Source: Alloascoidea africana
Taxonomy: Eukaryota; Ascomycota; Alloascoideomycetes; Alloascoideales; Alloascoideaceae
Length of the DNA stretch: 64,000 bases
Direction: 5' to 3'
NCBI GenBank assembly: GCA_030581615.1
Contig: JAKTTT010000038.1
Location: forward strand, 62,001 to 126,000
Below, piece by piece: positions 1-64,000 of this stretch. The notes under the pieces are model-generated. The model worked only from the letters and a program-made list of their open reading frames with translations. It made no database searches and was not told where the DNA came from. The translations under genes were made by a program, and so were the position numbers. Positions within the stretch are counted from its first letter, which is position 1. The number at the start of each line of letters is the position of its first letter.

Positions 1-2
1 GA

Positions 3-1349
3 GAAACGTTGGATGTCATGACTCTGGCTATCGGAGACGGTGCGAATGATGTTGCAATGATCCAGGCAGCTGACGTTGGTGTGGGTATTGCTGGAGAAGA
101 AGGAAGACAGGCTGTGATGTCTTCGGACTTTGCACTTGCGCAGTTTCGATTCTTGACAAGGCTTATTCTGGTTCATGGAAGATGGTCTTACAAACGTCTT
201 TCAGAAATGATTCCGTGTTTCTTTTACAAGAACATTGTCTTTACCGTTTCACTTTTCTGGTACTCTATTTACAACGACTTTGACGGATCGTATCTATTCG
301 AGTTTACCTACCTCATGCTCTACAATTTGTTTTTCACCTCACTTCCCGTCATTTTCATGGGCGTTCTGGACCAGGATGTATCAGATACGGTTTCGCTTTT
401 GATTCCTCAGTTGTACAGAACCGGCATATTGAGACAGGAATGGACGCAACAAAAGTTTTGGTGGTACATGTTTGATGGTCTCTACCAATCTGTCATTTCA
501 TTCTTTTTCCCCTATCTTCTCTACTATAAGGGTACTTTTACTAGTTATTCAGGATTGCCATTGGATCACAGGTATTCGATTGGTATTCTTGTTGCTGCGA
601 TTGCTTCCATCTCCTGTAATATTTATGTTCTTCTTCATCAATGCAATTGGGACTGGCTAAGCTATATCATTATCTGGTTCAGTATTCTGTTGTTGTTTTT
701 CTGGACTGGTGTTTGGGGCGCTTTTACCTATGCACAAGAGTTTTACAAGCTCGGTCCCAATCTTTATGGAAGTGCCATTTTCTGGGCTTGTTTGTTCCTC
801 GGTATTGTTGCATGTTTGCTGCCTAGGACATTTTACGATACAATTCAGAAAATTTATTTTCCCAAGGATATTGACATTGTTAGAGAAAGAATCAAACTAG
901 GCGAATTCAAGGGATATCCAGAACAAGGATATGACCCAACAGCACCGAAAGAATTGACGAGTGAAGATGAGCAGTTGGCGATTGATAACCCGAGTATTCT
1001 AATACAGCAGCAGCATGGCTCTGAGGTTCAACCACCAAATCCTATAGACCCAGCGGTGGATCCAGAGGCAGGAACTTCAAACGGAAATCGAAATCGAAAC
1101 CGAAACAAGAAAGATCGATCAAATTCTATTCTCAGAAGATACATCTACTCAAAACCAAACAAGCGAGTCATGTCTGGTCTTGCACCTCCTCCTCCTCCTT
1201 CAGAGATTTTCAATAGAATTAATCGCTCTGCAAGGACATCTCTAGATGGTCTTCGGTCGTCCATGGACCTTCCTGGATTGACACAAGCTCAAACGCTACT
1301 TTCGATCCATTCTAGAGGAACTGGCGGAGATGCTTTAAGTGGACATTGA
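3..1349 (+). CDS. DNF1: P4-type ATPase (phospholipid flippase), DNF1/DNF2-like, C-terminal part
   Basis: This is the 3' part of a gene that begins outside the window; 448 residues are visible. It starts just before the P-type ATPase hinge motif GDGAND (residues 11-16 of the fragment), which is followed by GVGIAGEEGRQAVMSSD and FRFLTRLILVHGRWSYKR, the signature of Dnf-type aminophospholipid flippases. About six hydrophobic segments follow (residues about 70-290), matching TM5-TM10, and then a hydrophilic cytosolic tail of about 150 residues with an Asn/Arg repeat and a short poly-Pro stretch. The family moves phosphatidylcholine and phosphatidylethanolamine from the outer to the cytosolic leaflet at the plasma membrane and Golgi, with a Cdc50/Lem3 partner. 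The N-terminal half, including the DKTG phosphorylation site, is not in view. The CTG codon at 24-26 encodes the conserved Leu of TLAIGDGAND. DNF1 versus DNF2 cannot be separated here. Confidence 0.93.
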   Translation, partial: ETLDVMTLAIGDGANDVAMIQAADVGVGIAGEEGRQAVMSSDFALAQFRFLTRLILVHGRWSYKRLSEMIPCFFYKNIVFTVSLFWYSIYNDFDGSYLFEFTYLMLYNLFFTSLPVIFMGVLDQDVSDTVSLLIPQLYRTGILRQEWTQQKFWWYMFDGLYQSVISFFFPYLLYYKGTFTSYSGLPLDHRYSIGILVAAIASISCNIYVLLHQCNWDWLSYIIIWFSILLLFFWTGVWGAFTYAQEFYKLGPNLYGSAIFWACLFLGIVACLLPRTFYDTIQKIYFPKDIDIVRERIKLGEFKGYPEQGYDPTAPKELTSEDEQLAIDNPSILIQQQHGSEVQPPNPIDPAVDPEAGTSNGNRNRNRNKKDRSNSILRRYIYSKPNKRVMSGLAPPPPPSEIFNRINRSARTSLDGLRSSMDLPGLTQAQTLLSIHSRGTGGDALSGH

Positions 1350-1785
1350 CCTTTATTCATCTAATCTTCCTCTTTATTGTTCTTTTCCTTCATGTTTAGA
1401 ATTGTAATTTTTTAGTCATTGTTCTTGCTTTATCTATTTTTGTCTGTTTTATAATGCTTTTCAATGTTTTTCCCTTTGTCTTCCTATCTTTTTTTTTTTA
1501 TCCCAAGAAACAAGTGTCACAATTGTGCCAAACACGAAATGCATCATGACCTATCTCGCTATTTACTTACTTCTTCTTTCTTCCTTTCTTCGTCACCGTG
1601 GACACTTCTCTTTTTCCATAACCAAATTTGTTTTGGTCTTCTTGCCCTGTAACGAGTTTATGCTCTCCTACAGACTTTTGTATCTTGTTATTTTTTGTTT
1701 GTAACATGAAGTTACTAGTGTGTATGCATTAGGATAGGTCTTTTGAATAATAATAGATATACTTGCTCCAATTTAGATTAATTCC
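1350..1785. other. Intergenic: 3' region of the flippase gene
   Basis: T-rich, AT-rich sequence with runs of T and no convincing coding potential. It probably holds the flippase 3' UTR and polyadenylation signals. The left end of the transposon relic follows. Confidence 0.5.
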
Positions 1786-2920
1786 CAAGCGAGCCAATCA
1801 TTTTCCACACTTCTACCAAACTCCTTACTTAACTACTACTTTCTTCTGCCACATAACATGTCTTCAAATTCTAAAGAAGCCAATCTCCTCATTGACATCC
1901 AGGCTATCAAACAAGTTACAAAACTCAGCATCCGGAAAGCTGCCCAGATCTACTCTGTTCCCAATTCAACACTACGCACTAGGATGAATGGAACCCGCGC
2001 TCGCGCTGATACTCCTGCCAATTCAATGAGATAAAGTCTGCTATGTTAGGGCTTGGGTGATATCCACTCCGGGTAAGCTCAGTCTATAGCTATATAAGTA
2101 GTTAGATCCCCATTCTATAGCAATTCAGCAGCTATGTGTGTGAATCGCTGACCCCTAGCTTCCTCCGGACCTAACATGCTAGAAGAGGAGACCCTAGTCA
2201 AGTTCATTCTTGGTATCAGAGGATTTTCTCCCCGCCTCTCTAGTGTTGAAGATATGGTCAATCTCCTGCTCGCAGAGCACTGGGCTACACACTTCGTCAA
2301 GCGACAACCAGAGCTCAAGACACGATTTAATCGCGCATACGACTACCAAAGGGCCCAATGCGACGATCCAGACGCGATAAACGCGTGGTTTCGGCTTGTG
2401 GCGAATATGAGAGCCAAGTATGGTGTTGCTGACGGATTCCTACAATTTTGATGAGACTGGCTTTATGCTGGGCGTGATATCATCTTGCATGGTTGTTACA
2501 GGTACCGAAAGACGGGGAAAGGCAAAGGCATGGATCACAGTTATACTGGGCATCAACGCTGAGGTGGTAGACCCCCTTCACGATGATGAACGGCGGAAGC
2601 GCCCAACCTTCAGCATTGATGCGCTGGATAACTGTGACCCATTCTCGATTCCCAGGCTGTAATGACCGTGCAAGATGATATCACGCCCATCATGAATCCT
2701 GTCTCGTCAAAGTTGTAGAAATCCGCATCAGCAACACCATGTTGGGAACAGAGTAGATCTGGGCAGCTTTCCGGATGCTGAGTTTCGTATTTTGTTTGAT
2801 AGCCTGGATTTCAAGGAGGAGATTGGCTTCTTTAGAATTTGAAGACATGTTATGTGGCAGAAGAAAGTAGTAGTTAAGTAAGGAGTTTGGTAGAATTGTG
2901 GAAAGTGATTGGCTCGCTTG
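1786..2920. mobile_element. Palindromic Fot1/pogo-type DNA transposon relic
   Basis: Two truncated copies of one transposon lie tail to tail. The outer arms, 1786-1964 and 2742-2920, are inverted copies of about 179 bp with seven mismatches by eye (about 96% identity). Each begins with the transposon 5' end and encodes the start of a pogo-type transposase (psq-like helix-turn-helix, KLSIRKAAQIYSVPNSTL). The left copy runs to about 2563 and encodes LEEETLVKFILGIRGFSPR, FVKRQPELK, YDYQRAQCDDP and then NFDETGF, the first catalytic Asp block of Fot1/pogo DDE enzymes. The inverted right copy has an internal deletion joining the helix-turn-helix part to the same NFDETGFMMGVI block, then NREWVTVI and INAEGWALPPFII. 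The copies meet at 2558-2563 (GCTGAG), a hexamer expected at that point in both. All sequence 3' of the first catalytic third is absent, so no transposase can be made. Confidence 0.85.
1858..2662 (+). pseudogene. Fot1/pogo transposase fragment, left copy
   Basis: The ATG at 1858 opens a reading frame with a psq-type helix-turn-helix and stops at 2034. About 140 bp without matching coding sequence follow. The same frame resumes near 2170 with the CENP-B-type DNA-binding half (LEEETLVKF, LLLAEHWATHFVKRQPELKTRF, YDYQRAQCDDPDAINAWFRL, AKYGVAD) and stops at 2451. The catalytic block DSYNFDETGFMLGV continues in the +1 frame from about 2432, so at least one stop and one frameshift separate the parts. 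The third fragment ends where the inverted right copy begins. Fot1/pogo transposases are about 500-550 residues; only the first half is represented. It is a dead gene in a plain DNA transposon. Confidence 0.8.
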
Positions 2921-3252
2921 TGAAGTACGTTATGCGGATAGCCTGAAGAGATGAGGAAGAGGGTTGATTGAGTTTAAAACTTATAGAATAACCACACAAC
3001 TAGTAAACCATAATAAGCAAATGTAATGACGTTTGATAAAAAAACGTGAAAGAAATTGACATCTGGAGATCCAGTTTTCTGACCCATATACGCTAATTTA
3101 TTTGTCCTGGTAAATGGTTGTGTCTTCTGGGTCGGGACTCCCTATATGCCAATCAAGATCTGACATCCTCCTCCATCCATATACTTCTTCTCCTTGTCAT
3201 CTTCTTTCTTCCTCTACACTCCAATCCAAAAAAACCAAGCAAACGAAGAGAA
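2921..3252. other. Intergenic: presumed DAK1 promoter
   Basis: AT-rich sequence between the transposon relic and DAK1, with a C/T-rich stretch at 3167-3225 directly before the start codon, as is common in yeast leaders. The frame of DAK1 stays open upstream of its ATG but offers only non-ATG starts. Confidence 0.4.
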
Positions 3253-5031
3253 ATGAGCAGCAAGACTTTTAGCATTCCTAACAACGTCCACACAGCCCTC
3301 CGTGGCCTGGCCAAGTCCAATCCTGCAATTGAGTTGATAGAACAAGAGAGAGTTGTCTACCTTCCAACGACAGCCGGTGCAAAGCAAAAGGTAACGCTAC
3401 TTTCCGGGGGAGGCTCTGGCCACGAACCTCTCCACGCGGGCTTTGTAGGTCATGGCATGTTGAACGCCGCTGTTTCCGGTGACATTTTTGCTTCACCATC
3501 CACGAAGCAGATCTCTGCGGGGCTAGGCGCAATTCGAAGCGAGAAGGGGACACTTCTCATCGTGAAGAACTACACGGGGGATATCCTCCACTTTGGTCTC
3601 GCCGCAGAGAGGGCCAAGGCTAAGGGTCACAGTGTCGAGGTCGTCGTCGTCGCTGATGACGTTGCGGTCGGCCGTGAAAAGGGGCAATTGGTCGGCCGCC
3701 GCGGTTTGGCCGGAACGGTCCTGGTCCACAAGACAGCTGGCGCTGCTGTGGCATCAATTGAGGACATCTCGCTTGAGGAAGTGGCTGTTTTTGCAAAAGC
3801 CGTCATTGAAAACACAGTGACGATTGGGTCTTCGTTAGAGCATTGCCATGTGCCTGGACACAAGTTCGAAGTGGCTCTTGGGTCCGATGAGATTGAAATT
3901 GGAATGGGCATCCACAACGAAGCGGGAGTGCAGAAGGTGTCTCCGATCCCAGACATTGAGACTCTGTTGACAAGAGACATGTTCCCCAAGTTGCTGTCGC
4001 CAGAAGATAAATCGCGATACTACGTTCCTTGGACCAAATCTGACGAGTTTTTACTGCTTGTCAACAACCTTGGAGGTCTCTCAAACCTCGATGTGCTGGG
4101 GATTACCGAAATCGCAACCAAGGTGTTGGAAAAAGAATACTCAATTGTGCCAGTGAGAACTCTCAGTGGCACCTACATCACTGCTCTGGACGGGCCGGGC
4201 TTCAGCATCACGCTGTTGAACCTGACACGCACTGACGCTGCCATTGGAACAAAGTACGGCAAGAAGGCCGTTGGCGCGCTGTCCCTGATCGATTTGCCTA
4301 CAGATGCACCAGGGTGGATCAATCTAGGGAAAGTTGTGCCGTCGCAGGATCGTTTGAAGCCTAGTGTTTCAACCAAGGACAGTCTTCCAAGCCCAGCGGG
4401 AAAGTTTGACAAGAGTGTGTTCACCAAAAGTCTCGAACAGGGACTTTTGAGTCTTATTGAGGCTGAACCCATCATCACGAAATACGACACAATTGCCGGA
4501 GATGGCGACTGTGGATTGACTTTGCAGCAGGGCGCAACAGCTATCCTGGGTGCGATCAAAGATGGGAAACTGCCCTTGGACTCTGCGAGCGAAACGGTCC
4601 ATTCGATTGCAGAGATTGTAGAGGACTCTATGGGTGGCACTTCAGGCGGCCTCTATTCGATTTTGCTCTCAGGGTTGGTCCAAGGGATCCAAAAGCACGT
4701 TTCTTCTCCTGATGACCAGATAACAATCCAGACACTGGCAGCGTCGCTCAACATTGCACTGGAAACACTATACAAGTACACAAAGGCGCGTCCTGGCGAC
4801 AGGACGATGGTCGACGCAATTGCGCCTTTTATCAAAGACCTGGACAGAACGCATGACTTTGCCCTGGCGGTGGCTTCGGCCAAAGACGGACTCGAAAACA
4901 CAAAGAGGCAGCGAGCCAAGTTTGGCAGAGCTTCCTATGTCAGCGATGACGTTTTACAAGAGGATTCTATTCCTGACCCTGGTGCATACGGTGTTTGGTC
5001 CTTCTTGGAAGGAGTAGCCAAGAGCCTTTAA
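3253..5031 (+). CDS. DAK1: Dihydroxyacetone kinase (DhaK-DhaL fusion)
   Basis: The 592-residue product is the usual length of fungal Dak1/Dak2. It phosphorylates dihydroxyacetone with ATP in the cytosol, feeding glycerol carbon into glycolysis and removing toxic dihydroxyacetone. The N-terminal DhaK domain (about 1-340) shows GGGSGHEPLHAGFVG at residues about 50-64, NYTGD at about 105 and MGIHNEAG with His at about 221. By family knowledge the GSGHEP His and the NYTGD Asp act in catalysis, and the GIH.EAG His binds the substrate covalently. The C-terminal DhaL ATP-binding domain (about 395-590) has AGDGDCG near 415-421 (Mg-ATP site), then DSMGGTSGGLYS and RPGDRTMVDA. ATG 3253 is chosen because family N-termini start there (MSSKTFSIPN); upstream in-frame codons lack an ATG and encode Leu-rich filler. 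No intron. Confidence 0.97.
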   Translation: MSSKTFSIPNNVHTALRGLAKSNPAIELIEQERVVYLPTTAGAKQKVTLLSGGGSGHEPLHAGFVGHGMLNAAVSGDIFASPSTKQISAGLGAIRSEKGTLLIVKNYTGDILHFGLAAERAKAKGHSVEVVVVADDVAVGREKGQLVGRRGLAGTVLVHKTAGAAVASIEDISLEEVAVFAKAVIENTVTIGSSLEHCHVPGHKFEVALGSDEIEIGMGIHNEAGVQKVSPIPDIETLLTRDMFPKLLSPEDKSRYYVPWTKSDEFLLLVNNLGGLSNLDVLGITEIATKVLEKEYSIVPVRTLSGTYITALDGPGFSITLLNLTRTDAAIGTKYGKKAVGALSLIDLPTDAPGWINLGKVVPSQDRLKPSVSTKDSLPSPAGKFDKSVFTKSLEQGLLSLIEAEPIITKYDTIAGDGDCGLTLQQGATAILGAIKDGKLPLDSASETVHSIAEIVEDSMGGTSGGLYSILLSGLVQGIQKHVSSPDDQITIQTLAASLNIALETLYKYTKARPGDRTMVDAIAPFIKDLDRTHDFALAVASAKDGLENTKRQRAKFGRASYVSDDVLQEDSIPDPGAYGVWSFLEGVAKSL

Positions 5032-5972
5032 GCGTAGCTTTAAGCGTTGCTTTAGCTCTCCGATCGTTTAGTATATATATATTTGCAGTTTCTATTAAGT
5101 CGTTTAAAAGTACTGGTAAGGTTTTTCATGTTCTCAGTGTAACCCAATCAGCACCTCTAGGATCCGGTTTATCTACAAGGATGCCATTCCGATCCCATCA
5201 TCGTTCCCGAGTGACCGCCCGTAAAAATTAAATCATCGGCGTAGCATGGCGTTGGAATTGAATTACTTTGGGACTCGTCCCGTTGGCCTTTTGGGAGAAT
5301 CGAATCTACAACCGCATGGGCATTAAACAGCAGCGTGCTTGCTCTCGCTTTCTTCCAACAGGGCATGCCAGAACAGAGCTGGGCATCGTGGACAACTTGC
5401 ACCCGCGACCAGGCTCAACTTCTTATCAAACCCAGTCGTCGTCTTCGAGTTCTCGTCCTGGGTTCCTGGTACGAAAGAAACGGGTGGTGGGGGTGAATAA
5501 TTCCGCTGCAGGATCGCGGGGGAGGGGCAGGTGGGGCAGGCATGGCGCGGATAAATGGACTCCCATATATGAGTTTTTTCCCTGTCCCGTGGGCCTTGGG
5601 CCTGGCCGTTTGCGCCACGTCCGATAGTCCGTTCCGCGGCCGGCTAACGGTTATCTCGGAGGAGCGCGAGGCGAGCGTAGGCGCAAGTGCCAGTGCGAGT
5701 GCCAGTGCGAGTGCGAGTGCGAGTGCGAATGCCAGCATCAGCGATGGAAAGCGTAAAAAATAACACAAATTGTGGGGTATATCCACGTCCATATCTGGCT
5801 ATCTGTCTGGATTTACTGCTTCTGCCAGCATTTTGACCCAGGACTAACGGAAACAGACAGAAAGATATAGGACCAGGATATTATCTCTACAAGCATCAAA
5901 TCCCATTGTGATTTTGCTTTTAAAAAGGTTTCGTCCCCCTTTACCTGTTTGTTTCCTTCCTGTGAATCAACA
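5032..5972. other. Intergenic with a GC-rich block and a hexanucleotide repeat
   Basis: 941 bp between DAK1 and YAT2. The region 5400-5740 is unusually GC-rich and contains a GNCAGTGCGAGT-type tandem run at 5683-5734. A pyrimidine-rich leader precedes the YAT2 start. I see no gene; open frames here come from the repeat and the base composition. Confidence 0.5.
5683..5734 (+). repeat. Hexanucleotide tandem repeat (GTGCGA/GTGCCA)
   Basis: About eight imperfect 6-bp units in noncoding DNA, with alternating GAGTGC and CAGTGC units. Confidence 0.85.
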
Positions 5973-8282
5973 ATGCCAGAGACCACATTTGCCAACCAAG
6001 ACAAGCTTCGACGACTGCCTATTCCTAATATCCATGACACATGTGAACGATACCTAGCGGCTCTGAAACCGCTCCAGACGACAGAAGAACATCTCGAAAC
6101 TGTGGCAGCGGTGAAAGAGTTTCTCGATACTTCTGGCCCCCTGCTGAACGAGGAGTTGATAAAGTATTCCGAAAACAGATCCTCCTTCATTGAACAGTTT
6201 TGGTACGACTCCTATCTCAACTACGACAGTCCTGTTGTCCTGAATCTGAATCCCTTTTTCCTTCTTGAGGACGACCCAACTCCAGCCCAATCTTCACAGG
6301 TGAGCCGAGCGGCCGCTCTCACAACCTCCTCTTTGCGCTTTGTCAGAGCTCTTCGAAGAGAAGAACTTCCTCCCGACAAGATTCGCGGTGTGCCCCTGTG
6401 TATGTACCAGTATTCACGACTCTTTGGAAGTTCCCGAATCCCCACAAATGGTGGTTGTGTGATGCAATCAGATATCACATCCAGGCACATTATCGTCATT
6501 TGTCGATCCCAGTTCTACTGGTTTGACGTGCTCGATGACAACAATGATCTGATAATGACGGAAAAAGATCTGGCTCTGAACTTTCAGACTATCATGGACG
6601 ATGCTGCCACGACTCCTATCGCAGAGGCTGCGAAAAATGCCTTTGGTATCCTGACCACCGAGAACAGACGTATCTGGGCAAACATTCGCGATGACCTGAC
6701 CAAGACAGAGGAGTCTCTGAACTACGACAACTTGCAAGTCATTGACAATGCGCTTTTCATCGTGTGTTTGGATCACCTCGAGTTGAAAGAGCTCTCAGAC
6801 CTGTCCAAAAACATGCTTTGTGGTATCTCAAAACTCGACAAGGGTGTCCAGGTCGGAACGTGCACAAACAGATGGTACGACAAGATCCAGATCATTGTGA
6901 CCAAAAATGCAAAAGCTGGTATCAACTTTGAACACACTGGTGTCGACGGCCATACCGTTCTTCGATTTGTTTCTGACATTTACACAGACTCCATTCTCAA
7001 ATTCGCACAGACTATCAATGGCGCTGCTCCTAGTCTATGGCACTCAACTTCGCCCGACCCTTCGAAACGAGATCCCAATTCGTTTGGAGACGTTATCACA
7101 ACTCCCAGAAAGCTGGAATGGGACATGTCCCCGGACCTACTTCTCTCACTACGATTTGCCGAGACACGAATCGCAGATCTGATCCAGCAGAACGAATTTG
7201 TGTGTCTTGATTTTAACCATTATGGCATGAACCAGATCAAACGGATGGGCTATTCACCAGATGCGTTTGTTCAGATGGGATTCCAGGCCGCTTACTACGC
7301 TCTTTACGGGAAAGTTGAGGGCACTTATGAACCCGCCATGACAAAGCAATTTCTACACGGAAGAACAGAGGCTGTGCGAAGTGTTTCCATGGAAAGTGTA
7401 AACTTTGTTCGCAAGTTCTGTGAAAACGTTACCGCCAGTGAGAAATTGGACTCTTTGAGAAAGGGCTGCGAAAGACATGTTAAGACCACCAGAGCCTGCT
7501 CCCAAGGTTTGGGCCAGGATAGACATCTCTATGCTCTGTTCTGTATCTGGAGGCGCTACTTTGAGGACGCGAGACAGGAATCAGAGGACGGTGGTTCTCC
7601 TGGATCCCACTCAGATAGCTCTTCCACAGTCGCTGGAGGAGGAAGTCCAGAGTCGGTATCTGGCACTGGAAAGAGCAAGATCTCGTCCAGGGTGATCCCA
7701 CCAATCTTTGCAGATGGTGGTTGGGATAAACTGAACCATACGGTTCTCTCAACCTCCAACTGTGGTAATCCTTCCCTTCGCATCTTTGGCTTTGGTCCAG
7801 TTTCTGCAGAGGGCTTTGGACTCGGTTACATCATCAAGGAGAACTCGATTGTCATTTGTGCAAGCTCGAAGCACCGCCAGACACGACGATACCTGGATAC
7901 TCTCAGTTCATACTTCCTCGAGGTCAGGAACCTGTGGAAGGAATCGGTCCCCAACAAGCCATCTTTTGGAACAAGAGCACGATCTCATGAGCGCAGAAGA
8001 GTGGATTCCTCTCAAGGATCACTTTTGCAACCATCCTCGGATCGTGGCAGATTGGGTAGGTCTCTTCAGACAGGTTCATCTAGAGATGCTCTTGGCAAGT
8101 CCGGAGGAGGCAAAGAAGATGAAGAGCCCATGAATTATCTACTCGGTGGATATGGATATTTTGATGTTGGAGATTTCGAAATCAGATCAAGAGGTTCTTC
8201 ACCCGAGCCTCCATATAGCCGTCATCTTTCAAAACTTTCCCGAAAAGAGATTGGAAGGAAACTGCGACTTGCGGAGTACTAA
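5973..8282 (+). CDS. YAT2: Carnitine O-acetyltransferase, YAT2/FacC type
   Basis: The 769-residue single-exon protein transfers acetyl groups between CoA and carnitine, letting acetyl units cross organelle membranes during growth on acetate, ethanol or fatty acids. The N-terminus has LPIPNIHDTCERYLAALKPL, then FIEQFWYDSYLNY and NLNPFFLLEDDP, as in choline/carnitine acyltransferases. The catalytic His lies in NFEHTGVDGH (His about 321), and CDFNHYGMNQIKRMGYSPDAFVQMGFQAAYY is near residues 410-435. A Ser/Gly-rich insert (about 525-560) and a Ser/Arg-rich C-terminal extension make it longer than Cat2 (about 670 residues) and closer to Yat2/FacC. There is no mitochondrial presequence and the C-terminus (LRLAEY) is not a peroxisomal signal, so a cytosolic form is inferred. 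ATG 5973 gives a family-like start; the frame upstream has only a TTG. Confidence 0.93.
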   Translation: MPETTFANQDKLRRLPIPNIHDTCERYLAALKPLQTTEEHLETVAAVKEFLDTSGPLLNEELIKYSENRSSFIEQFWYDSYLNYDSPVVLNLNPFFLLEDDPTPAQSSQVSRAAALTTSSLRFVRALRREELPPDKIRGVPLCMYQYSRLFGSSRIPTNGGCVMQSDITSRHIIVICRSQFYWFDVLDDNNDLIMTEKDLALNFQTIMDDAATTPIAEAAKNAFGILTTENRRIWANIRDDLTKTEESLNYDNLQVIDNALFIVCLDHLELKELSDLSKNMLCGISKLDKGVQVGTCTNRWYDKIQIIVTKNAKAGINFEHTGVDGHTVLRFVSDIYTDSILKFAQTINGAAPSLWHSTSPDPSKRDPNSFGDVITTPRKLEWDMSPDLLLSLRFAETRIADLIQQNEFVCLDFNHYGMNQIKRMGYSPDAFVQMGFQAAYYALYGKVEGTYEPAMTKQFLHGRTEAVRSVSMESVNFVRKFCENVTASEKLDSLRKGCERHVKTTRACSQGLGQDRHLYALFCIWRRYFEDARQESEDGGSPGSHSDSSSTVAGGGSPESVSGTGKSKISSRVIPPIFADGGWDKLNHTVLSTSNCGNPSLRIFGFGPVSAEGFGLGYIIKENSIVICASSKHRQTRRYLDTLSSYFLEVRNLWKESVPNKPSFGTRARSHERRRVDSSQGSLLQPSSDRGRLGRSLQTGSSRDALGKSGGGKEDEEPMNYLLGGYGYFDVGDFEIRSRGSSPEPPYSRHLSKLSRKEIGRKLRLAEY

Positions 8283-8692
8283 ACACTAAAACTACATTTC
8301 ACTTTTTCTCCCTTCCCCCACATTTTCCTATTTTGGCATCTTGTTTTGTTGGTTTTTAGTTAGACAATAAAATATAAAATAAAATATTACGTTTATCCAA
8401 AAGAGCTTGTCATTCAGTGTACGTGTTTGAATGTTTTTATCACATCTATTAGAGAAAAAATAGTACACCAAAAGATAACAAACAGGGTTGCCATAAGAAA
8501 TAAAAAAAAAAGTATAACAAGTGTGCAACGCAACTTAAAAAAACAGAGAATAAAAATAAAAATAAAAATATAAAAACCCCGATGCTAAGAGCGATGTCAA
8601 AGTCAAATCAAGTAAGCCAGTCGATGATCACAAAAGAAAAAACAAAATAAAGGTATCGCATAAGATGGTGCCATTATATGGAAACAATGCCT
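8283..8692. other. Intergenic between convergent YAT2 and PEX13
   Basis: Very AT-rich with A-runs and AAAATA-type repeats near 8550-8570. It presumably holds the polyadenylation regions of both genes. No coding signal seen. Confidence 0.5.
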
Positions 8693-10042
8693 CTAATCTT
8701 TTGCTGAGACTTCCTGGATCGGTTCAATCTTCTCTTTTTTGCCACTATCATCTCCTTTAACTTTTTCTGCCGCTTCAATTAATCGCTGGATGGGTTCTAG
8801 ATAAGTCCGGGGAACGTATCCCACCCTTCCATCTCTCGTTCTTGCTTTCCACCATTCGTTTGAATTTCCTGAAGGATCTTGTTTTGAGAGAATTGCAACG
8901 AGCTCTCCCTTCTGTACGGTCAGCTCCACTTGTGGGTTTTCGGCAACAAAGTCGTACTGAGCTCTGAAAAACTCTAGCTTTGTAGGGTCTATCTGAGCGC
9001 CTTCATCTTGAGGGTTGAAGATTGGATTTCCATTTTCATCGAAGGTCATATTTGGATTCTGCGCCGCAATCGCTTTGATCACCTTGTTGAGCAAATAAGG
9101 GAATCCGAACACGGCAGCGAGGAAAAATAGAAGGGGTTTGAAAGAGGGTCTTGGTTGGTTTGGATCTACGCCTCCATTGCCCTGTAGCTTACGAGCTTCA
9201 AACTTTGCAAACTCCTCTCTGTTGATCTTTAAGTCTGGTGTGTATCGTCTCCCAGTAAGCTTGCAAAGGATCTTCTTGATCCACCGGGCCACGGCAAATA
9301 TCCCCAAGACTGAGCCGAGAACATTTTTCAAATGGCCAAACTGCTCGGCAACAGAAACCATGGCGAAGAAGGATGAATGAGTAGCCATATAGGTGGACTC
9401 AAGCATTTGGGCCATGCCCCCAACAGCTCCCACAATACCCTCCAAAAGATGGAATGCAGCTGCAGTGCTGTTTGCTAGGCCATTTACTCCATTCGGATTC
9501 ATGCCATTGGGATTCATGCCATTCATTCCAAATCCGCCAGCACCATAGCCGCCGTAGCCTCCATAACCTCCTCCGAGCCCAGATCCAAACCCTCCGTAGC
9601 TACCACCGTAGCCACCACCGTAGCCACCTCCAAACCCACCGTACGAGCTGCCGTACATATTTGAGCCGAATCTATTGTACCCTGTGGAATAAGGCGATGT
9701 GGATGAGTACATGCTGTCGTAGCCGCCTCCTGTAGCAGCCCCCATCGAATAAGGGTTTGAAATGGATGAATTAAGGGGTGCCGGCCGCTCCGGAAGCTCA
9801 GAAGAGTTTGATGCTGGAGTTGAGGTTGTGCTGGTTGTATTTGTGACCGTGGCTGTTGACGAGGTTGGGTTCATAGAGATTGTCGGACATCGGCTCGTGG
9901 ACACTATTATGCCTTGAAAGCTCGTTAGCAAACACAATGCTCTAACCAAGCATAATAAGTAAAAATATCACGCCGTATACTCACTGGACCCATTATCGGA
10001 CGCAGTCTCCCATGGCTTCGCTCGTGGCACCGTCATGGGCAT
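8693..10042 (-). CDS. PEX13: Peroxin-13, peroxisomal import docking protein
   Basis: Two exons, 10042-9985 and 9912-8693, encode 425 residues. The 72-bp intron (9913-9984) has GTGAGT, a GCTAAC branch site and CAAG at the 3' end. Splicing joins MPMTVPRAKPWETASDNGS in frame to the rest, restoring the N-terminal KPWE motif typical of Pex13. A Gly/Tyr/Ser-rich region (GGYGGGYGG-type repeats, residues about 85-150) is followed by two hydrophobic segments (about 175-225 and 255-285) and an SH3 domain (about 333-400, with AQYDF, KGELVAIL, WWKARTRDGRVGYVP). In the family, the SH3 domain binds Pex14 and Pex5, and the protein is part of the pore for matrix-protein import. It is divergent from SRM1, and a TCACGTGA palindrome lies 97 bp upstream of the ATG. 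The second ATG (10036) could also be used. Confidence 0.95.
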
Positions 10043-10352
10043 TGCAAAGTAGTCTTGAGAGTGTACAATCAGAGGGAAAAAAAGTGGAGAACCCGCCGTG
10101 ACCGTGACAAAACGAATACATCCACACACCCCTCTCGATCACGTGACAGGGTCGGTGGCCCCCGCCCTCGGGCTTGCTCGACCAGAAATGGTACACTTGA
10201 TGTGGGATCTGCTTTCTCACCCATACATCTCCTGATCGATTGAAAAAAAAAAAAGGTAAACAAGCAGAGCTCTTTTGACTATTGAAATACAAAGCCCTGT
10301 GCCAACAAAAGCTGACCAAGCAGGAACAACAAACATAGAATAAATAATCGGA
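10043..10352. other. Divergent promoter region PEX13/SRM1
   Basis: 310 bp shared by two divergent genes, holding a TCACGTGA palindrome (10139-10146) and an A-run at 10242-10254 before SRM1. No gene. Confidence 0.55.
10139..10146 (+). promoter_or_regulatory. TCACGTGA palindrome, candidate Cbf1-type bHLH site
   Basis: A perfect 8-bp palindrome containing the CACGTG E-box. It lies 97 bp from the PEX13 start codon and 207 bp from the SRM1 start. Cbf1 and Pho4 bind this core in yeasts; which factor acts here is inference. Confidence 0.5.
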
Positions 10353-11843
10353 ATGGCAGGACTGACACGAAAGCGCAAGACTTCACATCCGGACAAGCAG
10401 GTTGAGAAAAGGAGAAAATCTGCTTCGAGATTGTCTGCTAATGGAGGAGGAGTACGCAAAGCAGTGAGAGCCGCCAGCGGGAGAGGACGCGGACGTCCAA
10501 AGAGCACCAGAAGCATTGGCAGGACGTATTCGACGAAGATTGAAATTAACAAGATTGAGAGCTTGAAGACAGAAAAGTTGAATGTTTATGTCTTTGGCAG
10601 TGGGTCCATGTCCGAGCTTGGTCTTGGACCAGAGGCCAGGACCAAAGAGGTGAAGAGACCTAGACTGAATCCTTTTTTACCAAAAGACACTGTTGGGATA
10701 GTCGATCTTGCTGCTGGAGGAGCACACACTTTGGCAATTGACCATGCCGGGAAGATTTGGTCCTGGGGAGGGAACGACCATGGTGTTTTGGGCAGAAACA
10801 CCACTGCTGTTGAAGAGAAATTGAGAGATATGGATGACGACGATAGCGACGATGAGGATGGAGATCTCAACCCTCTTGAATCCACTCCTGCGAAAGTTGA
10901 GGGCATTCCAGATGATGTAACAGTTGTTCAAGTCGCGGGCACTGATAATCTTTCTGTTGCTCTTACTTCTGAAGGACAGGTCTATGCCTGGGGCACTTTT
11001 AGATGCAATGAGGGCATTCTGGGTTTCACAGAACACATTTTGTTCCAAAGAACGCCTCTATTAATCCCATCGTTGAATAATATCGTCCAGCTTGCCGCTG
11101 GTAAAGACCATATTCTAGCGCTCACCGCCTATGGAACAGTGTTTGCTTGGGGCAATGGCCAACAATTCCAACTTGGTCGGAAAGTGATGGAACGAACGCG
11201 TTTGCAAACCTTGACTCCAAGAGAATTTGGACTCAGAAACATTGTTTTTGTTGGATCTGGCGAGTTCCATTCCTTTGCCATTGACACGAACGGACGAGTA
11301 ATGGCCTGGGGTCTCAACCAATTTGGCCAATGTGGTATACCAGTTCAAATTGAGGACAACTCTGTTGTGACCTCGCCTACCTATATTGACGGGCTCGATG
11401 GCAAGAACATAGTTGCAGTAACTGGAGGTGAGCACCACTCTTTGGCGCTATCCAAGGACGGAGAGGTTTATGTCTTTGGAAGATTGGACTCCCATGAAGT
11501 TGGCATCGCCAAAGACAACCTCCCCGAGACCGCCGTGAAGGACAAGTATGGCCGAGCCCGTTGCATCCCAGTTCCAACCAAGCTTACCAATATTCCCAAG
11601 ATCCGAGCCGTTTCTGCTGGAAGCCATCATAGCTTGGCGATTTCCGATGAGGATGGATCTGTCTATTCTTGGGGATTCGGAGAAACGTATCAGGTTGGCC
11701 ATGGACCTGCTGGAGAGGACATTGAGATCCCCACAAAGATTGAAAACACAGCAACCAGAGGCGTCAGCATGAGGTTTGTTGGAGCAGGAGGCCAATTCAG
11801 TGTGATTGCCGGTGTTCCTCCTGAGCAGAATGGCACTTCTTAA
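10353..11843 (+). CDS. SRM1: RCC1-type guanine nucleotide exchange factor for Ran
   Basis: The 496-residue protein is a seven-bladed beta-propeller of RCC1 repeats, the nuclear exchange factor for Ran/Gsp1. It sets up the RanGTP gradient that drives nuclear transport and spindle assembly. The N-terminus is basic (KRKTSHPDK, EKRRKS, GRGRGRPKS), which fits a nuclear signal and nucleosome contact. Repeats start near residue 76 (VYVFGSGSMSELGLG) and recur as WSWGGNDHGVLG, VYAWGTF, VFAWGNGQQFQLG, VMAWGLNQFGQCG, VYVFGRLDSHEVG and VYSWGFGETYQVGHG, each with the GxxHxLAL-type strand (AAGGAHTLAI, GGEHHSLAL, GSHHSLAI). An acidic loop (DMDDDDSDDEDGD) interrupts one repeat. Length and order match yeast Srm1/Prp20 (482 residues). 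No intron. Confidence 0.96.
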   Translation: MAGLTRKRKTSHPDKQVEKRRKSASRLSANGGGVRKAVRAASGRGRGRPKSTRSIGRTYSTKIEINKIESLKTEKLNVYVFGSGSMSELGLGPEARTKEVKRPRLNPFLPKDTVGIVDLAAGGAHTLAIDHAGKIWSWGGNDHGVLGRNTTAVEEKLRDMDDDDSDDEDGDLNPLESTPAKVEGIPDDVTVVQVAGTDNLSVALTSEGQVYAWGTFRCNEGILGFTEHILFQRTPLLIPSLNNIVQLAAGKDHILALTAYGTVFAWGNGQQFQLGRKVMERTRLQTLTPREFGLRNIVFVGSGEFHSFAIDTNGRVMAWGLNQFGQCGIPVQIEDNSVVTSPTYIDGLDGKNIVAVTGGEHHSLALSKDGEVYVFGRLDSHEVGIAKDNLPETAVKDKYGRARCIPVPTKLTNIPKIRAVSAGSHHSLAISDEDGSVYSWGFGETYQVGHGPAGEDIEIPTKIENTATRGVSMRFVGAGGQFSVIAGVPPEQNGTS

Positions 11844-12168
11844 AATCAAGTAACTTGTCTATCTTTTTTTTTTTTGCCCTCCATTGTATTTGCATAAATC
11901 TGTCTACTTTGTTTTTCTCTTGTCTCCACCAGAAAGAAGACAATATAAAAGAAAAGAAAATTTAATAACATGTATTGTTAAATTGTTGTATTTAGTTCTT
12001 GTTTTGTTTTTATTGATGTATTGTATAAAGTCATAATAGTAGTAATAGTGATCGTTTAGAATCATCCGTTTGGTTCAAGAACTTTTACGTAATGGCAAAC
12101 AAACAGAAACTTTTTTACTATTATCTATGCAATGAATACCTGGGCTAATGGTGAGACTATTTGATTGC
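11844..12168. other. Intergenic between convergent SRM1 and VPS51
   Basis: AT-rich with a T-run at 11864-11875 and TATAAT/GTAATAGT-like repeats. Likely the two 3' UTRs. No gene seen. Confidence 0.5.
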
Positions 12169-13189
12169 TCAGGTATCGCGTGCTATCAGCCGTATTTTTC
12201 CTAAAGATGACTGTAAGCGCTCGATATCTGGAAGCTCTGTAGTCAAATCCTCTTGCATCTGGAATAACGTTAGATTCCACTATATTTATTTTGAAAGGTG
12301 TCGTCAATGTCACTTACAGAATGGAGATTGTTAGCAGCTGCAATCAACTTGTAGTAGTTGTTATAAACCAAAGCTTTTTGTTCGCTTTCCAGGGTGCGGA
12401 TTTCTGGAAAAGGGCATTCATTTGTTAGAACAGAGATGTTAATACCAAACAATTCAACATTTGTTTACCTTGTAACAGCCTATTCTCGGTCTTGAGCAGG
12501 TCCAAAGTCCCACTCTTCTCAATAACACTCTTTGAATACAACTCCTGGTCAAGCTCATCATTCTCATCCCGTTCATCGTCAAATGGAGCCGCAGCCACAT
12601 TTGCCTTTGTTATTGCATCAATTTTGTAAAACTCTCGGAGGGCATTCCGACGTCTCGCAACACTGTTTGCCCTCCCTCTTCTCGTGGAATTTGAATTTGT
12701 TATTATGCCCAATCCAGTGGGCACATTCGAGGTAGGACTTTTCATGCCCGGGCTTCCTGGACCAAAAGCATTCGGCGGGTCTGGTGTACCATTGAACTGA
12801 ACCGTGCGAGGCGAGCCAACAGAGCTATTGCTTCCATTTCTGTCTGCATTGAGAAAAGGAGACAGCGAATGCCTTTGCGAAGAAGGGGGAGCCTGTGGTT
12901 CGAGCCCGCTCTCCATTCCTTCCAAAACCCCTTCGATCGAGGGACTCGCATGGCCCTCCTCTCGAATAGTAGACTTGAAATTGGGGTTTGAAGCCGATCT
13001 CAGACCCCGTCGCTGGCTGGACACAAATCCAAAGGGCATGGGCACGGTGGGGCTGTTTCGGGCCGAGAGCGACTTGGGAGACACGCCGTTCTGGAGCGAG
13101 CCGCTGGACGAGTTCGTGTGCAGTGTGAGGGCCGACGGACGGGCCCGCCGGTGCGAGATGAGGCCTGGGTCTGGCGTGGAAGGGCCCAT
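12169..13189 (-). CDS. VPS51: VPS51, small subunit of the GARP/EARP tethering complex
   Basis: Three exons (13189-12469, 12403-12318, 12258-12169) encode 298 residues. Intron 1 (65 bp) and intron 2 (59 bp) have GTAAAC/GTAAGT 5' ends, TCTAAC branch sites and CAG 3' ends, and the joins keep frame. Exon 1 gives a long Ser/Pro-rich N-terminus, then the Vps51 core: RNALREFYKI near residue 180, LLKTENRLLQ, and after splicing EIRTLESEQKALVYNNYYKLIAAANNL. The short last exon encodes MQEDLTTELPDIERLQSSLGKI, a predicted helix. Vps51 links the GARP complex (Vps52/53/54) to the t-SNARE Tlg1 for endosome-to-Golgi retrograde traffic. ATG 13189 is the first in-frame ATG; the frame stays open above it without another ATG. 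The 5' part is GC-rich, unlike the rest. It is longer than S. cerevisiae Vps51 (164 residues) because of the N-terminus. Confidence 0.88.
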
Positions 13190-13312
13190 CGTGGAGTCGA
13201 GGGCCTGGTTGTGGAGGACACAAACCGCACTGCGCAGGGCGTGCTGGTGTAGCTGGATCGAGTCTTCTGACAGCCGCCAGCCAGGCACGGGCCTCCAGCT
13301 CTTCTCCACGCC

Positions 13313-15244
13313 ATGGCTCCCGAACGGCCCTCGCCCTCGCCGCTGTTTCCCAAGGACTCGATCTCGCCCCGCGACTGCTCACTGATCCTGCCGCCGCGGC
13401 CGGTCTGTGTCAGCGGGCCCGTCAGCGTGTTCGTGGTTCTTGCGGAGCCGGCCCTCTTTCTCCAGGGGTTCACCAAGGCAGAGTACTCCGTGCGTCCTCC
13501 GGCCATGCTGAGAGGATCCCTGGTCCTGAAGATCGCGAGCTTGGAGAAAATCAAGTCCGTTTCTCTGAAATTCACAGGCACCTCTGCGACAGAGTGGCCG
13601 GAAGGCATTCCTCCCAAACGTCAGCAGTACGTGGAATCCGCGGACCTAATCTCGCACAGGTGGGCCTTTTTGGACCCTCACGACCCCTACAGCCCGGGCC
13701 TGTGTAAAGCAGACGTCTTCAGGCCCGTCGCCGAGCAGCGGCCAAGGCTCAGATCAGGCAGTCTGGACAGTAGCAATAGCGTGCCCAGCCTCGATCCGCC
13801 TCCGTTCAAAGAACGAGACTCTTTTGTGCAAAAGCTGAAGAGAGCGGCCGTTTCTCCAACCTTCGGACCTAGACACTCCTCGTCTTCGGAAATATCATCA
13901 GCGCAGATTGGCTCGATACGATCGACACAGACACAGCTACAGCAGCGCAGGTCATCGTCCGTGGGGAAAGAGCAGAAGGCTGCCGCCGACTCCTTTTCGT
14001 CAAAGGGATATCATACTTTCCAGCCAGGTGAATACACCTATGGGTTTGAGTTGGCTATCGACTCCAGGCACCCTGAGACCATATCTTCAACTTTTGGTTA
14101 CGTCAAGTATAAACTGGAGGTGTCGATAGAGAGATATAGCGCTTTCAAGTCAAACATAGCTTGTATCTGCCCTGTACTTCTGGTAAGGGCACCCTCAGAC
14201 TCTTCACAAGAGGATAGCGAATCGATATCGATCATAAAGGACTGGGAAGACCAACTGCATTACGACATTGTCATTGGCGGCAAGTCCTTCCCCATAAATT
14301 CCTACATCCCGATAGCCATGACCCTTGTGCCTTTGGACAATGTTCAATGTCATAGAATACGGGTGTTTTTAACGGAAACCACCGAGTATTATTGCAGAAA
14401 TAAAAAAGTCCATAGAGTCGAACCCATCAAAAAACATTTGCTAATGGATCATAAAGCTCAAGACAAGGGTTCTTTGCTTGATGTCCAAGAAGGAGCATCC
14501 GAGTTTCTGTTCCAGGTCTACATTTCCGAACTCATGGGACTTCGCAGAACCTTGCGACTTCATCCAGATACCAGTTACGATAACATTCAAATCCACCATT
14601 GGATCAAAATAACCCTGCGCTTGTCAAAGCTTAACACGGAAGATCCTTCCAAGCGTAGGCATTACGAGATTTCGATCGATTCGCCCATCCATATTCTTTC
14701 ACCTTTATGCTCAAAAGCAGTTCTTGGATTGCCACCTTACGGGTATCACTCTCTCGATATGTCCACTCACCGTGAATCTCATCAAATCGCGCTAGATATG
14801 AAAAGACAGCATGAGGAGAGCTTTTCGAAAGCACATTTAGAGAGTAACCTCTACAAACCTCCCGAAATAGAATCCGATCTAAACTCTGGAGAAAACCTGT
14901 ACGGAAATTTCAATTCTGCCAGCTCTTATATATCCCCAACTCTTAGTGGAGGTGTCGTTAGTACTCCTCCATTGCAGGCCTTGCCTTTAACGACTCCATT
15001 ACAATCATATTCCCCTAATCTTGAGCCTCTGGATGATCCACCTCCTTATTGTGAGACCACCACTACTTCGACATCTGCAACAACACAGGACCCATCAGAG
15101 ACAATGGAAAGAACTGTTCCTGGACTTTGCTACTCTCCTCGCTCGGTCGATTTAAATAATGATCCTAAAAATCAAATGAAATCTAAAAATGACACAAAAG
15201 AAGCTGGCTTCAGTTCATCTGTATCTAATTTATATTCTCAGTAA
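13313..15244 (+). CDS. Alpha-arrestin, ALY1/ALY2-like ubiquitin-ligase adaptor
   Basis: The 643-residue single-exon protein has an arrestin N-domain beginning at about residue 25 (LPPRPVCVSGPVSVFVVLAEPALFLQGF, then GSLVLKIASLEKIKSVSLKFTG). A Ser-rich insert (about 140-230) precedes the conserved block FQPGEYTYGFELAI and YVKYKLEVSIER. The C-domain includes YDIVIGGKSFP, NSYIPIAMTLVPL and the YYCRNKKVHR.EPIKKHLL segment typical of Aly-type arrestins. The tail carries one PPxY-type motif, DDPPPYCE (about 573-580), the expected binding site for the Rsp5 WW domains. Alpha-arrestins direct ubiquitination and endocytosis or sorting of nutrient permeases. It is divergent from VPS51 with only 123 bp between start codons, and both 5' ends are GC-rich. 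Assignment to ALY rather than ROD/ROG is moderate. Confidence 0.88.
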   Translation: MAPERPSPSPLFPKDSISPRDCSLILPPRPVCVSGPVSVFVVLAEPALFLQGFTKAEYSVRPPAMLRGSLVLKIASLEKIKSVSLKFTGTSATEWPEGIPPKRQQYVESADLISHRWAFLDPHDPYSPGLCKADVFRPVAEQRPRLRSGSLDSSNSVPSLDPPPFKERDSFVQKLKRAAVSPTFGPRHSSSSEISSAQIGSIRSTQTQLQQRRSSSVGKEQKAAADSFSSKGYHTFQPGEYTYGFELAIDSRHPETISSTFGYVKYKLEVSIERYSAFKSNIACICPVLLVRAPSDSSQEDSESISIIKDWEDQLHYDIVIGGKSFPINSYIPIAMTLVPLDNVQCHRIRVFLTETTEYYCRNKKVHRVEPIKKHLLMDHKAQDKGSLLDVQEGASEFLFQVYISELMGLRRTLRLHPDTSYDNIQIHHWIKITLRLSKLNTEDPSKRRHYEISIDSPIHILSPLCSKAVLGLPPYGYHSLDMSTHRESHQIALDMKRQHEESFSKAHLESNLYKPPEIESDLNSGENLYGNFNSASSYISPTLSGGVVSTPPLQALPLTTPLQSYSPNLEPLDDPPPYCETTTTSTSATTQDPSETMERTVPGLCYSPRSVDLNNDPKNQMKSKNDTKEAGFSSSVSNLYSQ

Positions 15245-17164
15245 CGCTAATAATGAAGAAACATATTACTAAAAGGTTTTAAAACAAAGACTAATCAACA
15301 AGTAAAGGTCACCGTCTATTTTTTTGCTCTCTTTAATTTTTATTTGTTCTAATGTTTTGAAGCAGCTTTTTTGTGGTTTTGTATCTATATTTGTTATCTT
15401 GGTTTCTGTTTGTTGGCTTGGTTTTGTATGTCTATGGCATATATGTAGAGATTAGAATGTTGTGGTTCAAATGATCTGGCCTTGTAGGTCAGATGAGTAA
15501 ATGGATTCAAATGCATAGCAGTTTTATCGGAAAATCAGTGGTGAACTGGTGCCTTTTGAATCCCTTAATTATTTGTATCTAGGCGGTTAGAGATCATTAT
15601 CATAGCTTTATCATCTAATTCTTTTGTTTACGGATTTAACAAGCCCTGTTATCCTTTTAGTGAACTGGTAGTTCTTTTATTACTATTGTGGCAACAATTT
15701 TCGACAGACAAGTGGGATAACGCCAATTGATCATAAATTTGTTCAAATAAGTTAGCAGTTTCTTTAGTTTATTATTTTACTCCTAAATACTTAACTAACG
15801 TCTCCATATTATGTCATCTTTTGTCCGTCGAGTTAAGAGATATGGCATATCTCGACGCATGTAAAAGTTCCTGTTCAGAAACGCTCGATATCTTGGTTTA
15901 AATTTTGGATTATCCAACCATTTCCTTATGCCAAAGATACTAAGGCTAGGTGGGTATTACCGTCTGTGACTAGAAATAATACCATGTTGGCTTGGTCAAT
16001 TTTCAACCGTAGTTATCATTAATTGCCTTTTGATAACTCCGTAATTGTTTGCTATTGTTTCTTCAATCGAGAGTCTATTAAGTGCTTCTCTTTTCTTTTC
16101 GTCTCATGAGTCTTATCTGATGTGCAGGCATAAATAGGCTTTAGCTCAACAATTTTCCAGAGTGTATGACTTTTATGCTCAGGTATAGTATGCTTTACTC
16201 CATTACTCACTGGGCCTCTTCCACTTCTGCCTTCTAGATAATTCTACTTTTAATTCTTGGTGATTTGTTTCTAGCTGTAGAGAGTCCAAATTTTATTGTA
16301 ATGCCTAATCTGACCTTATGACACTTTGTTGCTTGGTAGCAGTCTTTCCACCTCAGCGCTTGAGTCACTTCCAACGTCAGCCTAAAGAGCATTCCTTATT
16401 AGTTATAATATTCAGAAGTTTTAGAGCTTGATCGATGTTTTCCGCCTTCTCAATGGCGACAAATCCCATTCTGCTAGTGGAGCAAACCTAATCTATTCGA
16501 AGTTCAAGCAAGTACTTCTGGCTATAGATGAATGAGAATTTTAAAAAAAAGGACCTTCTTGATAGTATTTTTTTTAATGAAGTACACGCTGTAAGTTGGA
16601 AAAATGCACTGTAGACAAAGAATTCTTTAAATTTGGCCAAGTATAAATCTTTCTAGAACTGATGCCTTGATTCAACCCTAGTTAACACGTTTTAGGTTTA
16701 CTTGGGAGTAATAATTTCATCCAGTAGAAAAGCGCCAGAGTTTGAAATAAATGTCATTGCATTTATTGTCAAAATTTGTGCAATTCGCGCAAAGGAAGAT
16801 AACGTCACTATTGAGTTAGAAACGACACGCGGGGGTCTGGGAATTTGGACACGAACTGTATCGAACTTTTCACGATAATTTGCACAAAGACTCGATAAAC
16901 CTCATGACGATTCTCAAGCTCGCCACTTGTCGATGTCGCTCCCAACTTCATTGAGATGTCCTCTTTGAATCTACAGGAACAAAATTTGAAAATAAATGTA
17001 ATGACAAGAGCAGGAGAAGCCACATGAATTGTAACCTATAGTAATAGAGAGAGAAAAGGAGTGAACTAAAAGTCTAAGAGTCAAGGTCCAGGAACAACGG
17101 TTAACTAGGGGGATAACTATGGGTTGGTGAACCAAGTGTTGAAGAATAAGATGGTGTAACAATC
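15245..17164. other. Gene-poor, AT-rich region
   Basis: About 1.9 kb with no supportable gene. Short open frames (for example 16808-17023 on the minus strand) have no recognisable domain. A stretch near 16395-16500, read on the minus strand, gives GFVAIEKAENIDQALKLLN, which resembles the end of an RRM, but flanking frames are broken and I do not call it. The region may include eroded flanks of the retroelement fossil that follows. Confidence 0.45.
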
Positions 17165-17640
17165 GGAAACTAATCCAATTTGACTAATTCTTATCCCTCT
17201 AAGCTCACTGAACTTTACTATTCCTAGATCTTTTGGTAGCATGCCCACTATCAGGTCCTAAATACTGATATGGGTAGTTTATATTACTTCTTTTTCTACC
17301 CAATACACCGCACAAACAGAAGTCTTATCTCAAAGTGCTTTGATCGTTCATAGTACGCAGGACATCCTTCATAGATAATCGGAGGAAGATGAAGGTCAAT
17401 TGCTAGTTCTTCCAGAATAGTTCTCATACACAAACACTTTTTGACAATCCCACTGAGTTCCCTTTTTCTTTCATAGACCATCCCAAAATTTGTAGCTCTC
17501 CCTTCAAATATCTTAGTACACCCTTTGCTGCTTTTAAATGAATTTTCTTTTGGCGTTTTCAAATATCCGCTTAGAAGGCTTACAGCAAAAGACAAGTCTA
17601 CTCTCATGTGTCGGAAGCGTTTAGTAATTTACCCATTTTA
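17165..17640 (-). mobile_element. Ty1/copia-type LTR retroelement fossil (RNase H end of pol)
   Basis: On the minus strand the sequence matches the last part of copia-type pol. It contains the segment preceding RNase H (GKLL then SFAVSLLSGYL), the RNase H core (LEELAIDLHLPPIIY), the hallmark end SKHFEIRLLFVR corresponding to the .KHIDIRYHFVR motif, and a tail resembling the LTKPL..KFE.LR end of pol. It is broken in several places and the rest of the element (gag, protease, integrase, most of reverse transcriptase) is not found. No pair of long terminal repeats could be identified. Heavy divergence suggests an old insertion. Confidence 0.6.
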
Positions 17641-18143
17641 CTTCTGTAATAAGAGGCATCACAATTTGGTTTTTGATTCCAGTGGTAGAAGCAGTGATTA
17701 TATCATTCCTTTAGAAACAGAGCAAATCGTAAGATAGTAGACAGATATTGAGGACTTGTTGCTTACCTTTTCTGTTCTTTGAGTATTGTTGAGAAGAAAA
17801 GAATCTGACTATTGAAGGTGAGCAAGAAGGACTTTCTCAATTCGTAACTATACAATTGTCTTAGAATAGAGATTACAAAACGAGATAAAAGCACCGATTG
17901 GTTGGTTTCTCTACTATTTCCCACCTTGCTGTCATGTTATCAAAATTTTCCTACTTCTACTTCTCAGACAGAATTGTAATCATTTTACTGTGGAACTGTT
18001 CAAGGTGCCTGCCTGTATGCTGTTTTCGTGTAGCGCACAAAACCCGGACTTACCCGGACATGTTCCCAAGCAGGTGAGTCAGATGAGAGGAGAGAAACAG
18101 ACTGAAAAAAAAAAAGCTCCTGGCCCTTTAGAATCTCTTTTCT
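17641..18143. other. Intergenic: HTS1 promoter region
   Basis: AT-rich with a TGAGTCA site at 18075-18081. The first part may be eroded retroelement sequence. No gene seen. Confidence 0.5.
18075..18081 (+). promoter_or_regulatory. TGAGTCA, candidate Gcn4 site
   Basis: A perfect 7-bp match to the Gcn4/AP-1 consensus TGASTCA, 63-69 bp upstream of the first HTS1 ATG. In S. cerevisiae HTS1 is under general amino-acid control by Gcn4, so the context fits. Function here is inferred. Confidence 0.55.
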
Positions 18144-19982
18144 ATGCAAAGGCTTTACGCACGCAAGCCATTATATAGTTATCGACTGAGTTTTACTTCA
18201 ATTTTGTGCCGATTGACCAAGAATCAGCAGATAACGACATCAACAATTTCAAACATAGGGTATACCAGAAGAATGTCAACTACACCAGCTGCAACAGATC
18301 CTGTTGTTGAAAAAGAGCAGAAAACAAAGCCCCAACCTGTACATACTCATCATGAGAAGAAGGGGAAAAAGTCGGCGCAACAATTTTCACTAAAGGTTCC
18401 CAAGGGCACGAAAGGTAAGCCTTTCATTTTTTACCAACTAGATTGGGGAGAAGGTTATTAACTTCAAACATGATTAGACTGGGCCAACAGTGACATGGTG
18501 ATTCGGGAAGCGATCTTCAAATCTCTTACGGACATTTTCAAAAAGCATGGTGGTGTAACGATTGATACACCTGTTTTTGAGCTTCGTGAGATTCTTTCTG
18601 GCAAGTACGGAGAGGACTCAAAGTTGATCTACAACTTGGAAGACCAAGGTGGAGAACTTACATCTTTGAGATATGATCTTACCGTTCCATTTGCCAGGTT
18701 TTTGGCAATGAACAATGTGCAGAACATGAAGCGATACCAGATTGCAAAAGTCTACCGACGAGACCAGCCCGCGATGACCAAGGGTCGAATGAGAGAGTTT
18801 TACCAGTGCGATTTCGACCTTGCTGGGTTGTACGAGAGAATGGTACCCGATGCAGAAGTATTAAAGATTTTGGTCGAGGGTTTAACCACGCTGGGAATCC
18901 AGTTCACTGTTAAAATCAACCACAGAAAGATTTTGGATGGTATCTTTGAAGTTTGCGGTGTGAAGGAGGAAGACATTCGGAAAGTGTCCAGTGCGGTAGA
19001 TAAGCTGGATAAACAACCATGGAGCGAAGTCAAGAGAGAAATGACTGTTGAGAAAAATCAGCCAGAGGATGTTGCTGACCGAATTGGTGAGTACGTGAAG
19101 CTGAAGGGCTCACTTTCAGAACTTTTGGTCAAGTTGAAAGAAGATGCTGTTTTGCAGAATAACAAATCCGCTTTTGAAGGTATTGAAGATATGGCGATCT
19201 TGCTCAAGTATACTGATGCATTCAACATTTCGGATTACTTTTCTTTTGATCTCTCTCTTGCTCGAGGTCTCGATTATTACACCGGTGTCATTTACGAGGC
19301 TGTTACAGAGGGCTCAGCGCCTCCACCCAATGCTAGTGAGCTGAAAGAAAAGGCAAAAGCAGATAAGAAGAGCAGTAAGAAGAGCAAAAAAGCCGCAAAG
19401 GAAGAGGACGACGATGATGCCTCTGATTACGTTGGAGTGGGTTCGATAGCCGCTGGAGGCCGTTATGACAACCTGGTTGGCATGTTTGCCGGCACGGGGA
19501 AGAAAAATAGTTCTATTCCCTGTGTTGGAATATCTTTTGGAGTCGAGCGCATCTTCTCGATTATAAAGGCTCGCCAACGGCTTGCGGATCAAATCAGACC
19601 CTCGCAGACTCGAGTCTTTGTGATGGCCTTTGGCGGTGGTAAAGAATGGGATGGATTCCTCGTTGAAAGAATGCAAGTTGCGGCCAAGCTTTGGGAAGCT
19701 GGGATAGAAACCGAGTATCTCTTCAAGTCGAAGGCAAACTACAAGAAACAGTTTGATGCCTCTGATAAACTTAGATGTCCAGTTGCTGTAATTCTGGGTC
19801 AGGAGGAATATAGCAAAGGCACCGTGAAGGTCAAGAAGCTGAACCAAGGTGAAGAAGCAGATGAAGGAGAAGATGTTCCTATAGATCAACTTGTTCCTAC
19901 CGTGCAACGGAAACTCGATGAGATAACCGCGAGTTCTGCAGGTGGTGTTGAAGCAATCACTTCGCTTTTGAGAGGATTATGA
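18144..19982 (+). CDS. HTS1: Histidyl-tRNA synthetase, dual mitochondrial/cytosolic
   Basis: Two exons (18144-18414 and 18478-19982) encode 591 residues. The 63-bp intron has GTAAGC, TTATTAAC and TAG, and its removal gives [18 protein letters not shown], the conserved class II start region. The first 43 residues are rich in Arg, Ser and Thr, have no acidic residue, and look like a mitochondrial presequence. A second in-frame ATG at 18273 would start the 548-residue cytosolic form, the arrangement known for yeast HTS1. Motif 2 is [22 protein letters not shown]; histidine-binding segments are [10 protein letters not shown] and [11 protein letters not shown]; motif 3 is [12 protein letters not shown] Lys-rich insert ([21 protein letters not shown]) before [10 protein letters not shown] is longer than in S. 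cerevisiae. A C-terminal anticodon-binding domain follows. The enzyme charges tRNA-His in both compartments. Confidence 0.96.
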
Positions 19983-20628
19983 AAGATTTAGGTTACAATG
20001 AAAATATCTATACACGCTGACACACAGTTTCTCCTCCTCTTCTGTCATTGATTCAGTAAAAAATGCATTTCTTTTAAAAATTATTATCAACTAAGCACTG
20101 TAGTCCACTACCAGTATGATATAAATGTATAAAGAATATATCAGATGTTGAATGCTGATAAGCAAGGAGGGCATTTTCTTTAGTTAGAGCAAAACCAAAA
20201 AGCTCAAAAAGGCAAGATGATTTCGCAAGATTTTTGTATAATTAGGTAATGGGGGACAAAAATAAATAAAAAATAAAATAAAATAAAAGAGTAAGTGAAT
20301 ATCAAAAATCAAAAATCAAAAAACAGCAATGCAAAAGTGTCTTCAAATGAAGCAGTCATCTCATAAAAATACCTAGTCGCAAGTAAAACTAACAAAAACG
20401 ATACAAATAAAGAAAAAAAAATAAAGTAACAAAAGGTAAAATACAAATAATATGTTGAGAGAATTAATCTTCCTATCATATTCTCTTTTTGAACCAACAC
20501 TTCTAGGAGTGGTTGATTCAAATCAGTCATAAGCGACTTGATATCAGGAGGACATCAAAAAAGGGAAAGAAAAATAGAAAAATTATGGCGTGGGGTATCT
20601 CCTAATAATATCGCACTTTTTTCTTCTA
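19983..20628. other. Intergenic between convergent HTS1 and the next gene
   Basis: 646 bp, extremely AT-rich with AAATAAAATAAAAT repeats (20262-20290) and ATCAAAAATCAAAAA units. Probably two 3' UTRs. No gene seen. Confidence 0.5.
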
Positions 20629-22512
20629 TCATTCCGCAAAGTTATCCATAGCATGTCTATAGTTCATCTCGAATCTCTGCTCTCGCAAAGCCAAATCGGA
20701 TGCCCTGGTTCCTGTTGCCATTGTTTGTGAGGGTGGGATCGGGGCCTTTGCAGCAATAGCAGGGATTTGCTGCTTCTGCTGCTGTTGCTGCTGCTGACTG
20801 AGGTTGAGAGAGGGAGGGCGGGTCATTGTGACAGTGGTGGCACTGCTGGAATTGTTTGTGCTCAGACTCTTACTGCCGCCAAAAAGATTAGAGAATGATA
20901 ATGATGGCATCGCCACAGAGTTTGTGGATAAAGGGTTACCAAACCCCAATCCACCATTGTTCTTTGCTAGAGTTTGCAAGATACCTGCACCTTTTTGTTT
21001 TGAGTCTTCCGAGTCTTCTTCTTTACTCTCTTGGATGGGACCAAATGTAAGACGTTTCGGAGGTCGAGCTGGCTTACTCATCGAAGGTGATGAAAACACC
21101 TTCTCAGGCTTTGGCGATGTGATACGGTTGAAGTAGTCCTGTAATTCAACCATTTCGCCCATATTTGAAGGATTTGAAACGTAGAGTTTGTTGTTCATTA
21201 ATTGAACACCAATGTTTTCAGAAGTACCATTAGGGAGATTAACTGTATAATTCTTTAGGTTTTGCGTGTTTAAGCTTGGGGATGATGAAGATAACTTCTG
21301 TAATTTCGGTGTCAATGCCTGGGGTAGTATGGCGCTCTTAACCGGTGAGGTATTTGGAGTGGACAAGGAGAGGCCATGGCTTCCGTACTTTGACAAGAGA
21401 TTTCCGACTTTACTGTTGAGCATAACAGAGGCGGACATTGGCGAAGTTAGGGTGGTAGAGGAGGAAATTGAGTCTGTTTCACTTGGAGATTCGTATTTGT
21501 CATCAAAAGCCACCATCAGAGAAGGTATTTCATCCATTATGGAGCGGCTTGTGTTTGTTGAAGAATCTGAAGCCATCGATGAGTGGGAATATTCTTTCCT
21601 CAGGGAAGCATTTGGACGAGCAGACTTGGCGTTATGGGAAGCTCCTGCAGTTGCAGAAGGATGGGCATCATTTGGAGAGGAATTTGAACTGCTTATTGAA
21701 GAAGGATCTGTTTCCGGTTGGTAATAATAGCCATATGTTCTATTCGCTTGTGGTGTAACAGTGGGCAGCTCCAACTGGGGGACAACCGAGTCCTGAACAT
21801 CCGAGGGAGGAACATTAGACGCATTTGTAAACACATGGAACATTCGTTCCAGATCTCGCACAATTTGGACCATTTCAGCTTTGATTTCTTCATAAGGCGT
21901 ACTTTCCATCTCCTGTAGCAGGCTCGTCACAAAGCTTCTATAGGCTTTCACTATAGGCGAGGCTTTGCCCTGTGAAGATTCTTCCACTTTGTCAAACATT
22001 TCCGAAAGTTCATGGTTCATTTTGATAAGTGAAGCGCGCGATATGGCCATGTCGAGGATAGTGGAGAGCTCATTGTACCTCGAGATTATCCGGAGAATCA
22101 GGCCAGTTAGAAGCGTAGATGAATCGGTAAAATGAAATTCGAGACGCATAACTGAGTCTTTCAAACTGTTCACATCCCAGGTTTGAATCTGCGCCAGTAT
22201 CTGCTGAGATCTCTTTGAGACCATCGAGGCCACGTCTGCTCCAAAAGTCCTCGCCTCTGCCGCGGCGTTAAAGTCGTAGTGGTCCAAAAGACAAAAGGTC
22301 CATGATTTAGTCTCATACATGAACTTGTTCAGCTCCATAAGGATAGTTGTGGCAGCCATACACTCGTCCTGTTCTCTTGTGGAGAAGTTGAGCGATGAGA
22401 CCACCAGCTCCACATCTTCAGCTGCTATTTCTTCCGATCGCACCAGATCCAATATGGGATCTGTGAACGAATCCCGCTCCAAATGCAGAAGAGAAGAAGA
22501 GGTCGATGTCAT
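20629..22512 (-). CDS. Uncharacterised Ser-rich protein with helical N-terminal domain
   Basis: The 627-residue single-exon protein is not confidently recognised. Residues 1-235 lack low complexity and look alpha-helical (VELVVSSLNFSTREQDECMAA, LRIISRYNELSTILDMAI, NHELSEMFDKVEE, YEEIKAEMVQIVRDLERMFHVF). The middle (about 250-420) is Ser/Thr-rich and probably disordered. Near residues 430-480 lies a short ordered-looking segment (YTVNLPNGTSENIGVQLMNNKLYVSN, then MVELQDYFNRI) that faintly recalls a GAR-type microtubule-binding fold. Pro-rich pieces (SKPARPPKRLTFGP), a Gln run (QQQQQQQ) and a conserved-looking C-terminus (LREQRFEMNYRHAMDNFAE) follow. The architecture is like Kar9-type cortical spindle-positioning proteins, but no diagnostic motif supports that, so it is only a suggestion. 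It is divergent from DIB1. Confidence 0.8.
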   Translation of the reverse strand: MTSTSSSLLHLERDSFTDPILDLVRSEEIAAEDVELVVSSLNFSTREQDECMAATTILMELNKFMYETKSWTFCLLDHYDFNAAAEARTFGADVASMVSKRSQQILAQIQTWDVNSLKDSVMRLEFHFTDSSTLLTGLILRIISRYNELSTILDMAISRASLIKMNHELSEMFDKVEESSQGKASPIVKAYRSFVTSLLQEMESTPYEEIKAEMVQIVRDLERMFHVFTNASNVPPSDVQDSVVPQLELPTVTPQANRTYGYYYQPETDPSSISSSNSSPNDAHPSATAGASHNAKSARPNASLRKEYSHSSMASDSSTNTSRSIMDEIPSLMVAFDDKYESPSETDSISSSTTLTSPMSASVMLNSKVGNLLSKYGSHGLSLSTPNTSPVKSAILPQALTPKLQKLSSSSPSLNTQNLKNYTVNLPNGTSENIGVQLMNNKLYVSNPSNMGEMVELQDYFNRITSPKPEKVFSSPSMSKPARPPKRLTFGPIQESKEEDSEDSKQKGAGILQTLAKNNGGLGFGNPLSTNSVAMPSLSFSNLFGGSKSLSTNNSSSATTVTMTRPPSLNLSQQQQQQQKQQIPAIAAKAPIPPSQTMATGTRASDLALREQRFEMNYRHAMDNFAE

Positions 22513-23131
22513 CTTGATCGATTCGAAAAATTTGGCAGATTGCGTGCTGCTGAATACTTGGTGCCTTCTTCTTCAAGCAGCTTACTCTCTTCTCCAGTTG
22601 CTCCAGAACCAAGCGAACAGAAAAAATAAATAAAAAAAAAGTGCGTTTCCAAAGGTCTAGATGTATGAGTATTTACCAGTCGAGACCACGCACCAATACA
22701 ATAGTCATATAACGAATCCGAACACCACACTAGTGTTGGCAATTGCACACGGAAGAAAGAGTGGCCAGATGTGTTTTTATCGTAGGTCGCTTGGGGAAGA
22801 AAAACAGGTGATCGCCGACAACATCGACGATGTCGTGTTCTCAGATGTACGCACTTAGAGGCTCGCTGTGCGTATATATTGTACCGCAGCGAGATACGAG
22901 GAAGGTCTACTGCCAAAGAGACCGGGACTAGCTATAGTATATGGGAGTGTGTGATGTAGCAGATGGGAGATTTTGTCCTTGGTCAGAGTCTCTGTGGATC
23001 TTGTGTTGGGGGGGATTAGATGGATGTCGGCATTGGGAAAGCATGGAATGGACTAGATAAGAAAGAGATGGAGAAGACAGCCTTCTCTCTCTCTTCAACA
23101 CACCAAGACTCCACGATCTTCACCATCCACC
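22513..23131. other. Divergent promoter region upstream of DIB1
   Basis: 619 bp between divergent starts, with a TATATAT-like stretch near 22874 and a CTCTCTCTC leader just before DIB1. Open frames on the minus strand here have no support. Confidence 0.45.
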
Positions 23132-23628
23132 ATGGGCAGCATCTTTCTTCCCCATCTGCACACAGGCTGGCACGTAGACCAGGCTATTTTGTCGGGTAAG
23201 AATTGCATTTTCTCTGGGTGTTTTATAGGCTAGTTCAGCAACATCTAACACCTTTTGTAGAGGAGGACAGACTAGTGGTTATACGGTTTGGGAAAGATGA
23301 CGATTCCGAATGTCTTGCGATGGACGAGATTCTATACGGGATCGCGGAAAAAGTGAAAAAATTCGCAGTTATTTACGTCTGTGATATAAAAGAAGTTCCA
23401 GATTTCAATCAAATGTACGAGCTTTATGATCCGTGTACAGTAATGTTTTTCTATCGGAACAAACACATGATGTGCGATTTTGGAACGGGTGATAATAACA
23501 AGGTGAATTTTGCACTTGAGGATAAACAGGAAATGATTGATATCATGGAAACGATATACAGGGGAGCAAGAAAAGGTAAAGGTTTGGTGATAAGTCCCAA
23601 GGACTATAGCACAAAACACAAGTTTTAA
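23132..23628 (+). CDS. DIB1: U5 snRNP 15-kDa protein (Dim1 family)
   Basis: Two exons (23132-23195, 23261-23628) encode 143 residues, the family's standard length. The 65-bp intron has GTAAGA, CATCTAAC and GTAG; splicing gives LHTGWHVDQAILSEEDRLVVIRFG, matching Dim1 proteins almost residue for residue. The thioredoxin-like fold continues with CLAMDEILYGIAEKVKKFAVIY, DFNQMYELYDPCTVMFF, RNKHMMCDFGTGDNNKVNF and the C-terminal YRGARKGKGLVISPKDYS. It is a component of the U4/U6-U5 tri-snRNP and is essential for spliceosome activation in yeasts. The active-site Cys pair of thioredoxins is absent, as is normal for Dim1. It converges with the U1A-like gene, with 64 bp between stop codons. Conservation is very high, so the call is firm. 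Confidence 0.97.
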
Positions 23629-23692
23629 TGTAAAATGTAAATAATATACAAGGGCATTTTTTAATTTTTTTTTTTCCAGAATCCTATTTATT

Positions 23693-24385
23693 TCACTTTT
23701 TCGCAAACGTTATTAATGCTGGCTCATCATCGTAAACCAGATCTTTTGTATTATCCCTTACGACCACAGCATCTTCATCTCTTTCATATTCCACAAAAGC
23801 CAATTTGCGCACCTTGACAAGACGAACCTCTACAAATCCATTAAACTTGCTAAAAGTATCGACCAATTGTGCCTGAGTGATTGAAGCAGGAAGGTTTTGA
23901 ACAAACAGAATCTTGTTCGGGGGTAAGTTGAGATCACTACTACTCAGCTTAATCTTCTTGGTCTTTGGCCCATCTCCTCGTTCTTTCTGTCGTTTCTCCT
24001 TCTCTGCCTTCCGTCGATTCAAATGTTCATCATATTGTTCTGGTTGTTTTGTTTGAACAACAGAGTCGCTATTTGTCTTTGCATATTGTAATTCAATCGT
24101 CTTGCCCCATAACTCCAGACCACTCAGTCCCTCGATTGCCTTTTTTGCACTATCTTTATCTCCAAATGCAACAAATGCTTGACCTCTCATCCGTATGTTT
24201 TTGTGTGCTGTTATCGATAATACTTTTCCATATTTGGAGAAATGACTTTCTAGTGTTTCTTTGACCTCGGGTATAGGCACTCTTTCTTTCAGATTTCGAA
24301 TATAAACTCTAAAGAAACACACAAAAATTTAGAGACAGGAATTCACACAATAACTATCCAATACTCACGTTTCGGTTTCCGACAT
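23693..24385 (-). CDS. U1A/U2B''-like spliceosomal RNA-binding protein, two RRMs
   Basis: Two exons (24385-24369 and 24308-23693) encode 210 residues. Exon 1 is only 17 bp; the 60-bp intron starts GTGAGT and ends TTTAG, with a weak branch site (CTCTAAAT). The spliced N-terminus is MSETETVYIRNLKERVP. RRM1 (about 6-85) contains VYIRNL, the RNP1-type MRGQAFVAF and LQYAKTNSD, all typical of the U1A/U2B''/SNF family. A charged Lys/Glu linker follows, then RRM2 (about 130-208) with ILFVQNLP, FNGFVEVRLV, AFVEYE and ITFAKK. The family binds stem-loops of U1 or U2 snRNA; yeast relatives are Mud1 and Msl1, and this protein could be either or a single ancestral type. It is tail to tail with DIB1. Confidence 0.92.
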
Positions 24386-24618
24386 TGTGATTAACTATTT
24401 AAAAAGCTGTTGGTTTGTGTGTGTTGTTTCAATCCCACAACTTGTTCGTGAAGGCAGGGTAAGCGTAGTTTAACTATCGAGAGAGCTTTTGAGACTTGTT
24501 AAAAAAAAAAAACCCAAACATGAGGACTGAAGTTTTGGCACAAAAACGATAAATGCTACTGTAAAGTCGATTTTGTTTTTCTTGCATAATACAACTATAA
24601 CTAGAAAAAAAGTGGGAC

Positions 24619-25413
24619 ATGTCTGATCCAAACAAATGGTTCAAAATTACAGTGTCTGGCAGTCATGCTATGGCACTAACGGTTGTTAGAATCGAAGCCA
24701 ATTGTTTTGACTTTGACCTGCTTGATGGCGAAAGATATCAGCTTTCTCAAATATGTCCCACTCTGCTATATTTTCATCCAGGTCGACTAAACGTTACTGG
24801 AATCAACGTCCACAGATTTTTCACAATAGCGTTGAATGGTAAACATTTTCCATCAATGATAAGATGTACTGAGAAGCGCCTGGGTTGTGATGAAGAAGGA
24901 GCATTTCGATATGGGTACATAATCGAGGGTATTCCTGTTTGGCGCTTCTGTGAAAAAATGTCGATATCGACAAATGGATACACTATAACCTCGTGCAATG
25001 CCACAAAGTTGAATGAACTATTCGGTTTAGCGCCTCTTTCAATTGAAAGGGTTGTGCCTGATATTGATCATCTGATCACTTGCCTGAGACAGAACATTCG
25101 ATTTGTGCCCGGGACCGTTATATTGGAAAGTGACTTTAGGCATGCTGCTGGCTTTGTTTGTGCTGGAAGGCAAGACACGAGTATACCCAAAGTGTCAGCT
25201 CTTCACAGAGACGGCATGAAATTTGGAATTGATCTTCAATTGGAAGTCATCTCGGAATACAGTTTTCAATTGTGTATAATCTACTTTTTCAGCATTGATG
25301 ACAACCAGGAGAGGGATGATGGTGCCCATGATAGCTGGGTGCGGGAATACGATCTTTCAGAAGCTTCCTCGATCACGCAGATAACTGGGGGGTTTAATGC
25401 ATTGTCTGTTTGA
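24619..25413 (+). CDS. Orphan protein of unknown function
   Basis: A 264-residue open frame with ATG start; I do not recognise its family. The composition is ordinary (no low complexity, 8-9 Cys), with no signal peptide or clear membrane segment. Notable segments are WFKITVSGSHAMALTVVRIEANCFDFDLLDGERY, FFTIALNGKHFPSMI, AFRYGYIIEGIPVWRFCEKMSI and a hydrophobic strand FQLCIIYFFSI near the end. The pattern of alternating hydrophobic residues suggests a beta-rich fold. The length, ATG context and lack of stops in a fairly AT-rich region argue for a real gene. It is transcribed away from the U1A-like gene with 233 bp between starts. A fast-evolving or lineage-specific gene is the simplest reading. 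Confidence 0.65.
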   Translation: MSDPNKWFKITVSGSHAMALTVVRIEANCFDFDLLDGERYQLSQICPTLLYFHPGRLNVTGINVHRFFTIALNGKHFPSMIRCTEKRLGCDEEGAFRYGYIIEGIPVWRFCEKMSISTNGYTITSCNATKLNELFGLAPLSIERVVPDIDHLITCLRQNIRFVPGTVILESDFRHAAGFVCAGRQDTSIPKVSALHRDGMKFGIDLQLEVISEYSFQLCIIYFFSIDDNQERDDGAHDSWVREYDLSEASSITQITGGFNALSV

Positions 25414-27058
25414 AAAAAAGTACTTGCGATGACTACATGTCCTATTATAACAGGATATGTTTTCAGTTGCAGGGCCCGTGAGCATCCATGCCGCAAAGGA
25501 AAACAAAACAAAAAGGGACAATGGTAAGATGTGAATGGTTAACATTGTGGGAAATTTTCGTCTGGGTTTTGATTTCGGAAATGATTAATGATAATCTCTT
25601 TATGCTTCTAAATTGTTGCTAGTCAACACCAAATTCAAATGGCAATTTGTACTATACACACTAGCAATCAGCTGAGTAGTGATAACATTAGACAATGATA
25701 ACATTTTAAGTCTGACATCTTGTGAGGTGGATGATGATGCTGATGAACTCGTCTTTCCACCACCTTTATTTTCCTCTTTGCTTGTTTTCTTCTTTCTCTT
25801 TCTTTTTTTTTTTTGTTTTGTTGTTTTTCTCTTGCTTTATATTGTAGTGGTAAACCATGTGATAGGTAAATCGTTATGAAACGGGTATTATAAGTTGGAT
25901 AGGCATTCCCCTCTCCGCGGACATGTTTATTAGCCCATCATCATCGCCATGTTTGAATAATTTGGGAGTTTGCCTTTTGGTGCTATTTGTTCCTGGCGCT
26001 CGCGGGCCTAAAACGTGGTAGAAACGTGTTAAACTAGAGTCTTCCTCAGATTGACCTTGCTTTTATTTCTCGGGGTTAGGGAGAACAGGACCGAATGGAT
26101 TTCTGGGAGGATCCTTGGACAGAAGGTGATATGGAGCTGCACCACCACGAAAAGGAGCACAAAAATATATCGCGAAATGGTAAGAACGAAAAAAAAAAAT
26201 GAATTTTGTCCTACTCAGTTGAGTATATGGTCAACGCGTGTGGGAATGAAATCATTCAAGCCCGGGCCACTTAGATAATAATTCGACGGTGTTGGATGAC
26301 TCCTCGTTTTCACTTGCACAAGTGTCTTTACAAGTGCCTTCTGTAAAAGTTTAGTTTAATTCTTTACGCACTCTCGATCTCTTGGAAGAAAGAGACAGTA
26401 CAGTACAAGAAAAACAGATGAGATCATTGTTATTTTCGTCACGGAGGTGTCTTGCACCTGTGCGTCTTCATCTATCTTCCCAAGGACCTTGAGCTTGGTC
26501 TGTGCAATCAATATGTGTCCGGATCTTTTCTGTCCTCCCCCACTCCATTCATTTCATCTTTCTTCCGGCACTTTTGATAAAAGCATCGAGAAAAAAATAG
26601 CTCTCCAAGTATTTAAACAATTCCGAAAAAAAAATAATAACCTCCCCCCCCCAAAAAGAGATTGGAGATGTTGAGAAATAAAATTGCACAACAGTTGCCA
26701 TTGGAGCCATTTTGCCAAGTGTAAGGAGATATGTAGATCTCTCTCTTTTTGCACTCTCGCGCACTTGTACTTACTCAAATTCAGAAGCGCTTACAATTAA
26801 AATTCGCCATTTTTTTTGGGTTGGTTCCAATTATGTCATGGGAATCTGGTCTCATGCGACTAGGTGTCTATATAAAAGACCGAAACCCTTCTTTCTTTTT
26901 CTTTCCTTTTTGCCTTGGCCAACCTTCTATTTGGTCCACTCAACAGTTTCTTTTCTGCTTCTGTTTTCCTTCCTCTTCCTCTTCCTCTTCCTCCCTCTTC
27001 TTTTCATAAAAGAAACAAAAAAAGTATAGGTTAAAGTCCTACAACCACGTAGAGAGTC
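25414..27058. other. Long intergenic region upstream of the F-box gene
   Basis: 1.6 kb, AT-rich, with T-runs near 25810 and pyrimidine-rich repeats (CTTCCT units near 26960-27000). A TATATAAAAG box at 26869-26878 lies 181 bp before the F-box start. A less AT-rich island at 26050-26280 contains a possible small spliced frame (see findings) that I do not annotate as a gene. Confidence 0.45.
26869..26878 (+). promoter_or_regulatory. TATA box of the F-box gene
   Basis: TATATAAAAG matches the yeast TATA consensus and lies 181 bp upstream of the ATG at 27059, a normal distance for yeast promoters. Confidence 0.5.
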
Positions 27059-28480
27059 ATGCCGAGACATCCAAACCTGTTAGACCTGCCCGATGAGATT
27101 ATCCAGCTGATCATTTCCAAGTTGTCGTTGTATGATTTTTACAGATTAAGCAGCTCATGCAACTTTTTATCAACTTTTTTCATTTCAAGAAGGTATGACT
27201 CCCTTTTCAAATACGTCATTCATAACGAGGACCCATTTGTGGAAAGAGCAGAAAGTACCAGTTGGAAGTCCACTGTGAAGCGTTACGTTTCCATAAAGAG
27301 AAACTTGCTCAAGCCTGTTGACGTTTCCAAAGAGGTCAAAGCCAAGGTTGCCCCGGTCTCTCAGTACTACAGTACAAGGCATACGAATAAGCAACAACAA
27401 AGCGGGAATGGGAGCCACATTTCGGTGAACATCGACTTTAATGCAAAAGTTATCGGGGGTGATAATTACTCCATGAACCTGTATTTTGATACTTCGGATC
27501 CTAAACCTTACCCCGATGCAGCGCTTGAAGGTATTTCATCCAACAGTCATTCTTCGTTAAAATGGAAGTTTGATCCACCTTTATACTACAGACAGCACAA
27601 GTTTCATTACTGTGTTTATGGGAACGTTGTTTATACCATTATAAAGCACGGAGACATAATAAAGTTCAAAGCGTTTAAAAGATCCAGAAACGGGAGACCA
27701 TCTCGACTCTTGTGGACAACGTTATACGATGCACCAAAGGTCAGCATTAAAGACGTTATGGCGCATTCTCAATATCTCATGATTCCGATTTATAACCTGG
27801 ACATGTCCCATTACAAAGAGTACTCGATGCTTGTACTTCGACGGGACAATGGACATCTTGTTGGATTTAGCAAAGGTTGTGAGATTGATAGAAACACACG
27901 TTCCCAACTACTCCATGTTTGTCCAACACATGTTTTTTTCGAATGTATGGAAGTTCGGACCAAATCCTTTAAAGTTGTTTCCCAACCTGTGAATGTTTTT
28001 TTGGAGGAACTCGACACGTTTATTTATTCCGAATTTTTCAAATATAGGAGAACAAGTGAACATATTCGGAAGGATCATTTGGAAGAAGAAGAAGAAGAAG
28101 ATGAGGATGGAATGGTCATGAAAGGACGTCATCGTAAAGAATCTCCATGGACACCATTAATTCAACTTGTTGGTGTAAATACCCGCAAATTGTATTCCAC
28201 ATTCAGGGGTAATCTATACATTGGGTATTTTGAATCTGACCCCCATTCCCACCATTCCCATCATTCTTCTCATTACGATAACAACAGAGGTAGTTATGAT
28301 GATGAAACTTCGAAAACTGGCTATATTTTCTTGTACAATATGGCAAACAGAAGAAAACGGTATTATACCTATCAACGTGGACCTCAAACAAATGCTTGCA
28401 ATTTGGTGATTAATGATAGCATGGAGGTCAGTGTGAATGATTTATTTATTAATGATGTTACGACGGCAATGAGAATGTGA
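27059..28480 (+). CDS. F-box protein
   Basis: The 473-residue protein has an N-terminal F-box (about 5-50: LLDLPDEIIQLIISKLSLYDFYRLSSSCNFL), which would bind Skp1 and recruit a substrate to an SCF ubiquitin ligase. The remainder shows no LRR, WD40 or Kelch repeats that I can identify; it has strands typical of a beta-rich fold (KFHYCVYGNVVYTIIKHGDIIKFKAF, YLMIPIYNLDM, YSMLVLRRDNGHLVGF), a Glu-rich loop (EEEEEEDEDG, about 342-351) and a His/Ser-rich segment (HSHHSHHSS, about 400). The substrate cannot be guessed. The translation start directly before the F-box is typical. No intron is seen. Confidence 0.85.
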   Translation: MPRHPNLLDLPDEIIQLIISKLSLYDFYRLSSSCNFLSTFFISRRYDSLFKYVIHNEDPFVERAESTSWKSTVKRYVSIKRNLLKPVDVSKEVKAKVAPVSQYYSTRHTNKQQQSGNGSHISVNIDFNAKVIGGDNYSMNLYFDTSDPKPYPDAALEGISSNSHSSLKWKFDPPLYYRQHKFHYCVYGNVVYTIIKHGDIIKFKAFKRSRNGRPSRLLWTTLYDAPKVSIKDVMAHSQYLMIPIYNLDMSHYKEYSMLVLRRDNGHLVGFSKGCEIDRNTRSQLLHVCPTHVFFECMEVRTKSFKVVSQPVNVFLEELDTFIYSEFFKYRRTSEHIRKDHLEEEEEEDEDGMVMKGRHRKESPWTPLIQLVGVNTRKLYSTFRGNLYIGYFESDPHSHHSHHSSHYDNNRGSYDDETSKTGYIFLYNMANRRKRYYTYQRGPQTNACNLVINDSMEVSVNDLFINDVTTAMRM

Positions 28481-29619
28481 AAGAAAACCAAGGTAATGGA
28501 GTGGGAAAACAAGGTTTTATTTATATCATTTTGATATTTTTGTGTCTTTTTGATAATAGGAGAGAGAGATTTATTAAATCTTGTTATTTTTGTTATCAAT
28601 TGTTATTACTATATTCGGGGGCATTTTTGTTTTTTCCGTCTTTTTTTATCTTAGCATTTTCTTTGGTGATTGAATCCTTTCTTCTTTTTTTTTTGTTGTT
28701 GTTGTTGTTGTTGCCGTCATCCCCCGTCTCTATCTATTATTGGAGTTGAAACATTTACTTTTTTGATATTTGATATTTGCTACAGTTTTTTTTAACTCTA
28801 CAGTTTCCAGTATTCTGTTGGTTTTTTTTTTCAATCCCCATTTAAAAAAAAGCATGAATCTGTTCGCTTTGAATATAAATAGTATAAAATGGTTTCAGAC
28901 AAAAATGAATACATTTCGGAGGGTATGATGACACTCTGAATGAAAGAAAAGAAAAAAGAGAAAAACTCGATGGTCTTTCCTGTACCTTAATGATTTGGGT
29001 TTTTGAGTTTTTGAGTTTGGTTTAGATTGGATTCGGGGAAGGACACATTTTTGATGTTTTAAATGTCTCAACAAGGAATTGCAAAGTGAGGCAAGGCAAG
29101 GCAAGGCAAAGCAGAGAGAGCTTTGAAAAGCCAGCCATGCATGCTGGGTTTTCGGAGTTTCGAAAACAGGACTAGGTATGCAAATCATTCATGATTGCCT
29201 CGCGGATGGGGAAACAGAAGCAGAAGTAGAAAGCAGGAAAGTTGAGATGAGACAAGGAGGAGTCAAATAGCGCAGGTCCGAATGGGGAATAATAATAATA
29301 ATTAACTGGAGCACTAGCGCTAAACCATTGCAAAAAAGGAGGAGGAAATGATAGTAGTGGACTCATTATTTTCTTCATATTCCACAGTTGTACAACCACA
29401 GTTGAGGAAAAAAAGACGGGACTCCGAACAATACCAAATCTTCATTCTTCATTCTTCCTACCAGTAAGTAACATTGGTAAGAATGAGATCTGCCATTTTC
29501 TTTATTCTTTCGTTCATCTGCACGTGACTTGGGGTGAGGGAGAAAAAGCCGATTTCCGCGCTTCGCCTTTGATTGATCCTTTCTGATAAGAAAAAACGGC
29601 GTTTGTGATTTGATTGAAG
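28481..29619. other. Intergenic: F-box 3' region and BNA1 promoter
   Basis: 1.1 kb with long T-runs, TTG repeats (28696-28714), GGCAA repeats (29092-29108) and TAATAATAATAAT at 29288-29301. A CACGTGA site lies at 29521-29527. No convincing gene. Confidence 0.5.
29521..29527 (+). promoter_or_regulatory. CACGTGA motif upstream of BNA1
   Basis: E-box core 93 bp upstream of the BNA1 start codon; candidate Cbf1-type site, one of five such motifs in the window. Confidence 0.45.
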
Positions 29620-30290
29620 ATGTTGGGGATACCGATAAATCTTCCAGCTTGGTTAAAAGACAATGGACATCTTTTACAACCTCCAGTGAACAACTTTTGT
29701 GTTCAACGGGGTGGATTCACCATTATGGTATGGAAATTTGGATTGTTGCTTGCTCAAGTATACTGGTGAGAGAGATTTGGCTTGGCTTGACTAACCAACT
29801 TTTATAGATTGTTGGAGGGCCTAATGAGAGAACGGATTATCACATTAATCAAACACCCGAATGGTTTCATCAGGTCAAGGGACACATGACTTTGAAAGTT
29901 GTGGATGATGGCGAATTTAAAGACATTACAATTGATGAAGGAGATATATTCTTACTACCACGTAAGTCAGTCCCAGTCCCAGTCCCAGTCCCAATTTTGA
30001 ATGAATTATTTCACAGGATCTAACAATTGGGCTAAATAGCTAATGTACCCCATAATCCAGTTCGGTATAAAGATACAATCGGACTGGTGGTGGAACAGGA
30101 TCGACCCAGTGGCGTAAACGACAGTGTTCGATGGTATTGTCCGAATCTCAACTGTCGAAAGATAGTTTATGAGGCTTCTTTCTATCTTGTTGATCTCGGA
30201 ACCCAGATCAAAAATGCGATTCTTGATTTTGATGGAGATTTGGAAAAACGGACTTGTAAACATTGTGGCACTGTGGCTTCATCCCGGTAG
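29620..30290 (+). CDS. BNA1: 3-hydroxyanthranilate 3,4-dioxygenase
   Basis: Three exons (29620-29727, 29808-29961, 30040-30290) encode 170 residues, close to S. cerevisiae Bna1 (177). Intron 1 (80 bp) has GTATGG, GACTAAC and TAG; intron 2 (78 bp) has GTAAGT, ATCTAAC and TAG, and carries a CAGTCC repeat. The joins give [28 protein letters not shown] and [16 protein letters not shown], both highly conserved. Iron ligands of the cupin fold are expected at the His of DYHIN, the Glu of TPEWF and the His of VPHNP. The C-terminal Cys pairs (WYCPNLNC and CKHC) form the second, rubredoxin-like metal site found in bacterial and fungal enzymes. The enzyme opens the ring of 3-hydroxyanthranilate to give the quinolinate precursor in the kynurenine route to NAD+, in the cytosol. 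Confidence 0.96.
29968..29992 (+). repeat. CAGTCC hexanucleotide repeat inside BNA1 intron 2
   Basis: About four 6-bp units starting 6 bp after the 5' splice site. The unit expands the intron without touching the splice or branch signals. Confidence 0.8.
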
Positions 30291-31066
30291 ATATAGATAG
30301 CCTGAAAAGAAGTTGGGAAACTCTTAATTGGCAAAAAAAAGTTAAGAGATAAACTCTAGCTTTTGCACCTGTTTCCGGTTCAGCACCGCGAACCCAATCA
30401 TCATTTCTCAACTAGGGGGTGGTTCGAGTATTCTTGATCCTGGGCTCTCCTCCTCCCCTGCCCTTGCACTTGCACTTACCCGGCCCGGCCCGTGTCTCTC
30501 TGCGCCGCGCCGGAAAAAAAAGAATTATGAAATTACGAAAAACCGTTGCAGGGCAGCTGGAATCTGAACTGAACTCTAACCATGTCACCTGTCAAAAAAC
30601 ACAAAATCCACAACAATGCGAATGCGAATGCGAATGACACAAAATATTGAAGCAATAAACTTTTTCTCTTCTAGCATTTATCTGGATTTAGCATTTGGGC
30701 CCGATGCATCGTTAATACGGGAAATAAAAGACACCCTGTTGTTATTTTGCTTTCACCATTGACTTGACCGGGCCTTTGCCGGCGATGGTTGGACAAGCAT
30801 CTCTCCATATGCAACTTTTTTTTAACTCTTTTTTTTTTCTTCTTCTCCCTTGACCTTGTCTGTTTGTCTTTTTTTAAAAACCAACTCCCTCGCTCGTTTG
30901 TTTTTATTTTTATTTTTATTTTCTTCTTTTTGTTCTTGCTGTTCAAGTAATACGAGGAGCGGAGGTTTCCACTTTTTAAGTAAGTATACTCTCGACACAA
31001 TTCCATTATCATTTCCATTCTAATCTAACCGAAATAAGTTCTGAAATAGATAGAAAGAAAAAAAAA
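30291..31066. other. Intergenic: BNA1 3' region and permease promoter
   Basis: 776 bp with a GCGAAT hexanucleotide run (30617-30636), T-rich tracts at 30817-30840 and an ATTTTT repeat at 30905-30925. No gene recognised. Confidence 0.5.
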
Positions 31067-32806
31067 ATGAGTCAAAATGGAGCTGAACAAAGTTCTACGC
31101 GGAAGGAAAGTGAAGAGATGGGATGCAACGCTGTGAACGAATATTCCGAAGCTGAAGAACCCGTTGGAAAATGGCAATCGTTTAAAGATTCGTTCAAAAG
31201 GATGGAAATGCCCGTAGGGAAAGATTGTTCTGAAAAGGGATTTGAAGAGGTTGCCTCATCGCCGTTATCCAAGTCTTTGAAAAGTAGACATATTCAGATG
31301 ATTGCAATTGCAAGTTGTATTGGAACCGGGCTTTTCGTTGGTTCTGGAGCTGCTCTTCGATCAGGAGGTCCGCTTGCGGTGCTGATCGGATGGACAGTGA
31401 TAGGGTCTCTGCTTTTCTGTACTGTGCACTCATTGGGGGAGATCTGTGTGGCCTACCCTTTGCCCGGAGGCTACGCTACTCTATGTACAAAGCTGATTGA
31501 TCCCTCATGGGGGTTTGCAATGGGATGGAATTATGCGCTCCAGTGGATAGTTGTTCTTCCTCTTGAGCTTGTGGCGGCGTCGATAACGATCCAGTTTTGG
31601 AACCAGGATTTGAATCCAGCTTCGTTCGTTGCGATATTCTACATCATCATTCTCGTCATCAACCTATTTGGCGTGAAAGGGTATGGCGAGGCAGAGTTTG
31701 TGTTTTCACTGATCAAGGTTCTCAGTCTTTTCGGACTTTTCATTCTGGGGATCGTGCTCATCTGCGGCGGCGGTCCCTCAGATGAAGGGTACATTGGAGC
31801 CAAATACTGGCACAGGCCGGGATCCCTTTCGAACGGATTCAAAGGCGTTTGCAGCGTTCTTGTGTCCGCGGCGTTTTCTTACAACGGGACGGAGCTCGTG
31901 GGACTGACCGCGGCGGAATCAACGAACCCTCGAAAGTACCTGCCGGCGGCCACGAAGCAGATTTTCTGGCGGATTGCGTTCTTCTACATTTCGTCGCTGG
32001 TCGTGGTCGGATTCCTCGTGCCCTATGACGACCCCCGGCTGATCGACGCGAGCGGATCCAACGCCTCGGCGTCGCCGTTTGTGATTGCGATCAAGAACGC
32101 GGGCATCAAGGGCCTGCCGTCCGTGATCAACGCGGTGGTGATGATCGCGGTTCTGTCCGTGGGCAACGCGGCCGTGTACGGGTGCTCGCGCACGCTGGCC
32201 GGGATGGGCGCGCTGGGGCTGGCGCCGCGCTGGCTGGACTACGTGGACCGGCGAGGACGGCCGCTGATGGGCTTCGTGGCGACGATGGTGGTGGGTCTGC
32301 TGTGCTTCGTGTGCGCGTCGCCGAAGCAGACCGTCGTCTTCAACTGGCTCATGTCCTTCACGGGGCTCACGGGCATCGTGTCCTGGCTGAGCATCTGTCT
32401 CTGCCACATCCGCTTCCGGGCCGCGCTCCAGCGCCGCGGCCTGGGCACCGAGTCGCTGGCGTTCGTGGCGCTGACTGGGGTCGGCGGTGCCTGGTACGGG
32501 CTCGCGGTCAACGTCGTGGTGCTCGTGGCCCAGTTCTGGGTCGCGCTGTTCCCCATCGGAGGCCAGCCGAACGCCTCGGGCTTTTTCCAGGCCTATCTGA
32601 CCGTGCCCGTCGTGCTGGCGTGCTGGGCCGGACACAAGGTGTACACTCGCAATTGGCGACTGTTCACGCCGCTGGACGAGGTCGACCTGGACCTGGGACG
32701 GAGACAGGTCGACGTGGACGTGTTGAGACAGGAGCTGGAGGAGGACAGAGCCCTCATCCAGAGCAAGCCTTTTTATTACAAAATGTATCGCTTTCTGTGG
32801 GCATGA
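31067..32806 (+). CDS. Amino-acid permease (yeast APC/YAT family)
   Basis: The 579-residue protein has a hydrophilic cytosolic N-terminus (about 75 residues), then 12 predicted membrane segments. The family signature is clear: LKSRHIQMIAIASCIGTGLFVGSGAAL at TM1, PLPGGYATL and WGFAMGWNYALQWIVVLPLELVAA near TM3, SYNGTELVGLTAAES and NPRKYLPAATKQIFWRI around TM6. The C-terminal tail ends FYYKMYRFLWA. Such permeases import amino acids with protons at the plasma membrane; substrate range (general versus specific) cannot be read from sequence. The 5' half (to about 31880) has AT-leaning codons, while the 3' half is very GC-rich at third positions, which also creates long open frames in the other five frames. 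Endocytosis of such proteins usually depends on arrestins like the one at 13.3 kb. Confidence 0.95.
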   Translation: MSQNGAEQSSTRKESEEMGCNAVNEYSEAEEPVGKWQSFKDSFKRMEMPVGKDCSEKGFEEVASSPLSKSLKSRHIQMIAIASCIGTGLFVGSGAALRSGGPLAVLIGWTVIGSLLFCTVHSLGEICVAYPLPGGYATLCTKLIDPSWGFAMGWNYALQWIVVLPLELVAASITIQFWNQDLNPASFVAIFYIIILVINLFGVKGYGEAEFVFSLIKVLSLFGLFILGIVLICGGGPSDEGYIGAKYWHRPGSLSNGFKGVCSVLVSAAFSYNGTELVGLTAAESTNPRKYLPAATKQIFWRIAFFYISSLVVVGFLVPYDDPRLIDASGSNASASPFVIAIKNAGIKGLPSVINAVVMIAVLSVGNAAVYGCSRTLAGMGALGLAPRWLDYVDRRGRPLMGFVATMVVGLLCFVCASPKQTVVFNWLMSFTGLTGIVSWLSICLCHIRFRAALQRRGLGTESLAFVALTGVGGAWYGLAVNVVVLVAQFWVALFPIGGQPNASGFFQAYLTVPVVLACWAGHKVYTRNWRLFTPLDEVDLDLGRRQVDVDVLRQELEEDRALIQSKPFYYKMYRFLWA

Positions 32807-32875
32807 ACCCTTGTATATAATGTACAGTTATCAGTTATCAGTGATTCTGAGTTTGAGTCTGAGTCTGCGTCCAGA

Positions 32876-32915
32876 TCTGGATCTGGATCAAGATCAAGAT
32901 CAAGATCAAGATCAC
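32876..32915 (+). repeat. GATCTG/GATCAA hexanucleotide repeat
   Basis: About six 6-bp units, noncoding, downstream of the permease gene and preceded by a shorter GAGTCT run. Confidence 0.85.
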
Positions 32916-33324
32916 AAGACTGTGATGATGATGATGAGAGAGAGAAAAAAAGATACGAAGAATTGCTATTTTCAGATCACAGTAGGATAATATTTTCCCT
33001 CGTAAGCTCTAATTTTTCACAATGTATGGAATGACCTCAGCAGGAGGTCATTTGGTCTTAGACAGGCACGGTTAGTAAAACTGATAATAGTTGAAAGTTG
33101 AAAGCAGGGAGCACGGGTAGCAGTGATGACCCAGTGCAGGAAAGAAAAAAGATCACACGTCTGTGATGATGATTCTGATTCTGGATGTTGAGGTTTATGT
33201 CCTCTAGATCTGAACATGGAGTTGATAGAAAACATCACAGACATGGGCCAAAATGGAAAAAGCATGAATCGCTTTTTGTGCGTTTCATGTTACGCACAGT
33301 CTGTATATCTTAAAGCCCAAATGC

Positions 33325-33385
33325 CAATCCCCAATTCCAATTCCAAATCCTCAATTCCAAATTCCAAATTCCAAATTTCAATTCG
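33325..33385 (+). repeat. AATTCC-type hexanucleotide/heptanucleotide repeat
   Basis: About nine imperfect CAATTC/CAAATTC units in noncoding DNA. Confidence 0.8.
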
Positions 33386-33503
33386 AATTATGGAACATTG
33401 GATACGGTAAGGTCCGGACAAGCAGACAAGCAGTCCACATGTCCACAGCCACAGAGCATAAAACAAGACGAAACGAGACGGGCCGAAACAAGACGAGACA
33501 AAA

Positions 33504-33522
33504 CGATCGATCGATCGATCGG
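33504..33522 (+). repeat. GATC tetranucleotide repeat
   Basis: Four to five perfect CGAT units, self-complementary. Confidence 0.85.
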
Positions 33523-33970
33523 TGCTAAAGAACAGAAAAAAAACACAATGATTAACATGCAAATAGGCCGGGAAAAAGCGTGCAGAGTGGGCTGGAAGGT
33601 GCTGTGCCCAGTTCGATACCCATAATCAAAACCAAAGGTGAAAAAACACCCCTTCCGTTCCTAATTTCTCTCTTGACTTATCTCTTTCTTTTCTTTCTCT
33701 TTCTCTTTCTCCTTTTTTATTTTCTCTCTTTGCTTGCTTCTTGCTTCTTGCTTCTTGCTTCTCGCCCTTTGTGATCCCATCATACCCTTTCCCTTTCCCT
33801 TTCTCTCACTCTGGCTCTTTCGCTCCGCCCATCTCGCCATTTCAATCCCGGGCTTGACACATGCATTGCTTAACTGATCAGTGATACACAATCGCTACAT
33901 CTTCCTCTCTCTTTTTTTTTTCTTTTTTATACCATTCTTTTTTTATACTTACTATTATTAGCTCCAGGCA

Positions 33971-36412
33971 ATGTTTTTTCTGAACAAAAAACCAGGCTCA
34001 GGCTCAGGCTCAGACTCAGGCTCAAATCAACAAGTACACAATCCTCTGGTTTGCACTCTAGTCTTCACCATCTCCATAACCAGAGTCTACGGATCAATGT
34101 ACGTTGGATGCTACTCGGAAAACACGCTGTCGCTACTGTCATCCCAAGGTTCCTACATTTATCAATCCACAGGTTACTGTAAAGAACTATGCTCCAACCA
34201 CTCTTTTCCTCTGGCGGCAATGAGAGCCGGGAGTGATTGCTATTGTGGAGACACCATGCCCGGTGATTCCAGACTTGCCCCGAATGGAGATGATGATTGT
34301 AATGTGGATTGTAATGGATATCCATTTGAAAAATGTGGAGGTGATGATTACTTTAGTCTGTACAAAACTGGAATAGGAAAGTATTTGGAAGAAGAGGATC
34401 AGAGTTTGAGTATAAGTTCGATTTCTACCACAAGTTCTACCACAAGTTCTACCACAAGTTCAAGTTCAGAGACCAGTTCCAGTGTTGAAACAAATTCAGA
34501 GTCTAGTACCGAACTTTCAAGTAGTTTCATTTATTCACAATCATCAACCTCAACCTCAACCTCAACCTCAACCTCAACTTCATCATCATCATCATCCCCG
34601 TCCACACCATCTACATCATCAATATCAACTTCTACATCTACATATACACCCACGTCATCGTCATTCACATCCACAACATCATCGAGTACAAGCTCAATTC
34701 CCACATCATCGTCATCTTCTTCCACAACTTTCTCTTCCTCGCAAAGCTCATCAAGCTCCATACCTATACCCATAACCACCAGCTCCAGCTCCAGCACCAT
34801 CTCCAGCTCCAGCTCCAGCTCTTCACATGTGGAAGAATCCCCAACCATCACTAGCACTAGCACTAGTGAAAACACTAGCGAAAGCACTAGCGAAAACACC
34901 AGCTCCAGCACAGAAGACTCGCTTTACCTCATGGTGAACACGAGGCTGGTAACAGTCACCACGACCAACCGCGACGGGGCCACGATGACGGTGACCCAGG
35001 CGGTGCTCGTCACGGAGACCGAGACGGCCATGCTGGTCAGCGAGCCCAGCGGCTCCGGGTCCCAGGCCAACGCCACGGGCGCTGCCCTGGCCGCGGGAGC
35101 TGTGTCGGCCCTCTCAAAGGGGTCTGTGGCCGGCATCGCGGTGGGCGCCGCGTGTGCGGGCTTCATCGCCATGTTGGTGCTGTTTTTGGTCTGGAAGCGG
35201 CGCCGCGATCGCAAACACCGCCAGGACTGGGACATGCTCACGGCCACGGGCAGCTTCTACGGGCGTATGGGCAAGGGCAGCGATGGACTCAGTCTGAGCG
35301 CGGATTTCGGCGGCGGCGGCATTGGCGGTGGCACCAGACCCAGGCTGGGAGACCCGTTGGAGCCGCTGGAGCAGTTGGACTTGTACGACGACATGTACAC
35401 GATCACCACCTCCACGGCCGCAGACCGCCAGTTCAACAAGTACCGGGCAGGAGCAGGGGCCGTGGTCGGGGCCATGATGCAGAAGCGAGGCAGCAACGGG
35501 TCGCTCACGGACATCTCGACCAAGGAGCTCAGTCGCAAGCTGCTCACGGTTCGCAACCCGGATGCGGTGCGTCCCAGCATGGAGAGCTCTACAAAGTCCG
35601 TGGAGGTGGTGGAGCCTGTTCGTGACGATAGCGGCGGGACGATACGAAACAACTGCTCAGAGTCCACCGCGGTGTTACGGCCTAGCGAGGTGACGGTTCC
35701 TGCTCCAGCACACTGTTCTCCTTCAAGCAGTCAGAACCGAAGCCGGAGGAGGAGTTATAGCATTCGGTCCAACTCGAGCTCCTCGAACTATTCCATCTCC
35801 GAGTTTGTCCAGCAAGGACGGCCATTGTCGATAGGGTGCGATCCCGATCGGCCGGTGAGTCTTCATTCGACTCTTCTAGGAAGTAGTGCAAGTGATAGAG
35901 AACCCTATTCGAGCAGTTTTATCGATTCCTACCGATACAGTGGACATGCCTGTGTCCCCACCACTGTTCCCGATGAATCTGCTCCATCCAGAAGTTTGAT
36001 AAACTTTCAGATACAACATGAGGATCCAAGGAATTTAGGAACTCTGGGACTCGTCAGTGCTGGTGTGGCCAACACGAGCTCTCTTCGATCGCATGTGTCA
36101 CGAAAGCCAATAACCACTACAAATGGAACTACAAATGGAAATGGAAATTATACAAATCCATCCAGTAGCATATATAGCGCAAGTGGGAGTATGAATGCAA
36201 GTGTTAGTGCCTCGGCCTCGGCCTCTATTCCAGGAAGTGCAACGAGTACACGGTTTACATTTCGCAAAAATGGGCAAGCACAAGCACAAGCACAAGCACA
36301 AACACAAATGCAAATGCAATCTGCTGGTGGTGGTGCTTCCGATAAGAAAAACAGTTTTATACTGAATTTGAATGATGATGAAGAGTTTGATTTCATGAAG
36401 GGTTTGGTTTAA
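33971..36412 (+). CDS. WSC-domain cell-wall stress sensor, copy 1
   Basis: The 813-residue single-pass membrane protein has a hydrophobic signal-like stretch at about 26-42, then a WSC domain (about 43-136) with the Cys pattern YVGCYSE, YCKELCS, CYCGD, CNVDCNG and EKCGG. A long Ser/Thr mucin-like stem (about 140-320), partly built from an ACCTCA DNA repeat, leads to a single membrane segment (about 390-412: SVAGIAVGAACAGFIAMLVLFLVW) followed by basic KRRRDRKHR. The cytosolic tail (about 400 residues) includes DLYDDMYTITT, a SLTDISTKELSRKLLTVRNPD block and acidic NLNDDEEFDF near the end. Wsc sensors report wall stress to Rho1 through Rom2. Odd point: the residues before the signal stretch are a Gly/Ser run from a GGCTCA repeat. 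It is a tandem neighbour of a second WSC gene. Confidence 0.93.
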   Translation: MFFLNKKPGSGSGSDSGSNQQVHNPLVCTLVFTISITRVYGSMYVGCYSENTLSLLSSQGSYIYQSTGYCKELCSNHSFPLAAMRAGSDCYCGDTMPGDSRLAPNGDDDCNVDCNGYPFEKCGGDDYFSLYKTGIGKYLEEEDQSLSISSISTTSSTTSSTTSSSSETSSSVETNSESSTELSSSFIYSQSSTSTSTSTSTSTSSSSSSPSTPSTSSISTSTSTYTPTSSSFTSTTSSSTSSIPTSSSSSSTTFSSSQSSSSSIPIPITTSSSSSTISSSSSSSSHVEESPTITSTSTSENTSESTSENTSSSTEDSLYLMVNTRLVTVTTTNRDGATMTVTQAVLVTETETAMLVSEPSGSGSQANATGAALAAGAVSALSKGSVAGIAVGAACAGFIAMLVLFLVWKRRRDRKHRQDWDMLTATGSFYGRMGKGSDGLSLSADFGGGGIGGGTRPRLGDPLEPLEQLDLYDDMYTITTSTAADRQFNKYRAGAGAVVGAMMQKRGSNGSLTDISTKELSRKLLTVRNPDAVRPSMESSTKSVEVVEPVRDDSGGTIRNNCSESTAVLRPSEVTVPAPAHCSPSSSQNRSRRRSYSIRSNSSSSNYSISEFVQQGRPLSIGCDPDRPVSLHSTLLGSSASDREPYSSSFIDSYRYSGHACVPTTVPDESAPSRSLINFQIQHEDPRNLGTLGLVSAGVANTSSLRSHVSRKPITTTNGTTNGNGNYTNPSSSIYSASGSMNASVSASASASIPGSATSTRFTFRKNGQAQAQAQAQTQMQMQSAGGGASDKKNSFILNLNDDEEFDFMKGLV
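34547..34580 (+). repeat. ACCTCA hexanucleotide repeat coding for Ser-Thr
   Basis: Five to six perfect units inside the stem of the first WSC gene, encoding alternating Thr-Ser. Confidence 0.9.
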
Positions 36413-36930
36413 CCCAATTTTCATCCAAAAAAAATGTTTATACAATCTATACAATTAACTGGCTTGGCTTTTTTACTATTTTCTTTTTTTGCAACTAACT
36501 GTTATTCACAAACCAAAAAAAAAAAAAAATAAATTAGTTGTATACACTTGCTTTTACTCTTTGATTTGGCTTTACTATTTCCCAATTTCCCTTTTTTTTT
36601 TAATTTGTATGGTTGTGATAGTCATCATGTTTAACAAAACTCTTCTAGATAGATGAAAAATGTAATGCGGCTAATGGAAAGCTTAAAAAACACAAACCCA
36701 AATATGGTTAATTGGATGAAGGTTTAAAACCTAGATTGTATCACACCGGCCCTGCGTTCTCCAGATGGAGCTTAAACCGACAAACTATCAAACTATCAAT
36801 CGATCAATCAATCGATTGATTGATTCAAGATTACGATACGGATGGATGATCTGCTCTGGGTCCGAAACGGCCGGGGGCTAGTTGGAACGAGCGTGCTGAA
36901 ACGGCAGTCACAGTTCGAACGGATGCTAAA

Positions 36931-36999
36931 AAGCAGAAGCAGAAGCAGTAGCAGAAGCAGAAGCAGAAGTAAAAGCACAAGTAGAAGCAGAAGCAGACA
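36931..36999 (+). repeat. AGAAGC hexanucleotide repeat
   Basis: About eleven imperfect 6-bp units upstream of the second WSC gene. Confidence 0.85.
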
Positions 37000-37088
37000 C
37001 AAACTGGCACTGCGAGCCGTTTCTCTTTTTCCCCCTTTTCTCTTTCTCTTTCTCTTTCTCTTTCTCTTCATCGTTCTTTTCTCTCGCT

Positions 37089-37174
37089 CCAATTCCAATT
37101 CCGATTCCGATTCCAATTCCAATTCAAACGCCAGTGTTAGTTCCAGTTCCAGTTCCAGTTCCAGTTCCAGTTCC
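37089..37174 (+). repeat. Two adjacent hexanucleotide runs (ATTCCN, GTTCCA)
   Basis: Units of 6 bp, six in each run, directly upstream of the chosen start codon of the second WSC gene. Confidence 0.85.
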
Positions 37175-37186
37175 TGGCCATCTCCA

Positions 37187-38989
37187 ATGTCCCGGCTTCT
37201 CGTTCTGCCCGTGCCAGACCTCCTGGCCCGTTCCTCGACTCTGCTACCCGTGCTCGTGCTCGTGCTCATGGTCTCGCTGATCAGCCTGGCCGTGCCCGCT
37301 GATGCGGCCCCTTCCTCCTACCTGGGCTGTTATTCGGACTCTGCGAAAGACCTCTTCTCGTCCCAGGGCTCCTACATCTACCAGTCCTCGCAATACTGCA
37401 CAGAGCTGTGTTCCGGCAAGAGCCACGCTCTAGCGGCGCTGTACCAGGGCAAATACTGCTATTGTGGAGACGTGTTGCCAGCCCCCGGCCGAGGCGAGGA
37501 CGACGGACAGTGTAGCACGAACTGCGATGGATATCCGTTCGAGCAGTGCGGCGGTGACAGCTCGTTTGGAGTCTATGAAACGGGCCAGGGCTCTTACTCC
37601 GAGGAGAAAGACGAAGACGAAGATGACGATGAAGATGAAGACGAGGAGAAGGATGAGAAGTCCTCATCCACGAGCTCGACTCCAACTTCGACTCCAACTT
37701 CGACTTCATCCTCGACTTCATCCACATCGACCTCAACGGTGATCGCAAAGACCACAACGAAGAGCACCACTTCCAAGACCTCGACTTCCACAACATCTAC
37801 ATCTTCTTCTTCTACTACTTCTTCTACTTCTTCTTCCACATCCTCTACTTCCAGCACATCCACATCCACACCTGCTACTACATCCACATCCACATCTTCT
37901 CCCTCTCCTTCTCCTTCTCCCACCAGTCATCCCGAGGAACCCACAACAAGCAAACTGACCACAGTCCAGGTCACAGAAACCACAACAGACGCCAACGGTG
38001 CAACTGTGACAGTCACCAATGCCGTGCTCGTAACACACACGGCCCTCGCCTCTGCCTCCTCCACGTCCACGTCCTCGTCCACCGGTCCAGCAGGATCCGG
38101 CTCCGCACTCTCACAGGCCGCAATTGCGGGAATCGCGGCTGGAGCAGCCCTCGGCGCGATTCTGCTCATGGCTCTCTTCCTGTTCATAGCCTGGCGGTTC
38201 TCCAAGCACAGAGCAGACTCGGACACAGACTCCGACGACTATGTCACCACGGGCGAAAGCTACTATGCGAACCGCCATGGCCATGGCCATGGCCTCGGCC
38301 ACGGCTCGCGGGAAAAGAGCCCGCTGGACTTGTACGACGACGTCTACAGCGTGTCCACGATCGACCAGCAGCTGCTCCACGCCAACAACGGCCTGCACCT
38401 TGTGCGACGGGACAGCGACGGGTCCATTTCCGACACTCTGGCCCCAACGGCCGGGGCCACCGCAAACAGAGACGCAATGACCTTGGCCTTACCGGCCAGA
38501 AACGTTCTCACGGTAAGAAACCCCGACGAGCACAGACCCAGTCTCGATACTCAGGCCTCGTCCCGTATGTCCCTCGTGTCCCAGCAGCAGCAGCAGCAGC
38601 AGCAGAGACCAAGACTTTCCAGAGCCTCTGTCTCGAACACAAGAGTCAGTGCGAATTCCACCGTGCTCGGCTGGCCCAGACGACCAGAATCTGCGCACTC
38701 AGCCTCGGCATTCAGACCCAGGCTCCAGGGCTCGTCAAACAGATCCTCGGTGCGAAGATCGCGGTTCGAACAGCATCTCCAGCAGAAAGATGTCCAGCAG
38801 CGCCTGAGTCTCGGACACGGACTCGCCCAGCTCGCCCAGCACCGACAGAGCCAGTCCAGCAGAAGCAGGAGCAGGAGCAGGAGCAGAAGTGCCAGTCCCA
38901 TCCCGCCTCTTCCCTCTCTGGCCGTGGACAACGAGCCCTCACGGAGGAACAAGCCCAAGGCGGATGCCAGAACCGGACGCTCAGCTTGA
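37187..38989 (+). CDS. WSC-domain cell-wall stress sensor, copy 2
   Basis: From ATG 37187 the product has 600 residues and opens with a normal signal peptide (MSRLLVLPVPDLLARS, then LLPVLVLVLMVSLISLAVPADAA). The in-frame ATG at 36842 would add 115 residues of repeat and bury the signal, so it is less likely. The WSC domain (about 43-130) has YLGCYSD, YCTELCS, YCYCGD, CSTNCDGYPFEQCGG. An acidic run (KDEDEDDDEDEDEE) and a Ser/Thr stem (about 160-300) precede the membrane segment (about 308-332: AAIAGIAAGAALGAILLMALFLFIAWRF). The tail repeats features of copy 1: LDLYDDVYSVST and NVLTVRNPDEHRPSLDT, plus a Gln run from CAG units. The shared tail blocks show that the two WSC genes are tandem paralogues. 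The role is as upstream sensor of the cell-wall-integrity pathway. Confidence 0.92.
   Translation: MSRLLVLPVPDLLARSSTLLPVLVLVLMVSLISLAVPADAAPSSYLGCYSDSAKDLFSSQGSYIYQSSQYCTELCSGKSHALAALYQGKYCYCGDVLPAPGRGEDDGQCSTNCDGYPFEQCGGDSSFGVYETGQGSYSEEKDEDEDDDEDEDEEKDEKSSSTSSTPTSTPTSTSSSTSSTSTSTVIAKTTTKSTTSKTSTSTTSTSSSSTTSSTSSSTSSTSSTSTSTPATTSTSTSSPSPSPSPTSHPEEPTTSKLTTVQVTETTTDANGATVTVTNAVLVTHTALASASSTSTSSSTGPAGSGSALSQAAIAGIAAGAALGAILLMALFLFIAWRFSKHRADSDTDSDDYVTTGESYYANRHGHGHGLGHGSREKSPLDLYDDVYSVSTIDQQLLHANNGLHLVRRDSDGSISDTLAPTAGATANRDAMTLALPARNVLTVRNPDEHRPSLDTQASSRMSLVSQQQQQQQQRPRLSRASVSNTRVSANSTVLGWPRRPESAHSASAFRPRLQGSSNRSSVRRSRFEQHLQQKDVQQRLSLGHGLAQLAQHRQSQSSRSRSRSRSRSASPIPPLPSLAVDNEPSRRNKPKADARTGRSA
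38582..38604 (+). repeat. CAG trinucleotide repeat coding for Gln
   Basis: Seven to eight CAG codons in the tail of the second WSC gene. Confidence 0.9.
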
Positions 38990-39181
38990 TTTGCACCGTG
39001 GCACCTCCAGGAAACCCAGAACGCGCGTGTGCAGGCAGACCGACTCGAAAAGTAAGAGCAAAAGAACAGCCTTGTTTTCCATTCTTCTTCGTAGCCTGGT
39101 CTGATCAACCACCACCGTCTTTCTTTTTTGTTATCTCTTCCCTTCTCTCTCCTCCTCTCTCTACTTCTTCTTCTCCATCCC

Positions 39182-41572
39182 ATGAGCTTCGAACCCCCGG
39201 ACCCCAGACGCTCGTTGGACTCGTCCATCCCTACTTTGCAAGCTCTGCACGGCGGCGGTCTCCAGGCGCCCACAAAAACGGCCCCGTTCCACAGACATGT
39301 CCAAAGCCTGAATCTCAAGTCGCTAAGGACACCAGACAAATCTGCCACGGAATTCCAATCCCAATCTCGATCACGAATACGGACTCGAACCAGGCATCGA
39401 ACAGACCAAACAAGCGGACCCGTGGACCCACGCTCGCCCCTTGCTGTGTCCTTGCCCATCGACGCAAAGCCTACAGACGTGCTGGTACTAAGATTCAATG
39501 CCTGGGTCAGCATCATTAAAGCCCTGGTCCAATATCTTCGAGAAGTCGCCTTGGTCCATGAAGAGTCTGCCAAACACCACGACCGACTCGCAAATTCGAT
39601 AAACTTTCCCTTTTTCGCTTCTGGCACCCCAGCGACGTTTGAGCTTCCCAACCTCTTCCATCTCAACGATTTCGATACAAATTTAAATCTAAATCTAAAT
39701 CTTAATGACCATAACCCCGCCGCTAACAAGAATATTAATACTCCAAACCAACAATTATTTGAACCCCTGGACCAAAACTCGATCCAGCGTTTGCCCTCAG
39801 ACCTACTTCTCTATCATAAAGCGGCTTCTGCAAATGCCAGTGCAGTTGCGAAACAAATTTCCAAAATCATTGTTCCGAGATTAGAAGACCTGAAAACAGA
39901 TCTTTTGCTTAAAATCAAAGAGATAAAGAGTTTATCCTCGGATTTTAAAAATTCGGTTGCAAAACAGATGCAAACAACCGCAAAGAATTTAACAACCTAT
40001 ACAGATAGTCTCGAGGCTGCAGCGAGTAGATTGTCAATGGATGGTATCAGAACCAACAGGTTGAAAAATAGGACCACCATTGGTGGAAAACAACAACTTT
40101 TGGTAGATCCATATTTGGCCAAAGTGGCTTTGGACCGACAGATCAAAGAACAGGTTTTCGAAGAGACATATCTTCAAGAAGCATTTGTGAATTTACAAGG
40201 ATCGGGGAAACAGTTGGAAAAAGTGATTGTTAATGAACTTCAACGGGCTTTAAAAACAATAACTGTTTTGATTAAAAAACATGCAGAAACCACACTTGCT
40301 CTATTTTCACAACGGATAGAAACCGGGTTTATATCCAAAGATTTGGCCTTTGAATGGGATGCATTCGTTGCAAGGGAACCCTCTTTAATCGATCCTTCTA
40401 TGCCTGTTCGTCGACCAGAAGACGTTGTTTATCCAGGTATACATGACCCTCTTTCCCTTGAGGTTAGATCTGGATGGCTTGAACGCAAAAGCAAATTTTT
40501 GAAAAGTTATAGTAGAGCATGGTACGTTCTTACACCAACATGTTTACATGAATTCAAATCCAGTGATTGGCATAAAGATTCTGGCTTTACTCCTATCATG
40601 TCGTTACCTTTAAAAGATTGTACACTTGTCATGAACAATAACAATTCAACCATGAACAAATTTGTAATTGCCATGAAGAAGACAAAGGGAAGAAGGGGGA
40701 AACCACATACCTGGACTTTTAAAACTGATGATTATGGATCACTTAGTGATTGGGTTGCGGATCTACGACGCCATTTAACAAATCGGTCAAATCATAATCA
40801 TAATGATGATGGGGATGATGATGATGATCATGTTTCACAGGCGGCAAGAGGACGAATGTCTCTGACTCTGGATGCTGAAAGGGGCCAGGCGGTTGATGAT
40901 TCAAATAAAGAGGTTTATCTGATGCGACATCATTCACTTCCAAACAACAGGGCAAGGCAAAGAGAAAGAGAAAGAGGAACAGGGATACCGGACCCTAGCT
41001 CCCAGGCTCCAGGTTCCGTGTGCCCACCTTTATCTATATCTTCAGAAATCATAGTCGTTCCTTTATCCAAGGCATCATCGTTCAAAGCGGTCCAGACGAA
41101 TTCTTCCTCTGACTTGTCTAGTCTGCAGTCGATTTCGGAAGAAGGGGAAATTCGAAATGGGCATCGGGACGAAGAAGACGATGATGAGGACGAGGAGGAG
41201 GAGGATGATGATGATAAGGAAGAGGAGGAAAAGCTCACAATACCTGATCAACCAACTTTGATACCGATATCATCACGAATTCGCTCCCCAAAGTTGTCAA
41301 CAAAAGTGGCATCATCGCTAATTTCTTCCACTTCAACCTGTACTTCAGGACCACCTTCAATTTCGTTTTCTTATTCTTCTCCATCCAATTCCAATTCAAT
41401 TTCAAGTGCCAATCTCGCCAATACAAATACTAATACAAATCAAAGTTCGGGGATCGGGATATCGAGATCGAATTCTATCCCACTTACCGTTTCTAAAAAC
41501 AATGGTCATCATATCCCGCCTAACTGGAGCACAAATGCAAATAGGAATACGGGTACAAACAATGCTACATAA
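39182..41572 (+). CDS. SLM1: PH-domain PtdIns(4,5)P2-binding protein, SLM1/SLM2-like
   Basis: The 796-residue single-exon protein has a disordered N-terminus, then a helical region (about 95-400) beginning VLRFNAWVSIIKALVQYLREVALVHEESAKHHDRLANSI, matching the F-BAR-like part of Slm proteins. The PH domain (about 420-540) reads YPGIHDPLSLEVRSGWLERKSKFLKSYSRAWYVLTPTCLHEFKSSD, very close to Slm1. The C-terminal 250 residues are Ser-rich with an acidic run (EEDDDEDEEEEDDDDKEEEE) and Asn-rich repeats. Slm1/2 sit in plasma-membrane eisosomes and MCT domains, bind PtdIns(4,5)P2, and pass membrane stress to TORC2-Ypk1; they also interact with calcineurin. ATG 39182 is used because codons upstream have no ATG and encode Leu-rich filler. 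GC is high to about 39640 and drops sharply after. Only 192 bp separate it from the WSC gene upstream. Confidence 0.93.
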   Translation: MSFEPPDPRRSLDSSIPTLQALHGGGLQAPTKTAPFHRHVQSLNLKSLRTPDKSATEFQSQSRSRIRTRTRHRTDQTSGPVDPRSPLAVSLPIDAKPTDVLVLRFNAWVSIIKALVQYLREVALVHEESAKHHDRLANSINFPFFASGTPATFELPNLFHLNDFDTNLNLNLNLNDHNPAANKNINTPNQQLFEPLDQNSIQRLPSDLLLYHKAASANASAVAKQISKIIVPRLEDLKTDLLLKIKEIKSLSSDFKNSVAKQMQTTAKNLTTYTDSLEAAASRLSMDGIRTNRLKNRTTIGGKQQLLVDPYLAKVALDRQIKEQVFEETYLQEAFVNLQGSGKQLEKVIVNELQRALKTITVLIKKHAETTLALFSQRIETGFISKDLAFEWDAFVAREPSLIDPSMPVRRPEDVVYPGIHDPLSLEVRSGWLERKSKFLKSYSRAWYVLTPTCLHEFKSSDWHKDSGFTPIMSLPLKDCTLVMNNNNSTMNKFVIAMKKTKGRRGKPHTWTFKTDDYGSLSDWVADLRRHLTNRSNHNHNDDGDDDDDHVSQAARGRMSLTLDAERGQAVDDSNKEVYLMRHHSLPNNRARQRERERGTGIPDPSSQAPGSVCPPLSISSEIIVVPLSKASSFKAVQTNSSSDLSSLQSISEEGEIRNGHRDEEDDDEDEEEEDDDDKEEEEKLTIPDQPTLIPISSRIRSPKLSTKVASSLISSTSTCTSGPPSISFSYSSPSNSNSISSANLANTNTNTNQSSGIGISRSNSIPLTVSKNNGHHIPPNWSTNANRNTGTNNAT

Positions 41573-42008
41573 CGACGACGACAACAACGACAACGAAACA
41601 AGTGGAACAGGAAGGAACTGAGCCGTTTTCGTCTCTTGATTGATTGAATTCATAAACCATTATTTTACATAAAAAGTTACACACACACACATTGCATTCC
41701 CATTCCTTATAGATAATAAAATCCCATTTTGCTACTGGCCTGCTACTGGCCTGCTACTGGCCTGCTACTGGCCACACGACAGAACAGAAATATGAAAAAA
41801 AAAAATGAATTCTAGAAACTGACGCTGTCAATGTCTGTTCGGCGATCATAGCGAAACCAAGACGTTTTGTTTCTGTTAAAAGCGTGCGAGGGAAGCAAAA
41901 AATGGTGATGTGTCAAACCTCCTTTTATCGCAAATCCCTTTCTTTGCCTCTTGCCTCTTCCCACTTCTCTTTCTCTTACTCACCATCTTATCCTCGCCTC
42001 CACGGCAC
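41573..42008. other. Intergenic: SLM1 3' region and SEC24 promoter
   Basis: 436 bp with a (CA) run at 41681-41692, an 11-bp tandem repeat at 41731-41773 and a C/T-rich leader before SEC24. No gene. Confidence 0.55.
41731..41773 (+). repeat. 11-bp tandem repeat GCTACTGGCCT, four units
   Basis: Three perfect copies and one copy lacking the last base, in the SLM1-SEC24 spacer. The TGGCC core is partly palindromic. Confidence 0.9.
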
Positions 42009-44846
42009 ATGTCCCGCGATCACCATAGGAAACGAGCCTATCCCAAGGCCCAGTACGGCTACTCCCAGCCCGCGGGGCTGGGGAGCCCGGCACCACACCC
42101 ACCTTCGACCTCAGACCAGTTCTTCTCCCCATCCTCGCTGGGGTCTCCACGACCACCGGCAAATCTTTCACAGGGACAGCAACAGTATCAACAACCGTAC
42201 CAACAACAGTCGCCCGTTGCAGGAGGTCTTTCATCGCAGTTTTCCAACATGAACCTCAACGGACACGGGCACGGCCAAGGAGCCGGAGCCGGAGTTGGTG
42301 CTGGAGCTGGTGGCCGCATTCCCATGAATCAGAACTACAACATTGATCTTTTCCAACAACTGCCTCCGCCCATCAACGATCTGTCGCTGCCGCCTCCTCC
42401 GATTCCTCTGCTTGCGGATCCAACCTCGGGAATAATCCCTGAGAATCCGTCGCCGCAGTACTTCCGATCGACGCTGAATGCGATTCCAACCTCGCACTCT
42501 TTACTGAAAAAGACAAAGCTGCCCCTGGCACTTGTGATTCGACCCTACATCTCACTAACGGACGACCAGTCGCCCGTGCCGGTGATCCAGGACTCGATTG
42601 TCGCGCGATGTCGTCGATGTCGATCCTACATCAATCCTTTTGTGCAGTTTGTCGAGCAACAAAGACGGTGGAGATGCAACATGTGCGGGCTGGGCAACGA
42701 TGTGCCCTCAGCCTTTGACTACGATGCGATCCGGGGGATCCAGATCGACCGGTACAAGCGGTCCGAGCTGAACTGCTCCGTCGTGGAGTTTGTGGCTCCC
42801 ACGGCCTATATGGTGCGCCCACCCCAGCAACTCGTGTACGTGTTTGTTCTGGATGTTTCCGCAAACTCTGTGAAAAATGGACTTTTCGCCGTGGCTTCGA
42901 GAACGATTCTCGAGTCTCTGGACAAGATTCCGAACGTGGACGGGAGGACCAAAATTGCGTTTGTGGGGGTGGACTCAACTCTTCATTATTTCCAGATCCC
43001 ACCTGATGAGCAAAACTTGGAGGCCTCGCTCATGGTCGTGTCCGATCTGGACGAGCCGTTTCTACCGCATCCGCAAAACCTGCTTGCTGGATTGCAACAG
43101 AGTCGCGCGACGATCGAGGCGCTTCTGGAGAAAATGCCCGCCATGTTTGCGGACAATGTGGACTCGAGCTTTGCGCTGGGGCCCGCTTTGAAAGCTGTAC
43201 ACCAGCTGATTTCGCCCATAGGCGGCAAGATCGAGGTGATTGCGGCCTCGTTGCCCAACATTGGCATCGGCAAGCTGGGAACACGCGATGAGGACTCGCT
43301 GTTGAACACGTCGCGCGAATCCGCGCTGTTCAACGCAGCAAATACTTTTTACAAGAGCTTTGCGGTGGATTGCAACAAGTCCCAGATCACCGTGGACATG
43401 TTCTGTGCCTCGTCCGCTTACCAGGACGTGGCATCGCTGGCAAATCTGCCCAGGTACACCGCGGGCCAGATCCATTTCTACCCTGGGTGGAAAGCTCGGG
43501 CTCAGGCTCAGGCTCAGCGCCCGCTCCAGGAGCACCAGGATTTGACCTCGGCCTCGGCTTCGGCCTCAGGGTCAGACTCGGACGCCGTCAAGCTCGCCAC
43601 GGAGTTGTCGAGCCATCTGTCGATGGAAATTGCGCTGGAGGCCGTGCTAAGGGTTCGAGGAAGCAGTGGGCTCCGGATGAGCACGTTCTACGGCAATTTT
43701 TTTTCGCGGTCCAGCGACCTTCTCTCATTCCCGTCGTTCCCGCGGGATCAATCGTATGTAATTGAGGTTGCGATAGATGACACGCTAATCAAGCCGGTGG
43801 CTTACTTCCAGGCGGCCGTTTTGCACTCGACCTGTAAAGGAGAGCGGCGGATCCGGGTTCTCACATTCGCAGTGCCCACGACCGCGAACATTGTGGACGT
43901 GTTTGCCTCAGCGGACCAACAGGCCATCATGGCGTATCTTTCGCATCGGGCCGTGGAAAAAGCGCTGTCGTCGAGACTCGCGGACGCCCGAGACTATCTG
44001 ACCAAGTTCACAGTGGACTTGCTGACGGTTTACAAAAAAGAGCTCGTGCCTGGGAATCACGGAAGCGGTGCACCTCTCCAGATCTCGGCAAACTTGCGAA
44101 TGCTGCCTTTGCTGGTCCAGGCTCTCCAGAAACATATGGCTCTGAGACCCGGCAGATTCCCTTCGGACCATCGCGCGGCGGCTCTCAACTTTTTGACCAC
44201 GGCCCCTGTGCCCCATCTGATCCAGAACCTGTACCCCACGGTCTACTCGCTTCACGATATGCCCGATGAGTGCGGTCTGCCGGCTGTCAAGGCAGCAGAG
44301 GCAGAGGCAGAGCCTGGGGCAGAGCCTGGGGCAGAGCCTGGGGCAGAGCCTGGAGCAGAGGCAGAGGCAGAGACCGAAGCTGGTGGAATTGTGATGCCGA
44401 TTCCTATCAACGCATCTGCCGAGTTTTTGGAACGATACGGATTGTATCTGATACACAACGGAACAGAGCTGTTTCTCTGGGTTGGCGGCGACGCTGTTCC
44501 TGCTCTGTTGAACGATGTTTTTGGACCCGAGCTCCAGGTGCCACTGGGCAAACACGAGCTGCCCGTTGTGGAATCAAGCCTTTTCAACGAACGTGTGCGC
44601 AACATCATAGCGGCGATTCGCGAGCGCACGGGCACGGAAACGGTTGTATACCCCAGCATTTACATTGTGATTGGGGCCGGTGCAAACGACCCAGCGGTGA
44701 ACCCATCGATGCGAAACACTCCTGGCGGTGCCGGCAACGTTGCGTTGAGAATGTGGGCTTTGAGTCTGCTTGTTGAGGACCGTGTGGAGGAATTGAAGAG
44801 CTATAGAGAGCTTCTCACGAGTCTCAGGGCCAAGACCTTGAGCTAG
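42009..44846 (+). CDS. SEC24: COPII coat cargo adaptor Sec24
   Basis: The 945-residue protein (S. cerevisiae Sec24 is 926) has a Gln/Pro-rich N-terminus. Then comes the zinc finger (about 198-222; CRRCRSYINPFVQF then CNMCGLGNDVP, a CxxC...CxxC site), a trunk domain (about 255-520) starting VEFVAPTAYMVRPPQQLVYVFVLDVS, a beta-barrel and helical region, and a gelsolin-like C-terminus with YGLYLIHNGTELFLWVG. With Sec23 it forms the inner COPII layer at ER exit sites and selects cargo. Two low-complexity inserts are built from DNA repeats: Ala/Gln near residue 500 and AEPG repeats near residue 770. ATG 42009 (MSRDHHRKRAYPKAQYGYSQP) fits the family start; an in-frame ATG at 41910 would add a hydrophobic stretch foreign to Sec24. 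Paralogue type (Sec24 rather than Sfb3) is supported by the zinc-finger and trunk wording. Confidence 0.95.
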   Translation: MSRDHHRKRAYPKAQYGYSQPAGLGSPAPHPPSTSDQFFSPSSLGSPRPPANLSQGQQQYQQPYQQQSPVAGGLSSQFSNMNLNGHGHGQGAGAGVGAGAGGRIPMNQNYNIDLFQQLPPPINDLSLPPPPIPLLADPTSGIIPENPSPQYFRSTLNAIPTSHSLLKKTKLPLALVIRPYISLTDDQSPVPVIQDSIVARCRRCRSYINPFVQFVEQQRRWRCNMCGLGNDVPSAFDYDAIRGIQIDRYKRSELNCSVVEFVAPTAYMVRPPQQLVYVFVLDVSANSVKNGLFAVASRTILESLDKIPNVDGRTKIAFVGVDSTLHYFQIPPDEQNLEASLMVVSDLDEPFLPHPQNLLAGLQQSRATIEALLEKMPAMFADNVDSSFALGPALKAVHQLISPIGGKIEVIAASLPNIGIGKLGTRDEDSLLNTSRESALFNAANTFYKSFAVDCNKSQITVDMFCASSAYQDVASLANLPRYTAGQIHFYPGWKARAQAQAQRPLQEHQDLTSASASASGSDSDAVKLATELSSHLSMEIALEAVLRVRGSSGLRMSTFYGNFFSRSSDLLSFPSFPRDQSYVIEVAIDDTLIKPVAYFQAAVLHSTCKGERRIRVLTFAVPTTANIVDVFASADQQAIMAYLSHRAVEKALSSRLADARDYLTKFTVDLLTVYKKELVPGNHGSGAPLQISANLRMLPLLVQALQKHMALRPGRFPSDHRAAALNFLTTAPVPHLIQNLYPTVYSLHDMPDECGLPAVKAAEAEAEPGAEPGAEPGAEPGAEAEAETEAGGIVMPIPINASAEFLERYGLYLIHNGTELFLWVGGDAVPALLNDVFGPELQVPLGKHELPVVESSLFNERVRNIIAAIRERTGTETVVYPSIYIVIGAGANDPAVNPSMRNTPGGAGNVALRMWALSLLVEDRVEELKSYRELLTSLRAKTLS
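44311..44358 (+). repeat. 12-bp coding repeat in SEC24 (AEPG units)
   Basis: Four units of AGCCTGGGGCAG flanked by GAGGCA hexamers, encoding Ala-Glu-Pro-Gly repeats in an exposed loop before the gelsolin domain. Confidence 0.85.
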
Positions 44847-45418
44847 ATCAGAGGTCATATATCAGGATTTGGATTTGGATTTGGATTTGGATGGACGGGC
44901 AATATAAATAGGTGGAAGAGAAAAGACTTGTTGATGTTTTGTGTGTATTTGTTGTGTCTTTCCCTTTTTTGTGTCTTGTTTTTCTTTTCTTTTCTTTTCT
45001 TTCGCTGCTTCATTCTCAATTCTCAATTCTAATCCTAATTTCGAGGTGGATTGGGAGTTTTGAAAACTATCTGCATCGGCGAGATGTCGAATAACCAAAG
45101 GCTCTTTTCCATACTATAGAAAATGGAAAGGATATCGTAAGAGACCGCGTAGACCGCACTCCCAGACCATCCCATTCCAGCACCATCTGGGCTTGCCCTT
45201 TTCTCCTGGTCTGTACGCTCTTGCTCCGAGGCTTCTGGCCTGCTCTGGCCTGCTCAGCTCTGCTCTTGCCTGCTCTTGGCGGGCGGGCGGCGGGCGGTGT
45301 CTGGCTTCTGGCTTCTGGCTTCTGGCTTCTGGCGTCTGGCTCGGTCGCGCCCCGTTCATTCTCCTCTGCCACACCTACACCTCGCTTCTCGTCCACCACG
45401 GCCACGGAATGAACGATC
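44847..45418. other. Intergenic: SEC24 3' region and Rho GEF promoter
   Basis: 572 bp with a GGATTT hexanucleotide run (44865-44893), TTTTC repeats near 44985-45000, TATAAATA at about 44905, and a CTTCTGG heptanucleotide run (45301-45340) in a GC-rich leader. No gene. Confidence 0.55.
45301..45340 (+). repeat. CTTCTGG heptanucleotide repeat
   Basis: Five units (one changed) in the presumed leader of the Rho GEF gene. Confidence 0.8.
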
Positions 45419-48400
45419 ATGGCCCGTCTTTTCAGAAGGAAGCCGCCGCCCAAGGACGACGACGACATCTCGCAGTACTACTCAGACCTCAGACCGCGCC
45501 AGCAGAGCCTGCCGGCCTCGCCCAACTCCGCGCCGTCCCGCCCACGGCCACGGCCTGGCCCAAGACCTCCTCCTCCTGGTGCTGAACCGTGGGCCAGCGA
45601 GCCCTCTGGCCAGAATCGCCACCGCCAGCTCCAGCTCCAGCAGCCCGCCCTTGGCGATGCCCCCGACGGCGAGCCCCAGCTGCCGCAGTCGGCACCGCAG
45701 TCGGCACCGCTGCCTGCTCCCGGCCGCGCGGACCAGCTCTCGGCGAGGATGGCGGCCCCAGCGAGCAGCACTACAGCGTTCGGACACGGCGACGGTGACG
45801 GCCACCAGCTTCACCAAGACCTCCACGACGGGCCCAGCAGGCGTCTGTCGAGCACGTCTGCTGGATCCGACACGACCACGATCCGGGCGCCCAGCGGCGG
45901 ACTCCAGCCAGCCCGCGAGGCTTCTGCTCCAGCTCCTGGCCGGGCTGACAGCACACGGATTCGCCCTCCTCCAGGCACTCTCGCTCCCACGCTGGATCCC
46001 TCGACTCAACCCAGTCTCGCCAGAATCGCCGTTGCGCCGGGACCTGCTCCCGCAAGACACCATTCGGAGGGAAGACTGCACTACTCGCTGTCCTCGTCGT
46101 CCAACTCGTCGTCCTCGTCGTCCTCATCCTCGTCGGCCGCGGCCTACTTGCACCACCACCACCAGCTCGATCCGCTGCAGAAGGCCTTCCCGGGAAGAAC
46201 CGCTTCGCTGAGCTCCCAGGCCGGAAACATCAAAATGGCTTCAGCTCCAGGTTCAGCTCCAGCTCCGGCTCCAGCTCCAGGCTCGGCTCCAGGCTCGCTG
46301 TCGGGGGCCGCCAGCCCCGGCGGCGCCTACCGCTCGAGATCGATCACAAGACCTTCGGTCGGTGCCATACATTCTCCTAGTCGCCCTCCACCACTGCCTC
46401 CCATCCAGCAGACCCAGGTCCTCCTGCCCGCCGCTCCTCCTCTATCGTCATCGTCTTCTTTATCTTCGTCCTCTGGAGCTGCTCAATTCCACCATCACCA
46501 TCACGATTCTCACTCCCATTCTCACTCCTCTGGCCCTCCAACCGCACTGGATGACAGCTACTTCCCTCCTCGCGCAATGACCTCTTCCTCTTTCTCTTCC
46601 TCTTCCTCGCCGCCATCCAATTGGCAGGAGAGACAGGACAGCATAGTCTCAAATGACCCCATCAGCCCACCCAGAGGCGCCTCTGCGGGCTCCCGATTTT
46701 CTGTTTCCTCCTCCTCAAGAAGCAGCTACTCCTATCATCACAACTCAATCAGCAACTCGGATTATGTATCTTATGAAGACATTTATGATTCCTACGCAGA
46801 CAACTACGACAATAACAATAACAATAGCAATAGCAATAGCAATTACCAAGAACAACAACATGATGACGTGGGCAGGCCCATTATGACCCCTAGCCTCGAA
46901 AACTTTCAGTTTGCAAAAACTTATTCCTATCCCTCACTTAGCCCCGAACAGACTGGCACACCTGCACAAGGAGCTCAAAGAGAATCTAGACCTGGCCCTT
47001 CCCACGACGATGATTCCCACCAGGATTCCGCTTCACAGAGATTTGAAAAACAAGACTGTTCAGCTTTCCTCAACTCTTTAGAGGTTTCAAATCGCCAAAA
47101 GTATGAAAATTTCCAGAGATCAAAGACCCAGAATATCACCACCCGATACTCGTCCTATGCAGGCAGACCCATAATGGCCCAGAGAAGAAGTGTACCGGGC
47201 CATCACGCCCTCGAGTCCACTGGACCTGGTGGAAATGGAACTGGAACTGGACCTGGAACTGGACCTGGAACCGCTACAAGCCCTGGGCCTATGGCAGACC
47301 CGGAAATGATACCAAGGAGAAGCAATACAACCCAAACCGTGAGACAGGATAACAGAAACTATGTTTCTCTTGTTCCTCCTGTCCCATTACTCCCCAACAT
47401 TTCAGAAACCCTAGGAAGCTTTGTGTCCCAAAAACTTTCCAGTGAACAATATGAAAGTTGTAAAGGTATATGGTCTCTCAATTATGTATATGAATGGCTC
47501 GGCAACATTTGGAATGCCACTTTAAATACACCACTGGCGGAAGTCAGACTCGCAATCTCCAATTTAATCACACATACAATCCCAACGATGAATTCTAAAA
47601 CCGCAGAAAAATACGCTTCTCACATTTTGGATCGTTTGTTTGAAGAAGAAGCAATTTCTCTTAAAGATTCAGATGATGGTAAAAAATTCTTGGCTTTGCA
47701 TGCCGATATCGAGGTATCGGGCGTTATTCCCATATTAACCGGGAAAGGTTGTTATTCTTGTAAAGTCCATACCAAAGATTGTGAACTTTTACGTGGTAGA
47801 TGCTACAGTTCAAAATGTTCAAGAACTTTACAACTGGTGACTCCAGAACCACCAAAGCTAAAAGGTTATTTGGATTATGAAGAAGATTGGGCCACCTATT
47901 GGCATGTTACATCTGATGAAATTCGTCAATTGGGATTGGACTTGGTCAAGAAACAGAGCCATATCTATGACGTTATCAAGGGTGAAAAAAGATTACTCCG
48001 TCAAAACAAGGTTTTCATAGAGGTTTATGGTGAATCTTTAAGAACCCATTCTCCTCCCTTGGTGGACAACCAAAAGAGCTATTGGCAAAGTGCTTTTGGC
48101 AATATCAAACCAGTTATGGAAACTCATAAAAAACATCTGCTTGATCCGATGCTTCAACGACAGGTTCAACAGGGCAAGTTTATCGAAGGCGTTGCGGATT
48201 TCTTTCTAAATTGGGCCGAAAATGCAGAAAAGGTTTATTTGAATTATTCTTTGGGGCTTAGCAAAGTGATTGATTTCATCAAACGGGAAAAGGAAAAGCC
48301 CAAAAGTGTTTTTGTGGATTGGCTTAAAGAAATGGATCAGGATGAAAGAGTAAAAGCTCTTAAAGTGGATCATAATCGGTTGTTTTCCACTGGTATTATT

Positions 48401-50410
48401 GGCCATGTGGTACAGTACAAGATTATTCTCAAGGCAATCATGGAGAAAACTGATAAAACACATCCACAATATGAACAATATCGCATAGCAATTGAAAAAT
48501 GTAATGAACTTTCTTCAAAGATCAACAGTCAATATTGGAACGGTGAAAAAAAACAAAAGTTTATCGATATGTTGTCTCGAATCGAGTTTAGAAATTTTAA
48601 ACGCAGTAATCTTGGCGTTTCGGGTCCTGATAGATGTATTATTTATCATGGAATGGTTTCGAGAAAGGCATTACTTAACACTGTTCAATCTTGTTATCTC
48701 ATCCTTTTTGACAGCTTTTTGTTGATCTGCGAGGTTGTTAAAACACCCACTGATAGTCGGTACAGAGTAATTGAAGAGCCGATCCCCATTGCGCTGCTCG
48801 TTGTCGAACTGCCTTCAAATGATGAAATGACCTCCGCTGTTCGACCTTCCTCTCCTGATACGGAAAAGGCACCGTTGAAAACCCGTCGCTCATCTTCTCT
48901 TTACTCCACAACAACGGGATTAAACGGTGGTGGTGGTGGTGCATCATCAGCGGATAAATGGTACGATTTTAAAGTCAGACATTTGGGTAAAGATGGCCAA
49001 TCCTACACTTTTTATACACGGGATTTGGAAGACAGAACCGCTTGGATCGGGATGATTCTAAAGGCTAAAAAAGCTTTCAATTACGACAAGTTGAAACGGA
49101 ATTTCGAACCTTTCCAACTCATGGTATTGGCAGATTATTCTTTTGCCCTTGAATCATTTGCGGTTCCGGATAAAGTGCCTTTATATATTGAAGCAAACGC
49201 AGTTGATATGGCAATAAGACCAATCGATCAAAACTATGTGAATGAAGCACATCGTTTCCCCAAAGCACGTTTCACTTCAACGATTTTATGTGCTACTTCC
49301 TTCATGTATGACAATATTGATTATGTCCTTTTCGGTACACAAATAGGTGTTTTCATTGCCGAATCTGGTGATACAAACAGTTGGCGAAAATTGTTGGATT
49401 TGAAAGCTGTTTCCCAGATTGAAATTCTCACTGGGTTTGATGTTATTGTTGCATTATCAGAACGGAATCTGGTGCATTTCGCTTTGGACAATGTTATGAG
49501 CGCTTACAAGAAATCGGATAAGCCTGTTTCGGCCACAATGAGACGGCTTTCTAAAGATGATGTCTATTTTTTCAAAGTGGGCGTTATGAATGGAGTTGTA
49601 AATGTTTTCTACATGAAGAAGGAAAGCGTCACAACAACGTCCAAATTCAAAGTGATGGTACCTGTTTTGGACGAGGCAAGAAACAAAAAGATGGAATATT
49701 TTAGAAATTCCCGCAAGTTTTACGTTCAATGTGAATGTTCGGATTTAAGCATTTTCAATACAACTGTTGTTGTTCACAGTACAAAAGGGTTTGAACTAAT
49801 GAGTATTCAATTTTTACAACCCATGAGTATCCCAGAACTGAACGTTGGGAATTATGTTCCTCAAAGTCGGAAAAACATTCAGAATACGATGAATTTTAAT
49901 TTCGAATACACGAGAAAGAAACTTCTTTCTTCTCCAACTTCCTCCATTTCTGTAAAACCTTTGGGAATGTACAGAATCAAGAACAATTCAGGAGATACTG
50001 AATTTTTGTTATGTTATGATGAATTTGCGATTTTTTGTAGTCCCGATGGACTGATTTCAAGACCACTCATGATCGAGTACAATTGTAAAGCAAACAGTGT
50101 TGCCTATGATAAAGGGTTTTTAATTATTGTGGGCACGGACATGTTAGAGATTCGAAAGATCGAGGAGCCCAAATTCGGTTCAACACATCGACAAAACAGT
50201 GTTCAGGTTAATGACCGACTTCTTTTCCCGACTATAGGATCCGTGAAACAGATTATCACCGGTAAAAATATCAAATTACTTGATAAAAAAACCGGCCAGA
50301 TCAAAATCTCATTCTGCCATCCTCGTGCTGCAGATAGACAGATTGTAGTTCAATTGATTCCGAACCATTCCTACGTTGATGATTCGGCAAATGCAATAGG
50401 TGTAAAGTAA
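45419..50410 (+). CDS. Rho1 guanine nucleotide exchange factor (DH-PH-CNH), Rom2/Tus1-like
   Basis: The 1663-residue single-exon protein is the largest in the window. Residues 1-640 are low complexity: Pro/Ala/Ser runs, His clusters, Asn/Ser and Gly/Thr repeats. A DEP-like helical segment (about 690-770: MNSKTAEKYASHILDRLFEEEAISL) is followed by a Cys cluster (GCYSCKVHTKDCELLRGRCYSSKC). The DH domain (about 835-1030) includes QSHIYDVIKGEKRLLRQN, IGHVVQYKIILKAIMEKTDKTHPQY; the PH domain spans about 1070-1210; a CNH (citron homology) domain, about 1280-1590, starts TSTILCATSFMYDNIDYVLFGTQIGVFI. This order is that of yeast Rom1, Rom2 and Tus1, which activate Rho1 for glucan synthesis and Pkc1 signalling. 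The N-terminus is longer than in those proteins (about 1155-1356 residues). GC is very high to about 46760 and then falls. Which paralogue it is remains open. Confidence 0.92.
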   Translation: MARLFRRKPPPKDDDDISQYYSDLRPRQQSLPASPNSAPSRPRPRPGPRPPPPGAEPWASEPSGQNRHRQLQLQQPALGDAPDGEPQLPQSAPQSAPLPAPGRADQLSARMAAPASSTTAFGHGDGDGHQLHQDLHDGPSRRLSSTSAGSDTTTIRAPSGGLQPAREASAPAPGRADSTRIRPPPGTLAPTLDPSTQPSLARIAVAPGPAPARHHSEGRLHYSLSSSSNSSSSSSSSSSAAAYLHHHHQLDPLQKAFPGRTASLSSQAGNIKMASAPGSAPAPAPAPGSAPGSLSGAASPGGAYRSRSITRPSVGAIHSPSRPPPLPPIQQTQVLLPAAPPLSSSSSLSSSSGAAQFHHHHHDSHSHSHSSGPPTALDDSYFPPRAMTSSSFSSSSSPPSNWQERQDSIVSNDPISPPRGASAGSRFSVSSSSRSSYSYHHNSISNSDYVSYEDIYDSYADNYDNNNNNSNSNSNYQEQQHDDVGRPIMTPSLENFQFAKTYSYPSLSPEQTGTPAQGAQRESRPGPSHDDDSHQDSASQRFEKQDCSAFLNSLEVSNRQKYENFQRSKTQNITTRYSSYAGRPIMAQRRSVPGHHALESTGPGGNGTGTGPGTGPGTATSPGPMADPEMIPRRSNTTQTVRQDNRNYVSLVPPVPLLPNISETLGSFVSQKLSSEQYESCKGIWSLNYVYEWLGNIWNATLNTPLAEVRLAISNLITHTIPTMNSKTAEKYASHILDRLFEEEAISLKDSDDGKKFLALHADIEVSGVIPILTGKGCYSCKVHTKDCELLRGRCYSSKCSRTLQLVTPEPPKLKGYLDYEEDWATYWHVTSDEIRQLGLDLVKKQSHIYDVIKGEKRLLRQNKVFIEVYGESLRTHSPPLVDNQKSYWQSAFGNIKPVMETHKKHLLDPMLQRQVQQGKFIEGVADFFLNWAENAEKVYLNYSLGLSKVIDFIKREKEKPKSVFVDWLKEMDQDERVKALKVDHNRLFSTGIIGHVVQYKIILKAIMEKTDKTHPQYEQYRIAIEKCNELSSKINSQYWNGEKKQKFIDMLSRIEFRNFKRSNLGVSGPDRCIIYHGMVSRKALLNTVQSCYLILFDSFLLICEVVKTPTDSRYRVIEEPIPIALLVVELPSNDEMTSAVRPSSPDTEKAPLKTRRSSSLYSTTTGLNGGGGGASSADKWYDFKVRHLGKDGQSYTFYTRDLEDRTAWIGMILKAKKAFNYDKLKRNFEPFQLMVLADYSFALESFAVPDKVPLYIEANAVDMAIRPIDQNYVNEAHRFPKARFTSTILCATSFMYDNIDYVLFGTQIGVFIAESGDTNSWRKLLDLKAVSQIEILTGFDVIVALSERNLVHFALDNVMSAYKKSDKPVSATMRRLSKDDVYFFKVGVMNGVVNVFYMKKESVTTTSKFKVMVPVLDEARNKKMEYFRNSRKFYVQCECSDLSIFNTTVVVHSTKGFELMSIQFLQPMSIPELNVGNYVPQSRKNIQNTMNFNFEYTRKKLLSSPTSSISVKPLGMYRIKNNSGDTEFLLCYDEFAIFCSPDGLISRPLMIEYNCKANSVAYDKGFLIIVGTDMLEIRKIEEPKFGSTHRQNSVQVNDRLLFPTIGSVKQIITGKNIKLLDKKTGQIKISFCHPRAADRQIVVQLIPNHSYVDDSANAIGVK

Positions 50411-51025
50411 GAAATAACAAAAGCTGGACTCGTTTTTTTTTTTTTCAACTCTCCCATATTTTTTTTGTTCTCTCATCATATTCATAAACTACATATTTTA
50501 CATTTATTACATTTACATGTTCGTTTACCATTTTTTTATTGTTTCATATATTGTTTTGTTCTTTTGAAGAAAAACATAATAATAGTTTCAAACTGTGTTG
50601 ATTTATCGATTTTTGGCCGTTTTTCATTTTCATTGTTTAGTACAGTTTCTTTTTGTGGTTCTCTCTCGATCTCTATATAGCTAAGTTGTTGTTTTCCGCA
50701 TACACTTGTTGGGCGTTGTTTTTTTTTTTTTGCTCGTTCTTTTCTGGGCGTTTTATATATCCTTAGATTCAGAAAACTTGTGTTAGTTTTTCTTTTTTGT
50801 TTTTTGTCTTTTGTTTTACTCAAATCCAAAACTATGTGAATCATGCAATCAACTTTTATGGTTCATGTGTTTTGGGGGAAAGTATTTTGTCGTTCTTGAT
50901 AATGTGAAATTTGATGTTTCGAAAATCTCCTAGTTGCAATGTTAACAGGGGGGTTGGTGTTACTTCTCCCATCATCTGTCTCACTTTAGAGAACCATAAA
51001 GAACACTACTGTATCGTCTACTACA
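50411..51025. other. Intergenic: Rho GEF 3' region and PurE promoter
   Basis: 615 bp, T-rich with several T-runs. Searched for a PurK/ATP-grasp domain in all frames and found none; an in-frame stop lies shortly upstream of the PurE ATG. Confidence 0.6.
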
Positions 51026-51562
51026 ATGGCAACAACTTCGACAACCCCTCTTGTTGGAATCATCATGGGATCCGACTCGGATCTTCCAGTAATGTCAGCG
51101 GGGGCGAAGATCCTGGACATGTTCAACATCCCCTATGAACTCACAATTGTGTCTGCTCATCGAACTCCAGCGCGAATGGTTGAATACGCACACGAGGCAG
51201 CAGACCGTGGTCTCAAAGTCATCATTGCGGGAGCAGGAGGAGCTGCCCATTTACCGGGGATGGTCGCGGCCATGACACCGTTGCCTGTGGTGGGAGTGCC
51301 CGTCAGGGCGTCCAATCTGGAGGGACTGGACTCGTTGCTGTCCATCGTACAAATGCCCCGTGGTGTGCCCGTATCCACAGTTGCAATCAACAATAGTACA
51401 AACGCGGCTTTACTGGCGGTCAAGATCCTGGGGACGTTTATGCCCGAAGTTCAGGCTGAGTTGGTAGAGTACTCCAAGGACATGGAAAAGGAGGTTTTGG
51501 AGAAAGCAGCAAGACTAGAAAAAGTTGGATATGAAGAGTACTTGATGACAAAAACAATATAG
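51026..51562 (+). CDS. Free-standing PurE: phosphoribosylaminoimidazole carboxylase domain
   Basis: A complete 178-residue class I PurE. Visible motifs are [17 protein letters not shown] (nucleotide-binding loop, residues about 10-26), [11 protein letters not shown] (active-site His, about 41-51), [28 protein letters not shown] and [32 protein letters not shown]. PurE makes CAIR in de novo purine synthesis. In fungi it is normally the C-terminal third of Ade2, fused to PurK; here it has its own ATG and no PurK sequence is adjacent. The wording ([40 protein letters not shown]) is that of fungal Ade2, not of bacteria, so fission or partial duplication of ADE2 is likelier than recent transfer. 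Its stop is 13 bp from the stop of the convergent reductase gene. Confidence 0.93.
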
Positions 51563-51575
51563 AAAACTATATATA

Positions 51576-52574
51576 TCAATGGCCATATTGTTTCACTCGG
51601 TGGTTTACAGCCTGTAGAGAATAGTATATTGTTTTCAAAACAGGTACTTTAACGCCCAACTTGTCAGCCGCTCTAATGACGTTCCCAGAAAGAACCTCGT
51701 ACTCAATCTCTTTCCCCCTTCTTACATCTTGAAGAGTACTTGGAACAAACCCATCATCATCTTTGGATATCTGCCAATCGATAAGAGCTGTGAATTTGGA
51801 CAATGGTGGCCATTTGGATTCGCCAAACTTGTGTAATCCAACTTGCCAAATCTCGGTCATAATGTCATACAGTAATTGAACGGATCCTGCATCGATGATT
51901 TCTTTCACCTTGAGGTTCAAAATAGCAGTGGAATTGTTGAAAGTGCCATTGCTTACGACTTTGGACCATCGTTCCAAAATTATGTCCTCACTAATGCTAG
52001 CAGTAATTCCAACTTTGACAGAAATGGAGTTGAATTTTGCCAATTGGTCCACATGTTTCTGAACCTTGTGCCAAGGCTCAACAAGACCAAACGCAATGAT
52101 GAACCGACCATAGGAGTAGTACGTCACCTCGTTTGGACCAGTTAGCCCAACGGCAACTCGAACCACACTTGAAACAAGAGGGATGTTGGGGTATAGCTTT
52201 TGATAAGGCTCCTCAATGTCCACTCCGTTTTGGGCCAGGATCAAAAGTGTATCTGGACCTGCGAATCGGTCGAGATTGGGCACAGCAAAGTCAGGAACAA
52301 CTTTGGAGGCCACAAAGATGTAGTCGTAGGGTTCCTCAGAGTACTCTTTTGCAGTCTCCTCGTTGAATACACGATCCACCGTAAACGTCGTGTTATTCCC
52401 AGAGTCAGTTGGATCAATTAGGTGGATCTTGTCCTGAATCTGGTCAAAGTTGGACCTTGCAAGTACCCCAATTTTGACGGATGGGATCGTTTTCTTTAAT
52501 AGAAAAGCATAGCTGAGCCCCACACCACCAGCACCAACTATGAGAACAGAGATTGACTCATCTACTTTTGTCAT
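51576..52574 (-). CDS. 2-dehydropantoate 2-reductase-like protein (ApbA/PanE family)
   Basis: The 332-residue protein has an N-terminal Rossmann fold (VLIVGAGGVGLSYAFLLKK, residues about 9-27) and downstream blocks typical of the PanE/ApbA family: YDYIFVASKV, LILAQNGVDIEEP (with the NG motif), and the C-terminal helical domain with ERWSKVVSNGTFNNSTAIL and LQDVRRGKEIEYEVLSGNVIRAADKLGVKVPVLKTIYYSLQAVN. Key family residues Lys (in RWSK) and the N.S.....G...E segment are recognisable. True ketopantoate reductase makes pantoate with NADPH on the way to coenzyme A; fungi carry several paralogues of unknown substrate, so the exact reaction is open. A CACGTGA site lies 109 bp upstream of the ATG. Confidence 0.88.
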   Translation of the reverse strand: MTKVDESISVLIVGAGGVGLSYAFLLKKTIPSVKIGVLARSNFDQIQDKIHLIDPTDSGNNTTFTVDRVFNEETAKEYSEEPYDYIFVASKVVPDFAVPNLDRFAGPDTLLILAQNGVDIEEPYQKLYPNIPLVSSVVRVAVGLTGPNEVTYYSYGRFIIAFGLVEPWHKVQKHVDQLAKFNSISVKVGITASISEDIILERWSKVVSNGTFNNSTAILNLKVKEIIDAGSVQLLYDIMTEIWQVGLHKFGESKWPPLSKFTALIDWQISKDDDGFVPSTLQDVRRGKEIEYEVLSGNVIRAADKLGVKVPVLKTIYYSLQAVNHRVKQYGH

Positions 52575-52682
52575 TGTGCCAGGTCTAGAAGAAGAAGAAA
52601 AAGAAAAAGAAGAAACCTATGGTGTTTTTATATTAGAAAACCAAGGCCTAGATACTGATAAGCCGCGGATTTAAAGTGATAG

Positions 52683-52689
52683 CACGTGA
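52683..52689 (+). promoter_or_regulatory. CACGTGA motif upstream of the ketopantoate-reductase-like gene
   Basis: E-box core 109 bp before the minus-strand start codon; candidate Cbf1-type site. Confidence 0.45.
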
Positions 52690-52903
52690 CATACATATAT
52701 ATCTCGCCCTTTCCGCGTAGTTATGAATAATGTATTTTTTTCTAGTTTACTCTCTCAGTCTTGGTTGAACTGTTCTGTACTCTAGAATATAGTCTTGAAT
52801 AATGGGAAAGGAAGGAAGAAGTTGGGATACGAGTTGGAAGCGTATGCCCAGACAAAATGACTTTGCACGCTTTCTACTTTCGGCTTTCTGATTTCTGCTC
52901 TGC

Positions 52904-53033
52904 TTCAGCATCAATATCAGCATCAGCATTAGCATCAGCATTAGCATCAGCTTCAGCACCAGCTTCAACACCAGCTGGAGGCCCAGTCCAGTTCTCCTAG
53001 CATCAGCATTTCCATTTCCATTTCCATTTCCAC
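52904..53033 (+). repeat. AGCATC and TTTCCA hexanucleotide runs
   Basis: Two separate runs of 6-bp units (52904-52974 and 53008-53033) in a noncoding spacer. Confidence 0.85.
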
Positions 53034-53233
53034 CACCGGCCAGCCCGCGTTACCCGGCGCGGAGTATTTAATAACCGTCGCAGGCTGCCAGAATCCTCGA
53101 ATGCTCCATCAGCTGATCCCCCGTGTAGAGAAAGTAGTCGCCGTAGATCCTTTTTCTCTTCTCTTTCGCCTTCTCAGCTCGCCTGCTCCCACTTCCCCCA
53201 TCGTCTGAGTCTGCCAGAGCACGAAGTGGGAGA

Positions 53234-54754
53234 ATGTCCAACAAGCGCAGAAAAAGCAGCTACGGTGAGTCTCTCTAGTTACCCTCCCACCACTTTGCGT
53301 GCGGGCAAGCTGGGCTGCGACCACCTTCTCCAGCACAGCAGTCCACTGCCACCTCATTCTCCAGTAGCGCACAGCTCGAGCCTCGACTGCCCTCGCACGC
53401 TCTGTCCCCCCGTCCTGTCTTGTGCCCGTTGTGCCATTGTTCCGTGGAAGTAGAAAACCAGCTTTATTAACATGTCGACAGAGATCGTCCGAGAAAACGT
53501 CACCGATGGTCGGACGGGCGAGCCTCGAGAGATTTCCTACACCCAGGTCAAGATGGTTGGCCATGGCTCGTTTGGAGTCGTCTTTCAAACAAAGCTTCTG
53601 CCTAGCAATCAGGATGCCGCGGTGAAGAAGGTTCTACAGGACCGACGTTTCAAGGTATGCTTGTTGTCGTTGTTGTTGTTTTTTTGTTGTGGGCCAAATT
53701 CCTCAATTCCCCGAAAATTTGGCCCCTCCCTCTACGCTGTTTATTGAATGGTTTTCTAACTGTTTCGAATATCAATTCGTGCTGGTTGTAGAATCGAGAA
53801 CTCGAAATAATGAGAGTCGTCCATCACCCGAACGTGGTTGATCTAATAGCTTTTTACTACTCGAAAACCGACCGCGACAAGGTGTACTTGAATCTAATAC
53901 AAGAATACGTCCCGGAGACGGTCTACCATGCTTCGCATTTCTATACGAAACAAAAGACAACAATGCCCATGTTGGAGGTCAAGCTCTATACCTATCAGAT
54001 CTTTCGCTCTTTGGCTTATATTCACTCCAAGGGAATCTGTCACAGAGATATAAAGCCCCAGAACCTGCTCGTCGATACACGAACCGGCATTCTGAAACTT
54101 TGCGATTTTGGCTCGGCAAAAGTGCTTGTCCCCACGGAACCCAACGTGTCCTACATTTGCTCGAGATATTACCGTGCCCCAGAACTGATTTTTGGAGCTG
54201 TAAATTATACAACCAAAATTGATACCTGGTCCGCCGGTTGCGTAATGGCAGAACTCATGCTTGGTCAACCCCTTTTCCCCGGTGAATCTGGAATTGACCA
54301 ACTGGTCGAAATAATCAAGGTCTTGGGCACCCCTTCAAAAGAACAAATTTGTACTATGAATCCAGCTTACATGGAGCACAAATTCCCCCAAATTAAAGCT
54401 CTACATTTCTCCAAAGTTCTGCGAAAGGGTCCTCCCGATTCCATAGATCTGATTAGCAAGATACTCGAGTACTCGCCGGGTACCCGACTCTCTGCAGTTG
54501 AAGCAATGGCTCATCATTTCTTTGACGAGTTAAGGGATCCTCAAACGCGTTATACTAATGGTCATTCAAATTCATCTTCAAGAGAACTTCCTCCCTTGTT
54601 TGATTTCGATGAAAATGAACTTAGTATTGCACCAGAGTTGAATGAAAAACTGATCCCACAACATGCAAGAAAAGACCTCCTGGAGAAGAAAGGAATCGAT
54701 TTGGCAACTTTTGTTCCAAAATCGAAACAGGAGATGCGTGCCCAGTTGAATTAG
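53234..54754 (+). CDS. GSK3: Glycogen synthase kinase 3 family protein kinase
   Basis: Preferred model: three exons (53234-53264, 53482-53654, 53792-54754), 388 residues. Intron 1 (217 bp) runs from GTGAGT to a CAG preceded by TTATTAAC; intron 2 (137 bp) has GTATGC, TTCTAAC and TAG. The product begins [16 protein letters not shown]. An alternative 381-residue form starts at ATG 53472, inside intron 1, and reads MSTEIVREN. Kinase motifs are complete: GHGSFGVV (Gly loop), AAVKKVLQ (Lys), [21 protein letters not shown], and [12 protein letters not shown] with the activation-loop Tyr and the Arg of the phosphate-priming pocket. It then follows the GSK3 pattern [25 protein letters not shown] and NYTTKID. 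GSK3 kinases of yeasts (Rim11, Mck1, Mrk1) act in meiosis entry, stress and wall signalling. The invariant Leu of QNLL is encoded by CTG. Confidence 0.94.
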
Positions 54755-56407
54755 AATGAAACAAACCAAACCAAGCCAAACCAAACTGAGCTGAACTGAA
54801 CTGAACTGAACTGACCTCAACTTTCCCGCTACTTTCCCCTCAACATGAACCTGAATCTGAAATATAACAAAAAAAAAAATAAAAGTAAATATCGAGACAT
54901 GCCACTTACCAAATCCTAAATGTTGTGAATAGTAGAATATCATTCACTTTTCTTTTTTTTGTTGTTTTGTTTTGTTGTGTTTTAATTTTTTTTTTTTGTT
55001 TCTCTCATAATTGTCATTTTTATAGGCCTTCTTTTTCCCAAGATGTCATACGCTGCTGGTGCTTTTTAATTTGAGAAACGTTAAAAGGTTGAGCGAGTGA
55101 GTGAGTGAATAGCACAAGTTAATATAAATGAGAGACCGAAATTTGAAGAAAAATGCAAAAAAACAATAAAACAAGAGAAAATTGGATGGTTGAAAAGTGG
55201 AAATGGAGAGCGTTTTGTCTTGAAAGAATGGGAAGAAAAAGGGGAAGGGAAAATGGACGGCTAAAAAGAAAAAAAGAAAAACCCGAAAAAAAAAGGAAAA
55301 CTCAGTGATTAATTTAAGGGAGTAAAAAGATTAAAAAAATTGGAACGAGACGAGACGAGCGAGAAGTAATGGTGAGAGAAGAGAATGATGAAGATGAAGA
55401 TGGACAACTTGAGTTACTCCGTGAAGGTTGGTTGATCTGAGCAAGCTTTATATAACGTACAGTGGGGGATGTGTTTTTCGATAAATTGATTTGTTACAAA
55501 ATTATAATTAGAAGAAAACTTTAAGAAGGTCTTTTTTTATCTGGAAAAAACCAAAAAAGGTATTCCAATATTTATCGTAGTAGTACAAGTTTCCCCTGTT
55601 GATTATTCGTAACGTTTAAATTTCCAATTCAGAAAATCGGAAACTTACAATCTGGGAAATGCATCCAGTTAAAAGCCAACAAAAAGAGAAACCAGTCCAA
55701 ATGGAAAACAATAAAATGGAATGATATAATTATGGAAAAGGAAATGCCGGGAACTGCCTAAATCCGAAAGCCGACAATTGCTTGCAAACAAGATAGAAAC
55801 TATTATGTCGCCTATATCAACAAAGCCGACAAATTGCGACAAAAAAATGTCCGGACATTTTACTAATACCAGAACAGTGGTAATCGGTTTTTACGGTTAA
55901 ACTAAAGGACGAGAGTGTAAAGTCGAGTTTTTTTCTCAAAGTATCTTTCTAACGGTTATATAAATGTGTTTTCTGTGAGTGAAGCTAACGCGCGTGTCTA
56001 CGTATTTTCCTCTCTACATGAGCAGTATCCACTTCCAACATTCCCACCAGTTATAGAGCTAGAAGAAGAAGCAGATAGAAATTGACAAGTGGTGAAAGTG
56101 CATAAACAGCGCACACAGGATTAAGTTAGACCAAAACATAAGACATAATAATGTAACTATGTATGCAAGCGATGATGGAACCAAACATCATATGTATAGG
56201 GAAGAAGAAAAAAAAAAAAAAACATAAAGTTTCGAAGTAATCAACTTCTGGGGCATAACGATTAGATTGAAGAAGATTCTTTCTAACAAGACTTGTTCAT
56301 TATCAAAGAATCCGCAGGGGTTTGGTCAAGGACCGGCCGGGGGAATCAATATCCGCCTCCATCTGTAATCATCATAGTAACGATGAGCATTTTTCCACAT
56401 AATTATT
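54755..56407. other. Long intergenic region between convergent GSK3 and ERG3
   Basis: 1.65 kb. Starts with AACCAAACCAAG and CTGAA pentanucleotide units (54762-54815), then A/T-rich sequence with long A- and T-runs. No open frame with a recognisable product and no RNA gene identified. Its length is unusual for a convergent spacer, so an unannotated noncoding RNA is possible but unsupported. Confidence 0.5.
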
Positions 56408-57475
56408 CTACTCCAGTTTCGAAGAGACTGCTGCATATTCTCGCTGATCTTCTTCAGATTCCACTTCTTTCCGTATTTTTTCCATCTCTGCCGTCTGTTT
56501 GGACCAGGTCGACTTTGCCATCTTCAAATCCTTATCCCACAACTCTTGTTCTGCCCTTCGATAACTACCACCTAGTCTATCCCACAGTGTTGTAAACTGG
56601 CCATAGTTATAATTAAAGTAAAGATGGTGCACTGTATGACATGCTGTACCGTTAATCGCCGCATTATCTGTCAAAAATTCACCATCGTGAATTAAAACAG
56701 TCCAAACGTTGACAAACACAAACAAAACCAAGTATGCCAACTTGTGCAAGGGGAAGAAAAAGGGGAACATATGATAGGGTAAGGACTGGAAGTATCCATC
56801 AACCGGATGAAATGCATGGGAAGCAAATGGAGTACAAACAATCCATTTATGGTGTGGTTTGTGAAGTACTTTATAAATGAAGGGAATATGGAGCCATTTG
56901 TGGATGTAGTATATACCACAATCAGTAAACATGATGAATAACGGGAACTGGAGAAAAAGGTACAATACCCCCCAATCCTCAACGTTCCAGTACAATTTGC
57001 CAAAACCTCGGATTTCAAGTAGGAACCAAGGTACAGTAAGCAAACTCATGAAAGGAATAGCCGAGAGAGCAAGGTTTATTTCCAATTTCATTTGATTTCT
57101 GAGGTACTTTGGATGGTTAAACGTTCGATGATCAAAAATAAAAATGTATGATAGACTTGCGCATAGCAGGTATAAAATAGCGCCGAAGAGCCAAACAGTT
57201 ATGAATAAGGAGGTGAACTGTCTCAGAATGTGATGTCTTGCAAATATCGATTTGGTCATATATTCCGAAGCAGGAAAATAAACAGGTTGATGTCCGTAGA
57301 AATGATTAGTTACCGACGAAGGACTCATAAAGTCGCTATCAACTCCAGAGTAGTTTCCGACATGGAGTCTTTTTGAAAGATATGAAGGGATATTCTCCAC
57401 CGTTGATCTAGGAAACAAGTTGGCGTATATCCGGTCAAACACATATGTGTCCAATCCTTCCAGAACGAGATCCAT
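56408..57475 (-). CDS. ERG3: C-5 sterol desaturase
   Basis: The 355-residue ER membrane protein introduces the C5-C6 double bond in episterol during ergosterol synthesis, using cytochrome b5 electrons and a di-iron site. The three His boxes of the fatty-acid hydroxylase superfamily are present: HKWLH (about 190), HKPHH (about 205) and HTVHH (about 280). Family wording such as VPWFLLEIRGFGKLY, FPLFIMFTDCGIYYIHKWLH, TPFASHAFHPVDGYFQSLPYH and FTTLWDRLGGSYRR is clear. Four to five hydrophobic segments lie at about 85-110, 135-155, 165-190 and 230-255. Length matches yeast Erg3 (365). A TCGTATA heptamer, the Upc2/Ecm22 sterol response element core of S. cerevisiae, lies about 317 bp upstream. Confidence 0.97.
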   Translation of the reverse strand: MDLVLEGLDTYVFDRIYANLFPRSTVENIPSYLSKRLHVGNYSGVDSDFMSPSSVTNHFYGHQPVYFPASEYMTKSIFARHHILRQFTSLFITVWLFGAILYLLCASLSYIFIFDHRTFNHPKYLRNQMKLEINLALSAIPFMSLLTVPWFLLEIRGFGKLYWNVEDWGVLYLFLQFPLFIMFTDCGIYYIHKWLHIPFIYKVLHKPHHKWIVCTPFASHAFHPVDGYFQSLPYHMFPFFFPLHKLAYLVLFVFVNVWTVLIHDGEFLTDNAAINGTACHTVHHLYFNYNYGQFTTLWDRLGGSYRRAEQELWDKDLKMAKSTWSKQTAEMEKIRKEVESEEDQREYAAVSSKLE

Positions 57476-57791
57476 TTGAAGTGTGCCGTTCTATTTTTAT
57501 TTTCTGTTTGGCTGATGCTAAGGTTTCTCTTCTCGGAGCGGGATAAAATATGAAAGTTTTCGCGGGTGGATGGTGCTGCAGAAAGAGTACAAATAGACGC
57601 GGTTCCAAAGCTCGGCGGGAATGCGAATCGCGAAAACTTCCAAGATGCTCTGAGTCAAAGAACCGGGAAGAAGAGGAGGAAAAGAAGAAGAAGTAAAAGG
57701 AGAAGAAGGAGGTTAAAGAAGAGGAAAGCAGAGTCAGCGGAAGCGAGCCGGTGCCTGTTTTCGCTGCGAATGGATCAGACGGAGATGTGAA

Positions 57792-57798
57792 TCGTATA
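57792..57798 (+). promoter_or_regulatory. TCGTATA, candidate sterol response element of ERG3
   Basis: An exact 7-bp match to the Upc2/Ecm22 core, 317 bp upstream of the ERG3 ATG. One 7-mer can occur by chance, so support comes mainly from the gene identity. Confidence 0.4.
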
Positions 57799-57867
57799 TT
57801 GTGTCTCGCTCCGGTCGTTTAATTTCTCGCGCCATTTCTGTTGAAAGCCGCACCGCAGCGGAGGCTC

Positions 57868-57893
57868 GAAAGAGAGAGAGAGAGAGAGAGAGA
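57868..57893 (+). repeat. GA dinucleotide repeat
   Basis: About twelve to thirteen uninterrupted AG units in the ERG3 upstream region. Confidence 0.9.
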
Positions 57894-58731
57894 AAGCGAG
57901 AGAATGAGAATCGGGCTGGCCGGACATAAAGATGGAAGCTGCCAGACGGCCGCCGTGGAAGCTTTTCCAGCAGCTAGCTTTGTGGCCGTCTGAGCAGGCT
58001 GTTTCATGAAATTCTATGCAATCTGATGCGAAGGCCCTGGTCTGTTTTCCTGCCAGTGGATTTGAATCGAGAAGGAAGGAGCGAGAAGCCGAAACGGCCT
58101 CCTCCAGCCTCCTAGGATTCCCGTCAAAGGGCCCTTGCCCCTTACTCCGGTAGGCGATGGTGGGAGATAATGCACACCAGATACGTTTTCTTCTTGGCTT
58201 CTGCAATTGTGGTGGTGGTCGATGGAAGCCAACATTTGGTGAAGATCTGTTATCCAAAACGTGGGAGGTGTTTCTTGGCAATTCAAAACCATATTGCACT
58301 GTCAAGTCTTGTAGGACACAGACCTAAAGATAGATGAGCAAGCTGAAGCAGGTTTACTGGCGATTACCATGGTTTCTAGTACAATTTCTTCTTTGTGGAT
58401 CTTTTATTTTTCAGGGATTACAAGTCGCTGTATACAAGCGGTAGCAAAAGCAGTAAGAAACTGTTCAAATCATTCATTCGCATTAGTATAATACATGAAA
58501 TGGCAAGTTATTTGCTTTTCATTCATGATAATTTCAATGCTCTCTGCCTGCTTTCCTGCCTACCCGCCTGTACAGTTTCTTCAAGTTCAATCCTGGTTTG
58601 CAACCAACTCACTACAAACTTTTGCTATTTACATGCTTCAAGTTGATCGATGCCTTCCGAAAAAGAAAGCGTTCTAATATGTATATATGCACTTGACTTT
58701 GCCTTCGTTTCTCAATTTCTTTTTGTGTAAT

Positions 58732-59718
58732 TTAGATCTCTGTGGACAGTTTTGTCTTTGAAGAAATATCGTTTTCATATGCTCTTTTAGCCATCTCTCG
58801 CAATTTTTCCTCTTGAGCAGGAGTCATTGGTTTGATTGCCTTTCGAGGTTCAACAAATGTGAAATGTCCAAATCCAAAATCTCTATCGGAAAAATGTGCA
58901 AGCAGATACAGTTGTGAACGCGTATACCGAACCATTTTTTCAACATGTTCATAGTTTACATTCTCATTCCCACCAAAGAAATTTCTCCATAATGCGGAAC
59001 TCAAAGCCGCATCATCTGTATAGAAACCCTCATCATATGCCAGAATCGCTCCTCTCAGTTGACTGTTGAAATCTTTCAGATAGCGCTCAATGAGACTGTT
59101 TGATTTGATGCCGATTTCATTGCTCAGCCGAGCTTCCATATCACTGAAATGACGATCTATAAGTTTTTGCTGGTATGCTTGGCCATACTTGAAAGGCATG
59201 GCTCTCATTCTGACAAACAACATCCATTCGTGTAGAATTGTAATCTGGAACCATTGGGAAAATGACCGTGGTAAACCAAGCTCCTCATAGTAAAACTTTG
59301 CAGTAGAAGATAGAGGGACATCTTCAAATTGAAGCCCCTGTTCACGACATATGCCATAGTAAACAGACCCGGCTATAGGTCCGGCCCTCACTCTATCCAT
59401 ATCGAGTCTGAATACTTTTGTAACAACCTCAGCAATGTCTGCTTTCCATTTGGCAACTCGGAGGCCAGGCTGGTCATACTTGGACTGCAAGCGTAGTCGA
59501 GGATCCTCGGTCCTAAACTTTTCCTCTTGTCGCTTTGGAGCATCGATAATAGCTTTTTCGGCGTCTAGTGCCTTCTCTGTTGCCTGTTTTAGACTTTCAT
59601 TTCGAGATATGCTGGATGTTGAGAACTGCTTAAAAGTGGGATAAAGAGATGTAGTCGTCCACCCCTTAGCCACAGTGGGACCTAACCGACTTTGTAAAAG
59701 CAATCCTCTCGTGAGCAT
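58732..59718 (-). CDS. CBP3: Ubiquinol-cytochrome c reductase assembly chaperone
   Basis: The 328-residue protein starts at ATG 59718 with an Arg/Ser/Thr-rich mitochondrial presequence (MLTRGLLLQSRLGPTVAK); upstream codons lack an ATG. The Cbp3/UQCC1 domain (about 140-300) is recognisable: YYGICREQGLQFEDVPLSSTAKFYYEELGLPRSFSQWFQITILHEWMLFVRMRAMPF, then RYLKDFNSQLRGAILAYDEGFYTDDAALSSALWRNFFGG. In S. cerevisiae, Cbp3 with Cbp6 binds mitochondrial ribosomes, activates COB mRNA translation and chaperones new cytochrome b during assembly of complex III. Length agrees with yeast Cbp3 (335). A CACGTGA motif lies 120 bp upstream of the start codon. No intron. Confidence 0.95.
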   Translation of the reverse strand: MLTRGLLLQSRLGPTVAKGWTTTSLYPTFKQFSTSSISRNESLKQATEKALDAEKAIIDAPKRQEEKFRTEDPRLRLQSKYDQPGLRVAKWKADIAEVVTKVFRLDMDRVRAGPIAGSVYYGICREQGLQFEDVPLSSTAKFYYEELGLPRSFSQWFQITILHEWMLFVRMRAMPFKYGQAYQQKLIDRHFSDMEARLSNEIGIKSNSLIERYLKDFNSQLRGAILAYDEGFYTDDAALSSALWRNFFGGNENVNYEHVEKMVRYTRSQLYLLAHFSDRDFGFGHFTFVEPRKAIKPMTPAQEEKLREMAKRAYENDISSKTKLSTEI

Positions 59719-59837
59719 TTCGTTACTCTGTATGTACAATGGATGAAAAGCTTTGGCAACAGCACCTTTTCCAATATCAAAATGTCTATGCGTGCCTTCT
59801 CAAAGTTAGGAGTAAAAAAAAATTTGTTCCTTGGTGG

Positions 59838-59844
59838 CACGTGA
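59838..59844 (+). promoter_or_regulatory. CACGTGA motif upstream of CBP3
   Basis: E-box core 120 bp before the CBP3 start codon; candidate Cbf1-type site. Confidence 0.45.
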
Positions 59845-59856
59845 CTTTCTGATTAT

Positions 59857-59885
59857 GGATTGATTGATTGATTGATTGATTGATT
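59857..59885 (+). repeat. GATT tetranucleotide repeat
   Basis: About six to seven GATT units, noncoding. Confidence 0.9.
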
Positions 59886-60492
59886 TCTGGCGTTTGTGTT
59901 TGTGTCTGATCCAGCAGAAACAGTATACGGATTAAACCCACTTCTCTATTATTATAGTTTAATTGCAGTTACACAGAAAACATTCAAAAGATGATACGGA
60001 GAGCGCTTGTTGCAATCACATGGCATAGAGCAGAACTTTACCAAGCAGAGTATGCTTTTATGAGGGAGATGAGTTTATGATATCACCAAACCCGAACCAT
60101 AAAGATAAAAATACATAGAAAGATACGCTTATCAATTTAACAAGTTTTGTTTTTCTTTTTTGGCTTTTGTGTCAGTTTCCGTTTGCGTGAATCTGGTCGA
60201 TTATGACAAAATTCTGAAGTTTATTTCTTCCAACCCTGGTTATAACCCCACGGAATGAATTCTAGTTAGGGTGAATACGGTTAGATACTCAGACCGATGA
60301 ACTCAAACTGGACCCAGACACTACTGTATGTATGTATGTATGTGTGTTCAAAAGGTATAGCGATAAAGGAACAATTAAGAATATGCGAATGATCTACAAA
60401 GTGCAAAACTTTTCAAGACTCCAGATTCCTTATGATAAGGTAGGGGTTTGCTCTAGATTGAGCTGGACAGCGGGACAGAAGGGCACAATCCG

Positions 60493-60519
60493 CCATTGCC
60501 CATTGCCCATTGCCCATTG
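60493..60519 (+). repeat. GCCCATT heptanucleotide repeat
   Basis: Three to four units of CCATTGC, noncoding. Confidence 0.85.
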
Positions 60520-60664
60520 ATCCTGGCTGGAGCTCCGGAACGGGAACAAAGCAGCCTTCTCCTTCTCAAACACGCTTTCTGGTTCTCCAGGATCAAAATC
60601 AAAAGTCAGGCCAAAAAAGCCAAAACAGCTGCGGCCCGGCTGTTTCCCAATCCGGCAACCAGCG

Positions 60665-60671
60665 CACGTGA
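60665..60671 (+). promoter_or_regulatory. CACGTGA motif upstream of the Ecl1-like gene
   Basis: E-box core 371 bp before the ATG at 61042, farther away than the other four sites in the window. Confidence 0.35.
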
Positions 60672-61041
60672 TCTCGATTATGCACAAAGCAGCACAGATA
60701 AGAACGGGCGGACCGAGTTGCGCTACCCGGTGCGCAGCGCAGACCGGGTCTCGCGGGCACGATAAGGCGGATTTCGCGGTGGCCAGCCGGGGCCGGAAGA
60801 CCCGGGCGGACCCGGGCTGGGTCGATAGGATCTTATCAAGTGGGCTCGTGCTTAAATTTTCAGCTTTCCTCCACTTTTCGACTCCGTCAAGATCTCTTTT
60901 TCCCTTCTCGTGCTGTCCAGTTATGAGTCCTCTGCTCCCACAATAGCCCTCCCCACAAAAGAAACAACACCTCAGCGATTCTTCTCTCGGGATAGTCTAG
61001 AGAAGCTAGTTCCTATATTTTTTTGGTAAACAGAAAACACC

Positions 61042-63018
61042 ATGGCAGACGAAGCGTTCATATTTGAGTCATTCTGTCTGAGCTGTGGGAACTCCCTTTC
61101 CCCAGTATCTCGAACCAGAAAACCGATTCGAAGGTCCGATCCTGGCGAGAGCTTGAGGTCTGCGAAGCCTGTGGACTTCGACCCTACGATATACTGCTCG
61201 GCGGTGTGCGGGAATAGGGACAGGCTGAATCCGATACCCAGCGCTCCCACCAGTAGACGGATGTCTAGTATACCCCTGGAGCAAACACATACGCTTTTCC
61301 AATCCCATGACGATACCGTTTCCAACCCCCCAAGTAACAAGCCAGCCGACCATGAGGTTCCCGTTCCCTTCTCTTACTCTACCCCGTTTCCCGAAGCTTC
61401 TCTCGCACCACTGAACTATACTGCTGGTCTGGACCCTACTCTGGCGAATCTTTCAGAACTGAAAAAAAAACCAGGCAAGGAGCAAAACCGGCAAAAGCAA
61501 ACGGAGCTTGAACAAGACGCAAATACCCTCGATTTAGCTGCACATAGTCATTCGATATCGCACAGCTTGAGGAAATATCAGGGAGTCAAGAATTCAGAAT
61601 TGACAACAATGCACTTTGGCCCGATCCTCTCCTCGCTGCTGATTGAAGATTATGACCTAGAACAAAACCGTAGTGACGATACACCCGACGAGCCCCAAAC
61701 GGTACAATCAACTGTCGGCAAGTGTCCCTACACTCCCCTATTACACCCATCTACGCCCCCAAGCATACCTTCTAATGCTATTGGGAAATTGCGCAAGCAT
61801 TGTACGATTGCTACAAGGGATCAAAAACCCAATGCTGTACATACTGTTGACTTAAAGGAATCCAGCGATGAAGAAGAGGAAGAGGAAGAGGAAGAGGAGG
61901 AAGAATTAGAAGAGAAAAACGTCTCTAATCGGTATATTGAAGATATTGGTCTAGAACTGGATCTCGATTTTAAGCTAGACGAAAACTTGACAAATGCCAA
62001 AGGTCCAATTATGGTTGTCCCCAGCTTCAAACAAGAAGATACCAAAATGCTGAGAATGAAGGGTCTACTGAAAAATCGCATAAACGAAGTTGCTCCAATC
62101 TTGTCAACGTTCAAAGGCTTAATGACACCTACTCCCGCACTCCTGGACTCGTACGATCCTCCTCCAAAAGATTACTTTTCCCATTTTACTGGCTCCGCTA
62201 CCCAGATTAATTCATACTGTTACAGCCAGCTAAACAAACCGAAAAGTGTTATGAACGATTCCGTTCTACCTGGCAACGCACGATCTACTATTGTTCATAA
62301 CAGCTTTATGCCCAATAGAGAGCCAAGATCTCCTACTCAACCAAAGATACGAAGTTGTATTTCCATAACTGATTTTTTCGCTGAACAGCTGAGTTACGAG
62401 ATGCCCAAGTTCTCAAAGAAAATTCCTGCTTCGCTGCCTCTCCCCATTGATTTCAAATCGGAATCCAATCCAAAAGTCACAAAAGTGCTTGTTCTCTCAA
62501 CTCCGCAAATTAATACCACCGTGGTGGATGTTGCCTCTTTACCCAAATCAGAATACGTGCCTTTCCATTCATTAATGATGAACGGTGAAGATGGCGAAAT
62601 CAAAAAGCCTCCCATTGGATCGTTTGACGTTGGCATTGGTGAGGTGGAAAGTGTCCTTGACCCCAACTTTTCCCATACAGACAGGAGGAGACCTTCAACC
62701 GCCAGTTTAAATCTGAGAGCGCTTACTTCAAAAGGACGCAAAAGCTTTTTCTATGGAGCGGGAAGACCAAGGAGAAAAAGAAAAAATCAGATATACACAA
62801 ATCTCTCAAATGATTCAATTCGATTTCCTGAACCTGACATTACGGATGAAATAGAATCCATGTTCGGTGAAAGTGTGGATACCAGCCGTTTCCATCATTC
62901 TAATGCTACTCGATATGGGACTGGGAACAAACGAGATACGTGGTGGGATAGAATATCAGGATATTTATTAGGGACAACAACAACAACAGCAACAACAACG
63001 TTGACACAATCAAGGTGA
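61042..63018 (+). CDS. Large protein with N-terminal Ecl1-like zinc-binding Cys motif
   Basis: The 658-residue single-exon protein opens with FESFCLSCGNSL (CxxC near residues 12-15) and, after a basic linker, IYCSAVCGNRDR (CxxxC near 53-57). This CxxC...YCSxxC arrangement is that of the Ecl1-type lifespan regulators of fission yeast and related fungal proteins, which are thought to bind zinc. The rest is mostly disordered: Ser/Pro-rich, an acidic run (SSDEEEEEEEEEEELEEKN, about 273-291), then conserved-looking pieces FFAEQLSYEMPKFSKKIPASLPLP, RRRPSTASLNLRALTSKGRKSFFYGAGRPRRKRK (basic, possible nuclear signal) and a C-terminal WWDRISGYLLG. S. pombe Ecl proteins are only about 80-90 residues, so the long extension is notable. 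The function is not established; a nutrient or stress response role is inferred from the family. Confidence 0.75.
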   Translation: MADEAFIFESFCLSCGNSLSPVSRTRKPIRRSDPGESLRSAKPVDFDPTIYCSAVCGNRDRLNPIPSAPTSRRMSSIPLEQTHTLFQSHDDTVSNPPSNKPADHEVPVPFSYSTPFPEASLAPLNYTAGLDPTLANLSELKKKPGKEQNRQKQTELEQDANTLDLAAHSHSISHSLRKYQGVKNSELTTMHFGPILSSLLIEDYDLEQNRSDDTPDEPQTVQSTVGKCPYTPLLHPSTPPSIPSNAIGKLRKHCTIATRDQKPNAVHTVDLKESSDEEEEEEEEEEEELEEKNVSNRYIEDIGLELDLDFKLDENLTNAKGPIMVVPSFKQEDTKMLRMKGLLKNRINEVAPILSTFKGLMTPTPALLDSYDPPPKDYFSHFTGSATQINSYCYSQLNKPKSVMNDSVLPGNARSTIVHNSFMPNREPRSPTQPKIRSCISITDFFAEQLSYEMPKFSKKIPASLPLPIDFKSESNPKVTKVLVLSTPQINTTVVDVASLPKSEYVPFHSLMMNGEDGEIKKPPIGSFDVGIGEVESVLDPNFSHTDRRRPSTASLNLRALTSKGRKSFFYGAGRPRRKRKNQIYTNLSNDSIRFPEPDITDEIESMFGESVDTSRFHHSNATRYGTGNKRDTWWDRISGYLLGTTTTTATTTLTQSR

Positions 63019-64000
63019 ACCCCCCAAAAGTGTTTTCCTATGTAAATGATTTTTTAGATGCATTCTCAAATAGGTTTATGAACGGTTTTTATTTTTATTG
63101 TACCTGATTTGCTTTTTGTTTAGTATGACATGGATTTGTGTGTTTTTTACCAACTCCAAAACATGTTCTTTATCTCATCACTAGTAATTCGTAGATACAG
63201 CACATCTTTCTCAATTCCTTTGCGCACTGTTTTGGATCGAATATGTTTTGCAGATATAAAACGACCGAAAAGACTCTGCTGTTAACCCATATGGAGAACT
63301 CGACACTAAAACCGAATTAAGGAATCTATATATCACAAACTTTGTTGAAACTTGGATATCTATCCTTATCCAATAGCAAAAGCTCTTCTTTATACGTAAC
63401 AAATTAAGACTAGACAAAGCATACCTGCTTCTACTTTAATTGTTGGTGCTCTTTCTGGACCCTTCTGCTACCGGGTTTTGAAGTTGTTCAATCTCTTGAA
63501 GCCGTTCCTCGAGACTATGAACACCATTTTCCCTAATCTCATTCTTCCGGATTTTGCCTATTCCATTCGAGTCACAGGCGTAACTAACCAAGAACAAACT
63601 CGTCGTTAACCACCGCCCACTCTTACCTGACTGGCTCCATAACCATCGAAAATACAAAGAGTATGATTTTAATTCCACTTGAAGGACGAACTTGCCTCAA
63701 TCAAACCAATACTACATTAAATTATGAGTAATAATTTTGGAACATGGAATTGATCAGGTCCAGCAGGTCCAGAATTCATGATGTCTTTAACTCCAACATC
63801 GAGTTGTATTCATGGGGGAACATATACATCGAGAAGAAAACTCGGATTACAATGGAATAAAATCACTCTAATTATGGTACCAACCCTTACCAAATGATAG
63901 CTCATCTGAGCTATTAGTCGACCCGGGACAATCAATCGAAACAAGGAACAAGTCACAATTATGGCTGGCTTTCTTTGTCTTATGAATCACGTTGAGTTCG
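63019..64000. other. Window end, no firm gene; possible spliced minus-strand gene
   Basis: AT-rich. On the minus strand a frame is open from the window edge to about 63880, ending ...NSSDELSF at a GTAAGG, and another stretch at 63700-63436 contains a GTAAGA...GGTTAACG...TTAG intron-like segment (43 bp) followed by a charged helical frame (RENGVHSLEERLQEIEQLQ) with a stop at 63436. These could be exons of a gene entering from the right, but no family is recognised and the joins are uncertain. Confidence 0.2.

Follow-up and report, generated by a model that had tools for sequence, protein, structure and literature searches.

A PurE-only gene beside an intact ADE2 in the yeast Alloascoidea africana: a probable extra N5-CAIR mutase

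INTRODUCTION

Fungal Ade2 is a fusion of PurK and PurE, and both halves are normally joined in one protein. The locus described here codes for PurE with no PurK attached, and raises the question of where such a gene came from and what it may do beside, or in place of, the fusion. It lies in a 64,000-nucleotide stretch of the Alloascoidea africana genome (hereafter the window), which falls inside a 229,842-bp contig (C38) and contains no N. The first-pass annotation, made from the sequence alone, offered three readings, namely, fission of ADE2, a PurE-only duplicate beside an intact ADE2, and a lineage that carboxylates AIR without PurK, and it preferred ancestry within Ade2 to bacterial transfer.

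RESULTS

The PurE-only gene and its neighbours

The features of the window that bear on this question are the following.

45419–50410, + strand: Rho GEF with WH_RGF3, RhoGEF, PH_5 and CNH domains, upstream neighbour (open reading frame and domains)
50411–51025, + strand: 615-bp spacer 5′ of the PurE-only gene, presumed promoter and 5′ UTR
51026–51562, + strand: PurE-only gene, 178 aa, class I N5-CAIR mutase with AIRC domain (open reading frame, profile matches and model)
51576–52574, − strand: ketopantoate-reductase-like protein (KPR) with ApbA and ApbA_C domains, downstream and convergent (open reading frame and domains)
53810–54754, + strand: protein kinase, presumably GSK3-like, member of a paralogous block; in this frame the kinase domain is N-terminally incomplete (profile from position 52)
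56408–57475, − strand: FA_hydroxylase-domain protein, which we take to be an ERG3-like sterol desaturase, member of the same paralogous block

The PurE-only open reading frame begins with ATG, terminates with TAG and codes for 178 residues, and a further TAG at 50987 is in frame with the ATG, 12 codons ahead of it. The product matched PF00731 with 220.2 bits, covering profile positions 2–147 of 148, and the NCBIfam purE equivalog TIGR01162 with 219 bits (cut-off 149.6). The complete class I PurE with its own ATG and the in-frame stop just upstream, both described by the first-pass annotation, were thus confirmed. AIRC was the sole domain found, and the PurK ATP-grasp domains that a bifunctional Ade2 carries in the same protein were absent from it. 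Among PDB entries, class I PurE proteins scored up to 236.6 bits, against 33.5 bits for chain 2h31, which we take to be human PAICS. The protein is therefore not close to the PAICS-type sequences of class II PurE (animal AIR carboxylase), the class being read from overall scores and not from the six class-distinguishing residues.

The AlphaFold2 model had a mean pLDDT of 86.9, with blocks 41–50 and 91–110 at 69–76 and residues 1–5 below 50. It showed the PurE fold, and the most similar PDB structure was 1o4v (T. maritima PurE; TM 0.84, 67% identity). PurE-only retains 56 of the 57 columns that do not vary among 35 other PurE proteins, S43, H45 and H75 being among those retained; we assume catalytic roles for these conserved core residues. 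The sole lost column is A117S, a change that is also present in the ADE2 of the same genome. At each of the six CTG codons of the gene, leucine prevails in the alignment column (in 26 to 33 of the 35 other proteins), and a CTG-Ser code is therefore unlikely. The product is thus predicted to be a class I PurE, which should convert N5-CAIR to CAIR.

The Rho GEF frame stops at 50410 and leaves 615 bp to the ATG, and the end of the KPR frame on the opposite strand is separated from that of PurE-only by 13 bp, in agreement with the annotated Rho GEF on one side and reductase on the other. When the ADE2 protein of the same genome was compared with the whole 64-kb window by tblastn, the single significant match was to its PurE half (residues 391–559, E 4e-82); the runner-up had E 0.47, so that no significant match to PurK or a PurK remnant was found in the window, and the reported lack of PurK sequence in the 615 bp before the gene held. 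The spacer itself gave no match to the loci examined (blastn, E ≤ 0.01; L002, L011 and L019 excluded as overlapping or flanking). TGACTC/GAGTCA, presumably the Bas1/Gcn4-type site, is absent both from the spacer and from the 324 bp upstream of ADE2.

Two other observations were made in the window. Adjacent Ser/Thr-rich frames at 33971–36412 and 36842–38989 have similar cysteine-rich N-terminal parts, WSC-like by eye, and form an apparent tandem duplicate. The KPR family is apparently rare: 4161 candidates yielded 13 proteins at E ≤ 0.001, of which those named to species are from Blastobotrys and Trichomonascus.

An intact ADE2 elsewhere in the genome

We searched the assembly to which the window belongs (23.18 Mb, 138 contigs). 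PF00731 was found at two places, namely, the PurE-only gene and C3:547166–547603, the latter within a 586-aa open frame. PF02222 was found at eight places, of which one was strong (215.7 bits, in the same C3 frame as AIRC) and the other seven scored 38.9 bits or less. On C3, a single reading frame encodes the 564-aa ADE2 product, in which preATP-grasp, ATP-grasp, PurK_C and AIRC domains are all present, and SAICAR synthetase, the next enzyme of the pathway, is encoded at one place. These results indicate that an additional PurE is encoded alongside a normal ADE2 in this genome, as in the second of the three readings. Fission as the sole event is refuted by the fusion on C3, and so is a lineage without PurK, since PurK is retained there. 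Splicing of the PurE exon to a misassembled upstream PurK exon, the outcome that would have overturned the annotation, is disfavoured because the sole strong PurK place in the genome is that in ADE2.

PurE-only as an in situ duplicate of the ADE2 neighbourhood was rejected, because the neighbours on C3 (a Rho-type GTPase-like frame, a glutaredoxin-like frame and a kinase, all named by eye) differ from those in the window. The first of these, a 791-aa Rho/Cdc42-like GTPase frame with long extensions at both termini (C3:544109–546484, L023:4109–6484), lies tail to tail with ADE2. In a tree of PurK halves, as distinct from the PurE-half trees below, this ADE2 adjoins Nadsonia, Sugiyamaella and Blastobotrys (93/85).

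Origin within Ade2

PurE-only and the PurE half of ADE2 from the same genome are identical at 137 of 169 residues (81%), and homology between the two is detectable in the PurE half alone, from PLVGII to near the C-terminus. In the PurE trees, where the window protein is P0001, it grouped with its own ADE2 and with two further proteins, P0003 and P0122. In a 52-row tree that included bacterial, archaeal and plant rows, this four-member clade (97/88) lay inside the fungal Ade2 clade (98/93), and in a 21-row yeast tree the same clade stood apart from 17 other yeast Ade2 PurE halves with 100/99. Both trees speak against bacterial transfer, which we reject, and support the preference for ancestry within Ade2. 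By its sequence, then, PurE-only is a paralogue that descends from the C-terminal part of ADE2.

The order inside the four-member clade was less clear-cut. The best 21-row tree placed the A. africana ADE2 outside P0001, P0003 and P0122 (82/93), and alternatives inside the clade gave AU p values of 0.21–0.32, including 0.32 for P0001 with P0003 (not the best tree) and 0.27 for P0001 with its own ADE2. P0122 and P0003 were paired with 95/81 in the 52-row tree and 73/67 in the 21-row tree. Individual sites pointed in both directions, with six (including S117) tying PurE-only to its own ADE2 and four (including Y37, D60 and K151) tying it to P0003. These mixed patterns lean slightly against simple orthology of PurE-only and P0003, and would fit one old duplication with some later gene conversion.

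A second yeast species and other PurE proteins without PurK

A protein search with PurE listed 120 matches from at least 8000 scored candidates, and 11 of the 120 sequences were read. P0003, a PurE-only protein of 176 aa that starts MSSQKPLVGII, had the highest identity among the matches listed (76%) and is encoded on a 5,778-bp contig. It belongs to another species, since the A. africana genome has two AIRC places and neither is P0003. The top match among the 13 found with KPR, P0242 (64%), is also encoded on a 5,778-bp contig; from this equal length P0003 and P0242 would be neighbours on one contig, and the pair of PurE and reductase has probably been conserved in the second species since the two lineages split. 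P0122, the closest Ade2 among the matches listed (70%), was paired with the A. africana ADE2 in the PurK-half tree (100/99) and may come from the same species as P0003.

Thus P0003 resembles the window protein in length, in identity, in the short N-terminus before PLVGII and probably in its neighbour gene. The PurE half of the fungal fusion is likewise close to PurE-only, from the same clade and 81% identical over 169 aa, but the fusion differs in that PurE-only is without PurK domains and is a separate gene in another neighbourhood. Stand-alone class I PurE proteins of bacteria and archaea resemble it in length, fold and the 56 of 57 invariant residues, as seen with 1o4v (236.6 bits, TM 0.84); in contrast to these, PurE-only descends from a fungal fusion, which the genome still carries beside it, and no separate PurK gene was found. 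Predicted plant proteins (Alnus, Camellia, Primulina and Pistacia) also have PF00731 alone among the matches listed, but those of Alnus and Camellia formed a separate clade in the 52-row tree, and some of the plant proteins are perhaps isoforms or partial gene models. In the fungal-looking P0005, P0006, P0007, P0013 and P0036, PurK_C or linker sequence is present, which suggests truncated gene models, and P0004 is without a start. A search of open-licence full-text literature by title and start of abstract found no report of a PurE-only yeast gene beside ADE2.

Two further proteins deserve mention on their own account. The 181-aa prediction P0019 comes from a 546,651-bp contig under the label Cerrena zonata; its start apparently falls in the linker, and the 52-row tree places it with the yeast Hyphopichia. 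Its status is doubtful, and it could represent a mislabelled yeast, a truncated gene model or a second instance of PurE alone. P0002 (Pistacia atlantica) has two tandem PurE domains and no PurK, maybe as a gene-model artefact. This tandem organization resembles an arrangement in Methanobacteria described in PMC3261824.

Constraint and age

Between PurE-only and ADE2, dN was 0.146 and dS 2.08 (NG86), a dN/dS of about 0.07. The two differ at 139 of 507 bases (27%), with 91 of the 139 differences at third codon positions, and at 47 of 81 fourfold sites. Because dS is saturated, the duplication is old but carries no date, and saturated synonymous sites together with small protein change indicate that the frame has been preserved by purifying selection. 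Against 98 near-invariant columns of 116 yeast Ade2 PurE halves, PurE-only departs at seven, its own ADE2 at six and P0003 at nine; five of the departures of PurE-only are common to its own ADE2, and F37Y and K94R are absent from that protein. Differences between PurE-only and Ade2 number 3 in the 63 residues at 71–133, 11 at 31–62 and 18 at 139–175. PurE-only is a real, old paralogue that accompanies an intact ADE2, and it looks like an extra enzyme subunit and not like a broken or split ADE2.

A paralogous block without PurE

The genes around PurE-only belong to a segment that recurs in the genome as follows.

C28:215641–239612: segment paralogous to window 39128–57475
C50:97093–99622: segment paralogous to the same part of the window
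C16:104376–107658: as above
C63:25777–37817: as above
C3:233259–237393: further paralogous segment
C48:114652–117985: further paralogous segment
C9:18843–20090: further paralogous segment

C28 carries the RhoGEF, reductase (62%), kinase (83%) and desaturase (80%) in the order and orientation of the window, and its gap between RhoGEF and reductase is 100 bp long with no PurE. C50 carries the reductase (56%) and kinase (66%), and C16 the kinase (69%) and desaturase (73%). No PurE remnant was detected in the 12 paralogous loci searched, where two matches were obtained, both with E 9.5. PurE either came after the duplication that gave C38 and C28, or was lost from C28.

In the reductase tree, the C50 copy grouped with P0243 at no more than 83/84, and P0242 fell with the C38 copy at low support (67/42), its pairing with C28 having AU p 0.086. 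A clade of the three A. africana reductases was rejected by the AU test (p 0.005), which indicates that the C50 reductase copy arose before the two species diverged. The recurring segments suggest ancient polyploidy, perhaps in two rounds, or hybridization.

Close copies of the window genes number four for the kinase, four for the RhoGEF, four for the protein at 39128–41572, three each for the reductase and desaturase, and two for a Sec24-like gene; the Ubiq_cyt_C_chap gene at 58732–59739 is single copy. The RhoGEF at C28:215641–219144 (L016, L017 and L020) is the most diverged of its four close copies, although the adjoining kinase, desaturase and reductase are the closest paralogues, and this divergence counts against a simple picture.

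DISCUSSION

We consider it likely that PurE-only arose by partial duplication of ADE2 and has been kept as an extra N5-CAIR mutase beside the full ADE2, acting alone or mixed with Ade2. In an ancestor of the lineage, the PurE half alone would have been copied and inserted into the gap between the Rho GEF gene and the convergent KPR gene, where it would have gained its own start and promoter. Since then it would have been retained as an intact gene beside full ADE2, with the pair of PurE and reductase persisting in the second species. The product would be a normal class I PurE subunit that forms homo-octamers or joins the PurE core of Ade2 and catalyses the conversion of N5-CAIR to CAIR, and the benefit may be more mutase relative to PurK and capture of unstable N5-CAIR. 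N5-CAIR is described as unstable in PMC3261824, so that free PurE would improve capture of the intermediate of Ade2.

According to PMC3261824, CAIR is formed from AIR by the E. coli enzyme when bicarbonate is high, an E. coli strain deleted for purK is rescued when PurE is overexpressed (stated again in the review PMC10912719), and several archaea possess a class I-like PurE and lack PurK. Together with the possible expression of a free PurE gene apart from PurK, these findings speak for a PurK-independent branch, in which PurE-only at high CO2 would turn AIR, or N5-CAIR formed without enzyme, into CAIR and spare the ATP of PurK. We regard such a PurK-sparing role as unlikely, as the genome has an intact PurK-PurE, the sequence is that of an ordinary class I enzyme (up to 236.6 bits against 33.5 for 2h31), and S. 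solfataricus purE, also according to PMC3261824, does not complement purK. Slighter still is the chance that PurE-only is a structural or regulatory subunit that joins the Ade2 octamer and alters the number or stability of its PurK units, its own catalysis being unimportant. The titles of 3oow and 3opq describe octameric PurE, and the core at 71–133 is near-identical to that of Ade2, but a purely structural protein would not need 56 of 57 invariant columns.

Equally improbable to us is that ADE2 was partially duplicated in each lineage independently, or that the copy is decaying. The AU values for alternative orders of the inner clade, and the six sites shared with ADE2 as against four with P0003, would allow separate origins; the equal 5,778-bp contigs of P0003 and the top KPR match suggest the same insertion site, and the low dN/dS, saturated dS and intact frame argue against decay. 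Fission of ADE2, an assembly error or bacterial transfer we consider highly improbable even taken together: the absence of PurK beside PurE-only is the one observation in favour, whereas the intact fusion on C3 speaks against fission, the 27% nucleotide divergence against an assembly copy, and the position inside the fungal Ade2 clade against transfer.

PurE-only is unusual, yet each of its components is of a known kind. It sits in a yeast genome with signs of large-scale duplication, and we retain partial duplication of ADE2, with the copy kept as an additional mutase, as the preferred explanation. We also put forward, as a speculation that is unlikely to hold, that the free ADE2-derived PurE has been kept for long because it can be regulated apart from PurK, either to remodel the Ade2 octamer or, in niches rich in CO2, to carboxylate AIR in a reaction that is driven by CO2 and spares ATP. 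If true, a separately regulated free PurE would be a partial return to the prokaryotic arrangement. Long retention of a free PurE next to the intact fusion offers a natural experiment on what the fusion is for, be it fixed stoichiometry or channelling of N5-CAIR, and on whether added mutase can relieve the need for PurK.
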